From: Diplonema papillatum | Lineage: Eukaryota > Euglenozoa > Diplonemea > Diplonemida > Diplonemidae | Assembly (NCBI GenBank): GCA_030068145.1 | Contig: JAPJBO010000486.1 | Span: 105,606-169,605 of the forward strand | Length of the DNA: 64,000 nt | Reading direction: 5' to 3' | Shown here: piece after piece, positions 1 through 64,000 of the stretch | Layout of the letters: each line of letters starts with the position of its first letter | How positions within the stretch are numbered: position 1 is the first letter of the stretch | Position numbers and translations under genes: made by a program | The notes under the pieces: model-generated | Databases searched by the model: none | What the model was told of the DNA's origin: nothing | What the model saw: the letters and a program-made list of their open reading frames with translations, nothing else

Positions 1-644
1 GTAGAGACAGGACTGCTCCCTGTGGTAGAGCTGATGCCCGTGTCCTGACTCGTCACAGACGGTGAGGTGATGCCGCTCTCACCCAACCCAGCACTTTGTG
101 CAGTCTGTGATCCGGCAGCAGATGAGTTCAGTTGATGGGTCTGCTGTAGATCGTGTACGTAAGCCTCGTATTCTTCTTGGCTGACAAACATGTCCCAGTC
201 GGCCCCCTCTAGAAAGGCAGCTTCGATCTCATTTGTTTCTCGCAACGCGATGCCTCCAATCGACGCGTAGTATTTGTTGCTGTAGTAAACATCGTCATTG
301 AGCTTCGCGCTAATCAAGAACGCCGAAAGCAGGATCCTATGAATGTTACTGCTGTTTAACTGGATTGCTGTTTTGTCGCACAGCCTGTCTATGTAGACGG
401 CCATACAGATGAAGACAGGAGGGCTGCAGTACCCGTATTTGCACATGCGAATGATATAGTCTTTGACGGACAACGGCGCCGTTTTCGGGCCATCAAAAAC
501 GGTTTTTCGTCGGTTCTCACGAACATTGCGATCATTCTTGGCGCAGAGGCTTGTCAATAAGTCTGCCAAAACGGGTAATCTATCGTTGTAGCTCGGCAGG
601 CTCTTCACATCTGAAAAGTGCTTTCGGCTTGGCACCTGCGCCAT
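1..644 (-). CDS. Pho80/PCL-like cyclin, 3' end cut by the window edge
   Basis: The minus strand is open from the ATG at 644 to the window edge, giving about 214 residues and no stop. The product starts MAQVPSRKHF and contains a Pho80/PREG1-type cyclin box: SVKDYIIRMCKYGYCSPPVF, then a VYIDRL helix, a NIHRILLSAFLISAKLNDD stretch and YYSNKYYASIGGI, ending in a segment like LEGADWDMFV. This matches the P/U-type cyclins, which partner Pho85-like CDKs; the kinetoplastid CYC2 group belongs here. The last ~40 visible residues are a Ser/Thr/Gly-rich tail. The ATG is chosen because the frame is clean and the cyclin box begins about 60 residues in, as usual. The role (CDK activation in cell cycle or phosphate signalling) is inferred from the family. 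Confidence 0.85.
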   Translation of the reverse strand, partial: MAQVPSRKHFSDVKSLPSYNDRLPVLADLLTSLCAKNDRNVRENRRKTVFDGPKTAPLSVKDYIIRMCKYGYCSPPVFICMAVYIDRLCDKTAIQLNSSNIHRILLSAFLISAKLNDDVYYSNKYYASIGGIALRETNEIEAAFLEGADWDMFVSQEEYEAYVHDLQQTHQLNSSAAGSQTAQSAGLGESGITSPSVTSQDTGISSTTGSSPVS

Positions 645-1735
645 CGAGCACGTGGCGCGTTCCCCTGTATGCGTCACAAGGTTTACAGTTTTGCGGCCTG
701 CCGATCTTGTTTGCGGATTCCTTTTCCTTTTCTCCGCTCTCGCCTCTTCTCGCTCCCCTCCTGTTAGTGTTTTTCGAATACCGGAATTTTTGAGATTACG
801 CAGGCCAGTAAAGCACCGGGTCGACCGTCGAGGCGGGCGGTTTGAAGTGTTCGGGCTGAGAGCACGTAATGCGAAATGTGAAGTGTTCTCCTCGATGGTG
901 CGTTTGGTTTTGGGTTCTGGCGGGACAAACCTGATCCAAATGGGGGAAATTTTGAAAAATCTGGTGGCGCTCGGGAGTTCTACCAGGAAAATGTACAACT
1001 CCAGGACACAGGCTTGTACCTACCTGTGACAAGGTGTGTACCTGTACCGGTGAGTGTACCTACAGGGAAACGGCAACGAACTTCGAGAGCTGAACGCGAC
1101 GATCAAGAGAGAATGACACTTCACGTGCGTCGTCCTGCTGTGCACGAGGGCGATGGCTTTGGCAAAAAGTGGCAAGCGCCAGCTCCGACCCCATCTGTGA
1201 CTGAACCGACGCCAGGAAAACGATGACGAAGGATGACGACCCCTGCAACGAAAGAAGTACCCAACGCCACGCGTAAAACGGAAGGGAGTATCCACACCAG
1301 CAGGGAAGGGACGCAAAGCTGGTGCAAAAATGAGTGTACGCAGAAAACCCCGACTAGACCATCGCCCTAGATTATCTGCATTCTATCCTCAAACGTTCAC
1401 GGTATATTCGAGGAGCGTTACAGCCGTATGTAGATCATCGCAAACGGGTTGTATGTGAGAAGATACAACAGTGTCATTCTTTGAAACCGGCTAATGATGA
1501 TGACAAGCACCGTGCACGCTTTAAAGGGCTATTGACCTGAAGCCTGAGTCGGTCGTAAGCACATCGCGATTGTCGCCAAACGGTGATACCAGGGCTAGAA
1601 ATGGGCCTGCGACGCGTCAACGTTGACACTACGATTTTACACTATACCTCCTGTGCGGATTTGCGGAATTTCAGTGAACTGGATCGCCTGCGCGAAGTTC
1701 CAGTGAATACGTAACATACGCTACTACTAGGGCAA
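645..1735. other. intergenic stretch, no gene seen
   Basis: This stretch separates the cyclin start from the end of THADA. Only short overlapping frames without family resemblance occur. I see no RNA gene or repeat array. Confidence 0.5.
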
Positions 1736-4700
1736 CTAGGGCAACAAAAACAGAATATCGGCCCATTGCTCCGATGTCAGACTGGTTGGCAAGCACTCAA
1801 GGCACGACAACCAAAGAGACTCGGTTGCATGGGACGGAAGCAAGCTGAAGACTTGCACAGCTGCAGTATTCGCTAGCAGGGCGCCGACCTTGAGGCGGTA
1901 CACAGATGAGAATGCGAGAACTCTCGAGTCGCTCAGTCCGAGAGATGCCAGCACTTCAGCCACCGTTTGAGCCTCGATAACAAGCCGCTTCCCGAATACG
2001 TCCAGAAACGCCGCAAATTCATTGGAGGCGGTTTCATCTTGCGACGAGTCGACCCACTGCTTTATGCGACGCAGTTCCCGCACAGCCAGCTGCACCGTCA
2101 TCAGGTCTTCGGCGTAGAAATTATGATTTTCAACTTCAAACACTACGTTCATGTTGCCAGCGAGCAGTGACGGCGCATACGCGAGAGCAGGAGGCGTAAC
2201 TGACTTAAAGGTGTCACCTTCGTAAAACACAGATGAGCACCCCGCGGTGACAGGGTGCAGAATGACTGAGGACAAGTGCGCGCATGCATTGAGAAGACCC
2301 GCTCGCGAAACGGTGGCCAGGTGGCCGATCCAAGAGAAGCACATGTCGGTCGCATGGTCGACCTGTGCAATTCCGGCTGCTCGTGTGAGGTGAGAAGTGA
2401 AGGTTTGTCTAATAGCTGACGCTGGTCCTTCAGGTGGGTTGGCTACGAGTTTTGCAGCTGCTTCGCGGACATCGTCACTTTCATCATTTAGGAGGGCTGC
2501 CATCACACGTTGGAGATTCACCAGCAGTCCCGCCACAGATTCCCGCAATTCACCCGAAAGCGCCCCAAACACTTCGTCGTAAAGAGTATGCGGTGCTAGT
2601 CTCTGCAACGCAATGACACACCCGAGCCGCACCTCAACCGCTTGATCCGGGTGACTTGCCGTGTAGAGCTCCTCGCTGAGCTTCACTAGACTCTGATGCG
2701 TCGTCGCCTGCGGCTCCCGCAGCTCGGCACTGATGAAGCCGGCCTGAACGTGGATGATGGGCTCGATGACGCTTTGATTGAACACGCAGGCGCGCACGCT
2801 CCACAAGTCGGCAACCAGCGAGTTCGGCCGGGTAGTTGTAGCGGCAATCGCGTGCGATGCTTGTAAGTCGCTGTGCATGAGGGCTACTAAATCTTTCGGC
2901 GACATTGTTGCCGTGCTGACGCCGACGGCTTCTACCAGGCTTTTGAAGTTCTCGGCAACTTGGATATCGCAGACCAGTGCAGGATCACTGATGATGGCGG
3001 CTGACATCCTTTGCAGTGTAACAAGCAGCATCCGCCGTACGTCAGAAAACGAAAGGAGAGACGCATGCCGCGCACCCACCGCAAACAGGGTCTCCGAAAA
3101 CAAATTCGTTGTCGCAGGTAAGCACTGCGCGGCGAGGAAAGCCGCAGCGTCGTGCTGCCTCTCCGTGGCCTCGCAGCTGGCAATGTACAAACAGGCAGAC
3201 CGCCACCTCATTTCGTCCGCCCCAATCTCATTAGAATCGACCGGTGTACAACTAGCTCGCTCGGCATGCGGTAAGCAATCGGCCGCAAAGGACGAAGCCC
3301 CTTCCCCCGCTCCCCGCAGCACGGTATCGCAGACCTTCCAGAACAGCGCCTTCACAAACGGGCACAGCCACATGGGCACTCCGTCGCCTTCGAGCCAGCC
3401 CAATGACCGAATACCCGAGGCAGCCGCGCCAAACACGGCAGTCCGCTCGCCGGGCGTAAAGGCTTCGGTCGACACGAGGAAGTGCTCCACCTGTAGCAGT
3501 CTGCCATGCGCCGCATTGTTTGCTGGCTGCTTGGAAGATTCCAGCTGGATGTTTCGGAACGCGAAGAGCACGGCGTCAGGCAGAGACGGCACATTGACCA
3601 AGGGCACTAATGCACGAGCGGCCATTATGCGGGCCATGCAGTTCTTCAGTGCGTGACACTTGTCAACAAGGGACAAGACAATCATGGCAGGCGATCCAAG
3701 CAACTGAGAAGGGTCAACAGCCGCCGTGTGGGAGTTGTACCACATTAATTGTTGGTGAGTTGTCTCCGCATCGGTTCCCGGGGCCAGAAGCGAAAAGAGA
3801 AGCAGCAAAGGAAACAGGCAGGGGTGCAGCTCTCGATCCTGTCCTGAGGCTGTTGCTTTCGACAAGTGACCCAGGAGCAGAGGAAGAGCTGATTGGTACT
3901 TCGTCAGGAAGTCTCGGAACGACGTGGACCCGGCAGTTGTGCGAGATCCGCCGACAACGCGCTGGAGGAGAGCAGAATACAAGATTAAGCTGCTGTTCCT
4001 AACAGCCCACACCTCGTGGTTGAATCCTTCCAGTGTCACCACCAAGCACCGCGATGCGTACACAAGCACAGCATCTCGGAGAAACGTGTCTTCCACAACG
4101 TACTTCAACACGTTTAAGGCATTGACCTTCTGAAGGTACCCGGGGTCCGATTCTGTCGACGGTGCTTCATCTGATTCAACGATGGAGAGCAAAGCAGAGA
4201 TGGTGAAATGAGCGAGTATTGGAGGGCCAGCAGAGTGATCTTCTGCGTCTAGGATTGCTGTCAACACGTGTGGGAGACCTGCTGACCGGCGGAGGATGCG
4301 CGACGCGTTTTTACTTTGCACCCCTCCCGTGGCAAGCAAGTCCCCCAACCATTGCGAGGGCAGTCCACGAAGCGTCGGGATGCGACAGCGCAACGTACGG
4401 TGGCTGATGACACCCAATGAACTACAAGCTTTTGCGATGGCCCCATTGTGCTTCGAAAGCAGAGCCATCTGAACTAGAGTCTGCCCCGCTGATGCGACAG
4501 ATGCAGCCGGGAGAACTTCGCAAGGTGATCCTTCTTCAGCTAAAGGGACTGTGGAGATGATCTCGCTTATGAGCCCGCAGCCTTCCTTGACGGCGAGCCA
4601 TGAGTTCACGACGACGAGCCTGTCGCCTTCGTCGTCGTGACGGTCCGCAAAAAATGCGTGTCCTCTGCAATCGACGCCGGCCGGTGCGAATTCTTCGACT

Positions 4701-7700
4701 TCGCCCGTCGTCGCCCCCGCAACATTCTTCATCGCGTCCGAGCAAATCTGCTCCACCGCGCGAAGAAGGTTGACGAGCGTGTCTCTCCACTCGTGCCGCA
4801 CAATGCCGGCCTGCAGCGATGCGCTGCCGCAGGCGCGGTTGACGGTCACCATTGACTTCAGGTCGGCGTCCGCCAAGATGTTCTTCACCGCCGCCAGCAC
4901 GCCGTGCGTCGGCAAGAACTCGCCTGGCTTCCGCAAATGCTGCAGGTGCAGCAGCCTCAACAAAAGTGCGTCCAACGCGCTGCGGTGTCTCTGCCACTCG
5001 CCGAGATCTGTACCCGCGTCCGACGGCTTCGCAGGTTGTCTCACGACAAGTTCGCCGTCTGGGGCCAGCTGGACGTCCCAACGCAGGTGGACAGCGTATT
5101 TGCGGTGTAAAAGCCTGTAAATCAGCGCGCCTGAGTCGGCATCTTTGATCTTGCAGCTCTTCATCTCGTTCGCGGCTTTTTGGGCCAACCGCGAGACTTC
5201 CTCCACCGTTTCAAAGCCTGGCAAGGGGGACGGGTACAGTCGCAGGAGATCCCACGTGGCGGCACGCACCTTGTCCCAGCTTTCCGAGAGGGACCCCATT
5301 AGTACTGCGACAAACTCCTTCGGCACGCAAGTCGCGGCGACGCGCTTATAAACCGCGACTGCTTCGTCGGCGTAGGTGCAGCCAGCGGACTTGCTCGCGA
5401 CGTCGCAGAAAAACGAGGCAACGTGGTGCAGCAGATCCATTGCAACGCACCGCCTCTCCAGCGGAGACGTGCTGTAGCTGCTCTTGACGAGGAACCGGGC
5501 GAGCCACAGAAGGTACGCTTCTGTGGCTGCTGCTCGTTGGTGGGTGGTCGTGTCGATCTGGTCGAACTTCTCACGCTTCCGCGAGTCTGTGCAGTCCTTG
5601 TGATACCTGTGGAGTGACTCCTTGCATCGCACGAGCCACTTCCGGAGCAGTTCGCTGTGTTGCGAGCGGAATGCGGAATCGTCGGTTTTGAGGTTGCGGA
5701 CGGTGAACTGCTTCAGCACGTCTATCTCTTCGAGTGACGGCAAATCCGACGGCCTCGACCCGAGACTGAGCAGCTGGGCGGCGTGGATGCGCACTGCGGG
5801 GTTCGCCGACGTGACCGCTACCCGCACGAAGTCAGTCGGTTGCCCCTTAGCCAACTTGATGATGTAAACATGCGCTGCCACGAGCTGGTGGCACAATGCG
5901 GTCTCGGCTTCGGCATCCGCTTGTTGCCGGAATTGTTTGACTTTCTCTTCCGCTATCGATGTGGCGTCGGCCAGCACAGCTGTCGCAACCCAGTCGTAGG
6001 CGGCCAGTAGAGGCTGGAGCGCGTAATTCGCTACATTGTGTCTGAGCAGAGACGTCTTCGTCTCAGTTCCAGGCCGCAACAAAGCCTCCGCCGTCGGCTT
6101 GACGACCTCTCGGACCCACACCTCGCGAGGAACTTCACTCAGCAGCGCCTTTCCGTAAGCAGCGAATAGGCCGCCAGCAGCATGTGCCAGTGCCTTCAAG
6201 TGCATGACGTCCAGGATCCTCTCAACGATGCTCGGACATTCCCGTCGGAGGCAGGCTGCGCCTACAGTGGGCAGCAGCAGCGTCAGCGACGGGTACTTGC
6301 CGCGGCGCTGCCAGTGGCCTGCCAACAGCTTCTTGCAGATGTTCCGGTGGTCCATCGCAGCGCGTGCCGACGGATCGCAGAGCAGCACCCCGGGAAGACT
6401 GCTGGACGCCACGCTTTCTTCGAACTCTGCAGCGTCTTTGTGCGTTTCGAGGACCAAGTGGAACACGTCAGTGAGCAGATGCCCAATGGCCGCTGTTGGC
6501 TCGTCCCACACAAGCCACAACACGTCGAGAATCCGCGTGAGCACCTGCGTGGTGATGTGTGTACTGGGTCCGGGTCAGGGTCAGGGTCAGGGTCAGGGTC
6601 AGGCAGGGTCAGGGTCAGGCAGGGTCAGGGTCAGGCAGGGTCAGGGTCAGGGTCAGGGTCAGGCAGGGTCAGGGTCAGGGTCAGGGTCAGTCAGGGTCGG
6701 TCGTTTCAATGCATCTCACACTACAAAATATGCCTCCGCCCTTTCGCTATCCTTATCAAAAAACTGTTGCGTTGACACACCCTCAGGTGAACAAGGAAAA
6801 TAACTACACTACTGAAGAGGGCCCATGCTTCGACTCCGGATGGAAGGGGGGAAATATAGAGGTAAGGGCCAAATACAATACAAACACAATCTGATTTGTT
6901 CTTCGCTTACACCACCGTGTGTTGTTTTCTCACTCAAGATTTTTTGACCTGTTGTGTTTGTGTGTTTTTTGTCGTGTAGGGGTAGACCCGCATGACCTCA
7001 CGTCCGTTCAACACGTGGTTCGGTAGTTACAGCACTTGGGATCCCTTCTGTTCTTTGTCGGGCAGCATCGTCGAGCATTTCCTTTCAAGCTGGCGCTTAT
7101 GTAAAAAGGAAATGTTAATCAGGAGAAAAGAACTGATGCGTGCGCATCGAGACTTTTCGAGGAGGACCAGCAGAAACGAGTACTCGGTATACTCTCCTTC
7201 TGCCGGCAATACTACATTTAGGGAAGTTGCAGGAGCTTCGCTTGTAAACGGCAGCATTTGTTTTTGCCGTGCTGACGGCATTGCTGGGTGCGGCCTGTAT
7301 CGAAAAAGATGACAAGTAGAGCACACCTCTTGAAGTTTGTCGTCGTAGCGCACCAAAAACCTTGGAACTTCGTCACTTGCCTGCGACTCCAAACGCGCAG
7401 CCAGACACACGGCTTGCTGCTTGACGCAGTCTTTAATTTTGCGGACGACGAGTTCAAAGGTTTGCAACGAGAGGTACCGTAAAGACGGATCGGACGAAGT
7501 GCACAGCGGCTCGATAGCCGGGATGAGGACATCGTAAAGTAAGCATTTGCCTGCTGCGCTGTTGTTGAGGTAGACTTCCTCGTCGCCACAATTGGCGACG
7601 CCTTTGAGCATCGCGACCCGGCTGAAGGTGGGAAGACTGGAAAAAAAGTGCGCGATCGGGTCTGGCTTGGAATCAGGCGACAGGATGCACTGCGACAGTT

Positions 7701-8826
7701 CGGATCCTGTTGCTGGACTGCTGACAGCAGGTGTAGGCACTGGGAAACACGCCACAAGCCATCTGCTCATGTGGGTGGGTTGTGTATCAGCCGGGAAAAT
7801 GCTCCGAAAGAGGAGCGCAGTGATGAGGCCGGCCGCCGTCAGGCTCTCTTTTGGCAGCGACGTGGAAGCCAGGAGCTCCTGGCACAGATTGCAGAGGTCT
7901 CTGAGGGTCGTCGCCAGCTCTGCAGGTGCACCGCCAGCTTTTGCCTGCAACACGATGGCACGAAGCTCGTCTTTATGCCTTTGCAAAAGGTACAGAGCTA
8001 TTCGCGAGAAGTACTTCAAGTCCTCCATGCCGTACCCAGCGCTGGTTGCAACTGCGGGCGATATGTCATCGGGTGACAACGGGGTATCGGCCATGCGGGC
8101 GTCAGCGGTAGCCGGATCTTCCGGGGATGGCGCGTCTCGATTGTCGCCAATCACGGACGCGGTTGCGTCCTTCATCAACATGATGACGCAGTGTGTCATA
8201 AGTGGCAACAACCTTGGGAAGGCAGCTGCGATGCAATCCGTAAAGACGGGTTTCGGGTGGTCCAGAAGGCAGTCAACGTCGCACACAATGTGGAAAGCCC
8301 GTCGAGCCAGGGCAACACTGTGCTCGCTGCTTGTTGTCTTGCCGGCGTGCGGCTGTTTGAGCAGAAACCATTGCTTCTCAGCCCACGCGTCGCATTGCTT
8401 TGCGAACAACTCTTTCACGCAAACCATCGTTTCCGGCTTCGCCGACGAGGCGAAGACGCTGATGGCTGCTTTTTGAAGGTGCGTTAACCGGTGGTCGAAC
8501 AAAAACGAAACCATCAGCGCGGCGACGTGGTGCCACATCGAAGATTCGTCTGCGCATCTGTCGTTGATGGCGGAGCGCGTGAAGATGGCCAGGCCCCACC
8601 CAGCGATGATTCCAGTCTGCTCTTCGACTCGCTTGGCCGCCAGCAATTTCTTAACGTCCGCGACGACCCTGTCCCGCATATCTTCATCGACATCCCCGCC
8701 GCCAGTCGCAGCAGCAGCCCGCTGCACGATCTCGTCACAGCACGCTCGCGTCTCGTCTGCGAAGGCGGTTCCTATGTCGTGCCGCTTCTTCTTCCGCGGC
8801 TGACCTCCCCTCGCCTTCCCAGCCAT
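1736..8826 (-). CDS. THADA: THADA/TRM732 homologue (DUF2428), two exons
   Basis: Two minus-strand frames form one gene: exon 1 is 8826..7327 (500 codons, true ATG) and exon 2 is 6544..1736 (1602 codons, TAG stop), about 2102 residues against ~1950 for human THADA. Exon 2 alone would start at GTG with in-frame TGAs just upstream, but joined in phase 0 it reads YDDKLQE-VLTRILDVLWLV. Exon 1 carries the THADA N-terminal repeats (FSRVAMLKGV, a basic start GKARGGQPRKKKR). Exon 2 has the DUF2428 core: RILRRSAGLPHVLTAIL, KVNALNVLKYVVED and VWAVRNSSLILYSAL. The family is an ARM/HEAT scaffold that activates the TRM7/FTSJ1 2'-O-methyltransferase on position 32 of the tRNA anticodon loop. The intron is inferred from sequence alone. 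Confidence 0.88.
6545..7326 (-). other. 782-nt GT-AG intron of THADA
   Basis: The donor is GAG|GTGTGC at 7326 and the acceptor is CACGCAG|GTG at 6545. Removing it joins the frames in phase 0 and restores a continuous THADA protein. The minus-strand 3' part of the intron is filled by CTGACC hexamers, which serve as a C-rich tract close to the acceptor. The exon 1 frame runs ~100 codons into the intron (stop at 7027), and that stretch has no family resemblance. Confidence 0.75.
6566..6702 (+). repeat. GGGTCA hexamer minisatellite
   Basis: About 20 units of GGGTCA, interrupted by GGCA-type shorter units, lie inside the THADA intron ~20 nt from the 3' splice site. On the transcribed strand they read CTGACC. 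Confidence 0.9.
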
Positions 8827-10256
8827 CGACTTACGCTTAATTGTGTAGCGTCAACCCCCTTTCGTTGTCCCGTCCCGCCTCTCCTACAACTGCAACAATT
8901 CAGAATACCCTTTTCGAAAGCAGGCAACAACGTGCAGGGAACGATTCGACAGTTTGAGCTCTTAGTTCCAGTTCCCTCAGGTACCACCAATCAAATCTAC
9001 ACGGATTACGCTTAGGTGCCAGTCGGTTTTGCGGTCCGTTCTTCCTCAGTCGGGGACCTCTGATGAAAGAGCCTCGCACTTGCAACGCATTGCCCGCTCG
9101 TAATGAATTTTCATTACGAGCGGGCAATGCCTACTACTCCAATTCATCTGGCGCATCCACACTACTTTGATGAGCACGCGCCGAATTGATTGGCTCGTCG
9201 CTCCTTTCAAAGAATACCGTCAGCGCCGTGTCATTTTTCACTCATGATTGTTCTCTGGATGTGACAGCTCTGCAGGCATCGGACAAAGCCAACAATGAAT
9301 CTTCACTATTCCAACTTTGCGACGCTGCTTCAAAACGGAAAAAACACAGGTTATTCCAAGGAAAGAAGAGGGGCAACGCTGTTGCTGTCTGGTTTATCGT
9401 AAACAACTTTCTTTTCGAGAAAGACGTGCTTGCCGCTGCTCCGAGCAATCAAAGCCTTGTTCACTGGCAAGACTTTTTGCGGAGTGTTGCTTGAAATGCG
9501 TGTGAAACAAGCAACGCCTTTATCTCGAGGAAACCACCTGGAGTGCTTTGGGACGCTCGTTTGAAAGGGGCAAGCAACCCCACGCAAAGGGTAGGAAAAG
9601 ACGCATCAGCGTTGTATCCCGACATGTCAAGTAACAAACCGCAAAGGGCGGTCAAAGGTATGTGATCCCTGACACGGTAAGCGCGAGACGTGCATCTCTT
9701 CTTCCTTAGCTGTCTCCAGGTGGCAAACAAGTTGTGCCGTGTGCTGATATCACATGCTGATGAGCAGTGCCGCCATTGCACAGCGCGCAGCTGAAAAATG
9801 TGTACACGAGGGCTTTGTAGCATCCGTGCCAATCTCACTCGACAGAGCGGCTGTCTGAGGTTCATGAAACGATTGCACGACTCGGCGCGCAAAGTACATG
9901 TCGTTCAGCAAAAGGGCTGCCCTGTTCTGCGGGTGGGTGTGTGTGTCGTGTGAAAGCGGGTGTCTGTGCGCCAACTCTGCGGGACGTTGTTCTGGAAGAG
10001 CGAAAAACTTCAGATAAGGGGGCGTAGTTTTGTTGAATATATTGAGCCGAAGCAAAGAGCGGAAAATGTATAATAGGTGCTGCAGGACGAAAGCACCCTG
10101 CCAGCAGCTCCCCTCCGGCGATGTGCCCGCCAAATAGGAGCAAACAGAAGGTGCATGCCAAGCGACGACGCGAGGATGGATCGCAGGTTTGTGTCATCCT
10201 AGAACACTGGGAGCAGTACAGACCTGCTATTGGCTCGCTCTACCGCGCGCAATCCC
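8827..10256. other. intergenic region upstream of THADA
   Basis: No convincing gene is present. Short frames on both strands overlap each other and lack family features. The only clear structure is the palindrome at 9087..9130. The 5' region of THADA should lie here. Confidence 0.5.
9087..9130. repeat. perfect 21-bp-arm palindrome
   Basis: The left arm GCATTGCCCGCTCGTAATGAA (9087..9107) is exactly complementary to 9110..9130 with a 2-nt TT spacer. It could form a strong hairpin or cruciform ~260 bp upstream of the THADA start. Confidence 0.95.
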
Positions 10257-10259
10257 TTA

Positions 10260-10297
10260 GGGAAGCCACAATTAACATTTTGGTAGACATTTTCCAC
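10260..10297 (+). repeat. left TIR of the 6-kb element
   Basis: This 38-bp TIR is identical to the reverse complement of 16221..16258 and is preceded by TTA. Immediately inside lies a run of C residues (about 10306-10315). Confidence 0.8.
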
Positions 10298-10321
10298 GAA
10301 AACCGACCCCCCCCCTAATTT

Positions 10322-10450
10322 CCGAGATTTTCGGAGTCGATTCCTGCCCTTGGCATTTTTTCGCAAAACGCCACGGTTCGATTCCTGCTCTTGGCATTTT
10401 TTTCGCAAAAATCCCGCGGTTCGATTCCTGCTCCGAGCATTTTTTTCCAT
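10322..10450 (+). repeat. three tandem ~52-bp units with pol III B-box-like motif and T-run
   Basis: Three copies of a unit containing (GG)TTCGATTCCTGC, then a GGCATTTTTTTC-like T-run. GGTTCGATTCC fits the tRNA T-arm (B-box) consensus, and the T-runs resemble pol III terminators. They look like reiterated tRNA 3' halves or a SINE tail. No A-box accompanies them. Confidence 0.6.
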
Positions 10451-12130
10451 TTTAGTCAGGTGGATGCACAAGCGTGTTCTGGCCGAGATCACGCGTGTGC
10501 ACCTCTCAGAGTGACAGAACTTTGACGTCTCCGTCCAAATTGTGGCTGAACACGCGTGTTCTTGCCGAGAACACGCTTGTGCCGCCGGGTGCGAACTAGT
10601 TGCACAAGCGTATTCTGGCCGGTCCGCTCGCAATTTTGTTGGATGCAATTTGGTGCCGTAGACGCGGGTTCAATCCCGGCAGCTGGACGTTTTTCCAGTT
10701 TAGTCAGGTGGATGCACAAGCGTGTTCTGGCCGAGATCACGCGTGTGCACCTCGCAAAAAGACAGAACTTGGATGTCTCCGTCCAAATTGTGGCTGCACA
10801 AGCGGGTTCTTCCCGAGAACACGCTTGTGCCGCCGGTTGCGAACTGGTTGCACAAGCGTATTCTGGCCGGTCGCAATTTTGTTAGATGCAATTTGGTGCT
10901 GTAGACACGGGTTCAATCCCGGCAGCTGGACGTTTTTCCAGTTTAGTCAGGTGGATGCACAAGCGTGTTCTGGCCGAGATCACGCGTGTGCACCTCTCAA
11001 AGTGACAGAACTTTGACGTCTCCGTCCAAATTGTGGCTGCACAAGCGGGTTCTTGCCGAGAACACGCTTGTGCCGCCGGTTGTGAACTGGCAGGGCAGAA
11101 TGTGTTGACCGAGGTGCCGGCCCGGCGGCACAAGCGTGTTCTCGGCAAGAACCCGCTTGTGCAGCCACAATTTGGACGGAGACGTCAAAGTTCTGTCACT
11201 TTGAGCACCTCTCGTGCACACGCGTGATCTCGGCCAGAACACGCTTGTGCATCCACCTGACTAAACCGGAAAACGTCCAGCTGCCGGGATTGAACCCGCG
11301 TCTACAGCACCAAATTGCATCCAACAAAATTGCGACCGGCCAGAATACGCTTGTGCAACCAGTTCGCAACCGGCGGCACAAGCGTGTTCTCGGCAAGAAC
11401 CCGCTTGTGCAGCCACGATTTGGACGGAGACGTCAAAGTTCTGTCACTTTGCGAGGTGCACACGCGCGATCTCGGCCAGAACACGCTTGTGCATCCACCT
11501 GACTAAACTGGAAAAACGTCCAGCTGCCGGGATTGAACCCGCGTCTACAGCACCAAATTGCATCCATCCAACAAAACTGCGACCGGCCAGAATACGCTTG
11601 TGCAACCAGTTCGCACCCGGCGGCACAAGCATGTTCTCGGCAAGAACCCGCTTGTGCAGCCACAATTTGGACGGAGACGTCAAAGTTCTGTCACTTTGAG
11701 AGGTGCACACGCATGATCTCGGCCAGAACACGCTTGTGCATCCACCTGACTAAAATGGAAAAACGTCCAGGTGCCGGGGATTGAACCCGCGTCTACGGCA
11801 CCAAATTGCATCCAACAAAATTGCGACCGGCCAGAATACGCTTGTGCAACCAGTTCGCAACCGGCGGCACACGCATGTTCTGGCCGAGAACATGCTTGTG
11901 CAGCCACAATTTGGACGGAGACGTCAAAGTTCTGTCACTTTGAGAGGTCCACACGCGTGATCTCGGCCAGAACACGCTTGTGCATCCACCTGACTAAACT
12001 GGAAAACGTCCAGCTGCCGGGGATTGAACCCGCGTCTACGGAACCAAATTGCATCCAACAAAATTGCGACCGGCCAGAATACTTGTGCATCCACCTGACT
12101 AAAATTGAGAAAACGTCCAGCTGCCGGGGA
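10451..12130. repeat. large inverted array of ~242-bp tRNA-related units
   Basis: About 2.6 units run forward (10451..~11095), then ~4 units run in reverse (~11120..12130) around a centre near 11107. Each unit holds several ACAAGCGTGTTCT motifs in alternating orientation, so it folds on itself, plus GGGTTCAATCCCGGCAGCTG, a T-arm-like segment. The short frames inside are artefacts of the repeat. The two arms could pair over >600 bp. Confidence 0.85.
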
Positions 12131-12187
12131 TTGAACCCGGGTCAATGGCTCCGGAGTCGCCAACCTTGCGACTCAGCCACACTGCTA
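12119..12187 (-). other. tRNA-like sequence, probable founder of the repeat T-arm
   Basis: The minus strand reads GTAGCAGTGTGGCTGAGTCG..., then CCCGGGTTCAATCCCCGG. The first part resembles an A-box of Ser/Leu-type tRNAs and the second is a perfect T-arm with B-box. A canonical cloverleaf does not close: the acceptor ends pair poorly and GAGTCGC/GCGACTC forms a competing hairpin. I read it as a tRNA-derived SINE head or pseudo-tRNA rather than a working tRNA. Confidence 0.45.
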
Positions 12188-12590
12188 CGTATCGGCAGGA
12201 AAAAAAAAAAATGCATCACCGCATGGTCTTCAGACGGATTTTCGAAGATTACGCGGTTTCATACTTCGTGAGCGTAATTCTCGCACACCCCTGGACGTTC
12301 TTGCGCCATGTGGACTATGAAATGGTGTCAGGCACGTTACTAAGCACATACCAGCCTTGTGGGAGATCATCAGGTTGTGTGCAGCCTAAACATCAGGTTG
12401 TCGTTCGTTGTCGTTGGAACGAAATCCAAACGTGATTTTTCAGGTGGAAAAACAGGGGTCGACACAAGGGTCCGCGGTTCGAACCCCACGAAGGACTTTT
12501 TTTTGGGTCGATTCCCACAGGTGACATTTTTACCCCCCCCCCCCCCCCCCCAGGCATCTTGCACGACGCACTAGTAAGGTACATAACTTG

Positions 12591-12735
12591 TGAAAATAAC
12601 TAGTTATTTTATAACTAGTTATATTTGATAACTTGTGACTAGCTCGTGCTAGTTATATAACTAGCTTGTGCTAGTTATATAACTAGCTTGTGCTAGTTAT
12701 ATAACTAGCTCTGCTAGTTATATAACTAGCTCCTA
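12591..12735. repeat. AT-rich array of a palindromic 22-bp unit
   Basis: About four copies of CTAGTTATATAACTAGCTTGTG follow looser TAACTAGTTAT repeats. The core CTAGTTATATAACTAG is a perfect 16-bp palindrome, so every unit can extrude a hairpin. A C-run (~12533-12551) lies just upstream. Confidence 0.9.
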
Positions 12736-12929
12736 GGGTATTTTACGGGTGAAATGCATTGAAATACACCATCACTAAACAGCTACCACAGCTCGAAAGA
12801 CACAAAATAACAAGAAAACAGCAGCCTCGCAGGGAATGTGCCAGCAGGACCAAGAAGGGAAGTGTGTTGTTACAAACTGAGGCCGTGGAAAATCAGAATG
12901 TTCCACACGATACTTCGTCTGATGCACTC

Positions 12930-13095
12930 CTATGAATGTGTGGACGCAGAAACTCTGCGGGCACATGGGAACTAACTGCCGAGAACCGGGCGCGACTGGG
13001 ACTATCACTCAACGCATGCGCAGAGCGGATACGGATCGTGAAGGAAGAAACTGGGTTGCTATGCGCCGAGGCTGCCGCATCGTGGCTCCTATTAT
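12930..13095 (+). pseudogene. degenerate copy of the 5' end of gene 14556..15500
   Basis: This stretch matches 14550..14705: GTGGACGCAGAAACTCTGCG, GCCGAGAACCGGGCGCGACT and GGACTATCACTCAACGC are shared with few changes, but indels break the frame. About 70 bp at 12729..12799 (GGTATTTTACGG...GAAATGCA) also recurs at 13117..13185. The region therefore holds pieces of a second copy of the gene pair. Confidence 0.75.
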
Positions 13096-13202
13096 GCAAA
13101 TTCTCTCACTTGTAACTTGCTCCTCATGGTATTTTACGGAGAAATGCACTGAAATACTGCCCACTGAACGGCGACCACAGCTGATATACACGAATAATCA
13201 AA

Positions 13203-14234
13203 ATGAGCAAGCGCGCACGTGAGACAAAGGCGAAGACACCCGAGAAGAAGAAGCAGAAGTCCGGCGACTTGGAGCCGGACGCGAATGCCAAGACGGACGC
13301 GAACATCGTGGAAGACTTCGTGGAGTTGTTTTTGATGGTAAAGGAGGGAGAGGAGGTCCAACACGTGCCTTTGAAGGCACTGGTGGGACAGCTTTTTGGT
13401 CTCTCGTTGTCAACGAAGAATGGCATCCTCGGCAAGGCTATTGCCGCAAAGTTTCCTGCGCTCAAGGCGCTGAAAAACCAGACCCAAACAATTGGCTCAA
13501 AACTCTATTCGCTGCGGGTGAAAATGAACACCGACTTGGTGTTCCGCGGTGTCGGGCTCCGCAAAAAGCTGACGGCCACGGCGAAGGACTCGGAGGCGTA
13601 CCACCGATTGAAGGCGGCTACGGTAGGCGATGTCAACCTGGAAACGGTTGACTTGCCGTCCTTATACAAGTGCAAGACGGCATCGGGGGCTATTACTCCC
13701 GCTGCTGCTGTCACAGGGACTCGCAGAAACAAGTGGCCGGACATCACTGTCCTGGGGAGGAAACAGGTGCGCGAAGAGGGTGTGGACGTCACCTACTTCT
13801 GCATCGTTATCGAAAGTGGGTGCAGTGTCGTGTCGACTGTGCACCCACCGACGCTGACAGGCAACCGGCTGGATTTCACGTTTCTTCGTGAACGTCCGTC
13901 GGAGCACTGTGAGGCTGGTTTGTACACCGGAAGCTACACCCTCCCTCCAGACGTCATGATCGACAGTGTCCGGCCCCTGCAGGTCCGGGGGGCTAGCGGG
14001 GGATTTGCAACCTTTGTGAACTTTCCCCTGTCGAGGAAGAAACATAGCGTGAGCCTGCAGCCCGGTGACTGGCGCAGCAATCCAGATGTCGTGGGGCTTT
14101 TCTCCGACTCGGGGGACGACGCTGATGGCATCGAGGATGAGGACGACGACGACAAAGACTCTCAAATCAAAGCCGACGTGGAGGATGATCCTGATGCCAG
14201 CGACAATGAGAGCGTGACGTTTGTTCCCAACTGA
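13203..14234 (+). CDS. unknown nuclear-type protein of the 6-kb TIR element (gene 1)
   Basis: A 343-residue product from a true ATG to TGA. It starts with a strongly basic segment (KRARETKAKTPEKKKQK), a likely nuclear signal. It ends in an acidic Asp/Glu tail of ~45 residues (SGDDADGIEDEDDDDKDS...). The middle (residues ~35-280) is mixed alpha/beta-looking sequence with no motif I recognise: no DDE triad spacing, zinc finger, helicase or polymerase motif. It is co-oriented with the next gene, 321 nt upstream of its ATG, and both lie inside the same TIRs. A DNA-binding or accessory transposition protein is possible, but a host gene or a viral-type nucleoprotein cannot be excluded. Confidence 0.65.
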   Translation: MSKRARETKAKTPEKKKQKSGDLEPDANAKTDANIVEDFVELFLMVKEGEEVQHVPLKALVGQLFGLSLSTKNGILGKAIAAKFPALKALKNQTQTIGSKLYSLRVKMNTDLVFRGVGLRKKLTATAKDSEAYHRLKAATVGDVNLETVDLPSLYKCKTASGAITPAAAVTGTRRNKWPDITVLGRKQVREEGVDVTYFCIVIESGCSVVSTVHPPTLTGNRLDFTFLRERPSEHCEAGLYTGSYTLPPDVMIDSVRPLQVRGASGGFATFVNFPLSRKKHSVSLQPGDWRSNPDVVGLFSDSGDDADGIEDEDDDDKDSQIKADVEDDPDASDNESVTFVPN

Positions 14235-14555
14235 AAACCTTTTTGTTTTTGCAGCACCAAAATCAGATCATCCTTTTTATTTTGTACTCCGTTTTTTGAG
14301 CAAACCAAGGTACAGGCACATCACATACCGGTAAGCAACATTGACACTTTGCGGGTTACGTAAGCAACTTTTAAAACTTCGCTGGTCACAACAGTTTTTG
14401 ATGAGTAGGATGCGGTCTTCCAGGTTCCTCGTAGGGAAGTGTCGAACGAGGAAGGAAATTTATTGTTAGAACCAGACCATGGATACCACTTGAAATCTTC
14501 CGCAGGACAAAAAAAATACTCCATTCTTTCCTGGCCAGCTTACACTCTTAAGAAG

Positions 14556-15500
14556 ATGGACGCAGAAACTGTGCGGGCAATTGGGAAGATAATAGCCGAG
14601 AACCGGACGCGATTGGGACTATCACTCAACGCTTGCGCAGAACTTGGACGGATAGTGAAGGAAGAAACTGGGATTGCGATGGGGCTGTCGCAATCGGTCG
14701 TGGCCAAGGCCGGCGAAGACTTCAAGCTGATGGCAGGTAGGGCCCTGGGGAATATCGCGGAATCCCTCCAGTTTTTATTGCGCAAATTTCCGTTCAAGAC
14801 GTGTAGGGAGGCTCCCTCCGTGATTATATTCATGGACGCGTACAACACGGGGAATGCCTTTCGCTCTCGGAGCTCCAGGCAGCGGCTGGCCATCTCCCTC
14901 TCGGCTGGGAGGACTGCGACACGCTTTCTTACAGTTTGTGACAAGCGAAAGCCGCAGTTCCACGAATGGTGGATATTCAACGCCTTGCCGCAGCTGACGC
15001 AGATTCAGACGGGCAGTTTCAGCAAAGGGAAGCACGCAGCCTCTGTACAGCTGTTTCGCTTCGGCGGGGATCATGCGGAGCTGTGGTCGCTGTTCAGTGG
15101 TGTTGGCGGTTCTGGCCATCGTAGTGCGTTTTGTACGACGGCTGCCGGTGACTGGCTAGAGCAACTGCACGCCTGCGAGAGGCTCAGCCTGCAAGAGATG
15201 CATGCAGCCGGCTATACATGCCACATCGCGCAACGGTTCCTGCAACCGTGCTTCACGATGACCCCGGCCCTGCACGACGTGAAAGGGATGATACGCCTCA
15301 TTCAGCACCGCCCTGCCGTGACATGTGAGTGCAAGGAAGACTGTCCCGCCTGTGCGAAGTCTGTACTAAAACGTGGCTTGAGCCAACATATCTTGTACAA
15401 CCATGCAAGTCTACTGACAAAGACGAAGTTTCCTCTGTGTCTTGAGAGCTTTTCCTCCGCAAGACTAAGAGACTCGCACATGAAGAAACGCCATCTGTGA
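14556..15500 (+). CDS. unknown protein with C-terminal Cys/His region (gene 2 of the TIR element)
   Basis: The frame is open from 14439, but the first in-frame ATG is 14556. The degenerate copy at ~12935 also aligns from this ATG region, which supports a 314-residue product beginning MDAETVRAIGKII. The last ~75 residues are rich in Cys and His: CECKEDCPAC, then LSQHILYNH, then C-x-ESFSSARLRDSHMKKRH. The end resembles a C2H2-type zinc finger with its second Cys altered. The central part (VIIFMDAYNT, FLTVCDKRKPQFHEWW) contains acidic residues, but I cannot assign a catalytic triad. A DNA-binding recombinase or transposase is a guess from context only. Confidence 0.65.
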   Translation: MDAETVRAIGKIIAENRTRLGLSLNACAELGRIVKEETGIAMGLSQSVVAKAGEDFKLMAGRALGNIAESLQFLLRKFPFKTCREAPSVIIFMDAYNTGNAFRSRSSRQRLAISLSAGRTATRFLTVCDKRKPQFHEWWIFNALPQLTQIQTGSFSKGKHAASVQLFRFGGDHAELWSLFSGVGGSGHRSAFCTTAAGDWLEQLHACERLSLQEMHAAGYTCHIAQRFLQPCFTMTPALHDVKGMIRLIQHRPAVTCECKEDCPACAKSVLKRGLSQHILYNHASLLTKTKFPLCLESFSSARLRDSHMKKRHL

Positions 15501-16220
15501 GGGGAGAGAGCGGTGTTAGCTTTGTTCTCCGACCATCTGTCTCCTTCTACAGCTCTGTAAAGCATTTCTGTTCAGATCGATTACCTCAAGACGCTTCTTG
15601 CTTCACCGTTCCGCTAAGGTGAACACAACGAAGAGACAACCGAGACAGCCGAGCAGATAGCAGAAAAAGCGGGCCAGGACACCTAGTCCGAGTGATATAC
15701 ACGTCCTTTTTGACTCAACTCAATGCAGTTTCACTGTATTTCACTGGTTATTCTGCTGCGAAAGCACATGGTAAATCGGCCAAATTTGCTCGAATTTTCA
15801 CTTTTTGGGCCAATTTTCCAGATTTTGGCTGATTTTTGAGTGCACTGCAGGAATCTTGGTTTTCGGGGAAACTGACTTTGCTCAAAAGTTGCTAAGTACA
15901 TTTCCCTGCCAAAAAAGTGCAGGAAAACATTTTGGTGGGGATTGACCTTTTTTCCGCAAAAGTGTGTTTCGATTTCGAAAACGAGGAGAACGGATTCATC
16001 TGGAGGAAACGGAGTACCCACTCGGCACCGGGGGGTCTGGCAAACACCCCAAAAACAGCCCCCAAAACGACCCCCCCCCAAAAGGGGGGTGCAACGGGGG
16101 CAACGTCCCTTAGTGCGCACCCTGGGGGGAGGGGGGGGGTCTGGTTTATCCGGCCATCCGGCCAAAGTGGCTGATCCTTAACAAGAGCGCTGCCCCCCCC
16201 CCCCTATTTTCGGAAATTTG
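15501..16220. other. right, G/C-tract-rich arm of the 6-kb element
   Basis: No gene is seen. The stretch 16030-16205 has many runs of 6-13 C or G (for example ~16192-16204) in opposing orientation, able to form hairpins or quadruplexes. The small frames here follow those runs. Confidence 0.6.
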
Positions 16221-16258
16221 GTGGAAAATGTCTACCAAAATGTTAATTGTGGCTTCCC
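16221..16258 (-). repeat. right TIR of the 6-kb element
   Basis: The exact reverse complement of 10260..10297, followed directly by TTA(A). Confidence 0.8.
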
Positions 16259-16261
16259 TTA

Positions 16262-16804
16262 AAAGGAACGACAGCTTCGGCAGAGCGAGTGCCTGTGTGC
16301 TCATGTGCGGAGACGTCTACGGGCAACCCGACGCACGACTCCTCATTTGCATCTTTTCCCAGCGAGTGCAGCTTGATAAGATCCCACAGACGGATACGGT
16401 CCTTAGGGGCCAACCCTTTTTCGGAAGTTGCGGATCCAGGTTACCGACTCCTATAAACTGCATTCGGTCGGTCAAACCTTTTGCGGTAAGGTTCCGATGC
16501 AAAACGCCACCTTCATCCACGCAGTCCCCTGCTGCGCGAAGAAAATGTGATAGAAAGGTGAGCAAACGAGCTCCTCCAGCCAGGTCGACGGCAGTCGCTT
16601 CTTTGCGGCAAGTGGATTTGAAAGTCATAGACATGAGAGGCGGTTGAGAATGGCAGTGCTTTGCTGTGCGCGCACAATTACGTTGCTCTGATCTTCTTTC
16701 TCTTGCCAACTGCATCCACCTCAAAGGGTGTTGGAGTCGCCGTTGGGCGCTTGACAAACGGGTCGAGAACGAGTTGCTGGACTCGCGAATCGAGCTGCAG
16801 CAGG
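16262..16804. other. intergenic or 3' exon/UTR region, no gene seen
   Basis: Two frames of ~140 residues overlap on opposite strands with no recognisable features. The area may be 3' UTR of the minus-strand membrane-protein gene. Confidence 0.4.
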
Positions 16805-17211
16805 CTAGTTTACGTCGTTGCGAATGGAGTCTTGTTTGAATAAAAGAGTGTCATCCAGGTCATTCCGGCTGTCGTCGAACTGCTGCGATGGGTGCAGCGA
16901 ATTCGCCGCGACGTCAACCGGACTCGGGCGCCCCGAAGAAGGCGGCGTCCTGTCCAATGGCTCGAGCTTCGGCGAGTGCCTGACGTACCTGCGACGCGGT
17001 GGATTTTTATTATCAGCCGTCAAGGCGGATGAGAACGCCATCAGACAACCGTAGTGTAGATGGGTATCACGCCCCTCCGCGATACTGTTTCGCGAAAACT
17101 GTCGGAGGCCTCCCGGTGCTGATTCCGACGGAGCTAGAGAGGAAGAAATGCGCGGTTTTGTTCTGATGTACTTGTTTGCGTTTTCGACAACAATATTTGA
17201 AAGCTGTGCCC

Positions 17212-18801
17212 CTACACTTGGGGGTTTGCTTCTGTTGTGTTCTTTTTTGTTGGGGCCGCCTGCCGCGGCAGGCGTCCGTTCAGCAGACACGAGAGAGCAT
17301 ACTGAGCGAAGACACTGAACGAGTCTTCCCGATTCATGGACGACGGTGGCGGTGCGTTGTCGCCGGGAGAGGCGGCAGTGATGCTCAGGACGGGGATGCC
17401 GTTGGTCTGCCTTCGCTTCTTCCTCTTACCCTCTTCCCGGCCTGCAGCGGCTTCTTTCTCCAGCCACTTCGGCATGTCGTCGTCGCCGAGCGACCCGGAC
17501 GACAGCAACGGAAGCTTTTCACGCGCGAGATCCGAATACGCAACAGCGAGTTCGTTCATAATATTGTGCATGGTCCGAGCCGCCTCTTCACTCGCCAAGT
17601 CGACCTGCATTTTAGCGTGTGTCACAATCGTGCCTGCCAGGGCCCCATCAATCTAAATGACCACGTGCACAACATTGTTGCCACTGCGGCCCATAGTCGA
17701 ACATTTCCGGAGTTGGGGCTTGAAGTGATAAGCGAAGTAGTTGACCAATGATGATGAAAAAAACACTTCGCACAGGTGGACTTCTGCGCTGCAGAGACGC
17801 AGACTTGCAAGCTTGATGAAAAGCATACCCTGTTTATCATGTATCCTCTTTCCTTCACCCACTTGGCATATTTTGAGATGTGGCCGTGCTTCGTGATGTG
17901 GCCTTTCATGAATTCGGCGTACACCTAAAAAGGGTGGTTTCCGCTTTTTTAAAAGGTCGAGCGCTGGCGTGTTGTGGCTCTCTGTTGGTGTGTAGACCGG
18001 ACGATAAATAGGAGTTTGTGCTGCAGGGATCATTGGTGTCGAGATTGCCTCGTCTGTCGCAACAGTACTCGGTCGCTTGACCGCTTTGAAGAAAATAGAA
18101 GGCTCCCCCGCCGACGAAGGCTTTCGCTTAAAAAAAAAGACTAGACACACCATCGCCTTCCGACGATTCGATATGCGCCGCCACCGGTTCTGTTTGGGCC
18201 ACGGCTTGCCGAGATCGGTGGAGAAGGCCTCTTGAGAAGGGTCCATTTGGCACAAGAGGCAGTCGAGCGACGCTTTGACGACCTCGACGCGGTCGCTGGA
18301 GATGCCTTCCTCCGACCGCACCCATTCGTTCAGTTGCGCGGCACGTTCAGCGGCGTCTGTGCCCTTGAGCACGCTGGTGGTCGATTTGACTACCTTGGCG
18401 GTGATCCGCGCTCGCTGGTGCACGTTCATGCGCTTCCACTCATTCGGGCCCGGCCACATGTCTTCGTGAGGTTGGTAATGCGAGACCGCATGCGCCTGCT
18501 CCCCATCGAGGAGGGAAGGGGTGTCCGATGCGGTGGCCAGGTCGTCCTTGCGTGAAGAACGCTTCCCGCGGACTACAAGACACACCCCGGCCACGACGCA
18601 GAGCACCAGCCCGCACAGAGTCGACATCCTGCAAATCGCATTGTGCGTGCACTTGTCGACGACGTCGCTAGAGCCGGAGCTTTTGTCCTGCGGCGGGCCC
18701 GCCTCGGACGGCGCCGCGTTCCCGCTACCGTCTTCCCAGCCCGAAACCACGTCACTACCGAGCGTAAGGAGAAGGCACAGGGACGCCCATGCTGTCAGCA
18801 T
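17212..18801 (-). CDS. small type I membrane protein, probably spliced; function unknown
   Basis: The longest frame begins at GTG, and the first in-frame ATG (18801) opens a signal peptide, MLTAWASLCLLLTLGSDVVSG. A Ser/Gly-rich ectodomain of ~50 residues, a membrane segment (LCGLVLCVVAGVCLVV) and a basic stop-transfer RGKRSSRK follow. A donor ATG|GTGTGT at 18150 joins in phase 0 to the acceptor TGCAG|GTCGAC at 17605. This gives exons 18801..18151 and 17604..17212, 347 residues in all, with a helical tail (VDLASEEAARTMHNIMNEL). A further 56-nt intron (17315..17260) would instead lead into a frame ending at 16805, 464 residues. Unspliced, the frame stops at 17653. No family recognised. Confidence 0.55.
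17605..18150 (-). other. putative 546-nt GT-AG intron
   Basis: Donor GTGTGT and acceptor TGCAG, with a GCTAAAA branch-like motif just upstream. The donor resembles that of the THADA intron (GTGTGC). The intron's own frame reads on for ~165 codons but looks non-conserved. Confidence 0.5.
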
Positions 18802-18834
18802 GGGCGTTCCCCGGTCCGGTGCCCCCCACACCAC

Positions 18835-19548
18835 CCCTTGTATCCGCGCTTTTCCCGCCCTTTGGTAGCCAGAGATAATTTTATGGGAGACGTGTTCATT
18901 CGAGTGACAGATGATTCACACATAGTGCGCTTGGGGACACTCAATTGAGCTCGTTGCAACTGAATGAAACCTGACTTCTTCCTCGCCGCTGACGTCGGGC
19001 TGATCAGCTCTTCGTGTGGCTTGCCTGCGCTCTTGGCTTCTTGCACCTCATGGCACTTTTCCTCCGCTTCTGGCATTTTCCCTGCCCCGCTTCTTGTCCT
19101 TGACACTGACAATCAGTACGACGGGAAAGAAAGATAGTAACGGCACCAAAGCAACCCTTCCCGAAAGACAAACCAATGAGTGGCTAGGTTTACTTCACGC
19201 TCCTTCTTTAGGAGCCTGTTGTCAACAGTTGTTCATACTGAGTTCGCTGCCAGCAACGTAGAAGCTGTAGCGAAGGGGAGGAGAGAATTTTGACACATTT
19301 GAAAACACAGGAGGGAAGAGATCTCTACAATCACGAAGACGGTCTTTCTTTCTTGGCGATGCAAGCGCAGATGGTACGCACGAATGAAAAAAAAGTGCTT
19401 GCATGCCTAAAAAGAAATGCGTTTGATTGATTTTGTGAAAAGAACGGTTTAAACAATACAATAGTCACTAAAAACTCGGGACAGGAGTTGTTAGTGGATT
19501 GCCAGAGGTAGATGGCTTTCATCGTCTTCGGTTTCGATCCCCCTTCAC
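18835..19548. other. intergenic, no gene seen
   Basis: This is the gap between the membrane-protein gene and the EF-hand gene. Only short frames, and no repeat or RNA gene noticed. Confidence 0.5.
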
Positions 19549-21453
19549 TCATTCCCTGGCAGCAATCTCTGTGAGAAATTCGATGTAATTCAGGCTCCCA
19601 TCGTTGTCTCGGTCGGCTGCGTGGAAGAAGTCAAGGATGGTATCGATCTCTGAGATTGGAACTCCCGCTTTGCCGCCGCGGAGGCCCTCTGTGATCTCTT
19701 CGAGAGATAAAATGCCATCACCGCTGGTGTCCAACTCATGGAACAACGTGCTTAGCTCTTGCAGCATTTCCTGTGACAGCCGTGAGCGCGTTGCCCGCCT
19801 TTCACCGCGGATGCGTTGGCTTGACGACGAGAATACATCATCACTCGCGGCCTTGTCAACTATCATCATCGGCACACTCTCTTGGTTGCCCGGTTCTGTT
19901 TTGTTACCGTCGCTCTCATTCCCGAAGTCATTGGCCATCCCGAGCTCATTGGCCATCCCGAGCTCATTGGCTATCCCGAGGGAGCGCTCGAACTCAAGAA
20001 ATTCGTCCATGCTGATGTACCCGTCGCTGTTCCTGTCCGTCACGGCGATAGCAACACGCACGTAGTTGTCGGCTTCGTCCGGCTCGCAACCCGAGTTGAT
20101 CAGCCAATTGCGGACCTCCTCCGGAGAGAGGCGGCCATCGTGGTCAAAGTCAATTTGGTGGAACAACCCCTCCACCGAGCGGAACACGTCCTCGCTGAGT
20201 TTCGGGTATGCGGAAGCTTCCTCGTATGAAAGTTCGGGTTGGTCGCCGCCGGGCGGCAACTGCGCTTCCTCGTCTGCGGGGTCATGCTCGAGAGCTGGCA
20301 TTTGGGCAGGACTGGCTAGCATCTCATTGGGACTGCCCGGCACGCTGCCAGGGCTGCCGGGTTCATTGGCTGGACTCCCAGCTATGTCGTCGGGTGTGCC
20401 AGGTAGGTGGCCCGGGCTCCCGGGCACCGGGCTTGCGGACAGCTCTCGGTTCGGACTGCCTGGCATTTGACCTGGACTCGCTGGTGGCTCGTGGTTGCCT
20501 GGCGGTTCCGAGTCAAGGTCGAGATCAGCAGACGCGATGTCGTCACTCAGTGCGGCATTCGGGTTGCCTCCCCCTGCCTGGAATGCGTGCACGTTGAGAG
20601 CCGAGGCGTGATCAGCTGGGACACTATCCATCGCCTGCGGCTCACTAGCCTTGATTGCATTGTGCCGCCCAGCAGGCAGATAGAGCGTCGTAGGCACGTC
20701 AGTGCCTCCAGCTCTGTCTTCATCTCCTTCAGGTTCATACACCATAGCCTCCATCTTCCGCTCGGAAGGCCAAGGGCTGTAGCCTTTGAGCCTTGCTACT
20801 GCAGTACGGAACTCTTCACGTGTTAACGCTTGTAGGTCGAAAGCGACTTGCAAAGAGCCCAGTTGCTTTTCGAGTTTAGCTGTAGCCGATGCGAACTGAG
20901 AAGGCATCAGAGGCTGTGCAGGGGCGACTGGGGCGGGGCGCAGGATGTCTATGTCAATAGTCATGGCACCGCTGTCCAAAGCGAGGACACGCGCTCGCCG
21001 CATGTCCGATTGGCTCAAGATCTCATACCCCGCCATATGTACCACAACGTCACACGGTTGAACGCCGCCTGCTTCAGAAGCCGAGCCTCGTGCGACTCCT
21101 GTCACAACGATGCGGCCTCCGTTGGGTTTGCAGTGCAACCCCAACGGCTCTGTTGACCGACTCAGTCGCAGGTTCAACTTCATAGGTGTCGCTCGTCGTC
21201 CGGCATCGCCGCCGCTTCCCCACGGACCAAACGGTGATGCATGGCCTTGGTTGGAGGCGGTCAAGTACGAAGGTGACGCGTATCCTCCTCTTGAAGGACT
21301 GCCAAAACCGTACCCGTCATTGTAGCTCGGCGACCGAGAGGGGTCTCGGGCCATCAGCTTCACACTCAAAGGCTGTGCCGGGCTGGCCTGCAGCGGCTCT
21401 ACATAGCCAGTAGGGCTCGCGTAGTGTGGCGAACCGTGAAGCCCGCCGAACAT
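19549..21453 (-). CDS. PDZ + four EF-hand calcium-binding protein
   Basis: A 634-residue intronless protein with a true ATG and TGA stop. The N-terminus is Ser/Pro/Gly/Tyr-rich (ARDPSRSPSYNDGYG). Residues ~93-172 form a PDZ-like domain (EPLGLHCKPNGGRIVVTGVA ... VVVHMAGYEIL). A linker with PGSP-type octapeptides follows. Two EF-hand pairs come last: loops DFDHDGRLSPEE and DRNSDGYISMDE, then DTSGDGILSLEE and DRDNDGSLNYIE, each with a full set of ligand positions and the closing Glu. All four should bind Ca2+. It is probably a Ca2+-sensing scaffold, but the target is unknown. It sits in tandem, same strand, with a shorter paralogue 256 bp upstream. Confidence 0.85.
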   Translation of the reverse strand: MFGGLHGSPHYASPTGYVEPLQASPAQPLSVKLMARDPSRSPSYNDGYGFGSPSRGGYASPSYLTASNQGHASPFGPWGSGGDAGRRATPMKLNLRLSRSTEPLGLHCKPNGGRIVVTGVARGSASEAGGVQPCDVVVHMAGYEILSQSDMRRARVLALDSGAMTIDIDILRPAPVAPAQPLMPSQFASATAKLEKQLGSLQVAFDLQALTREEFRTAVARLKGYSPWPSERKMEAMVYEPEGDEDRAGGTDVPTTLYLPAGRHNAIKASEPQAMDSVPADHASALNVHAFQAGGGNPNAALSDDIASADLDLDSEPPGNHEPPASPGQMPGSPNRELSASPVPGSPGHLPGTPDDIAGSPANEPGSPGSVPGSPNEMLASPAQMPALEHDPADEEAQLPPGGDQPELSYEEASAYPKLSEDVFRSVEGLFHQIDFDHDGRLSPEEVRNWLINSGCEPDEADNYVRVAIAVTDRNSDGYISMDEFLEFERSLGIANELGMANELGMANDFGNESDGNKTEPGNQESVPMMIVDKAASDDVFSSSSQRIRGERRATRSRLSQEMLQELSTLFHELDTSGDGILSLEEITEGLRGGKAGVPISEIDTILDFFHAADRDNDGSLNYIEFLTEIAARE

Positions 21454-21709
21454 TAAGATGCTGCAGGCAGCTACCGACGGTGGCTTTTCGTAGTCCCGGC
21501 GAGGATCGCTGTATATATATTTTCCCTCTTTTCCTTAGCTGGTTGGGGTTTTCCTTTTGTGTCCTGTCGCGAGCTGGTGTCCATAAGCCGCCCGTTGTCA
21601 CTGTGAAACGTGTGGATGCCGGATGCCTGGTGCTTGAGCTTTGCAGACATTGCGGCCTTCTTCCTTGCAAACTTGCAACGTGCCCGCGGTGGAAGCTCAC
21701 CATCAACGT

Positions 21710-23275
21710 CTACAGCATGTTGAAGTCGTTGCCCGGTTCTGTTTTGTTGTCCTGCTCGGAATCGTTTCCGTCGGCGTAGCTTTCGTTGGCAGCCCCGACG
21801 GCACGCTCGAACTCAAGAAACTCGCCCATGTTGATGCGACCGTCATCGTTTTTATCCGTCACGGCAATGGCAACACGCACGTAGTTGTCCGCCTCATCCG
21901 GTTCGCAGCCGGCGTTCACCAGCCACTCGTGGACCTCCTCCGGGGAGAGGCGGCCATCGTGGTCAAAATCAATTTGCTGGAACCTCTCATCAACCGAGCG
22001 CAATACTTCTGCACTGAACTTTGGTTGCGCCGCAGCCTCCTCGTATGAAAGTCCCGGGGCGCTCCCCGGCATGTGATCAGGGCTGCCAGGTGCCTGACCC
22101 GGACTACCAGGTGCATGGCTTGGGCTACCAGGTACATGGTCCGGACTACCAGTTACGTGGCTTGGGCTGCCAGGTGCCTGGTCCGGGCTACCAGGTACGT
22201 GACTCGGGCTACCAGGTGCGTGACTTGGGCTGCCAGGTGCCAAGTCCGGGCTACCAGGTGCGTGGCTTGGGCTGCCAGGTGCCAGGTCCGGGCTACCAGG
22301 TACGTGGCTAGGGCTACCAGGTACGTGGCTAGGGCTACCAGGTACGTGACTTGGGCTGCCAGGTGCCTGGTCCGGGCTTCCAGGCACCAGGCCTGGACTG
22401 GCGAGCGGATCGAGGCTGCCAAAATCTGCCGACGCTATGTCATCACTCAGTGCGACGTTTGGATTGCCCTCTGGTGGCTGATCAGCGCGGATACTGTCCA
22501 TTGCTTGCGGCTCACTAGCCTCTTTCGCATTATGCTGGCCAGCTGACGGGTCCAGCTCCGACCCGCCGTCCTCTGGCTCGTACAGCAGATCCCCCGTACC
22601 TCCCTCGGGAGGCCAAGGGCTGTAGCCTTTGAGCCTTGTCACAGCAGTGCGGAACTCTTCGCGGGTCAACGCTTGCATGTCGAAGGCGACTTGCAGGATA
22701 CCAAGCTGTTTTTCAAGTTTCGTTGTCTGCGTTGAGAACTGAGAAGGCATGAGCGGCTGTGCAGGCGGGATTGGGGCGGGGCGCAGGACGTCGATGTCAA
22801 AAGACGTGGCACCGCTGTCCAAAGCGAGGACACGCGCTCGCCGCATGTCCGATTGGCTCAAGATCTCATACCCCGCCATGTGTACCACAACGTCACACGG
22901 TTGAACGCCGCCTGCTTCAGCAGCCGAAGCTCGTGCGACTCCTGTCACGACAATGCGGTCTCCGACCGGTTTGCAGTGCAACCCCAGAGGTTCTGTTGCC
23001 CGGCCCAAGCGCAGGTTCAATCTTATAGCAGTCGCTCGCTGCCCGGCATCTCCCCCACCGGGACTACCCCATGGGCCAAACGGCGATGCGTAGCCTTGGT
23101 TGGACGCGGTCAGATATGACGACGGCGACGTGTATCCTCCCCTTGCAGGACTACCGTACCCATCACTATAACTCGGAGATCGAGACGGGTCTCGGGCCAT
23201 CAACTTGGCACTCAAAGGCATTGCATGGCCGGTTGGGCTCGTGTGATGTGGTGAACCTTCGAGCCCGCTGGACAT
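21710..23275 (-). CDS. PDZ + two EF-hand paralogue, C-terminally truncated
   Basis: Paralogue of the 19549..21453 gene. The frame opens at 23428, but the ATG at 23275 (MSSGLEGSPHHTSPTGHAMP) aligns with the paralogue's start, giving 521 residues. The same N-terminal Ser/Pro region and PDZ-like domain (EPLGLHCKPVGDRIVVTGVA) are followed by an expanded array of ~18 PGSPxxxP-type octapeptides. One EF-hand pair follows (DFDHDGRLSPEE, DKNDDGRINMGE). Homology stops exactly after the shared KTEPGN, and the protein ends three codons later (DFNML), so the second EF pair is lost. Either it is a functional short form or it was cut by the tandem duplication. Confidence 0.82.
   Translation of the reverse strand: MSSGLEGSPHHTSPTGHAMPLSAKLMARDPSRSPSYSDGYGSPARGGYTSPSSYLTASNQGYASPFGPWGSPGGGDAGQRATAIRLNLRLGRATEPLGLHCKPVGDRIVVTGVARASAAEAGGVQPCDVVVHMAGYEILSQSDMRRARVLALDSGATSFDIDVLRPAPIPPAQPLMPSQFSTQTTKLEKQLGILQVAFDMQALTREEFRTAVTRLKGYSPWPPEGGTGDLLYEPEDGGSELDPSAGQHNAKEASEPQAMDSIRADQPPEGNPNVALSDDIASADFGSLDPLASPGLVPGSPDQAPGSPSHVPGSPSHVPGSPSHVPGSPDLAPGSPSHAPGSPDLAPGSPSHAPGSPSHVPGSPDQAPGSPSHVTGSPDHVPGSPSHAPGSPGQAPGSPDHMPGSAPGLSYEEAAAQPKFSAEVLRSVDERFQQIDFDHDGRLSPEEVHEWLVNAGCEPDEADNYVRVAIAVTDKNDDGRINMGEFLEFERAVGAANESYADGNDSEQDNKTEPGNDFNML
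22075..22395 (-). repeat. 24-bp coding minisatellite (PGSP octapeptides)
   Basis: About 13 tandem 24-bp units such as CCAGGTACGTGACTTGGGCT on the plus strand, encoding PGSPSHVP/PGSPDLAP variants. In-frame unit gain or loss explains the length difference from the neighbouring paralogue. Confidence 0.9.
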
Positions 23276-23381
23276 CAAATTGCGCGGCAGGCTGGCAGGC
23301 AGCAAGGTTGTTGGTGTTATATTTTTTTCGTCTTTTCCCGTGACGATCACTTGCTTTCTTTTGTTGACCTGTAGCGATCGC

Positions 23382-23505
23382 GTGGCACAGGGGTTTCCCG
23401 AAACAGAGCGTGGGTTTAGAGCCAACACAGTCTGCTAGCCGCCAATTGTCTCGGCATGCGTTACTATACGATAGCTGTGTCTACCCTATCAAGCCCCTGT
23501 GCCAC
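23382..23505. repeat. 15-bp inverted repeat pair, MITE-like
   Basis: GTGGCACAGGGGTTT (23382..23396) and AAGCCCCTGTGCCAC (23491..23505) are inverted with one mismatch, 124 bp overall, just upstream of the shorter EF-hand gene. No target duplication is evident. Confidence 0.55.
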
Positions 23506-24886
23506 AGGTGAAGGGCAAAGAAGTCGCTGGCTGGTCAACACCGCGCCAGTTGCCAATATCGCCGCAAGCCGCATTCGCGAGGTCTCCAGGCACTAGCATC
23601 TCAACATCTTTGAAAGCAGCAAGTCATCATCCCAGAGGCTTAAGTGCATCTGTCCCTCGCTACCGGTAATCGCCACGTTTCCAAATATCATATGCGTGTG
23701 TGGTTGCTGCGAGCTCAGCAAGATGAGCCGACGTCGAATGTGTCTTTCATCAATCGGATCTCGATGTCCGACCCACGACGCTGTTGAGGAAGACAATAAA
23801 TCTTCGTTGCCATGCCCATACCCAGACCAGCATCGTAATGGGACTAGCAGATCGAATCAGACCCTAGCATGCTACCATGCGACCGCCATGGGTTGGGCAG
23901 GTCGATATTCATAGCTTGTTGTCAGTTGTGCAGATCGCCTAAACCCGAAGACGACATGAGTTGCTCTTTAAGCTGCTGGTGATGCCATCCCGCTCAGCCT
24001 GCATTAAGAACCCGAAGTCCGTCGGATCGGGTCCCAATAGAGGTCTGGATCCGACAGCTCTTGGTGGCTGTGGAACTGTGGTGCAAACGAATGCGTGCCT
24101 TTTCGGCAATGTTTGCATCGATCGTCCACCGGCTGGCACTCTTCATGGTGTGCGCATGAGAAAGCTCGATGACACCTAAAATCACTTGGGCCGGACACCT
24201 CCCCCGCCTGTCGTAGGTCTTGCTCTCAGAATCATTGATGCCGGCGTAGAGAAAGAAATGTGGAGACGCTCGAAGATAAACTGAGTAGCTGTCAACAAGG
24301 CTGTAAAGCCAGTTGCAACTGCTCTTAGCAGAAGTACCAAAAGCACCCGGGAGCACTCAATCAACAATCATACTTTCGATGTTCTATGACGAGAACATCT
24401 GCAAAATTCCGAGGCGCGCAACAAGAAACTGAATTGTTTCTTGGCACGTGTGCCGCGGATCCTGCATGCTCTGGCCGCACTGCTATTGGTCTGACCAAGT
24501 TTCAAGCAAACACTAACGAGGGGATTGCTGCTATGCAGACAGGAGTTGCCTCCGCTAGGAAGGCTCCCTCAGGAGGCACCGCTGCTTTGTTTTTATTTTT
24601 TACCAAACATGAAATGTTGGAGGAAATGAGAAGCTCGTCGCCGCAAACCGTGGCGTTTTCACTTGCGTCCTGAATCCAGCTTTACGTAAAAAACGATCAG
24701 GCACTGCGTTCAACGAAAACAACTCTCTCTTCACATCATCATCATCATCATCATCATTAGTTTTGTATCAGCCGCGGTTGTGCGAGTGACGAGCTCTTAT
24801 TTTAACTTATTTTTTAGTTTTTGTCATCATGAGCTGTCTTTTGTTCCAACGGGGAACTGCCAAGGAAGTGTGCACAGAGGCACGCG
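23506..24886. other. intergenic, with a short CAT microsatellite
   Basis: No gene is recognised. A (CAT)n tract of about eight units lies at ~24737-24760. The short frames on both strands show no family resemblance. Confidence 0.5.
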
Positions 24887-27553
24887 TCAAGACAAGACGA
24901 AATATGAACTGGGGTCAACCGGCCCCACTTGCCGCCTACAAGGAAGCTCAAGCGGCTGCGGTGCAGTCGGTGGTACCGGTCGAGGAGCCTCGAAAGAGGC
25001 AGAGGTGGAGGCAGAGGCCTCTGCCTCCAAGTCGTGTTGCGGCGAATTGCTGCGCTCAAAAAGCGCCGGATCTTGAGAGGGGGGCGCTGCGGAGAACTCG
25101 GCCTGCCACTCGCGGAAGAGCTGCCAGTCACGGGGGTCCGCACGGGAAAGGAGCGACAGGAGGGTCTGCTGAGGCCTCCGCCGGGGACGTGGAGGAGATG
25201 CGCAGGGGCGATGGTGAGGACACATGGGGTCGAGCTTCTCCGAGGACCCACACGTTGTCAACCGCAGACGCCGAGTTGCTTCCTGCCGACGACTAAGCAG
25301 CGATGGTGGCGAGGCGGGGGCGGGTCTGCTGGGCTGCGTCGACAACGGAAGGAGGCGAGCTGGCAACTCGAGGGCCGGCCGAGCAGACGGGGTCGCGAAT
25401 CGCTTGCTATCCTGCTCGCACGCTCTGCGCAGGGTGTGGTCGTACTGACGAAAGCGGGCGATGAGCAGGTTTGCGCGCGCCGTGGTCGTGCTGAGGTGGG
25501 TCCGGAAGCTCGCTTTGTGGCGACTGCCCTGCCGGCTGATCCCCTTGGCACCCCCCGCAACCCGGGTGGACGGAAACGGCGAGATCCCGTCGCAAACCCG
25601 GGTTTCCAACACGTGCTGCGACGCGAACAAGTGGCCCAGCGGCCGCGAAGCGACGGCCGCGGCGCTGTCGTAGAACGACGATTCGACGCTCAGCGACTCG
25701 GCCAGCGGCGCCGCACTCTGCTGCGAGCGCAACGTCGCGAAGAAGAAGCTGTCGAGGCTGCACACGGCCTCGTCGGCTCCTCCTCCCCTGTCTGCCATCG
25801 ACGGCACCAGCGCGGGGGCCATCGCCCCTACGGCCTGGGCGCCGCGGGGGCGTTTGCTCCCGGCGCGCTTCCCTGCGCTGGTTGCGTCGATCGGCCCGCT
25901 TTCGTCGGTCGCTGCCTTGGTTCGGCGGATGCACTTGACGCCCAGGGCCGACGACCGCCAGAGCCCGTGCCCTTCCTTTCGGGACGCGGCGCCGTCGTCG
26001 GTGCGCGCTTCGTTGACCTCCTTCGCAGCTTGCTGGGCGAAGAGGTCTTTCGATCTCTTGACGACCCAGGCCAGGTGGCCGTGCTCTTTCAAATGGGGCA
26101 CGAACGCGTCGAACGGCAGCGCCCAGCACTCAGCCAGGCCACTGGCCGCGATGGGGAATGCCCACCGCTGTTGCACGAGCCCTGTGTACCCGATGCATTC
26201 CTTTGGGTGCACCAAGTCCTCGCCTGAGCAAAGCCGGGTGTTGATATTGCGCACGCGCACCGTGCCGCGGGAAACGATGAACATCGCGTCGATCTGCTGA
26301 CTCGTCGAAGCGAGCAGCTCGTTGTCTGTCAACACCAGCGGCTGGAAAAGCTCCGCAACGCGGGAGAGCAACCCGGGGTACCCGTTTTGGAATAACGGGC
26401 ACGTCCGCAGACTGGGCACGACCACGCTTCGGTCCATCACCCGTTTTCTGTGATCGCACGCTGCCTCACGCACTTTGTGCGTCAACGATTGGCGGTCGGA
26501 GAAATCGCTCTCGGAAAGCGAGTACAGGTAGCACGGAGTTTTCGTCACAACCGTCGCACTCCGTTTCTCTCTGAAAAACATGTCGAAATCCGAGATCATC
26601 GACAGGGGCTTCACGGGCTTGTCCGCAAACTCCCCGTCGACCAGCAGAGCGACGCCGCGACGGAGGAGATGGCAGCTGGCCGGGATCTGATCTTTGTGCG
26701 CAATGGTGGTCCCCGGGGGAAGCACTTTGGGCACCATTTTCACGATGAGCTCCTGCAGGTCTCGCTCCGTCGCAGAAGCGAGCAGCGGGGTGGATGCCCG
26801 CAGGATGGCGGGGGTCACCGGCAGCTGCGCGAGCATGAAGGTTTCCCGCGTCACGAGGACCGACTGGTGCACCAGCTCCCGCAGGTTTTCGGGCAGCTTT
26901 TCGTACTCCGCCGCGAACGCGGCGCGGGTCAGCGTCCAGCACTCGCAGGCCACCGCAGCCGAAATGTACGAACCGTGCGCCTCGCCGGTGACCTGCACCG
27001 TGTCGCCTAGAACGGCAGGCGCGGTGTGCACGGCAAGGTGCATCAATTCCTCGCCTCGCGCCGGACGATGCGATTCGTGAACGGTCCCGCTGGTCAGGAG
27101 GACAACCCCGGATGTGTTCGGCTCCCCCGCGTAGTAGACGTACTCACCGGCGTCGACCGAGAGTGGACGCAGCTCCTTCGCCAGCGCCGTGAGGCCGAGC
27201 ATGGGCCACGACCGGAACACGCCGGAGGCGTGGAAGAAGGTCGCCGTCGGCTGGCGGACGATCTTCTGCGCCGCCTTCTGCCGCCGGGTCTGTGCCACCT
27301 TGAGCATCATCCGGTACCGCAAGCGCCACTCGAGAATGCGGCGCGCGGTGCTGCACATCTGGTTGAGCACCTGCTCGGGGAGTTGGTCCAGCACTTTCAA
27401 GCTCACCAGCTGCGCTTCTTTAAAGTACCCAGCGAAGTCCGCGACCTTCTCGTCGGACATGCCCTCTAACCCATCGTCGAGCGCTCCTTCCCCCAGCGCC
27501 GCTTCGTGCGGGATCAGCTCGAGCAAGTCTTCGTCGACGCTGTTGTCCCGCAT
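24887..27553 (-). CDS. protein with three CNB-like (cNMP-binding fold) domains
   Basis: An 888-residue intronless product with a true ATG and TGA stop. After a ~100-residue helical N-terminus come three cyclic-nucleotide-binding-type beta rolls, at about residues 110-230 (DAGEYVYYAGEPNTSGVVLL), 265-350 (LPPGTTIAHKDQIPASCHLL) and 385-500 (LLASTSQQIDAMFIVSRGTV). None keeps the phosphate-binding cassette with its Glu and Arg, so cAMP/cGMP binding is doubtful. The C-terminal ~350 residues are low-complexity, Ser/Pro/Arg/Ala-rich. Similar multi-CNB proteins are common in kinetoplastid-like protists. Role unknown: a regulatory scaffold, or a sensor of another nucleotide, is possible. Long opposite-strand frames here are GC-rich shadows. 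Confidence 0.8.
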   Translation of the reverse strand: MRDNSVDEDLLELIPHEAALGEGALDDGLEGMSDEKVADFAGYFKEAQLVSLKVLDQLPEQVLNQMCSTARRILEWRLRYRMMLKVAQTRRQKAAQKIVRQPTATFFHASGVFRSWPMLGLTALAKELRPLSVDAGEYVYYAGEPNTSGVVLLTSGTVHESHRPARGEELMHLAVHTAPAVLGDTVQVTGEAHGSYISAAVACECWTLTRAAFAAEYEKLPENLRELVHQSVLVTRETFMLAQLPVTPAILRASTPLLASATERDLQELIVKMVPKVLPPGTTIAHKDQIPASCHLLRRGVALLVDGEFADKPVKPLSMISDFDMFFREKRSATVVTKTPCYLYSLSESDFSDRQSLTHKVREAACDHRKRVMDRSVVVPSLRTCPLFQNGYPGLLSRVAELFQPLVLTDNELLASTSQQIDAMFIVSRGTVRVRNINTRLCSGEDLVHPKECIGYTGLVQQRWAFPIAASGLAECWALPFDAFVPHLKEHGHLAWVVKRSKDLFAQQAAKEVNEARTDDGAASRKEGHGLWRSSALGVKCIRRTKAATDESGPIDATSAGKRAGSKRPRGAQAVGAMAPALVPSMADRGGGADEAVCSLDSFFFATLRSQQSAAPLAESLSVESSFYDSAAAVASRPLGHLFASQHVLETRVCDGISPFPSTRVAGGAKGISRQGSRHKASFRTHLSTTTARANLLIARFRQYDHTLRRACEQDSKRFATPSARPALELPARLLPLSTQPSRPAPASPPSLLSRRQEATRRLRLTTCGSSEKLDPMCPHHRPCASPPRPRRRPQQTLLSLLSRADPRDWQLFREWQAEFSAAPPSQDPALFERSNSPQHDLEAEASASTSASFEAPRPVPPTAPQPLELPCRRQVGPVDPSSYFVLS

Positions 27554-27649
27554 TCATTTGGATCGAAATGTTCGGGGGGCGTTTCTTTCGTGTTCCCGGC
27601 GATACTTCGCTCGGTTGCCTGTGTTGATGTGCGTCGTGTGTTTGCGTTG

Positions 27650-28060
27650 CCAACACGCCCCCCGGTGCTCACCCCGATTGCGGGGGAAATGGGGCGGCGG
27701 GTGATGTGGGTGGGCTGATGAACGGGCAGGATCGGGCTGCTGCGTCCTCAAAGATTGGCACATCTCCCTTTCACTGCGGCTTGTGGGTTTGACACCCTAA
27801 GCCTCGCACACGTGTTAGACTCCTTGGTCCGTGTTTCAAGACGGTAGAAGATCGTTGTGTGCCTGCGGGCGTTTAACCACGTCAAGCCTGCGGGAGCAAG
27901 GACGTTGTCCGAAGACGCCGACACGTACCCTTCGCTGACGATGCCGCGGGTCACCTCCTCAACGGGTGGCAGGGGGTACTTGAGTCGGCAGGTGAACAGG
28001 GGGACGTCTATACGTTTCGAGCTCGGGTGGCTCATGGTGGCGTCGCCCCCTTCCGCCTTC
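27650..28060 (-). rRNA. 28S (LSU) rRNA fragment
   Basis: On the minus strand, CCGTCTTGAAACACGGACCA, continuing AGGAGTCTAACACGTGTGCG, is the universal LSU segment following the D2 expansion. GGGTGTCAAACCC, GCAGTGAAAG and a GGGGTGAGCACC-like stretch follow in the right order. Upstream ~200 nt would be D2. Neither the earlier LSU core nor the later core is present, so this is a partial copy, not a working rDNA unit. It ends ~100 bp upstream of the CNB gene start. Exact ends are uncertain. Confidence 0.8.
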
Positions 28061-28065
28061 TGTAG

Positions 28066-29129
28066 TTTCTAGCGGTATTTGTGGAATAGAAGTCGGTATT
28101 TTAGAGTCTCTGGTTGACCGTAGAGCTTGGGTAAGGAGGGGGGTTGAGAGGGTTGAGAAAAGTGAGAGGGTGCTGCTCGTTTCGGGTGATGTGTCACTCC
28201 GTTGTGGAACCTTGCAAAATCCCCTAACGTGTTTAGGGGGCGTTTGGGTATTATGTTCGTGTACCTTGCCACTGCGATCCTTCGTGTCGATGGCATCCCC
28301 CGCTTATGCACTGTCGTCTTGCAAATGACGACTTCTGTCCTCACCTTTTCTGTCCCCGTAGTCGATCCTTATCCACTTCTTCTGGACAAGCATTAGTTCT
28401 TTCTACTGCAACGCTGGCTAGCATGACCATCAGCTGCGCAAGACGTCTGACACCACCGCAACGGTGTCATTCTCCGGGGAGGAGTAGCGGTCCGAAACGA
28501 AATATGCAACTGGAATCGTGCTGCTGTTGCTGGCAGCAGTACGGCCAATGCAGCAAATCAGGACACATAGAGAGGAGAAGGAGTTGCGATGCCAGCGGCA
28601 ATACAGTTTCCCGCGGTTCTCGGAAGAGACCTGCGAGATTCTAAGCTAGACGGGAGAGAGGGCATCATCATACGGATTATGAATATCTGGCAGCTGTTTT
28701 GTGGTGTGTCAGACCAAGACGGAAGACACGATGAGAGATGAGAAGAGTGAGCTACACCGCCGAAAGGCAGTCAAAGTACGATAACTCGGCATTTTATGCA
28801 TCAGAGGTTGAGACTTGAATTGTAACGAGCGGCGGAAGAGTCAGCATAGCAGGACAGGTCGCGTCATTCGTCAACCTGCAGTTTTCGAGTGAGTGACAAG
28901 AAACGTCACGCTTGAGCGCCGTTCGGCGCGCTAAGCCTAAATTTGCCAAACATACCATCGGGGATCCGGGGACGCTTGCACAGGCAGTGAACTTAGCATC
29001 CGAACTTACCCGCGCTTATGGTGTCATATCTTCAAACAGGCCGTGTCTGGCAAAATATTAATTCCTGAGAGTGTGCTACGGTTAGAGGGCTGAAATCAAG
29101 TCAATCGCGCTCAAAATGTTGCAAACTTG
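28066..29129. other. intergenic, no gene seen
   Basis: No coding resemblance. A small hairpin-like AGCGCCGTTCGGCGCGCT occurs at ~28915. Confidence 0.5.
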
Positions 29130-32045
29130 TTATGTGTGCGTGTGAGTGAAGATTGTGCATACCGTTTTTGGGACGAAGATCTCGTAACCGCTGTGCAGCG
29201 TTTTCTTCAAAATACAGGAACGAATGATGGCGATGATAGAGATGGCAGCCCCGAGGAGAATGAGTCCGATCCACCAGAAGTCCCAACCATCGTCAAACAG
29301 AGGCGCGCAGACGAAGGCGAAGCGGGTCATGAACTTGATCAAGACGTTGAGTGAAGGTCCCGACGTGTCTTTGAACGGGTCTCCGACTGTGTCGCCACAA
29401 ACGGCGGCTTTGTGACAGTTCGTCGCTTTGCCCATCACAACACCGTCGACCACGAAATGCCCGGCCTCAATCCATCTCTTAGCATTGTTCCACGCGCTGC
29501 CGGTGTTGCTCATCACCACCCCCAGCAAGTAACCAGAACCAATGGCCCCAATGAGGAGGCCCACTAAGGCGTGAGCCCCGAACAAAAGTCCTGTGATCAG
29601 CGGCGCAAAGATGGCCAGCACCCCCGGCATCAGCATCCCGCGCAGAGACGAGTTGCAACCGATAATGATGCAGCGTCGGTAGTCAGGCATGATCGTGGGG
29701 TTCGTTAAAATGTCTGGCTTGTCCAGAAACTGACGGCGCACCTCGTGCATCATCTCCTGGGCAGCCTTGTTTACGCCAAGCATCGTCATTGCCCCGAAGA
29801 CATACGGCAGCATCGAGCCGACCAGAAACCCGATGACAACCACGGGACGTAGCGCGTTGACATTTTCGATATCCGCCACGCGCACATACGCCACACACAA
29901 GGCCAAGGAGCTGAGCAAGGCACTCCCGTTGGCAAATCCTTTTCCCGTGGCTGCTGTCGTGTTGCCCAACGCGTCGAGAGCGTCGGTGTGCTTTCTTACC
30001 CATGGCGGCAGCTCGCTCATCTCAGCGATACCCCCTGCATTGTCTGCCACCGGACCGCAAGCGGCAGTTGACATCGTCACGCCGAGAGTTGACATCATGC
30101 CCACGACAGCGATGGCCGTGCCGTAAAACCCGGCTAAATAATACGATCCCAGCACAGCGGCCACAATGAGCAGCAGCGGCACTGTCGTCGAAAGCATCCC
30201 CACGCTGAGCCCCTGTTGTGGTAGAGATAAGTGGTGCCTGCAAAAAAGGCCTCCGCAGGTCTTGATGGTCAAAACGGCACGACAGAAGGCACGCGGACGG
30301 AAGCCGTCTGGGACACACGCAAGTTATCCCTGCATCACTAAAAGAGAGAGTAATCTCTGGCACAATTATAATTCCGGAGGCCATCCCTGGATACCCATAT
30401 CCCTAGCAAGCAAGAGAGGGAAAGTCATTATTTGGCAGAACTGGATGCTAGTCGAAGTGAAGCATACACGAATGATGACGGGGCCAGCCCCAAACTCAGC
30501 AGCTCGACCAATCGATTTCGTAGGGTTGGATGTGTGGCTCGTGAAGTACTCTGTCACCATGCCGATGAGGATACCGACAACGAGACCGAGCATGATGCAT
30601 CCGAACAGACGGGGACCCGGGTTTGTTTCTTCGAAGGGCAGCCACCGGATGTCGTCGAGAACACTGCCTTCTTCTTCGAAGAGAAAGACGGCTAGGAACA
30701 CAGATACCGCCGCCATCAACCCTGCCGCCATCAACAAGTTGGTCCTGAGGGCTGCCAACAGCGAATCGAGATTGCCAGTGCTGTCGGCGACCCGGACGTA
30801 CAGCGTGCACACAATGCAGACTACGAGGCCTATCATGATAAGGTAAAACGGAAACGCCACTCCCTTCTCCCCGAACTCAGCAGCGCCCAACACGCATGCT
30901 GCAACGACAGCTCCGACGAACGACTCGAACAAGTCAGCCCCCATACCGGCAACGTCACCCACGTTGTCTCCAACACAGTCAGCAATCGTGGCGGGGTTCT
31001 TCGGCGAGTCCTCAGCGAGCGCGTTGTCCACCTTTCCGCACGAGTCAGCTCCCACGTCGGCAGCTTTCGTGTAGATACCACCACCCACACGAGCGAACAG
31101 AGCTACAGCAGACGAACCGAAACCGAACCCGCCTAACGCGGCAGTATTAGCAAACGCGGCGTAGGAAATGGTCAGACCTGACACGCTGAAGCTGACGACA
31201 CCAAGTCCCATGCACGCGCCCGTTCTGAACGCGACGTGAAGACCACGCGAGAGGCCGACCGCCTCGTCCGAATAACAAGCAGCAGCCGCCCGGCAGTTTC
31301 CTTCAGTGGCAATGAACGTGCCCATGTAACTGCAACTTGCGGACACCATCGCGCCCCATAAGAAGGAAGCCGACGCTGCCGGTACATAATCGTTTTCCTG
31401 CGCGTCGATGGCTAAAAAGAGAAAGATCGACAGCAGCAACACGGACGGCAGGAGCCACTCATACTCCTGATGCATAAAGGTCATCGCAGCTTCATGGATG
31501 ATGTCTGCGAGGCTACTCATTTCCTCGGTGCCTCGCGGTTGAGACCGCACGTTCCTGGCGTACAGCGCCACCGCCGCAATACCAACGAAGGAGCATGCCA
31601 TTGCGCCGAATACTGCCGTATATGGAACGCGGAACGTGCAATTCTCGTACAAGTAGTTCAAGTCTGCCGGGAAACCAGCAGCGGTCGCCGATCCGATGAC
31701 TGTTATCGGAATGCACCGTGCGTCGGTGAATTGACGTTCCCAGTGCTGCCAGTGCCGTGCTGTGAGGGCAGAGCGCTGAGGGTGGAACGCGTCGTCGCGG
31801 TCGAACCAGTCGGTGGTGTAGGCTAGAGCGCACAGCACCAGGGCACCAATACCAAGCAGCACCGCACACACAGCGACGACGACCGCACAGATGTCCATCT
31901 TCCCGGGAACAGAGTCCCAAGGCTGAAGCTCGCTTGTCTTCACTTCGTCATCATCATCCTCCTCCTCATCCGGGTCCCTTGATTCAAACTTCGCAGTTCG
32001 TCGCGTCACTTCCGTCTCTCGTTCTTCATCATCGTGCGCCAGATC
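29130..32045 (-). CDS. divergent membrane H+-pyrophosphatase with an intron
   Basis: Two minus-strand frames (32045..30468 and 30212..29130) join in phase 0 across a GT-AG intron. The result reads [19 protein letters not shown], colinear with the intact H+-PPases at 36023 and 53854. Conserved features include the GKVD...[20 protein letters not shown] signature, [11 protein letters not shown] (the Ala before the GKG motif marks the K+-dependent class) and [15 protein letters not shown]. The normally invariant AWDNAKK reads AWNNAKR: the Asp, a Mg-PPi ligand in this family, is Asn. The N-terminus is uncertain. A pyrimidine-rich CCCTCAG acceptor lies at 32046 and the first downstream ATG (31898) falls just before the first membrane helix, while the frame stays open to 32513. 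The C-terminus ([12 protein letters not shown]) differs from the other copies. Confidence 0.8.
30213..30467 (-). other. 255-nt GT-AG intron in the H+-PPase paralogue
   Basis: Donor CGT|GTATGC at 30467 and acceptor ACAACAG|GGG at 30213. Both flanking frames align without a gap to the intronless paralogues. Strictly keeping the paralogue's Gln would need a GT-AC intron; the GT-AG reading gives Arg at this variable position. Confidence 0.85.
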
Positions 32046-32520
32046 CTGAGGGATAGAACGTGAGAACAACCGAGAAACCGAAAACAAGGTCGCAGCCTGC
32101 GTACAACTGCTTGGTCCACGACGCAAAGTCGTGTCCTCGATGGAACATATATGATCCCGCACGCACGCACGTTTTGGTCTCGTCTCACCTCCGCCCATCT
32201 CTCCGGTCAACCCCACCTCCGACAGAGTCAGAGTTCGAGCCAGCGTAGATGTAAGTGCATACCGTTGCAGCCGCACGTTGCACGCCCATGGCGGCGTGCT
32301 TGCTCGTGGCTTTGCAGTGGCGGGCGTATATCGTTGAGCTTTGACGTGCCGATCGATCCTGAGGGGAGGAAGGGCTTCGCTTCTCGACACTTTGCCTTTG
32401 CCAGTTTGAAGCACCCGTGGCCAAGTGCGGTGTGGCAGGGGGAGACTGTGCTGGACCCAGTTCTTTCGTACACCTCTCGAAAGCATGCCCTGCGCCCCTG
32501 AGCTCCTCAACAACTTTCAT

Positions 32521-35415
32521 TCCGCAATATTTATGCGCAAATCAGTTTCAGCTTAAATGAGCCGAATCACTGAACCCCCTGAAAACGACCTCAGCTCGAC
32601 TACGCGGTAAGGACCGCCTTGATGTTACTTCGATTAAACTCACGCTAATCTGAAACGAGTGGGGCAGCAGGACATCGCGTCCCTCCCCGATGCGAGCTGA
32701 TTGCCGGTTGGATACAAGCAACTGCACCTTTGTATCCCGACACTCTGTCTCTGGGTGCTTCCGGATTACGCGCAATCAAATCGGGGGTTTCAAACATGAT
32801 GCTAATTAAACCAACGGGCAACAGGGTTTATGGCGCTGGACTTAACCTCTGTGGCGCTCGTTGGGTCCATACACCCTCCTCACGACCGTCGGCGTGCAGC
32901 AGAAGCTGGACAACGGAATGAAACGCAAAGGGTTTGATCGGACAACAGAGCACAATCCACCGACATGGAAAGAATGGACACTCTTTGCGTCACCCTGCTC
33001 AAAAGGAACTGGTTCAAGCCGAGGGACGCACACGCGAAAGACAAAATGAAAACAAAAAAAAAACGCGCTAAAAAAGAATGGGATGGAGGGGGGTGCCACG
33101 AAAAGAAATCACAGGCAAACGATTGAAAGAGCGGACATTCAAAACGATTGAAGGGGCACGGGGGAGGTGGGCTGTAAGCAGGGAGGGGGGTGCGCTACGG
33201 CGTCGTATAGCTATGCTTGGGTTCTCGTCTCTGGGGTTTGTCCGAAGGACACCAGAGCGAAGTGGAATGGTGGCTTAACGGGTCGTGTGCACTGAAGCTG
33301 AAGCGCATGAGAGGGGAGGCAAAGAAAACGGGGAAAGATCATGCTTTGGCAGTGGGCGCGGTACGACGGGGCACAGAAGCGGCCGGAACACGAATTAAAC
33401 GGGCTGTTGCGGCTTCCTCGGGGAGCCTGATTTTCGCGGCTCCTCCTGTTCTAGTATCTTCGCGCATTTTGATGCACAAATACTCGAGGGGCTGCCTTGT
33501 GCTTCGAAGGCTAGAGGGGGAGAAACAGTACACCTACAAAGTGGGTCGTTTTTGTCGAGCGTTGGCGCCCGCCATTGAATGTGTTTCGTGTGGGCTACAG
33601 CACATTTACCTCCTTTGATCTTTTGCAATGAATATTTGCCTCCTTTGATCTTTTGCAACTGGCAGTCTCCTCAAGTATTTCCAGAGTGCTTTTACAAAAA
33701 AATAAAATGGAAATAGAGGGACTCTCGCAAGGGCCGCGCCGCCGTGTGCGCGTTTGCGAGAGTTTCCTCTTTCTATTCTTCGTTGAAGACGCGCCAACAC
33801 CGCGGTATCGGTCCTGCCGTGTGTCCCTTCGCCGGACCGCCGTCTCGCTTCCCTTTCTCCTAGGTCAACAGACATTTCCCTTATTTTTCTGACAAAACGT
33901 AAAAGCTTTCTGTTTCCTGCCGCTCGCGGGGGATGAACGTCCAAACAGTCAAATAAAGGGGGCCGGGGGGTGGCGAGAATAGTGAAGAAGGGGGCAAAAG
34001 AAGAGTTTCCGGAAGAAAAAAAAAAGGAAGCGAAACGTATAAAAAGGAGGCAGCAACGGGGGAAGCGAGAGGAGGGGGTACGAGGGGGAGTATACCTATT
34101 CTGCGTCCTTCTGTCCTTTTTCCTGTTGCTAAAACGACGTTGCCAAGGCGATATCGAGGCTAGCACGTCTGGGGTTGCCTTTGTTGTCTGATCACGTGTG
34201 TACGATTCATTCATAGATTCGGATTGCGAGTAGGAAAGGCCGCGGGCAGTAGCGAGCTCTTCTTTCTTCAGCATTGCATGTCCAGTAACAACAACACGAT
34301 CAAGAGAAGAACGTCTTACTGTTTGCACTTGGGGGTCCCCCCCCGCCCATTCCCCCGCACCCCCCAAGAAAATACAAAATAATTGGGGGCGTTCGAGAGA
34401 AAAGTCTTTGCACTTGATGATGGGTGTGATTTGGGGAGGCTCGACAGTGGTCTCGCCTCGCGTTGGTGCCGAGAGTCGTAGCGGTGTGGGCGTGTAGCAC
34501 GAAGGCCGCGACTCCTGGGGTCCATTCCGCTTCCTGGAAAAAGTCAGCGGGAGACACCGCGCAACCGCTTCGTTGACGAATCGTTTCCTCTCGCGGGTGC
34601 AAAGAGAATGTGCTGTGCGAAAAAAAAAATGAGAAAAAAAGACGCAGTGACAAAACGACAGCAAACGAACGGCTGGGGGGAACAGCCGCCGGGGGGGGGG
34701 GCAAAAACAGAAGCGACAGGGGGGGGGTGATGGGTGGGGGGAGCAAGAAGGCGAGCGAGAAACGCGCGCGGTGCGTCTGCGTGCGTCCAGCTGCATGGAA
34801 GATGCATTTCCGCGCTCAGCGGGGGGCTGGCAGGGGTCGATACGCAGCATCTTACGCTTCCTGTCGGTTACGGGTGGTAGTGGATCGAGGAGGAAGTGAA
34901 GCCGCGTGGGTCTTAATCACAATGGAGTCGCTCTACTGAACAGCGTTCTGGCCTTGCTTGGAGGATCGGTACTGAAGATCGTGTATCGAGCAAAGCTTTT
35001 AACCTTATGCCCTACGCGAGATTTCTGTTCCCGCTGAGCTTGCCGTAGGACACCCTGCGTAAATGTGGAACAGATGTGCCGCCTCAGCCAAACTGCCCCA
35101 TTCTTCCTCAGTCAACCGCTCCATTCATGTTCTCGTCACGACAGACCGGACGCTGAGACCGGACAAAAGACGTGAAAAGCAAGCATATTAGTGCAGCACG
35201 TACGGTTCTGACGGTTGCCCTAAGACAGCTTGTTGGAAACCTTTCGTGCATTTTTGCGAAAAAGACGCCAGGTCTCTCAGGCAGTCGTGGCAGATGGTTA
35301 TCGACCTGCCGAATCACATTTCCTACCTATGCTGGGAAGATCTCCAACATCAAAAAGTATGTCGCAAGCATCATGCTTGCTCACTTTGCATTTTCGTTCC
35401 GCTCATGCCCGCCCG
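32521..35415. other. purine/pyrimidine-biased non-coding stretch
   Basis: About 2.9 kb without a recognisable gene. A minus-strand frame of 414 codons (33606..34850) is probably spurious: it is rich in Pro, Arg, Phe and Ser from polypurine/polypyrimidine tracts and has no domain. A 22-bp direct repeat (CCTCCTTTGATCTTTTGCAA) lies at ~33609-33658. Confidence 0.5.
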
Positions 35416-35419
35416 CAAG

Positions 35420-35605
35420 CCCGCAAGAGCTTCTGCCCTATCAGCTTTTGACGGTAGTGTAGTGGACTACCGTGGCTGTAACGGGTAACGGGGAATTAGG
35501 GTTCGATTCCGGAGAGGGAGCCTGAGAAACGGCTACCACATCTAAGGATGGCAGCAGGTACGCAAATTGCCCAATAGCAACACTGCTGAGGCAGCGAACT
35601 TATGC
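35420..35605 (+). rRNA. 18S (SSU) rRNA fragment
   Basis: Contains the universal GTAACGGGGAATTAGGGTTC, then GATTCCGGAGAGGGAGCCTG, AGAAACGGCTACCACATC and GGCAGCAGG..CGCAAATTGCCC, preceded by CTGCCCTATCAGCTTTTGAC. About 185 nt of the 5' domain is present, with no flanking SSU sequence. After CCCAAT it reads AGCAACACTGCTGAGGCAGCGAA. GAGGCAGCGA at this place is, as I recall, characteristic of Euglenozoa (most eukaryotes have GAGGTAGTGA). A dispersed rDNA fragment, not a working gene. Confidence 0.88.
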
Positions 35606-35996
35606 AGTCGTCGGCTCATTTCTCTCGGATTCGGGTGTAAAACCCGCGCCCAATAAATTTTTGCCGAAAGAACCCAGCCCGGTCGTTGGTGTTCCGGGTC
35701 AGAAACAACCTTGCCGTATCTTCGTTTTCTGGCTGTTTTGTGACGTCTTGCTTCATTGCAGCTTTCAAAATGAGGTTTAGGGAGCCCATTCACTCGCGCA
35801 CGGCCAATAGCCGAGAACTGCGACTTCTTTTCATAATTCTCAAGGGCGGTACTTCAACGTGTTTACCCGCGTACAAGCTAAAACGACTGCAAGAGCTCGG
35901 CGCGTTAAAAAACATCTTAATTGGTCACCAACCAATGAATGACCTCTGAAACACATGCTGGTCATGGGACAAACGTGGCGCGGGTGATATAGATAC
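35606..35996. other. intergenic before H+-PPase copy 1
   Basis: No gene seen. The stretch ends at the sharp left boundary of the duplicated H+-PPase block. Confidence 0.5.
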
Positions 35997-38725
35997 ACAG
36001 GTTGCACGCCCCGAATTCGAAATCATACCACCACCTCGGCGACCGGCTCCGTGGTTTCCACGACAGGCTCAGCAGATTCATCGGCCGGCTTCTTCAAGAT
36101 GACCAGCTGGATGACGAGCATCAGGACGGCTGCGACACCGATGAGGATCAGTCCGATCCACCAGAAGTCCCAGCTCTCGTCGAAGAGAGGAGCGCACACG
36201 AACGAGAATCGGGTCATCAACTTGATCAGAATGTTGAGAGCCGGACCAGACGTGTCCTTGAACGGGTCTCCCACCGTGTCACCACACACAGCAGCCTTGT
36301 GGCAGTCAGTTTTCTTGCCCTGCACGACTCCGTCAACCTTGAAGTTGCCGGCCTCGATCCACTTCTTGGCGTTGTCCCAAGCACCACCCGTGTTGCTCAT
36401 CTGCACACCCAGCAGGTAGCCTGAGGCGATGGCACCAACCAGCACTCCGACCAGGCAGTGCGAGCCGAAGCCGAAACCCATGATCAGCGGCGCGAAGATC
36501 GCCAGAACTCCAGGCATGAGCATCTCTCTCAGCGACGATGCGCAGCTGATCGTGATGCATCTCGTGTAGTCCGGCTTGTGCGTAGGGTCAGTCAGGATCA
36601 GCGGGTCAGCACGGAACTGACGACGCACCTCGTGCATCATCTCCTGAGCAGCCTTGTTCACACTCAACATCGTCATGGCTCCGAAGATGTACGGAAGCAG
36701 CGATCCGATCAGAACACCGATCACAACAACCGGGCGCATGAGGTTCACCTTCTCGATTCCCGCAACGCGGGCGAAGGCAGCAAGGAGCGAGATCGCACTC
36801 AGCACAGCACTACCGTTGGCGAAACCCTTTCCAGTGGCAGCAGTCGTGTTACCCAACGAGTCGAGGGCGTCAGTGTAGTCACGAACCCACTCAGGCAACT
36901 CACTCATCTCCGCAATACCACCAGCGTTGTCAGCAACAGGGCCGAAAGCGTCCGTAGACATCGTCACTCCGAGCGTCGACAACATACCGCACACAGTAAT
37001 CGCAGTGCCGTAGAAGCCGCACAGGTAGTAGGCGCCCAGCACAGCAGCCACGATCAGCAGAAGCGGCACAACCGTCGAGTACATACCCATACCGAGACCC
37101 TGGATGATCACGGGGCCAGGTCCGAACTCGGTGGCACGGCCAATGGACTGAGTCGGCTCCTCAGTGTGGCTCGTGAAGTACTCTGTCACCATGCCGATGA
37201 GGATACCAACAACGAGACCGAGCATGATGCATCCGAACAGACGGGGACCCGGGTTCAGCTGGTTCTTCGGGTTGTTGGGGACGTCGTCGAGTGCATCAGA
37301 TTCATCCTCAAAGAAGAACACACAGAGGAAGAGGGTCGTGATCGTGATCAGGATGCCTGCGGCGAAGATGTTCAAGCGCAACGCCTTCAGCAAGTCGTCA
37401 AGCGTCGGGATCGAGCCGTCAGCCTTCACTCCGACACGGACGTACACAGTGCACACAATGCTCCAGACAAGGCCGATCGACACAATGTAGAACGGGAGGG
37501 CAACACCTTTCTTTCCGAACTCAGGGGCGCCCATCACGCACGCAGCCACGACAGCTCCGACGAACGACTCGAACAAGTCAGCACCCATACCGGCAACGTC
37601 ACCCACGTTGTCTCCGACGCAGTCAGCAATCGTGGCGGGGTTCTTCGGCGAGTCCTCAGCGAGCGCGTTGTCAACCTTCCCGCACAAGTCAGCTCCCACG
37701 TCGGCAGCCTTCGTGTAGATACCACCACCCACACGTGCGAACAGAGCCACAGCAGACGAACCGAAACCGAATCCACCAAGGGAGTTGGTGTTTCCGAACG
37801 TCACGTAGCACAGAGCCAGACCGAAGATACCGAAGCTGACCACGGCAAGACCCATGCACGCGCCGGTGCGGAACGCCACTCCCATTCCGTTCGAGACACC
37901 AGCGTCCCTGTCCGAGTAGCACGCTGCCGCAGTCCTGCAGTTACCCTCCGTGGCAATGTGCATACCGAAGTACCCGCACGACGCAGACAGGAACGCACCG
38001 ATCAAGAAAGACACAGACGTCGACGGCACCCAGTCGTTCTCCTCACCGTCAACCGCAGTGTACAGGAAGATCCACAGAAGAGCCACGAAAGGGGCCAACC
38101 ACATGTACTCTTGGTGCAAGAACGTCATCGCAGCGTCGTGGATGATCTCCGCAAGACGGCTCATCTCGTCGGTACCACGCGGCTGCGCCAGCACACTGCT
38201 CGCGTAGAAGCACACGGCCGCGAATCCCGCGAAGGAGCACGCCATGGCTGCCCACACAGCAGCATACGGAATTTCGTACGTGCATTCGTAGTGCACAGGG
38301 ATGTTCCCCGCCGGCACTCCGCCGGCAACCGTAGTGATGATGCAGGCACTCGTTCTCTCGGGCAGCGTAAGAGGCTGGCCGTTGATACCGTTCATCTCGG
38401 GAATCGGCTCGAACTGTCCAACGAAGTTCTTCCAATGGCGCGACGTCAGGGCCACAGCCTCAGGGTGGAACTTGTCAGATCGGTCGAAGTCATCGGTGTA
38501 CTCAGCGAACAGGCACAGAACAATGGCACACGCTGACAGCAACAGCATCAGGACACCGAGGACGGTGTACGTCGGCGCCGAACGTCCCGGGACCTCATTC
38601 CACGCCGGCATGACAGCCTCCTCCTTCTCGAGTTCCATTTCCCCTTGCGGAGTCATGGGACTCTTCGCTTCCTCCGTTGGCAATGGCTCAGCCATGTTTG
38701 CTATCCTTTTTTTTGATGACCTGCG
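35997..38725 (-). repeat. 2.73-kb duplicated block carrying H+-PPase (copy 1)
   Basis: Matches 53828..56556 with no difference in the stretches I compared, and at the protein level throughout. It includes only ~26 bp beyond the stop and ~30 bp before the ATG; outside, the flanks are unrelated. The 5' edge on the coding strand coincides with CGCAG|GTCATC, a plausible (trans-)splice acceptor. Confidence 0.9.
36023..38695 (-). CDS. K+-dependent membrane H+-pyrophosphatase, copy 1
   Basis: An 890-residue, intronless, true ATG to TGA protein (starts MAEPLPTEEAKSPM). H+-PPases (VP1/AVP1 family, about 16 membrane helices) hydrolyse PPi and pump H+ into vacuoles or acidocalcisomes. The first catalytic signature lies near residue 331 ([20 protein letters not shown], then [20 protein letters not shown]). 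[11 protein letters not shown] at ~621 has Ala in the position that marks K+-dependent type I enzymes. AWDNAKKW (~775) and [14 protein letters not shown] (~806) complete the Mg-PPi site. It is longer than the ~770 typical residues, through its N-terminal cytosolic extension and luminal loops. A second copy lies at 53854..56526. Confidence 0.95.
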   Translation of the reverse strand: MAEPLPTEEAKSPMTPQGEMELEKEEAVMPAWNEVPGRSAPTYTVLGVLMLLLSACAIVLCLFAEYTDDFDRSDKFHPEAVALTSRHWKNFVGQFEPIPEMNGINGQPLTLPERTSACIITTVAGGVPAGNIPVHYECTYEIPYAAVWAAMACSFAGFAAVCFYASSVLAQPRGTDEMSRLAEIIHDAAMTFLHQEYMWLAPFVALLWIFLYTAVDGEENDWVPSTSVSFLIGAFLSASCGYFGMHIATEGNCRTAAACYSDRDAGVSNGMGVAFRTGACMGLAVVSFGIFGLALCYVTFGNTNSLGGFGFGSSAVALFARVGGGIYTKAADVGADLCGKVDNALAEDSPKNPATIADCVGDNVGDVAGMGADLFESFVGAVVAACVMGAPEFGKKGVALPFYIVSIGLVWSIVCTVYVRVGVKADGSIPTLDDLLKALRLNIFAAGILITITTLFLCVFFFEDESDALDDVPNNPKNQLNPGPRLFGCIMLGLVVGILIGMVTEYFTSHTEEPTQSIGRATEFGPGPVIIQGLGMGMYSTVVPLLLIVAAVLGAYYLCGFYGTAITVCGMLSTLGVTMSTDAFGPVADNAGGIAEMSELPEWVRDYTDALDSLGNTTAATGKGFANGSAVLSAISLLAAFARVAGIEKVNLMRPVVVIGVLIGSLLPYIFGAMTMLSVNKAAQEMMHEVRRQFRADPLILTDPTHKPDYTRCITISCASSLREMLMPGVLAIFAPLIMGFGFGSHCLVGVLVGAIASGYLLGVQMSNTGGAWDNAKKWIEAGNFKVDGVVQGKKTDCHKAAVCGDTVGDPFKDTSGPALNILIKLMTRFSFVCAPLFDESWDFWWIGLILIGVAAVLMLVIQLVILKKPADESAEPVVETTEPVAEVVV

Positions 38726-39231
38726 GGGAGCAATTATTTATGGAGGTTCGCCTGTTAGCTCCGGAGTACTGTGCACTTGGTGTTGTGGTTCCCAGGGAAA
38801 GGGATCGGCGAGACTTAGTTCTGGGAATCCCTGGAGGGGGGGTATGTTGCACATCTTCTTGCGGTGTAATTCCCCAGTGGTTTCAGATGGCAATCGGCTT
38901 CGCTTTCCTCCCAAGATATTTAGCTTGAACAAGGGAAGAACACCCCCGCAATAATAGGTAGTCCTCCAGTCAGTTATCAGCTTAGCGTCAAAATCAACAA
39001 CTCGCATGTGTGTTGTGCCCTTTACGAATGGACCGTGTAGGAGTGATTGGCAAGAGCCTTGCTGACGAGGTAACGACCGCCTGCTTCACAAACACCCCCG
39101 TTTTCACACTTCCTTCTATACCTGCCTCGACAAGGACCGACCGATCATCCTCCATTGTGTTACCGTCGATCCCGAAGGACGATCAGTTTGGTGTCTTGCG
39201 ACCTTTGTTTGTTTGGTAAGGAGTTTTGGTG
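38726..39231. other. intergenic between H+-PPase copy 1 and the TIR-bounded LINE cluster
   Basis: No gene seen. The 5' region of H+-PPase copy 1 should lie here; its sequence differs completely from that upstream of copy 2. Confidence 0.5.
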
Positions 39232-39375
39232 ACTGGGGCGATCCACCTAATTTCTAGCAGAAAAAATCACAGAATTCCAAATCAATTCACAACTTTTCAC
39301 AACTTTTCGTCGTCTTGTTGCGTTAGTGGGGAGTCATTTGCAAGCAAATGAGTACCACACTATGCCAGCTTTTCG

Positions 39376-42300
39376 CTACGTGACTCCAGAAGGGTCACTT
39401 TTTCCGCGCTTTCGGCGCGGCGCAACTCTAGTCGGTTGCAACTGTTGTTGGCAGTTGCTCACGATCTCATAATCCGAAAAGGAATCGGAGTCCTCGCTTT
39501 CTCGTTTGCGCCGATAGGCACGCCGCGATGCGGAGGACGTGAGTAGCCGGGAAGAGACGGCGGGAGGGCGCGTTCGTTGTGTGACCCGTGGAGGGTCGGA
39601 ACCAGAATCAGAAAAAGAGCCCGAGTCAGGGCCTGCCATCGAAGAGGGCCGGGCGGGGCCGGGTGGGCGCGGTGTGTTCGGGCCGGCGAGGCCAGTGCCG
39701 TCGTCGCCGAGATCGGCGCGTCGTCGTCGTGCGCGCAGCGCGGCTGCGGGAGAGGTCGTGGGGGTGCAAGGCGCGGGTCGCTTCCTGCCTGCTGGCGGGG
39801 GGGCGCGCTTCGGGGGCGATTTCGTCGTCCGCCTTCTCCGGCCACGGCTGGTAGGTGTCCCCGGTGGGGACGGCGCGCGCCGCTTCCGGCCTGTGAGGCC
39901 GTCGCTCTCGCCGCGACCGCCACCGCCGCCGCCGCCGCGACCGCCACCGCGTGCGCCGCCGCGTGCGCGGCCGCGACCAGTGCCGCGGCCGCCGCCACCG
40001 TCTCCGCCACTGTCGTCTCCGCCGCCCCGGCCGCCGCGGCCGCGGCCACGGCCGCGGCCGCCATGACCACCGCCACCCCCGTCGCCACTGCTGCTGTCGC
40101 GGCCAGCACCACCCCTGTGATGCCCCCGTCCGCAGCACGCGTCGGCGTTCGGGCAGGTCCCGCATCGCGTCAGCCGATGCGCCCGGCAGCATTGAATGCG
40201 CAGGCCGTCGTCCGGGCGGTGGTGCACCTGGCAGCACTGGTCAACTACAAGGCTGTAGTTTCTTCGCATGCCAGTGCACACCGCGCACTTCTGCTTTGCG
40301 CAGGCATCGCAGACCGACTGCGTGCGGAGCAGAGGGTCCGCCTGCGCAGCCGGTACAAGCACGGGAAGGCGCGGGCGTTGCGGCAGAGGGGTGGGCACGT
40401 CCCAGCGCAGCGAACGCTGTGCCCGCCGCGCCGCGTCGTACTGCGGGAACACGTCCCCGCCCCAGTTCTTCCCGTCCCCGGCAGCTGCCCGCGGAAAGCT
40501 CGCCTCCAGCACCCCGTGCGTCTCCTCGCCCCCGGCGAAGCGTGGGCGAGGTGTCAATCCCCCCCACAGCATCGGCGCCCCCAGGGTCCTCATCGAGCCC
40601 ACCCGGACCTTCCGCTCGGCAGGCAACGGCGACGGCAGCTGCAGGTCTCGGCACAGGCGGCACAATGTCGACAGCATCGTCCAGAGGGTCTTCCCCCTCT
40701 GGTTGGCGGCGAGCCTTCGTATTCCCGGGGGGGCAGGGACGTCGACCCCGGTGTGGACCTCGAAGTCCACTGCCAGCTCAACGCACGACACCTCGCCTGC
40801 GTTCGTCCACCTCAGTGCCGACAGCCAGCCCTTGAGCGCCCGCATCGCACGGCCGCCGTACGGCCATCTCGGCGGCTCATCCGGAAGGCGGTCGAAGTCG
40901 AACAGGTGTTGCACCGCCGGCAGCGGCGCAGCTGCGTGCCAGGGGTGCATCGGTTGCACCGCGGAGAGGCGGCGTCGCTCCGCCTCCACGCGTGCAGTGT
41001 ACACCGCCGCCATGAGGCGGTGAAGGGCCGCGACCTCCACCCGCATTCCTTCGACAATAACCCCATGCACACGCGTGCAAGACGGCCACCTCGCCCGGTC
41101 CGCCCGCAGGAGTTCGGCGAAGCAAGGACGGCCGCGAATCTCGTCGTAGGCGGGGCACTCCCACCACAGGTGATCCGCTGTGTCCTGGACGCCCAGGTCG
41201 CAGTCCCTGCAGCCGCGGTCCAGCGGCGGACGCTGAGGTTCCGAAGAGGAGGATTCGGAGACGTGCTCGTCAAAGCTGCCGGTCGTATCAGAGGCGGTCG
41301 ACGACACGGACGCCGAGGAGCTCGGCGACCCGTCTGTCCCGGCCGCCCCTCCGTTCGCACGCGCATTCCGTCCCCACCGCGCAGCGAGGAACACACCCCC
41401 GGACAGAATCACCGCCAGCGCACGTTTCTCGCCAGCGTCAGCCGTCGCTAGGCGCAGCTCGTTCGTACGCCTGCAGTCCACCCCTGCCTGCACGCCGTCG
41501 TAAGACGGCCGTTGCCTCGCAAGCTGCGTCCAGGTCGTCTGCCGTAGCCGTGCCCGGATGGCGTGGTGCCTCTCGCCCCTCTCCATGTCGAGAAGCCGGC
41601 GGCCCTCGAGCGCCGCGGTCGCAAAGTCGTGGCCTTCGAAATCGATGCCCGCGACCGTGAAACCGTCAGAGATGGCGATCCCGACAGGTCCCAGGCGCGC
41701 CTTCGGCAACAACACACCGTGCCGGCTGTAAAGCCGGGCGATGTTCAGCATGCGGGCGTGTACGCGGGGGAGCCTCTCGCACGTGTCGAAAAGCGAGCAC
41801 AGGATCCTGTACGGCCGAGCCAACAGTGGGTCCATTCGGTGGGCTTTCGCCAGGATGGCCAGCACCGCCGTCACATTCCTCGACGGATGCTTCGTCCCGA
41901 AAGCTCCCTTCACTACCCGCGACCGCAGCCCCCTGAGGCACGTCTGCGTGTACCCCTCGTACGAGCACCCCGCCAGCACGCTTCCGAGGACATTGGAGCT
42001 CGCCACCTCGCAGCGGACATCGAATGGAAGGCGCGAGGTGCTCAGCCTGTCCAGCAATGCGTTATGGGCCTTCAGACGCGCGTCGTTGGTACGTTCCGCC
42101 TGAACGCTCGCGACACTCGTACGCACACCGAGGATCTTCGCCGCCGTCGCTGTCGGTATCGTCTCGTCGCCGACTGCCAGCACGCTCGTATAGGGCCGCC
42201 GCCGACGCTGCCGCACCGTGCCCGCGGGGATCCCCATCGCCAGTGTCTTCGTCATGTTCAGCCGCATCCCTGTCAGGGCGCAGAACTGTGCGATGACGTC

Positions 42301-44946
42301 GACCGCCTGCTGCAGCTCGGACTCCACGGACGCGAAGAGCGTGGCATCATCCGCCAGCGACTCCGACGAAACCTCCGGTACGCGCGCCGACACCGCTCGG
42401 AGCACTATCGACAGCAAGGCGTTGATGAGGATCACCGAAAGTGGGCACCCCTGCAAGATACCGTTGGTGACCTCAAACTCGGAACCCACGCCCAGCGGCA
42501 GCTTAAACCGGCGCTTCATCCCACGGTACATGGCGCGCAGGGGGCGCAGGATGCGCGCGTCGAGGCCCATCCCTTCGGCAAGCCGGAGAACGATCCCCTG
42601 CGGTACCCGGTCGAAGCACTTCGCGAAATCGAGTGCGACCATGTACAGCGACTTCGACTCGTCGAGCAGCGTCTCCTCGATCAGCGTCGTCAGCTCCATG
42701 AGGACGTCGTCCGTCCGATGCCCTCTGCGGAAGCCGTGCTGCGACGGAAGAATCCAGCCGTCCTGCCACTCCATGACGTCTTGCAAACGCCTGCAGGCCC
42801 ATAACCGATAGACGCAGCTCGTCACGGTGATTGGCCGCAAGTTGGTCGGCGAGGTGTCGTCGGTCTTTGGTATGAGCGACACCAACGACGTCAGCATACC
42901 CTTCGGCCACTCCCCTCGCTCCTCCACCAGATTGAAAAGCGTCGCGAACCCGTCCAGCAGCTCGTCGGGCAGGGCCTTCAGTTCGTCCAAACGCCAGCCG
43001 TCCACCCCACACGCCGTAGTCTTCTTCTTCCGCTTGTTGAGAACATCCCGTAGCTCCCTCCCGGTCACATCCCGCAGGTCCATCTGGCGGCGGGGAATAA
43101 AACCCTCGAAGGCCCTGCGGAACGCCTCGTACTCGGGCTCTGGGCGTCCTTCCCCGTACATGCGCAGGATCGGGTCCCACGCCTCCTGCAGCACCTCGTC
43201 CATCTCCTCGACGTTGGCGGTGAGTCTCCCGTCCGCTGTCCGCACCGCATCGGCCGCCTGCCCCGGACCCCCCCGCAGCATCGACACAAGCGCCCGGCGA
43301 TCCGTCCCAAACATCGTCAGCTGCCTCTCCTGTTGCTGCCTCTTCCGTACCCTCGCCGCAGCCGCGTTGAATCTCGCACTGCGCAGTCGTACGTCGTGCA
43401 AGTAAACGCGAGCGACCTCTGCGCTCGGCGGGTCGGAGGGGGGCGGCTCGCCGACCCCGCCGCCACGGATCACGGCGAGACAGCGCAGCCAGCACAAGCG
43501 GAGTTCTTGGGGCACCTGGAATGGTCCGGACGCTTCTAGGCGAGCTCGCTGGTAGACGTAGTGCTCCAGACGCCGGATCGCATTCCCGTGCCTCAGCTCC
43601 GTCTCGCACGCCACGCCCCGGTCCGGCGTACTCCTCGCCGCAACGCGAGTCATCTTCAGCTCCGAGTTACCGCGGCCGGTGTGCGCACGTCTCTCACAGG
43701 CAGGCATCCCGCTGCGGTCTAGCAGGTACTGCTCGCACAGAGCGGAGAGCGCCATCCACGCCCCTTCGACGTCCCCCTCGCGGGCGGCGGCGCACACGGC
43801 ATCCAGCCTCGGGACCTCGACGACCCTACCTGCCGGCTTCACGGGTATCGCTCGCGGCACGTTGAACCTCCATGTCTGCTGTTCGAACGCCTGCACCGCG
43901 AGTCGAATCCGGACGCAGCGGTGGCCCCTCACGCTCCCTACCCCGATCGTCTCGCATGCAACAAAGGCGGACGCGGCCGCGCGGTTCATCAGGGCGTAGT
44001 CGATGCGCGTGCCGGACGTGTTCGTGCCCGTGTAGGTGTTGGGCGGTCGTCCTCCCTCGCACGCCGCCTGCAGCTGCGCTGCGTCCGTCCACCCGTTGCT
44101 GAGGGCATGCCGAAGCGCCGGCGACCGCTCAACGTCCGTGTTGAAGTCGCCCATCACGACCGCCGGGGCCTGCCCCACCATGGCCTGCGCCTCGAAGAGG
44201 ACCGTCTGCAGGAGCCGCTCCCGGGACGCCGCTGCCGTGTTCCCCGATGGGGCGTAGACGGCAAAGAAGTGTACGAACATCCGTCCGACCCCCGTCGCGA
44301 TCATCGTGTGGATGACCCGGTTGCGCACTTCCTGCAGCGATTCGTTGGGCAGCAGGTGGGCCACCCCCGGCTGCCTGGCAAGCACAACGACTCCTCCCCC
44401 CTTCTGCCCGGAATGCGGGTTTCCGTGCGGACAGTGCTTGCTGCGCTTCGGCGGTTGCGGCGGCCCCCACAGCGTCTTCCACCTCGACCCGTCGACGGCG
44501 CACGGTCTCGCGAGATAGTCCGTCGCCTGCGCCTGCTGCAACTCGCCCATCGACGTCTCCAGCACCGCAATCGCGTCTGCGGGCGCCATCGCCCGCACCT
44601 CGTCAATGTGCAGGGCCAGCGAGCCAACATTGACTGCAGCAAGAGTGAGATCGCGCGGGGGACCAGGGTTCGGGTGGACGTCCCCGCACCTCAAGAGCCG
44701 TTCCCCCGCGGCGTACGCATACTCACGGGCGTCGTGCTTCGACGGTAGCCACGCACATTCAACACGCTCACGCCGCAAGGCAACCCGGGAACCCACGCCC
44801 CGCGCGCGGTGCTGCATACGCGCGGTAACGTACCGGGCTGCGCCGGCCGGTCGACGGCGACGTCCGCGGCGGAAAGCCGCCGCGGCGGTCGAGGCGAGCG
44901 CTCGGCGCCCGGGGCCAGGGTTGGGATGCACATCCCCACATCGCAT
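39376..44946 (-). CDS. LINE ORF2: tandem 2A motifs, APE endonuclease, reverse transcriptase, zinc knuckle
   Basis: About 1856 residues from the ATG at 44946 (the frame is open further up to the UGA at 45001). Order: 2A-like CGDVHPNPGP; an Arg-rich spacer; a second 2A; then the endonuclease directly after it, with LETSM, VVMGDFN (~266), GTRIDYAL (~318) and GHRC (~343). The RT has ALDFAKCFDRVP (~771), GILQGCPLSV and SLADDATLF (~866), so its catalytic Asp residues are intact. A zinc knuckle CRDCDLGVQDTADHLWWEC lies at ~1246. Unusually, ~600 residues follow, with a Cys-rich segment (CDACAKQKCAVC) and an RGG/GRG-rich stretch. The protein should nick the target and copy element RNA there. It ends at TAG 39376. 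Confidence 0.9.
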   Translation of the reverse strand: MRCGDVHPNPGPGRRALASTAAAAFRRGRRRRPAGAARYVTARMQHRARGVGSRVALRRERVECAWLPSKHDAREYAYAAGERLLRCGDVHPNPGPPRDLTLAAVNVGSLALHIDEVRAMAPADAIAVLETSMGELQQAQATDYLARPCAVDGSRWKTLWGPPQPPKRSKHCPHGNPHSGQKGGGVVVLARQPGVAHLLPNESLQEVRNRVIHTMIATGVGRMFVHFFAVYAPSGNTAAASRERLLQTVLFEAQAMVGQAPAVVMGDFNTDVERSPALRHALSNGWTDAAQLQAACEGGRPPNTYTGTNTSGTRIDYALMNRAAASAFVACETIGVGSVRGHRCVRIRLAVQAFEQQTWRFNVPRAIPVKPAGRVVEVPRLDAVCAAAREGDVEGAWMALSALCEQYLLDRSGMPACERRAHTGRGNSELKMTRVAARSTPDRGVACETELRHGNAIRRLEHYVYQRARLEASGPFQVPQELRLCWLRCLAVIRGGGVGEPPPSDPPSAEVARVYLHDVRLRSARFNAAAARVRKRQQQERQLTMFGTDRRALVSMLRGGPGQAADAVRTADGRLTANVEEMDEVLQEAWDPILRMYGEGRPEPEYEAFRRAFEGFIPRRQMDLRDVTGRELRDVLNKRKKKTTACGVDGWRLDELKALPDELLDGFATLFNLVEERGEWPKGMLTSLVSLIPKTDDTSPTNLRPITVTSCVYRLWACRRLQDVMEWQDGWILPSQHGFRRGHRTDDVLMELTTLIEETLLDESKSLYMVALDFAKCFDRVPQGIVLRLAEGMGLDARILRPLRAMYRGMKRRFKLPLGVGSEFEVTNGILQGCPLSVILINALLSIVLRAVSARVPEVSSESLADDATLFASVESELQQAVDVIAQFCALTGMRLNMTKTLAMGIPAGTVRQRRRRPYTSVLAVGDETIPTATAAKILGVRTSVASVQAERTNDARLKAHNALLDRLSTSRLPFDVRCEVASSNVLGSVLAGCSYEGYTQTCLRGLRSRVVKGAFGTKHPSRNVTAVLAILAKAHRMDPLLARPYRILCSLFDTCERLPRVHARMLNIARLYSRHGVLLPKARLGPVGIAISDGFTVAGIDFEGHDFATAALEGRRLLDMERGERHHAIRARLRQTTWTQLARQRPSYDGVQAGVDCRRTNELRLATADAGEKRALAVILSGGVFLAARWGRNARANGGAAGTDGSPSSSASVSSTASDTTGSFDEHVSESSSSEPQRPPLDRGCRDCDLGVQDTADHLWWECPAYDEIRGRPCFAELLRADRARWPSCTRVHGVIVEGMRVEVAALHRLMAAVYTARVEAERRRLSAVQPMHPWHAAAPLPAVQHLFDFDRLPDEPPRWPYGGRAMRALKGWLSALRWTNAGEVSCVELAVDFEVHTGVDVPAPPGIRRLAANQRGKTLWTMLSTLCRLCRDLQLPSPLPAERKVRVGSMRTLGAPMLWGGLTPRPRFAGGEETHGVLEASFPRAAAGDGKNWGGDVFPQYDAARRAQRSLRWDVPTPLPQRPRLPVLVPAAQADPLLRTQSVCDACAKQKCAVCTGMRRNYSLVVDQCCQVHHRPDDGLRIQCCRAHRLTRCGTCPNADACCGRGHHRGGAGRDSSSGDGGGGGHGGRGRGRGRGGRGGGDDSGGDGGGGRGTGRGRARGGARGGGRGGGGGGGRGESDGLTGRKRRAPSPPGTPTSRGRRRRTTKSPPKRAPPPAGRKRPAPCTPTTSPAAALRARRRRADLGDDGTGLAGPNTPRPPGPARPSSMAGPDSGSFSDSGSDPPRVTQRTRPPAVSSRLLTSSASRRAYRRKRESEDSDSFSDYEIVSNCQQQLQPTRVAPRRKRGKSDPSGVT
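44659..44682 (-). other. second 2A-like motif DVHPNPGP
   Basis: Located directly before the APE domain (PPRDLTLAAVNVGS follows) and preceded by LPSKHDAREYAYAAGERLLR. 2A peptides make the ribosome skip the Gly-Pro bond. DVHPNPGP variants are known from APE-type LINEs, and skipping here would release the endonuclease-RT protein with an N-terminal Pro. Confidence 0.85.
44911..44934 (-). other. first 2A-like motif DVHPNPGP
   Basis: Preceded in the same frame by LPSSHDARADGDAAGARLMR, a clear duplicate of the leader before the second 2A. Only ~9 residues separate it from the ORF2 ATG, too few to fill the ribosome tunnel as 2A activity needs. It therefore makes sense only if translation enters from ORF1. 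Confidence 0.8.
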
Positions 44947-45000
44947 CAAGCGGGCTCCCGCAGCATCGCCGTCCGCGCGGGCGTCGTGGCTTGACGGCAG

Positions 45001-45003
45001 TCA
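45001..45003 (-). other. in-frame UGA between ORF1 and ORF2, candidate readthrough site
   Basis: ORF1 and ORF2 share one frame with only this UGA between them (GCC UGA CUG CCG). In the duplicated leader the aligned codons are GCG UGG CUA CCG, so the UGA sits where Trp is expected. UGA followed by CU is a leaky context in several systems. UGA also ends several real genes in this window, so a full code change is unlikely. Confidence 0.6.
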
Positions 45004-46863
45004 GGCGCGCGAGCACGTGACACACACGCTGGCGCCGCACTCTTCGCACCTCCTCTGCATGCGGCCCTTCTGGATCGTCTTCTGACAATCGCCGCATTCA
45101 AACTCCGCTGGAGCCCGCACCCCATCGGACAGCTCGTGCCGGTGACCGGCCTTCTCACCCTCGACCGGCTCCTTCAGACGCTGGCGCGGGGGGGACAGCA
45201 TCTCGACCACACCGGCCACAGCTCGCTGGATTAGCGACTGTCCCGCTTCCGCCGGCTGTGTCACCTCCTCGTGCTTCCGCTTGTTGGACGGAGCCGGCTC
45301 CGGATCCGTATGAACTTCGGCGGCGGGCAGCTTCATGCGCCGTCTCTGGCCGGGCGTCGTCGGGAGGGAGGAGGCGAGGCGCTTAGAACGCGGCCGCGGC
45401 ATCTCGCCCTTGTCGTAGTCGTTGACGACAATGAAGGGCGACCCTTCCCTTTCGATGACGCGGAACGGCGGGCCGCCATCCCCCGTCACCACGCACGTCC
45501 GCGATCCGCTTCTCACGAAGGATGTCGTGACCGTCGCAGCCCAGCCAGCGAGCCTGAGCAGCATCTCGACGTCGGCCTCGTGTTCTCGCGCCCTGGCACC
45601 GGACACGAGGTACCGCAGTTTCGTTTCGAGCGGGGGCGCCGCGTGCTCACCAGCAGCCGCCCGCACGCGCGCCAGCATCCCCGACCCGCGCGCCCGCAGC
45701 AGAAGACGCCTTCCACCAAGAACGACACCGCCCCCGGCCTCGCCGCACTTCTTCAACAACGCCAACGCGGTCTCCCGCGTCACGTCCGCATTTAATGCGA
45801 CGACCGGCGTGGCGTCGCGCGCTTCCTTCCCGACTGGTCGCCAGAAGCAGCCATCCCTACCCGACCCCTGCAGGATGGCGTCCACGTGTCCCGCAGGTAC
45901 GCGAACCAGGAGTTCACGGCGGCCCTGCTGCGACGTCACGCCCCACATGGAGGCCGCTTCGAGGCGCGTCTGCGCCGAAGTCGCCTTCACCGCCCGGCGG
46001 CAGAGACGCGTCATCGCCGTGTGCGGGTCCTTCTCCACGCATGCCCACGTCTCTGCCGTCGCGTGCTTGCGTGCCACGGTGAGGACGAGCACCGCCGTGG
46101 CCGCGCCGGGCTTCCGTCCGCCTTCAGTCGCCGCCTGCCGGACCTTCCCTACCTTCCCGGCCTGCCGAACGTCCCCGTGCGTCCACAGGTGCATCCGCTG
46201 CACCACGCCTGTTTCCATGAGGACGTGGCGCGCCTCGCTCTTCTCGAACGGCTGTCGGCACAACACCGCGTACCGAACCTCCTCTGTCGCCAGCGCCGCA
46301 GCATCGACCGCCACGCCCATCGCCGTCTCGGCCTCATCGACGCTGGGTGCGACCCAGAGCCCCTCCTTCTTCGCCTCGAATGAGCACGACTCGAGGATCG
46401 GCACGTTCCAGTCGAAACTGTGCACGCCGCACACGGTCGCCTTACGTCTGACGACGTCTACCCACTGCTGATGTTGCCGCTGCTGCGGTTGCTCTTGTTG
46501 TTGCGGGCGGTTCCGCCGTTGCTGTTGCTGTTGTTGCTGGTGCGGTTGCTGTTGTTGCTGGTTCGGTTGCGGTTGCTGTTGTTGCTGTTGCGGTTGCTGT
46601 TGCTGTTGCTGTTGTTGCTGTTGCGGTGCTCCTTCACGATCCTCGCCTTGGTACTTCGGCCGTCCTTGCGACAGCGCCGGTTCCCCCTGGCTCGTCTCGT
46701 TCCGCTGCTCCGCCTCCAGGAGGCTGATCGCCGCCTCCAGGAGTGTCAGCGCCACCCCTCGCTCCTCCTGACTTCGAGCCGCCGCTGCTGCCCGGCTAGC
46801 CCGCTCTGCTGCTTCTCCGAGGCGGTCGAGCATCGACGATGGCGCCGCCGAAAGCGCCGCCAT
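45001..46863 (-). CDS. LINE ORF1 protein (Gln-rich, C-terminal zinc-binding)
   Basis: The frame opens at 46953, but its first ~16 codons belong to the 3' tail of the neighbouring copy B. The first ATG inside copy A is 46863 (MAALSAAPSSMLDRLGEAAE), giving 620 residues. A glutamine-rich tract lies ~80-135, then a long basic middle region typical of LINE ORF1 RNA-binding proteins, though no RRM is obvious. The C-terminus is CGDCQKTIQKGRMQRRCEEC, followed by GASVCVTC, a C2-C2-C2 zinc-binding end. It probably coats the element RNA. The original 5' end is likely lost. Confidence 0.75.
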   Translation of the reverse strand: MAALSAAPSSMLDRLGEAAERASRAAAAARSQEERGVALTLLEAAISLLEAEQRNETSQGEPALSQGRPKYQGEDREGAPQQQQQQQQQQPQQQQQQPQPNQQQQQPHQQQQQQQRRNRPQQQEQPQQRQHQQWVDVVRRKATVCGVHSFDWNVPILESCSFEAKKEGLWVAPSVDEAETAMGVAVDAAALATEEVRYAVLCRQPFEKSEARHVLMETGVVQRMHLWTHGDVRQAGKVGKVRQAATEGGRKPGAATAVLVLTVARKHATAETWACVEKDPHTAMTRLCRRAVKATSAQTRLEAASMWGVTSQQGRRELLVRVPAGHVDAILQGSGRDGCFWRPVGKEARDATPVVALNADVTRETALALLKKCGEAGGGVVLGGRRLLLRARGSGMLARVRAAAGEHAAPPLETKLRYLVSGARAREHEADVEMLLRLAGWAATVTTSFVRSGSRTCVVTGDGGPPFRVIEREGSPFIVVNDYDKGEMPRPRSKRLASSLPTTPGQRRRMKLPAAEVHTDPEPAPSNKRKHEEVTQPAEAGQSLIQRAVAGVVEMLSPPRQRLKEPVEGEKAGHRHELSDGVRAPAEFECGDCQKTIQKGRMQRRCEECGASVCVTCSRA

Positions 46864-46903
46864 CGCCGTGATGTGTTCCCCCCGCTCCCTTGCCAGTCTC
46901 CCC

Positions 46904-48822
46904 CACAACTTTTCGTCGTCTTGTTGCGTTAGTGGGGAGTCATTTGCAAGCAAATGAGTACCACACTATGCCAGCTTTTCGCTACGTGACTCCAGAAGGG
47001 TCACTTTTTCCGCGCTTTCGGCGCGGCGCAACTCTAGTCGGTTGCAACTGTTGTTGGCAGTTGCTCACGATCTCATAATCCGAAAAGGAATCGGAGTCTT
47101 CGCTTTCTCGTTTGCGCCGATAGGCACGCCGCGATGCGGAGGACGCGAGTAGCCGGGAAGAGCCGGCGGGAGGGCGCGATCGTTGTGTGACCCGTGGAGG
47201 GTCGGAACCAGAATCAGTAAAAGGGCCCGAGTCAGGGCCTGCCATCGAAGAGGGCCGGGCGGGGCCGGGTGGGCGCGGTGTGTTCGGGCCGGCGAGGCCA
47301 GTGCCGTCGTCGCCGAGATCGGCGCGTCGTCGTCGTCGTGCGCGCAGCGCGGCTGCGGGAGAGGCCGTGGGGGTGCATGGCGCGGGTCGCTTCCTGCCTG
47401 CTGGCGGGGGGGCGCGCTTCGGGGGCGACTTCGTCGTCCGCCTCCTCCGGCCACGGCTGGTAGGTGTTCCAGGTGGGGACGGCGCGCGCCGCTTCCGGCC
47501 TGTGAGGCCGTCGCTCTCGCCTAGGCTGCGACCGCCACCGCCGCCGCCGCCGCGATCCCCGCCGCGACCGCTGCCGCGACCGCCGCCGCGTGCGCGGCCG
47601 CGACCAGTGCCGCGGCCGCCGCCACCGTCTCCGTCACTGTCGTCTCCGCCGCCTCGGCCGCCGCGGCCGCGGCCACGGCCGCGGCCGCCATGACCACCGC
47701 CACCCCCGTCGCCACTGCTGCCGTCGCGGCCAGCACCACCCCTGTGATGCCCCCGTCCGCAGCACGCGTCGGCGTTCGGGCAGGTCCCACATCGCGTCAG
47801 CCGATGCGCCCGGCAGCACTGAATGCGCAGGCCGTCGTCAGGGCGGTGGTGCACCTGGCAGCACTGGTCAACTACAAGGCTGTAGTTTCTTCGCATGCCA
47901 GTGCACACCGCGCACTTCTGCTTCGCGCAGGCATCGCAGACCGACTGCGTGCGGAGCAGAGGGTCCGCCTGCGCAGCCGGTACAAGCACGGGAAGGCGCG
48001 GGCGTTGCGGCAGAGGGGTGGGCACGTCCCAGCGCAGCGAACGCTGTGCCCGCCGCGCCGCGTCGTACTGCGGGAACACGTCCCCGCCCCAGTTCTTCCC
48101 GTCCCCGGCAGCTGCCCGCGGAAAGCTCGTCCCCAGCACCCCGTGCGTCTCCTCGCCCCCGGCGAAGCGTGGGCGAGGTGTCAATCCCCCCCACAGCATC
48201 GGCGCCCCCAGGGTCCTCATCGAGCCCACCCGGACCTTCCGCTCGGCAGGCAACGGCGACGGCAGCTGCAGGTCCTGGCACAGGCGGCACAATGTCGACA
48301 GCATCGTCCAGAGGGTCTTCCCCCTCTGGTTGGCGGCGAGCCTTCGTATTCCCGGGGGGGCAGGGACGTCGACCCCGGTGTGGACCTCGAAGTCCACTGC
48401 CAGCTCAACGCACGACACCTCGCCTGCGTTGGTCCACCTCAGTGCCGACAGCCAGCCCTTGAGCGCCCGCATCGCACGGCCGCCGTACGGCCATCTCGGC
48501 GGCTCATCCGGAAGGCGGTCGAAGTCGAACAGGTGTTGCACCGCCGGCAGCGGCGCAGCTGCGTGCCAGGGGTGCATCGGTTGCACTGCGGAGAGGCGGC
48601 GTCGCTCCGCCTCCACGCGTGCAGTGTACACCGCCGCCATGAGGCGGTGAAGGGCCGCGACCTCCACCCGCATTCCTTCGACAATAACCCCATGCACACG
48701 CGTGCAAGACGGCCACCTCGCCCGGTCCGCCCGCAGGAGTTCGGCGAAGCAAGGACGGCCGCGAATCTCGTCGTAGGCGGGGCACTCCCACCACAGGTGA
48801 TCCGCTGTGTCCTGGACGCCCA
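46904..48822 (-). mobile_element. LINE copy B, 5'-truncated
   Basis: Covers only the last third of ORF2: it starts inside the zinc knuckle (frame 48823..46982) and shares the same 3' end. The 5' break, after ...GTCCTGGACGCCCA, is followed by AATCAATTCACAACTTTT, the same sequence that borders copy A's 3' end. Confidence 0.9.
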
Positions 48823-50744
48823 AATCAATTCACAACTTTTCACAACTTTTCGTCGTCTTGTTGCGTTAGTGGGGAGTCATTTGCAAGCAAATGAGTACCA
48901 CACTATGCCAGCTTTTCGCTACGTGACTCCAGAAGGGTCACTTTTTCCGCGCTTTCGGCGCGGCGCAACTCTAGTCGGTTGCAACTGTTCTTGGAAACTA
49001 CTGACGATTTCATAATCCGAAAAGGAATCGGAATCTTCGCTTTCTCGTTTGCGCCGGTAGGCACGCCGCGATGCGGAGGACGCGAGTAGCCGGGAAGAGC
49101 CGGCGGGAGGGCGCGATCGTTGTGTGACCCGTGGAGGGTCGGAACCAGAATCAGTAAAAGGGCCCGAGTCAGGGCCTGCCATCGAAGAGGGCCGGGCGGG
49201 GCCGGGTGGGCGCGGTGTGTTCGGGCCGGCGAGGCCAGTGCCGTCGTCGCCGAGATCGGCGCGTCGTCGTCGTCGTGCGCGCAGCGCGGCTGCGGGAGAG
49301 GCCGTGGGGGTGCATGGCGCGGGTCGCTTCCTGCCTGCTGGCGGGGGGGCGCGCTTCGGGGGCGACTTCGTCGTCCGCCTCCTCCGGCCACGGCTGGTAG
49401 GTGTTCCAGGTGGGGACGGCGCGCGCCGCTTCCGGCCTGTGAGGCCGTCGCTCTCGCCTAGGCTGCGACCGCCACCGCCGCCGCCGCCGCGATCCCCGCC
49501 GCGACCGCTGCCGCGACCGCCGCCGCGTGCGCGGCCGCGACCAGTGCCGCGGCCGCCGCCACCGTCTCCGTCACTGTCGTCTCCGCCGCCTCGGCCGCCG
49601 CGGCCGCGGCCACGGCCGCGGCCGCCATGACCACCGCCACCCCCGTTGCCACTGCTGCCGTCGCGGCCAGCACCACCCCTGTGATGCCCCCGTCCGCAGC
49701 ACGCGTCGGCGTTCGGGCAGGTCCCACATCGCGTCAGCCGATGCGCCCGGCAGCACTGAATGCGCAGACCGTCGTCAGGGCGGTGGTGCACCTGGCAGCA
49801 CTGGTCAACTACAAGGCTGTAGTTTCTTCGCATGCCAGTGCACACCGCGCACTTCTGCTTCGCGCAGGCATCGCAGACCGACTGCGTGCGGAGCAGAGGG
49901 TCCGCCTGCGCAGCCGGTACAAGCACGGGAAGGCGCGGGCGTTGCGGCAGAGGGGTGGGCACGTCCCAGCGCAGCGAACGCTGTGCCCGCCGCGCCGCGT
50001 CGTACTGCGGGAACACGTCCCCGCCCCAGTTCTTCCCGTCCCCGGCAGCTGCCCGCGGAAAGCTCGTCTCCAGCACCCCGTGCGTCTCCTCGCCCCCGGC
50101 GAAGCGTGGGCGAGGTGTCAATCCCCCCCACAGCATCGGCGCCCCCAGGGTCCTCATCGAGCCCACCCGGACCTTCCGCTCGGCAGGCAACGGCGACGGC
50201 AGCTGCAGGTCCTGGCACAGGCGGCACAATGTCGACAGCATCGTCCAGAGGGTCTTCCCCCTCTGGTTGGCGGCGAGCCTTCGTATTCCCGGGGGGGCAG
50301 GGACGTCGACCCCGGTGTGGACCTCGAAGTCCACTGCCAGCTCAACGCACGACACCTCGCCTGCGTTGGTCCACCTCAGTGCCGACAGCCAGCCCTTGAG
50401 CGCCCGCATCGCACGGCCGCCGTACGGCCATCTCGGCGGCTCATCCGGAAGGCGGTCGAAGTCGAACAGGTGTTGCACCGCCGGCAGCGGCGCAGCTGCG
50501 TGCCAGGGGTGCATCGGTTGCACTGCGGAGAGGCGGCGTCGCTCCGCCTCCACGCGTGCAGTGTACACCGCCGCCATGAGGCGGTGAAGGGCCGCGACCT
50601 CCACCCGCATTCCTTCGACATGCACACGCGTGCAAGACGGCCACCTCGCCCGGTCCGCCCGCAGGAGTTCGGCGAAGCAAGGACGGCCGCGAATCTCGTC
50701 GTAGGCGGGGCACTCCCACCACAGGTGATCCGCTGTGTCCTGGA
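48823..50744 (-). mobile_element. LINE copy C, 5'-truncated at nearly the same point as B
   Basis: Nearly identical to copy B and shares changes absent from A. A 9-nt deletion near 50619 removes three codons. Its ORF2 end differs locally (TTCTTGGAAACTACTGACG at ~48988). The 5' break lies within 8 nt of B's, followed by a 10-nt filler and AATTCACAACTTTT. Confidence 0.9.
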
Positions 50745-50754
50745 TCCGCGGCGG

Positions 50755-51047
50755 AATTCACAACTTTTCACAACTTTTCGTCGTCTTGTTGCGTTAGTGG
50801 GGAGTCATTTGCAAGCAAATGAGTACCACACTATGCCAGCTTTTCGCTACGTGACTCCAGAAGGGTCACTTTTTCCGCGCTTTCGGCGCGGCGCAACTCT
50901 AGTCGGTTGCAACTGTTGTTGGCAGTTGCTCACGATCTCATAATCCGAAAAGGAATCGGAGTCTTCGCTTTCTCGTTTGCGCCGATAGGCACGCCGCGAT
51001 GCGGAGGACGCGAGTAGCCGGGAAGAGCCGGCGGGAGGGCGCGACAA
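50755..51047 (-). mobile_element. LINE copy D, ~290-bp 3' fragment
   Basis: Has only the 3' UTR and the last ~65 codons of ORF2. Its 5' break is followed by ACAACTTTTCACAACTTT, then unique DNA leading to the right TIR, so the tail repeat occurs on both sides of the whole array. Confidence 0.88.
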
Positions 51048-51155
51048 CTTTTCACAACTTTGCAGACCTTTGCAGAGCTCTGCAGAACAATGTGTCAAAC
51101 CTAATTATGAATAGTTGTGATTTTTTGTGCTAAAAAATAGGTGGATCACCCCAGT

Positions 51156-53827
51156 GACGCGCTTTAGTTAGAGAAAGAAAATAAGAAACAAGATGCCGAA
51201 ATCAGTTTGCTCGCCCTCTTACCATTTTTCTTTTTCCAGCTCCGTCTGTGCGCGACTGAGCAATGCTCGGCTCGATCAGTCATGAGGAACTCGGAATAGC
51301 AGTGACCTGCCAAGAAGCGATGGACGGAATTGTCCCAGCTGGACAGAGGTGGCTTCGTCGAGGTCTTCTGCGCCAAGAAGCCTGAAAAGGAGCTACTCGA
51401 CGGCCTCTGAAGATGTCCGCAAGTAGGTGCCGGGCACCACGAACGGGGTGGTCGCAAGGCCACCATGGCTCGCCACAAGACGATGCCGACGCCCAGAAAT
51501 CGTGGTGACTATGCTGACGATTCGTACACGATCCTCGGAATGCCAGTGCTGATGACTCTTTCTGCGGCTTACCGCGCTCCGACCGCGCCACCCCAGGGCA
51601 GAAGACATCGTTTTCAAGAGGTCTGAAGTCGGCGTGCGACATTAACCTACATCAGACAGATGTGGCAGTGCTCTACAAGAGCTGCTTGCAGCAGGTCGTT
51701 GTCAGCTCAACCTCCACGAGCAGCAGTAGGGTTCAACACGACTGTCCGCAAAGAGGAAAGGGGGATCGGATCGAGGTGCAGTGCTTCGCTGTGGAAAAGA
51801 AATGCTGGCAATTACCCCGACAAATAAATGAAACTCTTGTTGAAAGGTAACGCCTGGTATTCCCCGCCAGATTCATTCGACAGACCCGTTCTAAGAAAGG
51901 TTTAGCCACCATTTCAAGGATGTGCAAGAGCCCGGTCTACGGGCCTCAGCGAGAGCACTGCTGAAGGGAAGAAGGTAAATAAATAAGAACTCGCAAACGC
52001 CTCTTCGTTCCTTCGCAAAACGTGGTTTTACTTGGTTTTTGCTCGTTTCAGACTTACGAGCCTCGGGGGTGGGGGGGTGGTGAGGGGAATGCAAGAACGT
52101 GCGCTCGGAATGTATGTGCTCGACAGCCGAGTTCTACCTGCAGATATCCGGCCTACGACGGCCAGCGACGGGAGTCTGGCTAGTCAGGCAAGACCAGGAG
52201 CGCGGGCCCTTGCAACCATGTCTGTGCAATCGTGGGGGGAGGGGGGCGCAAATAAGAGATGGGTCCGCAAACATCTTTGCCTACCAACCTTTCCGCCACA
52301 GACCACGGTTGCTCTGACGGCCAAACTTACAGGTCGATCGGTAACCGAATGGCTGGGATGTGTGTGCAGCTAACTTCGAACCGTTCCCAAAGCTTCGAAG
52401 TGGAGACAATGAGCATCATCTCGCTTCGTTGCGCGGCTCGCCCTGGGTCGACCTCGTTGCCTCGGCGTTGGTTCGGACACAAGACGGCCACGACGGGGAA
52501 ACTAAAACGGGGTTCGCCTTCTCGAAGCAGTGCGCGGCAATATCAGCTTGGCTGCTCATGAAACACTTTGACAAAAGAGTTTCCATTTATTTGCCCCACC
52601 CCCGGGGATTGCAAGACCGTGCTTCGAATGGGTATGTGCTCAACACCGCACTGGTCCCGTCTGCGCCGTGTTTCGATCCTTTAAGCCACGGACACAAGGC
52701 GGACCATCATCAGTAGTGTAAGACTCCGCAGGTAGGGTATGAAACCTTGAGGGACTAGTCCTCTTTATTGTTTTTCACCGCGGTGTTGTGTGCACCTCGT
52801 TCTTCGTCTCGGGTTTCGCTCGTGAACGCAGACCAATCCAGAGTTAGAGCTCAGCAGTGGGTCCTTTGGATGGGGACTTTCGGTCCTGTTCCGGTGCTAT
52901 CACAACTTTCTGGTTTCATTGTTGGTCGCATCCTTCCGGGGAGGGATACGGTCACGGAGGTCGCGGTCAACGAGGAGACCGGAAGATAAAAAAAAAAGGG
53001 GGGGGGGGGGGGGGGGTGGTATGTGGCGAAAAAGAAGAAAGTGATGATATCCATTTGATTGGGGCAGCTACACAGTGGGGGGTTCGGGCCACCGTCACGA
53101 GTTGACTGGATGCTGTCTGCGCGGGCGAGGCGCCGGGCCGGTCTTGTGGCGGCGCATTGTACGCGCGACTGCGCTAAAAAGACTGTTGGCACGGGAGGTC
53201 TGCCTCCGGTCTTTTATGACGTGACAGCACGGCCACCCTGGTGAAGAATAGATAAGTCTGACGAATGTGCAAGAAAGCAACGACATGATTCGGCTGTTGC
53301 GCACGAGAGGCGGGGGTATGTCGGTACGGAAACCGTTCAACGCCCAGCTTTGTATTCGTGAGCAGCAGACTCAGACTCAAAAAGGTCACGCCAACTAATC
53401 CGTTCCAGTGCCCTGCTTTCAAAAAAGAACATCCGCCAAACCGGCCAATGAACGTTCAAGCGCCTTCCTCAGCCACCGTGTATCGTTTGAAAGTGATGAT
53501 CGTAGATAGATTTTGGGTGCAAGCCCGAATCTGTGGGCCCGCAGCGGTCATGTGGGCTGAGTGTCACGTGGAGGGATGCTCATCAAAGCTTGCTTCACGA
53601 CCCTCTTGCTCATCGTCGGCGGAGTTTACGCTTGTTCCTGCGATTTTTAATGAACATGAAAGCGTTGAACGCATCAAAAGGACAGACTCGACGCCGCTCG
53701 GGCATGCGGTAAAGTACAGACGCCGTGCTAGTCACAGTATTGTTTGTACCACGAGCAAAGGTAATCTTCGCCAAAGGGTTGACGAGGTCGTCGGTGGAGC
53801 GATAGCCAATGTTGCCCCGCTACGTAT
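51156..53827. other. intergenic, no gene seen
   Basis: 2.7 kb between the right TIR and H+-PPase copy 2. All frames are short and unlike known families. A run of ~18 G follows an A-run at ~52988-53018. Confidence 0.5.
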
Positions 53828-56556
53828 ACAGGTTGCACGCCCCGAATTCGAAATCATACCACCACCTCGGCGACCGGCTCCGTGGTTTCCACGACAGGCT
53901 CAGCAGATTCATCGGCCGGCTTCTTCAAGATGACCAGCTGGATGACGAGCATCAGGACGGCTGCGACACCGATGAGGATCAGTCCGATCCACCAGAAGTC
54001 CCAGCTCTCGTCGAAGAGAGGAGCGCACACGAACGAGAATCGGGTCATCAACTTGATCAGAATGTTGAGAGCCGGACCAGACGTGTCCTTGAACGGGTCT
54101 CCCACCGTGTCACCACACACAGCAGCCTTGTGGCAGTCAGTTTTCTTGCCCTGCACGACTCCGTCAACCTTGAAGTTGCCGGCCTCGATCCACTTCTTGG
54201 CGTTGTCCCAAGCACCACCCGTGTTGCTCATCTGCACACCCAGCAGGTAGCCTGAGGCGATGGCACCAACCAGCACTCCGACCAGGCAGTGCGAGCCGAA
54301 GCCGAAACCCATGATCAGCGGCGCGAAGATCGCCAGAACTCCAGGCATGAGCATCTCTCTCAGCGACGATGCGCAGCTGATCGTGATGCATCTCGTGTAG
54401 TCCGGCTTGTGCGTAGGGTCAGTCAGGATCAGCGGGTCAGCACGGAACTGACGACGCACCTCGTGCATCATCTCCTGAGCAGCCTTGTTCACACTCAACA
54501 TCGTCATGGCTCCGAAGATGTACGGAAGCAGCGATCCGATCAGAACACCGATCACAACAACCGGGCGCATGAGGTTCACCTTCTCGATTCCCGCAACGCG
54601 GGCGAAGGCAGCAAGGAGCGAGATCGCACTCAGCACAGCACTACCGTTGGCGAAACCCTTTCCAGTGGCAGCAGTCGTGTTACCCAACGAGTCGAGGGCG
54701 TCAGTGTAGTCACGAACCCACTCAGGCAACTCACTCATCTCCGCAATACCACCAGCGTTGTCAGCAACAGGGCCGAAAGCGTCCGTAGACATCGTCACTC
54801 CGAGCGTCGACAACATACCGCACACAGTAATCGCAGTGCCGTAGAAGCCGCACAGGTAGTAGGCGCCCAGCACAGCAGCCACGATCAGCAGAAGCGGCAC
54901 AACCGTCGAGTACATACCCATACCGAGACCCTGGATGATCACGGGGCCAGGTCCGAACTCGGTGGCACGGCCAATGGACTGAGTCGGCTCCTCAGTGTGG
55001 CTCGTGAAGTACTCTGTCACCATGCCGATGAGGATACCAACAACGAGACCGAGCATGATGCATCCGAACAGACGGGGACCCGGGTTCAGCTGGTTCTTCG
55101 GGTTGTTGGGGACGTCGTCGAGTGCATCAGATTCATCCTCAAAGAAGAACACACAGAGGAAGAGGGTCGTGATCGTGATCAGGATGCCTGCGGCGAAGAT
55201 GTTCAAGCGCAACGCCTTCAGCAAGTCGTCAAGCGTCGGGATCGAGCCGTCAGCCTTCACTCCGACACGGACGTACACAGTGCACACAATGCTCCAGACA
55301 AGGCCGATCGACACAATGTAGAACGGGAGGGCAACACCTTTCTTTCCGAACTCAGGGGCGCCCATCACGCACGCAGCCACGACAGCTCCGACGAACGACT
55401 CGAACAAGTCAGCACCCATACCGGCAACGTCACCCACGTTGTCTCCGACGCAGTCAGCAATCGTGGCGGGGTTCTTCGGCGAGTCCTCAGCGAGCGCGTT
55501 GTCAACCTTCCCGCACAAGTCAGCTCCCACGTCGGCAGCCTTCGTGTAGATACCACCACCCACACGTGCGAACAGAGCCACAGCAGACGAACCGAAACCG
55601 AATCCACCAAGGGAGTTGGTGTTTCCGAACGTCACGTAGCACAGAGCCAGACCGAAGATACCGAAGCTGACCACGGCAAGACCCATGCACGCGCCGGTGC
55701 GGAACGCCACTCCCATTCCGTTCGAGACACCAGCGTCCCTGTCCGAGTAGCACGCTGCCGCAGTCCTGCAGTTACCCTCCGTGGCAATGTGCATACCGAA
55801 GTACCCGCACGACGCAGACAGGAACGCACCGATCAAGAAAGACACAGACGTCGACGGCACCCAGTCGTTCTCCTCACCGTCAACCGCAGTGTACAGGAAG
55901 ATCCACAGAAGAGCCACGAAAGGGGCCAACCACATGTACTCTTGGTGCAAGAACGTCATCGCAGCGTCGTGGATGATCTCCGCAAGACGGCTCATCTCGT
56001 CGGTACCACGCGGCTGCGCCAGCACACTGCTCGCGTAGAAGCACACGGCCGCGAATCCCGCGAAGGAGCACGCCATGGCTGCCCACACAGCAGCATACGG
56101 AATTTCGTACGTGCATTCGTAGTGCACAGGGATGTTCCCCGCCGGCACTCCGCCGGCAACCGTAGTGATGATGCAGGCACTCGTTCTCTCGGGCAGCGTA
56201 AGAGGCTGGCCGTTGATACCGTTCATCTCGGGAATCGGCTCGAACTGTCCAACGAAGTTCTTCCAATGGCGCGACGTCAGGGCCACAGCCTCAGGGTGGA
56301 ACTTGTCAGATCGGTCGAAGTCATCGGTGTACTCAGCGAACAGGCACAGAACAATGGCACACGCTGACAGCAACAGCATCAGGACACCGAGGACGGTGTA
56401 CGTCGGCGCCGAACGTCCCGGGACCTCATTCCACGCCGGCATGACAGCCTCCTCCTTCTCGAGTTCCATTTCCCCTTGCGGAGTCATGGGACTCTTCGCT
56501 TCCTCCGTTGGCAATGGCTCAGCCATGTTTGCTATCCTTTTTTTTGATGACCTGCG
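53828..56556 (-). repeat. 2.73-kb duplicated block carrying H+-PPase (copy 2)
   Basis: The counterpart of 35997..38725, offset 17,831 bp, same orientation. Flanking sequences are unrelated on both sides. Confidence 0.9.
53854..56526 (-). CDS. K+-dependent membrane H+-pyrophosphatase, copy 2
   Basis: The predicted 890-residue protein is identical to copy 1. The frame stays open upstream to 56763, but that extension lies outside the duplicated block and partly inside a MITE, so the shared ATG at 56526 is taken as the start. All Mg-PPi motifs are intact (GKVD...[33 protein letters not shown]). Two identical genes suggest recent duplication, gene conversion, or dosage selection; an assembly duplicate is unlikely because the flanks differ. 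Confidence 0.93.
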   Translation of the reverse strand: MAEPLPTEEAKSPMTPQGEMELEKEEAVMPAWNEVPGRSAPTYTVLGVLMLLLSACAIVLCLFAEYTDDFDRSDKFHPEAVALTSRHWKNFVGQFEPIPEMNGINGQPLTLPERTSACIITTVAGGVPAGNIPVHYECTYEIPYAAVWAAMACSFAGFAAVCFYASSVLAQPRGTDEMSRLAEIIHDAAMTFLHQEYMWLAPFVALLWIFLYTAVDGEENDWVPSTSVSFLIGAFLSASCGYFGMHIATEGNCRTAAACYSDRDAGVSNGMGVAFRTGACMGLAVVSFGIFGLALCYVTFGNTNSLGGFGFGSSAVALFARVGGGIYTKAADVGADLCGKVDNALAEDSPKNPATIADCVGDNVGDVAGMGADLFESFVGAVVAACVMGAPEFGKKGVALPFYIVSIGLVWSIVCTVYVRVGVKADGSIPTLDDLLKALRLNIFAAGILITITTLFLCVFFFEDESDALDDVPNNPKNQLNPGPRLFGCIMLGLVVGILIGMVTEYFTSHTEEPTQSIGRATEFGPGPVIIQGLGMGMYSTVVPLLLIVAAVLGAYYLCGFYGTAITVCGMLSTLGVTMSTDAFGPVADNAGGIAEMSELPEWVRDYTDALDSLGNTTAATGKGFANGSAVLSAISLLAAFARVAGIEKVNLMRPVVVIGVLIGSLLPYIFGAMTMLSVNKAAQEMMHEVRRQFRADPLILTDPTHKPDYTRCITISCASSLREMLMPGVLAIFAPLIMGFGFGSHCLVGVLVGAIASGYLLGVQMSNTGGAWDNAKKWIEAGNFKVDGVVQGKKTDCHKAAVCGDTVGDPFKDTSGPALNILIKLMTRFSFVCAPLFDESWDFWWIGLILIGVAAVLMLVIQLVILKKPADESAEPVVETTEPVAEVVV

Positions 56557-56669
56557 CTTTTGAACTGTTGCCGGTTTGATGGTTGCCGATTGAATAGCAA
56601 TTTTGACTCTTTCGACAAATTTGAGGAATAAAACTTTCGCCCTAACTTTCTTATGGCTAACCTCAACCC

Positions 56670-56972
56670 AGGGCTTACGCTCCACGTGTGGAACGTGTGG
56701 ATTTCCACACGTTAATTCTTTTTGGATTTTGTTCCCCCACGTGTGGATCCACAGGTACCACATGTGGATTTTGATTTATTGGTCCACATGCAGGGGAGTC
56801 TAGGCCCACTAGCGGTCAAGGCCGCACAGCCAGTTGTCGCCAAGTCAGTAGCGACACTATTTTTTTTGCCGTCGCACATGAGGGGGAAGGTTTTTTTCCC
56901 CCTCGAACCTTAAGCGCCCATACGTGGTCCACACGTATTTTCTCTGAGACCGAAAACGGAGCGTAAGCCCTG
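56670..56972. mobile_element. hAT-type MITE, 303 bp
   Basis: Perfect 15-bp TIRs CAGGGCTTACGCTCC (56670..56684) and its reverse complement (56958..56972). An exact 8-bp target duplication CCTCAACC flanks it (56662..56669 and 56973..56980). The 8-bp duplication and CAGGG ends fit the hAT superfamily. Inside, CCACGTGTGG/CCACACGT motifs repeat in both orientations, like subterminal transposase-binding sites. It is non-autonomous. It lies ~110 bp upstream of the H+-PPase copy 2 block. Confidence 0.9.
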
Positions 56973-56980
56973 CCTCAACC

Positions 56981-58217
56981 CAAACGGATAGTCCAACTTA
57001 TTTCATATGCGTTCTTCAGTACTTCACGGCGGTTCTGAAGCAGCAGAACCGCATCGAAAACCCCCTCACTGAATATCGTAAGCACTTGGCATAGCCCAGC
57101 GAAACCCGCATCATCAAGCAACAGCAGAAATTTCTTCCTGTCACGCAGGAGCAACAAGGCCACAAGCAGCGAGCGCTTGCTTCAGCAAACCTGCCACCTG
57201 AAGAAGTCCACACGTCGTGAGCAGTGCTCACATGGGGCTGCATACACCTCGTCATATAGCCAACCATCAACCAGCACCGCGCTTTGCCATTCGTCTTTGG
57301 CACCAAGAGAGATCCCCATTGGTAGCGCCTCAGTGCCTTTTTCGACTTGTGTCGAGATACGGCCAGGAGTCCTTCCCAGTCCATACCTCCCAGAGCCAGG
57401 TGTTGCAGGGCACCAGGGAGAACCGCTGGCTAGCCACGATGCACGCCGGTCTGCGTATTGGCAGGGTTGTTAACACACGCCTGGTGGGCACCCGGAGTAT
57501 GGTCGCTGGACACCAGGATAGGCTGAACGCTTTCGTCTGCTGTTCTGTGCGCAAGGAGAAGGGGGGTGTTGGTTCATTTCGCGCAATTCCCGATCGCTCG
57601 CCGGAGAACTGCCTGTGCCAACACAGGTGGTGCATGAGAATGCTCCTGCCCGGCAGTGCTGTGAACCTCAGCTCCATTATTATCTGTTTCTTTCTCTACG
57701 AATTCTGCGAATGCCAAAATGTGCGGAAATAAAACAAGAGGCCTGCTACAGGGCTTTTTGCACGCGCGTGTGGAGCGTGGTAATAAACGTGTGTATGTAT
57801 ATATTAAAAAAAAAATATATATTTAAATTGCCTCCTTGGAGAGAGTCACTCGGAGCCGTTGTTCCTTCTCCATCCGCCAATTTAACATCCGTTTAATTCA
57901 TGTCACACCAATCAAAGGATCATTCACGGTTAGCTCTCCTTAGCTGGCTTGCTGGTACCTTGGGAACGAGCTGACCGGCGAAGTTGGCTGCCCGGCGGCT
58001 GCCTCAGTTGGGGAGATCGGTCCTCCTGGCTACCGAATCAGTCAGCCAAGACTCCAGCTCAACTGGCGAAGGCCCGAGTTGGCTTCAATCTAACACAACT
58101 GGCTGCGGCGGGCCGGCTCACGATGCCTGGCTGCTCGCATTCGCCTCGCGGGACTCTGGGATTTTCCCAATGGCTCTATCCCAATGGACCGACGCAAAAG
58201 AGAAGAGAAGCCAAAGA
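56981..58217. other. intergenic, no gene seen
   Basis: Short frames on both strands show no recognisable family. An AT-rich tract (TATATATTAAAAAAAAAATA) lies at ~57797-57825. Confidence 0.5.
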
Positions 58218-60185
58218 TCAGCGCGCAAGAATCAGCCGCCTACGGCACAGATGTGCACTGGAGGGTACCCGGGACCAAGAAATCTGCCACCGCCTCATCA
58301 ATCGTCTGAAGGCTAGGCACCTGCCTATCTCTTTGAACCACAGACCGAACGCCACCGACACGGCTGCGAACTCCAAAGCGTGAAACGGCAGCCCGGACGC
58401 CCTGGCAGGAACCGGGCAAGAGCAGTACTCGACAGACGACACCACGCCGTCCGTAAGAACAACAAGGACGGCGCCCAGCCCCTTTGGGCAGGCATCCGTG
58501 AACAGGACGCACTTGGTCCCCGTATCCGGACTCACCGTGTCGAGGGGAACCGACTTTTCAAAGACACGGACCTCACTCCTCAGGACGTCAACCCACCACC
58601 GGAGCGATACGCAAAGCTCGCGACGCAGCTTGAAGTCCCGGTACGTGGACGACGCATTGGCGCGCCTGAATAGAGGTTGGAGAGGTACCCTACCCACCTT
58701 TCCGAATAGGGAGGACGAGGCGGACCCTAGTTTCCCGGCGCGACGCCGCCTCGCCCGGTGCGAGCGAGTCGCGAGCGAGAACGCCCTCCAGAACGAACAC
58801 CAGTTTCTCCTTCCGTGGTTCCGACAGGGAAAGGTGCACACCCTCCCCGTCTATCGAGAAAATCAAGCCCAGGTGCCGAAAGCTGTTGCCCTGTGAGGTC
58901 TTTTCGTCGTTGAAAGAGGTGCGCAAAATGCCGCCCAGCAGCTCTAAGGTGTCAGCAAGCACTAGGTCGTCCTCCAGCCGGCAGGGACAGGCGAAGTCGT
59001 CGTAGTACTGCAGGAGCGGCAGCGACAGGCCGCGACGGACGACGCGGGCGAGGACCTTCGCAAAGGCGTTGTAGTGTACAACGCTTGCCGCCTCGCCAAA
59101 CGATAGACGGTCGAGCCTAAAAAATTGCAACAGTCCGTCCGGGTCCTCCGCCACCACGCACCTGCAGATTACATCGTTCCGTGCCTTCATCTGCCTGTAG
59201 GCGTCACGATGGTCCAAACCTACTGAGTAGAAGGCCGCCCCGGCAAACCTACCGGGCCAGTTGCCGCGCCACCTCCACGAAAACGTCGACGGTGTCCAGC
59301 TTGACCTTCGTCGCATGTGGACCGCCTTATTAACCAGGGCCATACGCCCGTCATCGCACGCGCGGAGCTTCGTCTGCCACCCTTTCTGGTCCGCCTTCAG
59401 CTGGGCAACCATGAAGCGCCGTAGAAAGACCGAATTCGTCGGCGGCTCCACGAAGCCTCTGTCAACCTCCTTCTGCACCGACGCCCAGATGGCTTCCCTG
59501 TTGGAGTCCGACTCACCCATGACGGCCCTCCTGACCCTGCTCGACAAGCACTTCGCCGAAAAGGGCCGCGTGGCAGGCATCCCCTTCACGGTCCCCTGCC
59601 CTGCGACTCCAGCGGTCCAAAAATACTCTGCGACTGCGCTGAGCCTCCAACACCGGGGACAGGGCGCTGGAGCCGATCGCCTCCCGGAGTTCCTTATCCA
59701 CTTGAGGCATGTCCCTGACTTCCGGTACCCCAGAGCCCGTTCCAAGAACGCGTACCTGCAGGCCGCCCGCGGGGTCGCTGCGCCCCGCTTCTTCGTCTTG
59801 ATGATAGGGGTCTGATAAGACCACGATGAGAGAGTCGATGATTATGATGACCAGCCTGATACGCTGACGGAAAACGGGAAGCTCGGGCGACAGCGCCCTG
59901 CCGCCCTCGGTTCATTTTCCACCTCCTGCCGGAGTCGACAAAGGCTTGTAGTCGTCTCAAGCCCTTCCTTGCCGGCCCGCTGTCAACTCTGTTCCTAAAC
60001 CCACCGACCTGCGGCCAGCCGGTGGGAGAGAACACCGGACCCTTCGACGCCACAGCTAGGGTGAGCTGGAGCTCGCCGAGAACATCGGTGTCCAGCTTCA
60101 GCAGGCGGTCACACGCGGCCCCTAGTGTCACCGGACTCATCAAGTCAACCTCGGCACGACCATTCCAATACTGAGCGAGCGTCAT
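58218..60185 (-). pseudogene. DIRS-like reverse transcriptase/RNase H, frameshifted
   Basis: Three overlapping minus-strand frames make one decayed pol. 60185..59694 is the N-terminal part. 59745..58690 is the RT, with motifs LRACDDGR, GLDHRDAYRQ (catalytic Asp), SFGEAASVVHYNAF, LQYYDDF (YxDD box) and FNDEKTSQG...FRHLGLIFS. 58841..58218 holds RNase H (CVLFTDACPKGLGAVLV, ALEFAAV). The arrangement resembles DIRS/Ngaro-type RTs found in many protists. Frameshifts near 59.7 and 58.75 kb disable it. No tyrosine recombinase, gag or terminal repeats are seen nearby. Confidence 0.75.
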
Positions 60186-60204
60186 GTCATCTTCCCCCCT
60201 TTGT

Positions 60205-60286
60205 CTCCCATTTCAAGCTGAAGACGAGAGGCTGAAGGCCGTCTGCCGTTTCAAGCTGAAGACGAGAGGTTGAAGGCCGTCCCAGC
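60205..60286 (+). repeat. two direct ~40-bp repeats
   Basis: TTTCAAGCTGAAGACGAGAG followed by G(C/T)TGAAGGCCGTC occurs twice in tandem upstream of the minisatellite. Confidence 0.85.
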
Positions 60287-60344
60287 GCCCAGATAAAACA
60301 AGTACACACGTCCGCGACGGGGGCCCACCCGCCTGAGCGATCTG

Positions 60345-60391
60345 ACGCGTCCGCGATCGGGCGCATGCCATGCGCCCGGTCGCGGACGCGT
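60345..60391. repeat. 23-bp-arm palindrome at the minisatellite border
   Basis: ACGCGTCCGCGATCGGGCGC (plus ATG) at 60345..60367 pairs with 60369..60391 with one mismatch and a 1-nt spacer. It is GC-rich and would form a very stable hairpin just before the 85-bp repeats. Confidence 0.93.
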
Positions 60392-60407
60392 CTCCCGGAC
60401 AGATCTC

Positions 60408-62150
60408 AAACCAAGCGAGCTGCACGCCGTGCACGTGGCACGGCGGATCTCAGCCAAAGCGAGCTGCACGTCATCGAGGCCAGACGGATCTCAACCCAAG
60501 CGAGCTGCACGCCGTGCACGTGGCACGGCGGATCTCAGCCAAAGCGAGCTGCACGTCATCGAGGCCAGACGGATCTCAAACCAAGCGAGCTGCACGCCGT
60601 GCACATGGCACGGCGGATCTCAGCCAAGCGAGCTGCACGTCATCGAGGCCAGACGGATCTCAAACCAAGCGAGCTGCACGCCGTGCACAGTGGCACGGCG
60701 GATCTCAGCCAAAGCGAGCTGCACGTCATCGAGGCCAGACGGATCTCAAACCAAGCGAGCTGCACGCCGTGCACGTGGCACGGCGGATCTCAGCCAAGGC
60801 GAGCTGCACGTCATCGAGGCCAGACGGATCTCAAACCAAGCGAGCTGCACGCCGTGCACGTGGCACGGCGGATCTCAGCCAAAGCGAGCTGCACGTCATC
60901 GAGGCCAGACGGATCTCAAACCAAGCGAGCTGCACACCGTTCACATCCACGGCGGATCTCAGCCCAAGCGCGGTGCACGTCTTTCGAGGCCAGACGGAAC
61001 TCAAACCAAGCGAGCTGCACGCCGTGCACGTGGCACGGCGGATCTCAGCCAAAGCGAGCTGCACGTCATCGAGGCCAGACGGATCTCAAACCAAGCGAGC
61101 TGCACGCCGTGCACGTGGCACGGCGGATCTCAGCCAAGGCGAGCTGCACGTCATCGAGGCCAGACGGATCTCAAACCAAGCGAGCTGCACGCCGTGCACG
61201 TGGCACGGCGGATCTCAGCCAAAGCGAGCTGCACGTCATCGAGGCCAGACGGATCTCAAACCAAGCGAGCTGCACGCCGTGCACGTGGCACGGCGGATCT
61301 CAGCCAAAGCGAGCTGCACGTCATCGAGGCCAGACGGATCTCAAACCAAGCGAGCTGCACGCCATGCACGTGGCACGGCGGATCTCAGCCAAAGCGAGCT
61401 GCACGTCATCGAGGCCAGACGGATCTCAAACCAAGCGAGCTGCACGCCGTGCACGTGGCACGGCGGATCTCAGCCAGCGCGAGCTGCACGTCATCGAGGC
61501 CAGACGGATCTCAAACCAAGCGAGCTGCACGCCGTGCACGTGGCACGGCGGATCTCAGCCAAGCGAGCTGCACGTCATCGAGGCCAGACGGATCTCAAAC
61601 CAAGCGAGCTGCACGCCGTGCACGTGGCACGGCGGATCTCAGTCAAGCGAGCTGCACGTCATCGAGGCCAGACGGATCTCAAACCAAGCGAGCTGCACGC
61701 CGTGCACATGGCACGGCGGATCTCAGCCAAAGCGAGCTGCACGTCATCGAGGCCAGACGGATCTCAAACCAAGCGAGCTGCACGCCGTGCACATGGCACG
61801 GCGGATCTCAGCCAAGCGAGCTGCACGTCATCGAGGCCAGACGGATCTCAAACCAAGCGAGCTGCACGCCGTGCACAGGGCACGGCGGATCTCAGCCAAG
61901 CGAGCTGCACGCATCGAGGCCAGACGGATCTCGAACCAAGCGAGCTGCACGCCGTGCACGTGGCACGGCGGATCTCAGCCAAGCGAGCTGCACGTCATCG
62001 AGGCCAGACGGATCTCAAACCAAGCGAGCTGCACGCCGTGCACGTGGCACGGCGGATCTCAGCCAAAGCGAGCTGCACGTCAGCGACCAGGCGGACCCCA
62101 ACCGGGCGAGCTGCCGCCGAGCGCGGCGGACCTCAGCCAAGCGAGTCTCG
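60408..62150 (+). repeat. 85-bp minisatellite, about 20 units
   Basis: The unit is two related halves, GATCTCAGCCAAAGCGAGCT (41 bp) and GATCTCAAACCAAGCGAGCT (44 bp), ending in CACGTGGCACGGCG. Units differ by a few substitutions or 1-nt indels. Because 85 is not a multiple of 3 and no stop occurs in any plus frame, three overlapping frames of 575-674 codons appear; I treat these as artefacts. Confidence 0.92.
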
Positions 62151-62530
62151 TCATGATTAGGCGCTGGCCAGGCACCAGACGAATATCCACGGCTTGCACG
62201 TCAAGTACTGGACAGGACGGATCTCAGCTGCAACAGCTGCACCGTCGATCGGCGTGCGACGACCCCCCCTCAGGTGGACCGCGCCTCGCGCCTCAGGCAT
62301 CAGCCTGGCATGCCCCCCCGCATGCTTTGCTACACGGGTATTCAGTCCCGGCGAGCAGTGGCAGGGCGCTCTCCAGCCAAACGAGTTGAACAGAAACAAA
62401 TGACTGATCCGGTTTGGTGGAGATCCGCGCTCCTGCCGGGGCTTTGCTCGGGATTAGCTGAATTAAACACCTAATATATATATATGTATATATATATGAG
62501 CCAATTCACCTACCCCCCCTGAAAGCGACT
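62151..62530. other. spacer with an AT dinucleotide tract
   Basis: No gene seen. (TA)n lies at ~62473-62500. Just after it, ~50 bp resembles 32555..32604. Confidence 0.5.
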
Positions 62531-62588
62531 TGAGCTCGATTACACTCGATTACGCGTCGATTACACTCGATTACACTCGATTACGATC
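62531..62588 (+). repeat. CTCGATTACA short tandem repeats
   Basis: Five imperfect ~10-12-bp units of CTCGATTACA/GTCGATTACA directly precede the LINE relic. Confidence 0.8.
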
Positions 62589-63971
62589 GCGTCTCAGAGA
62601 AGCATGCTTGCAGGACGCCTTGGTGGAAGTCGACAGGTTTTGTGCGAACACCGGCATGTCGATCGGGATACCGAAGACGTTCGCTTTCGGGACGCCGAAG
62701 GGGTACGAAGCGAAGTTGAAGATAGGTGGCACCGACATCGTGACGAAGGAAGAGCTTACAATCGTAGGATGTCTGGTCGGCACGAAGCGGACACGCAGAA
62801 CAACGGACCTGCGCTACGACCAGCGTGCAGAGGAGGCCGAACGGTTGGGTGCCTTACCGATCTCGATGACGCAGAGGTCGGGACTAGCGGCGATGGCAGT
62901 TTTACCGGCGGCGATATAAGGCTCGGAGTTCGCGCTCCCGACGGTGTGGGGGCTGGGGAAGTTCACCGCAGCATTACACTCAGAGGCGTCTGGGACCCGG
63001 TGAGACTGCATAGGGCGCAGGAGGCCGTGTTGGGCATTCTATAGAACGCCCACTTGCTCGGCCCCTACACAGTGCTGCCGTATCGGTCGCTCGGCATGAT
63101 CGCAGAAGTGTGCCGAAAGAGGCCGGCGCGGAGGGCCCGCGTCGCAACAGTTCGAAGGGCGTATGGCAGCAGAATCCGCGCATGGGGACCGATCGGTATT
63201 GCGGCCGAGCATGCAAAAAAGCTCGGTATACGATGGACAGAAGATCTCGACGACGCCGAGGACGAGGCAGGGAATGTGCTGAGGCTGGTGCGACAGAGTA
63301 AGGGGGAGCGAGGGCACACCCTGAGAAAGGCGATTCACGGCTGGCGACTAGGGGAGCTCGAGAAGAGGCGCACAAACTTCGGAGGGGTACGGGCGGGTGT
63401 CGACTACACCGCGACGAATGCCTACGGGCTGAAGGCGTCGACAACGCTGACGGCCGCGCGGGACGTTGCCGAGGTCGTAGCAGGGTCGGTGATGACGGAA
63501 TCACATGCTGCCAAGCTGTGGGGAGGTGACGGGCTGTGCAGACGCTGTGACGAGGCGACGGAAGAAACTCTGGGCCACATTTGGTGGCAGTGCCGGGCGT
63601 ATGAACGAATCCGAATGCAACAGCAGTATGCCGAAATTGTTGACGCAGATCGCTCGACTTGGCCTCCGTGCCTGCAAGAACACGGGATTCTGCCGAAGGG
63701 AAGTCGGATCAACATCGAAGTGCTGCACACATTCATGGCGGAAGTCATGCAAGAGAGACGACGGCTGGAGAGAGAAGGAAGAGACCGGGCAGTCGGCCAC
63801 CCCTGGAGACAACTGCACCCCGACGACTGCCCCCCGCGCCGACTGAATTTCGAAGCGATGGACCGGGGACCTTCGCGGCGGTCGGAGGAGAGAGGTGGTT
63901 CCGGGCGCTGCAACATTGGCTGGATGGGATGTGCTGGTCGTAGGGGTGACTCCGACGGCAAGCTGCAGTAG
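62589..63971 (+). pseudogene. 5'-truncated, frameshifted LINE relic related to the array element
   Basis: Two plus-strand frames (to 62919 and 63054..63971). The first matches the post-catalytic part of RT (FCANTGMSIGIPKTFAFG beside FCALTGMRLNMTKTLAMG in the array LINE). The second matches the connector and the zinc knuckle CRRCDEATEETLGHIWWQC, then WPPCLQEHG and a Pro-Arg-rich end. The catalytic RT motifs and the endonuclease are missing. It belongs to the same broad LINE clade but is clearly diverged from copies A-D. Confidence 0.8.
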
Positions 63972-64000
63972 ACTTCGAGTGTACACCGGGCTCGAATCTA

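Follow-up and report, generated by a model that had tools for sequence, protein, structure and literature searches.

The window, i.e., the whole 64,000-nucleotide stretch of DNA analysed here from the marine protist Diplonema papillatum, contains an APE-type LINE in which ORF1, a UGA codon, and ORF2 occupy one frame on the minus strand (Table 1). This frame, running from 46965 to 39376, comprises 2530 codons with two stops in total, the junction UGA and the terminal TAG, which confirmed the single-frame arrangement of the original prediction and placed it on the minus strand. The element was assigned to the APE-type LINEs on the basis of both an RVT_1 reverse transcriptase (RT) domain and an Exo_endo_phos endonuclease (EN) domain. 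The tail of ORF1 is Cys-rich and zinc-finger-like, and its cysteines align with those of six other ORF1 tails. Copies of this LINE, termed family A, are dispersed, the 40 scored ones lying on many contigs, and the 5′-truncated copies in the window end at a common 3′ end.

Table 1 Features of the family A LINE in the window.
Feature	Positions	Strand	Basis or remark
ORF1	45001..46863	-	From first ATG (putative start codon); frame open from 46965; ends in UGA
UGA stop, context UGA CUG CC	45001..45003	-	Sequence and copy comparison
ORF2 frame	45000-39376	-	Same frame as ORF1; terminal stop TAG
Leader 1, LPSSHDARADGDAAGARLMRCG	44935..45000	-	Protein-level constraint versus family B
First 2A octapeptide DVHPNPGP, p14 = His	44911..44934	-	Sequence
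84-residue Arg-rich stretch	44662..44913	-	Sequence; release by two skipping events predicted
UGG codon, counterpart of unit-1 UGA	44749..44751	-	Unit comparison
Leader 2, LPSKHDAREYAYAAGERLLRCG	44683..44748	-	Sequence, unit comparison
Second 2A octapeptide DVHPNPGP, immediately upstream of endonuclease	44659..44682	-	Sequence
Exo_endo_phos (APE-type) endonuclease domain	43957..44631	-	E 3.4e-13
RVT_1 reverse transcriptase domain	42199..42873	-	E 2e-23
Rest of ORF2: EN-RT plus Cys/His-rich and basic regions at the C terminus, ending in TAG	39376..44658	-	

The two DVHPNPGP octapeptides were predicted to be preceded by related leaders, and the two units indeed share 23 of 30 residues over leader and octapeptide. 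The spacing of the octapeptides is 252 nt (84 codons), which was also checked in another copy. DVHPNPGP departs from the core (D/G/C/N)(V/I)ExNPGP in having His for Glu at p14; natural StopGo variants with His at p14 are described as >95% active in reticulocyte lysate (PMC12846837), and Glu, as in the core, is found at this position in families C to F. Residues upstream of the octapeptide are also described as important for StopGo (PMC12846837); those at p6–p11 of the two units are RLMRCG and RLLRCG. A degenerate 2A pattern gave 513 matches in the genome and 0 for the reversed control, and UGA and the open frame reappear in other families, so the arrangement exceeds chance. The UGG that had been matched with the UGA is present in the second unit, but the match says little, because the corresponding residue in the sister family B is Leu. 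Elsewhere, two adjacent 2A-like motifs with no stop nearby were seen in L058, L092, and L095, the first motif being degenerate in the latter two, and L053, L054, and L055 carry a 2A without the ORF1-UGA junction in the examined stretch.

All the DNA evidence comes from one genome, that of D. papillatum. The junctions were surveyed using seven patterns, which allow any triplet at the stop, require exact flanks including the CT behind it, and define ORF1 junctions; UGA was found in 249 of 251 copies. Some C- and D-type ORF1 junctions lead into other 2A modules. For family A, 40 of 103 candidates were scored. The original prediction had left it to other genomic copies whether the codon is UGA, UGG, or sense, and it was UGA in 40/40 scored copies and in 75/76 copies by junction pattern. 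It was also to fail if most intact copies had a different stop or a frameshift, or if the frame up to the first 2A was not conserved; UGA proved near-universal, and the frame is kept in family B. In that family, TGA was present at 28/28 loci examined, with small deletions nearby in L079–L081; among degenerate B-like fragments, L083 retains TGA and L084–L089 have no intact junction. Family E showed TGA in eight copy windows (L116–L123) and in L097, and 12 other windows that did not contain the stop (8 just behind it, 4 missing it) were left out of the counts. TGA was likewise found in family D (L094, L110, and L112; L111 missed the junction and was left out) and, by alignment in the 2A frame, in 5 of the 12 family F windows L124–L135 (L124, L127, L131, L133, and L135). 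The other family F rows were left out, lying just behind the stop (L126, L128, L129, L130, and L132) or having no junction (L125 and L134), as was L090 of family C, which has no ORF1 junction.

Each of the seven junction types examined (A–F and I), which correspond to six LINE families and one more ORF1 type, carries UGA-CU directly after a homologous ORF1 zinc finger, the tails aligning on their cysteines. UGA is followed by CUG in four types (A, B, E, and I), by CUA in two (D and F), and by CUC in C. The UGA-CU junction is a feature common to the families; tandem 2A was seen in only two of the six. The junction architecture thus belongs to a clade of elements beyond one LINE, and the UGA is neither recent nor random. 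A recent UGG-to-UGA mutation, offered as an alternative in the original prediction, was rejected because UGA-CU recurs in six further junction types. Families A and B are ~54% identical in ORF1 and endonuclease. One copy of a family H was seen (L096), with TGA ACG, 340 open codons, and another endonuclease type; it was not counted among the UGA-CU types. A single scan of each of viral_contigs and genome_contigs yielded no DNA-level relatives outside the D. papillatum genome. Protein-level relatives with NPGP were P0008 and P0009 in EukProt and P0016, P0018, and P0021 in metagenomes, P0018 having two.

The 2A frame has no stop from UGA to 2A in any of the six families, whereas stops occur over the same stretch when both remaining sense frames are taken together. 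The open stretch is 106 codons to the second 2A in A (2 + 3 stops in the other sense frames), 134 to the second 2A in B (3 + 2), 154 in C (2 + 4), 101 in D (1 + 1), 324 in E (8 + 7), and 337 in F (11 + 7). A C-type/F chimera (L114) has 379 open codons (10 + 9), and a D-type/F chimera (L115, one element) is out of frame. Over the 22 codons from UGA to the first 2A in A and B, one other sense frame is also open, and among shuffles to the second 2A, 17% were stop-free for A and 15% for B. The frame is open in both A and B despite a 28-codon difference between their linkers, and in the E variant L097 two deletions, of 10 nt and 71 nt, jointly preserve it.

Leader 1 and its octapeptide are the same in A and B at 24/30 residues, with differences by codon position of 7/4/18 (P = 0.0014; pS 0.775, pN 0.161); the 18 codons preceding the AUG of A gave P = 0.065 when tested alone. 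Between E and F, the AlkB codons upstream of the first Met of F showed 8/5/17 differences (pS 0.167, pN 0.054, P = 0.007). Little constraint was detected in the first 100 codons behind UGA between E and F (P = 0.14) and between C and D (P = 0.14). In-frame coding sequence is conserved past a conserved stop, as expected of programmed readthrough, with some of the sub-tests being weaker.

Independent translation of ORF2 appears unlikely, whether it were to use an mRNA with a trans-spliced leader or to follow from termination-reinitiation, with a CUG start right behind UGA also considered. A spliced leader is described as trans-spliced to pre-mRNAs in Euglenozoa (PMC10161547), and reinitiation as used by, or proposed for, LINEs such as SART1 and L1 (PMC5972666). 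CUG lies directly behind UGA in A, B, E, and I, but this candidate start is replaced by CUC in C and by CUA in D and F. AUGs are found at codon 101 in C, codon 36 in D, codon 17 in some E copies, and codon 19 in A. Family A has no other in-frame AUG before the first 2A, and the one at codon 19 leaves M-R-C-G before the octapeptide, in agreement with the earlier view that it lies too near the 2A. Codon 17 of E is ATG in 4 of 8 copy windows and GTG in the other 4. Furthermore, B has no in-frame Met between UGA and the second 2A and none before the endonuclease, and the first Met of F is codon 221, inside AlkB, with no AUG before the AlkB core; ordinary AUG initiation therefore cannot yield an intact ORF2 in these families. 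The shared open ORF1 frame is not needed for independent initiation, yet it is kept despite the linker difference between A and B.

A 36-nt GT-AG intron that removes UGA and joins ORF1 to ORF2 is implied by the NCBI model P0001, from which 12 codons around UGA are absent. On our reading, the UGA stretch can be excised with GT-AG borders, which are described for most introns of D. papillatum (PMC10161547). However, the spliced join had 0 genomic matches (single pattern, exact match) and UGA is present in 75/76 family A copies, so the reverse-transcribed RNA keeps the UGA stretch, and such splicing is quite improbable. Short introns are often invented by gene finders to bypass a stop. Reading of UGA as a sense codon, by general reassignment or as selenocysteine, would produce an identical picture of a lone in-frame UGA with a conserved continuation; we consider it very improbable, as TGA ends 6/12 hand-picked long ORFs in the window, the element has 35 TGG codons versus one in-frame TGA, and no SECIS element, the criterion for a selenoprotein, was found in the window at the Rfam gathering score. 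Because within-family copies are nearly identical, a single inactivating mutation in a dead master element could be copied many times, but the identical codon and CU context occur in seven junction types whose flanks differ, the constraint persists past the stop, and EN, RT, and ORF1 are still open, leaving this origin with hardly any credibility.

The codons around the stop also favour leakiness: UGAC is described as leaky and UGA-CUA as a type II readthrough context (PMC3542737). By the type II codon context (UGA followed by CGG or CUA), only D and F qualify with UGACUA, and family A fails with UGA-CUG. Type II readthrough is described as having a 3′ stem-loop ~8 nt downstream in most, not all, cases (PMC3542737). 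Four folds downstream of the family A junction gave z values of 0.08, 1.33, −0.36, and 0.38, no better than shuffles, and RNA structure was rejected as the readthrough stimulator for this family. The junction works like type II readthrough and is not filed as type II.

Programmed UGA readthrough, after which StopGo would free ORF1, a basic peptide, and EN-RT from one another, is probably the best explanation for these sequences, which combine a conserved UGA-CU, a conserved open frame, protein-level constraint past UGA, and no usable AUG in B and F. The originally predicted ORF1-ORF2 fusion by readthrough and 2A skipping is thus supported by sequence conservation, its occurrence in Diplonema being presumptive. 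UGA would halt most ribosomes to yield ORF1 protein, and a presumed minority would decode UGA with the aid of the UGA-CU context and stay in the same frame. If 2A is active in Diplonema, StopGo at the first motif would free ORF1 with a 30-residue tail, and the second would release the small basic peptide, any role of which is conjectural; EN-RT would then begin with Pro at the edge of the endonuclease domain. In this model, ORF1 would be made in large excess over ORF2 because of the readthrough step, and the task that falls to a protease in retroviruses, separating the products, would be performed by 2A. Somewhat less firmly, we propose that a diplonemid LINE clade attains a retroviral-style ORF1:ORF2 ratio by programmed UGA-CU readthrough with StopGo replacing the protease, tandem 2As freeing a basic peptide in some families and an AlkB-type oxygenase being appended to ORF1 before EN-RT release in others.

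The route to the second LINE protein is known for few elements. If the proposed model is true, this clade couples stop-codon readthrough to StopGo, with opposite termination events ~30 codons apart in one frame: a stop is ignored, and then the chain is released without a stop. With at least 251 junctions from six families and a further, seventh ORF1 type serving as natural replicates, the cis-requirements are directly testable.

L1Tc of Trypanosoma cruzi and LINEs of sea urchins and other animals likewise have an APE-type endonuclease, an RT, and an in-frame 2A upstream of the enzyme. Compared with what is known of these elements, the Diplonema LINE differs in the UGA between ORF1 and the 2A-EN-RT frame, His at p14, and the tandem 2As. 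The existence of 2A-bearing APE-type LINEs is documented in PMC4981915. Multiple-2A picornaviruses also have several NPGP sites in one frame, but the arrangement as described includes no stop codon (PMC11512398), unlike that of the Diplonema LINE. Termination-reinitiation as described for SART1 and L1 likewise allows a second ORF to be translated from a single RNA (PMC5972666); it requires an ORF2 start codon, whereas families B and F have no usable one. Type II readthrough as described in alphaviruses, tobraviruses, and furoviruses shares UGA followed by C, and D and F have the exact UGA-CUA (PMC3542737), while family A has CUG and no outstanding stem-loop. The Gag-UAG-Pol of murine leukemia virus has the same order of structural protein, one stop, and in-frame RT polyprotein (PMC5009743; PMC3542737). 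Gammaretroviruses use UAG with a 3′ pseudoknot, whereas the Diplonema LINE has UGA-CU without detectable structure and carries 2A in place of the protease.

ORF1 and ORF2 of the window's APE-type LINE (family A) lie in one frame with UGA between them, and two DVHPNPGP octapeptides follow behind related leaders, as the original prediction had stated. Domain matches indicated that ORF2 encodes an APE-type endonuclease and a reverse transcriptase (RT).

Positions of the family A features in the window
Feature	Position	Strand	Remark
ORF1	frame open from 46965; first ATG 46863	minus	presumed start at first ATG
UGA	45003-45001	minus	end of ORF1
ORF2	45000-39376	minus	frame common with ORF1; stop TAG
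First octapeptide, DVHPNPGP	44934-44911	minus	related leader before it
Second octapeptide, DVHPNPGP	44682-44659	minus	related leader before it

The element belongs to a head-to-tail array at 39298-51068 with element 3' ends at 39298, 46904, 48841, and 50769, and it comes directly after truncated copies at 46982-48829 and 48919-50757. A sister 3' end also precedes copies L010, L015, and L028. The array and these copies look as though the element integrates adjacent to its own tail. The array is flanked by two near-identical long ORFs (36023-38737 and 53854-56775), presumably encoding a vacuolar H+-pyrophosphatase, to which an ORF at 30366-32516 is related. A small-subunit rRNA gene fragment (35364-35594; Rfam E 3e-36) and a tandem repeat with all three forward frames open for >600 codons (60260-62389) were also observed.

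The stop codon was checked in other copies across the 271 Mb genome (2910 contigs), whose nearest proteins are named as D. papillatum, one being identical across the query length. A DNA search yielded 103 candidates, and all 40 scored copies (identity 96-100%) had UGA, as did all 28 family B loci examined. A pattern census admitting any triplet at the stop found UGA in 249 of 251 copies over seven junction patterns. The patterns demanded exact flanks including CT, so the CT behind the stop was not probed, and old copies escape. Copies within one family are recent and non-independent; the evidential weight of the census rests on the between-family comparison.

UGA junctions by family (other sense frames: stops in both combined; shuffles: mononucleotide trials without stop)
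Family	UGA in census	Triplet after UGA	Octapeptide	Stop-free 2A frame (codons)	Stops, other sense frames	Shuffles
A	75/76 (one AGA)	CUG		106 (UGA to second 2A)	5	17%
B	27/27	CUG		134 (UGA to second 2A)	5	15%
C	21/21	CUC	DVETNPGP	154	6	3.6%
C2 (C variant)	6/6	CUC
D	18/18	CUA	DIEENPGP	101	2	10%
E	37/38 (one CGA)	CUG	DIEQNPGP	324	15	0/2000
F	65/65	CUA (L131 likewise)	DVEQNPGP	337	18	0.05%
I (ORF1 type)		CUG
L114 (C-type ORF1, F module)				379	19

Families A and B share 53% of residues in ORF1 (375 aligned) and 54% in the endonuclease (194 aligned). Family B follows the plan of A: zinc-finger tail, UGA, LPSHHDASAGGDAANLRLLRCGDVHPNPGP, linker, LPSRHSARTASGTARLRLRRCGDVHPNPGP, and endonuclease. Its ORF1 is publicly annotated alone (P0012). 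C, D, E, and F likewise have an ORF1 tail, UGA, and a frame open up to a 2A, single in each within the stretches read, and the ORF1 tails of the junction types align on their cysteines. The A/C split is deep, since in the RT stretch the type C protein P0022 shares 47% identity with A. In this genome, tandem 2As ahead of the endonuclease were found in A and B; the metagenomic protein P0018 has two NPGP motifs spaced by 89 residues. Another 2A-bearing family (L058, L092, and L095) has two adjacent 2A-like motifs, both intact in L058, the first degenerate (HPGP) in L092 and L095. P0020, a metagenomic relative with 48% identity in the RT stretch, lacks NPGP and carries an OTU domain (PF02338) ahead of its endonuclease.

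Families E and F encode an AlkB-like 2OG-Fe(II) oxygenase domain between UGA and 2A (PF13532; E 8.3e-13 in L113 and 6.4e-13 in L116). The F module lies in frame behind at least three ORF1 types: with E-type (L113) and C-type (L114) ORF1 the frame was read through to the 2A, and with type I (L124 and L127) an alignment suggests that it is in frame. A chimera with D-type ORF1 (L115) is out of frame.

In A and B, the 22 codons that separate UGA from the first 2A are by themselves no evidence, because the other frames hold only one stop in all. Between A and B, leader and first octapeptide are identical at 24 of 30 residues, and 18 of 29 differences are third-position (P 0.0014, binomial 1/3; pS 0.775, pN 0.161). 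The 18 codons ahead of A's AUG gave 10/19 (P 0.065), which is only suggestive of constraint there. Over the 121 codons before F's first Met, E (L116) and F (L113) differ at 8/5/17 sites by codon position (P 0.007; pS 0.167, pN 0.054). For the first 100 codons after UGA P was 0.14, as it was for C against D. By these tests, the constrained part is the 2A context for A/B and AlkB for E/F. The E variant L097 differs from L116 by deletions of 10 and 71 nt, together 81, which keep the frame. The linkers drift yet remain open.

ORF2 may be initiated independently at its own start codon in C and D, where in-frame AUGs occur at codons 101 and 36, respectively. However, family B has no Met from UGA to the second 2A, its first lying within the endonuclease, and the eight E windows split evenly at codon 17, four having ATG and four GTG. 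The first Met of F is codon 221, within AlkB and past its HKD motif, which we take to be catalytic. The ATG of A had been predicted to lie too near the first 2A, and a start there would indeed leave M-R-C-G ahead of the octapeptide; residues p6-p11 influence StopGo (PMC12846837). A CUG start directly after UGA cannot be general, as this triplet is CUC in C and CUA in D and F. Removal of the UGA by splicing is implied by the NCBI model P0001, which in the region 45001-44935 hides the stop by leaving out 12 codons around it; however, an exact-match search for the P0001 join had zero matches in the genome. Host stop codons and codon usage contradict a sense reading of UGA: 12 picked non-LINE long ORFs in the window, two of them near-identical copies, end in TGA (6), TAG (3), and TAA (3), with no TGA-CT among them. 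The window search found no SECIS at the Rfam gathering score.

At the sequence level, stop and context are conserved, the frame is conserved, and there is constraint beyond the stop. The simplest model meeting all observations is programmed UGA readthrough followed by StopGo. Ribosomes would decode UGA at some rate and continue in frame, StopGo would separate the products at 2A, and a peptide of 84 (A) or 112 (B) residues would be set free. Searches of open-access literature listed no case of LINE readthrough, of 2A with readthrough, or of diplonemid LINE recoding; the D. papillatum genome paper gives about 2500 retroelement gene models and defers rigorous TE identification to later work (PMC10161547). 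D and F carry UGACUA, described as a type II readthrough context (PMC3542737), as their post-UGA triplet is CUA. The window 2As, putatively active in Diplonema, have His at p14, a rare variant; in reticulocyte lysate, natural sequences with this residue showed >95% activity (PMC12846837). Two yadokariviruses are described as having GDVHPNPGP for their 2A-like motif (PMC10817634).
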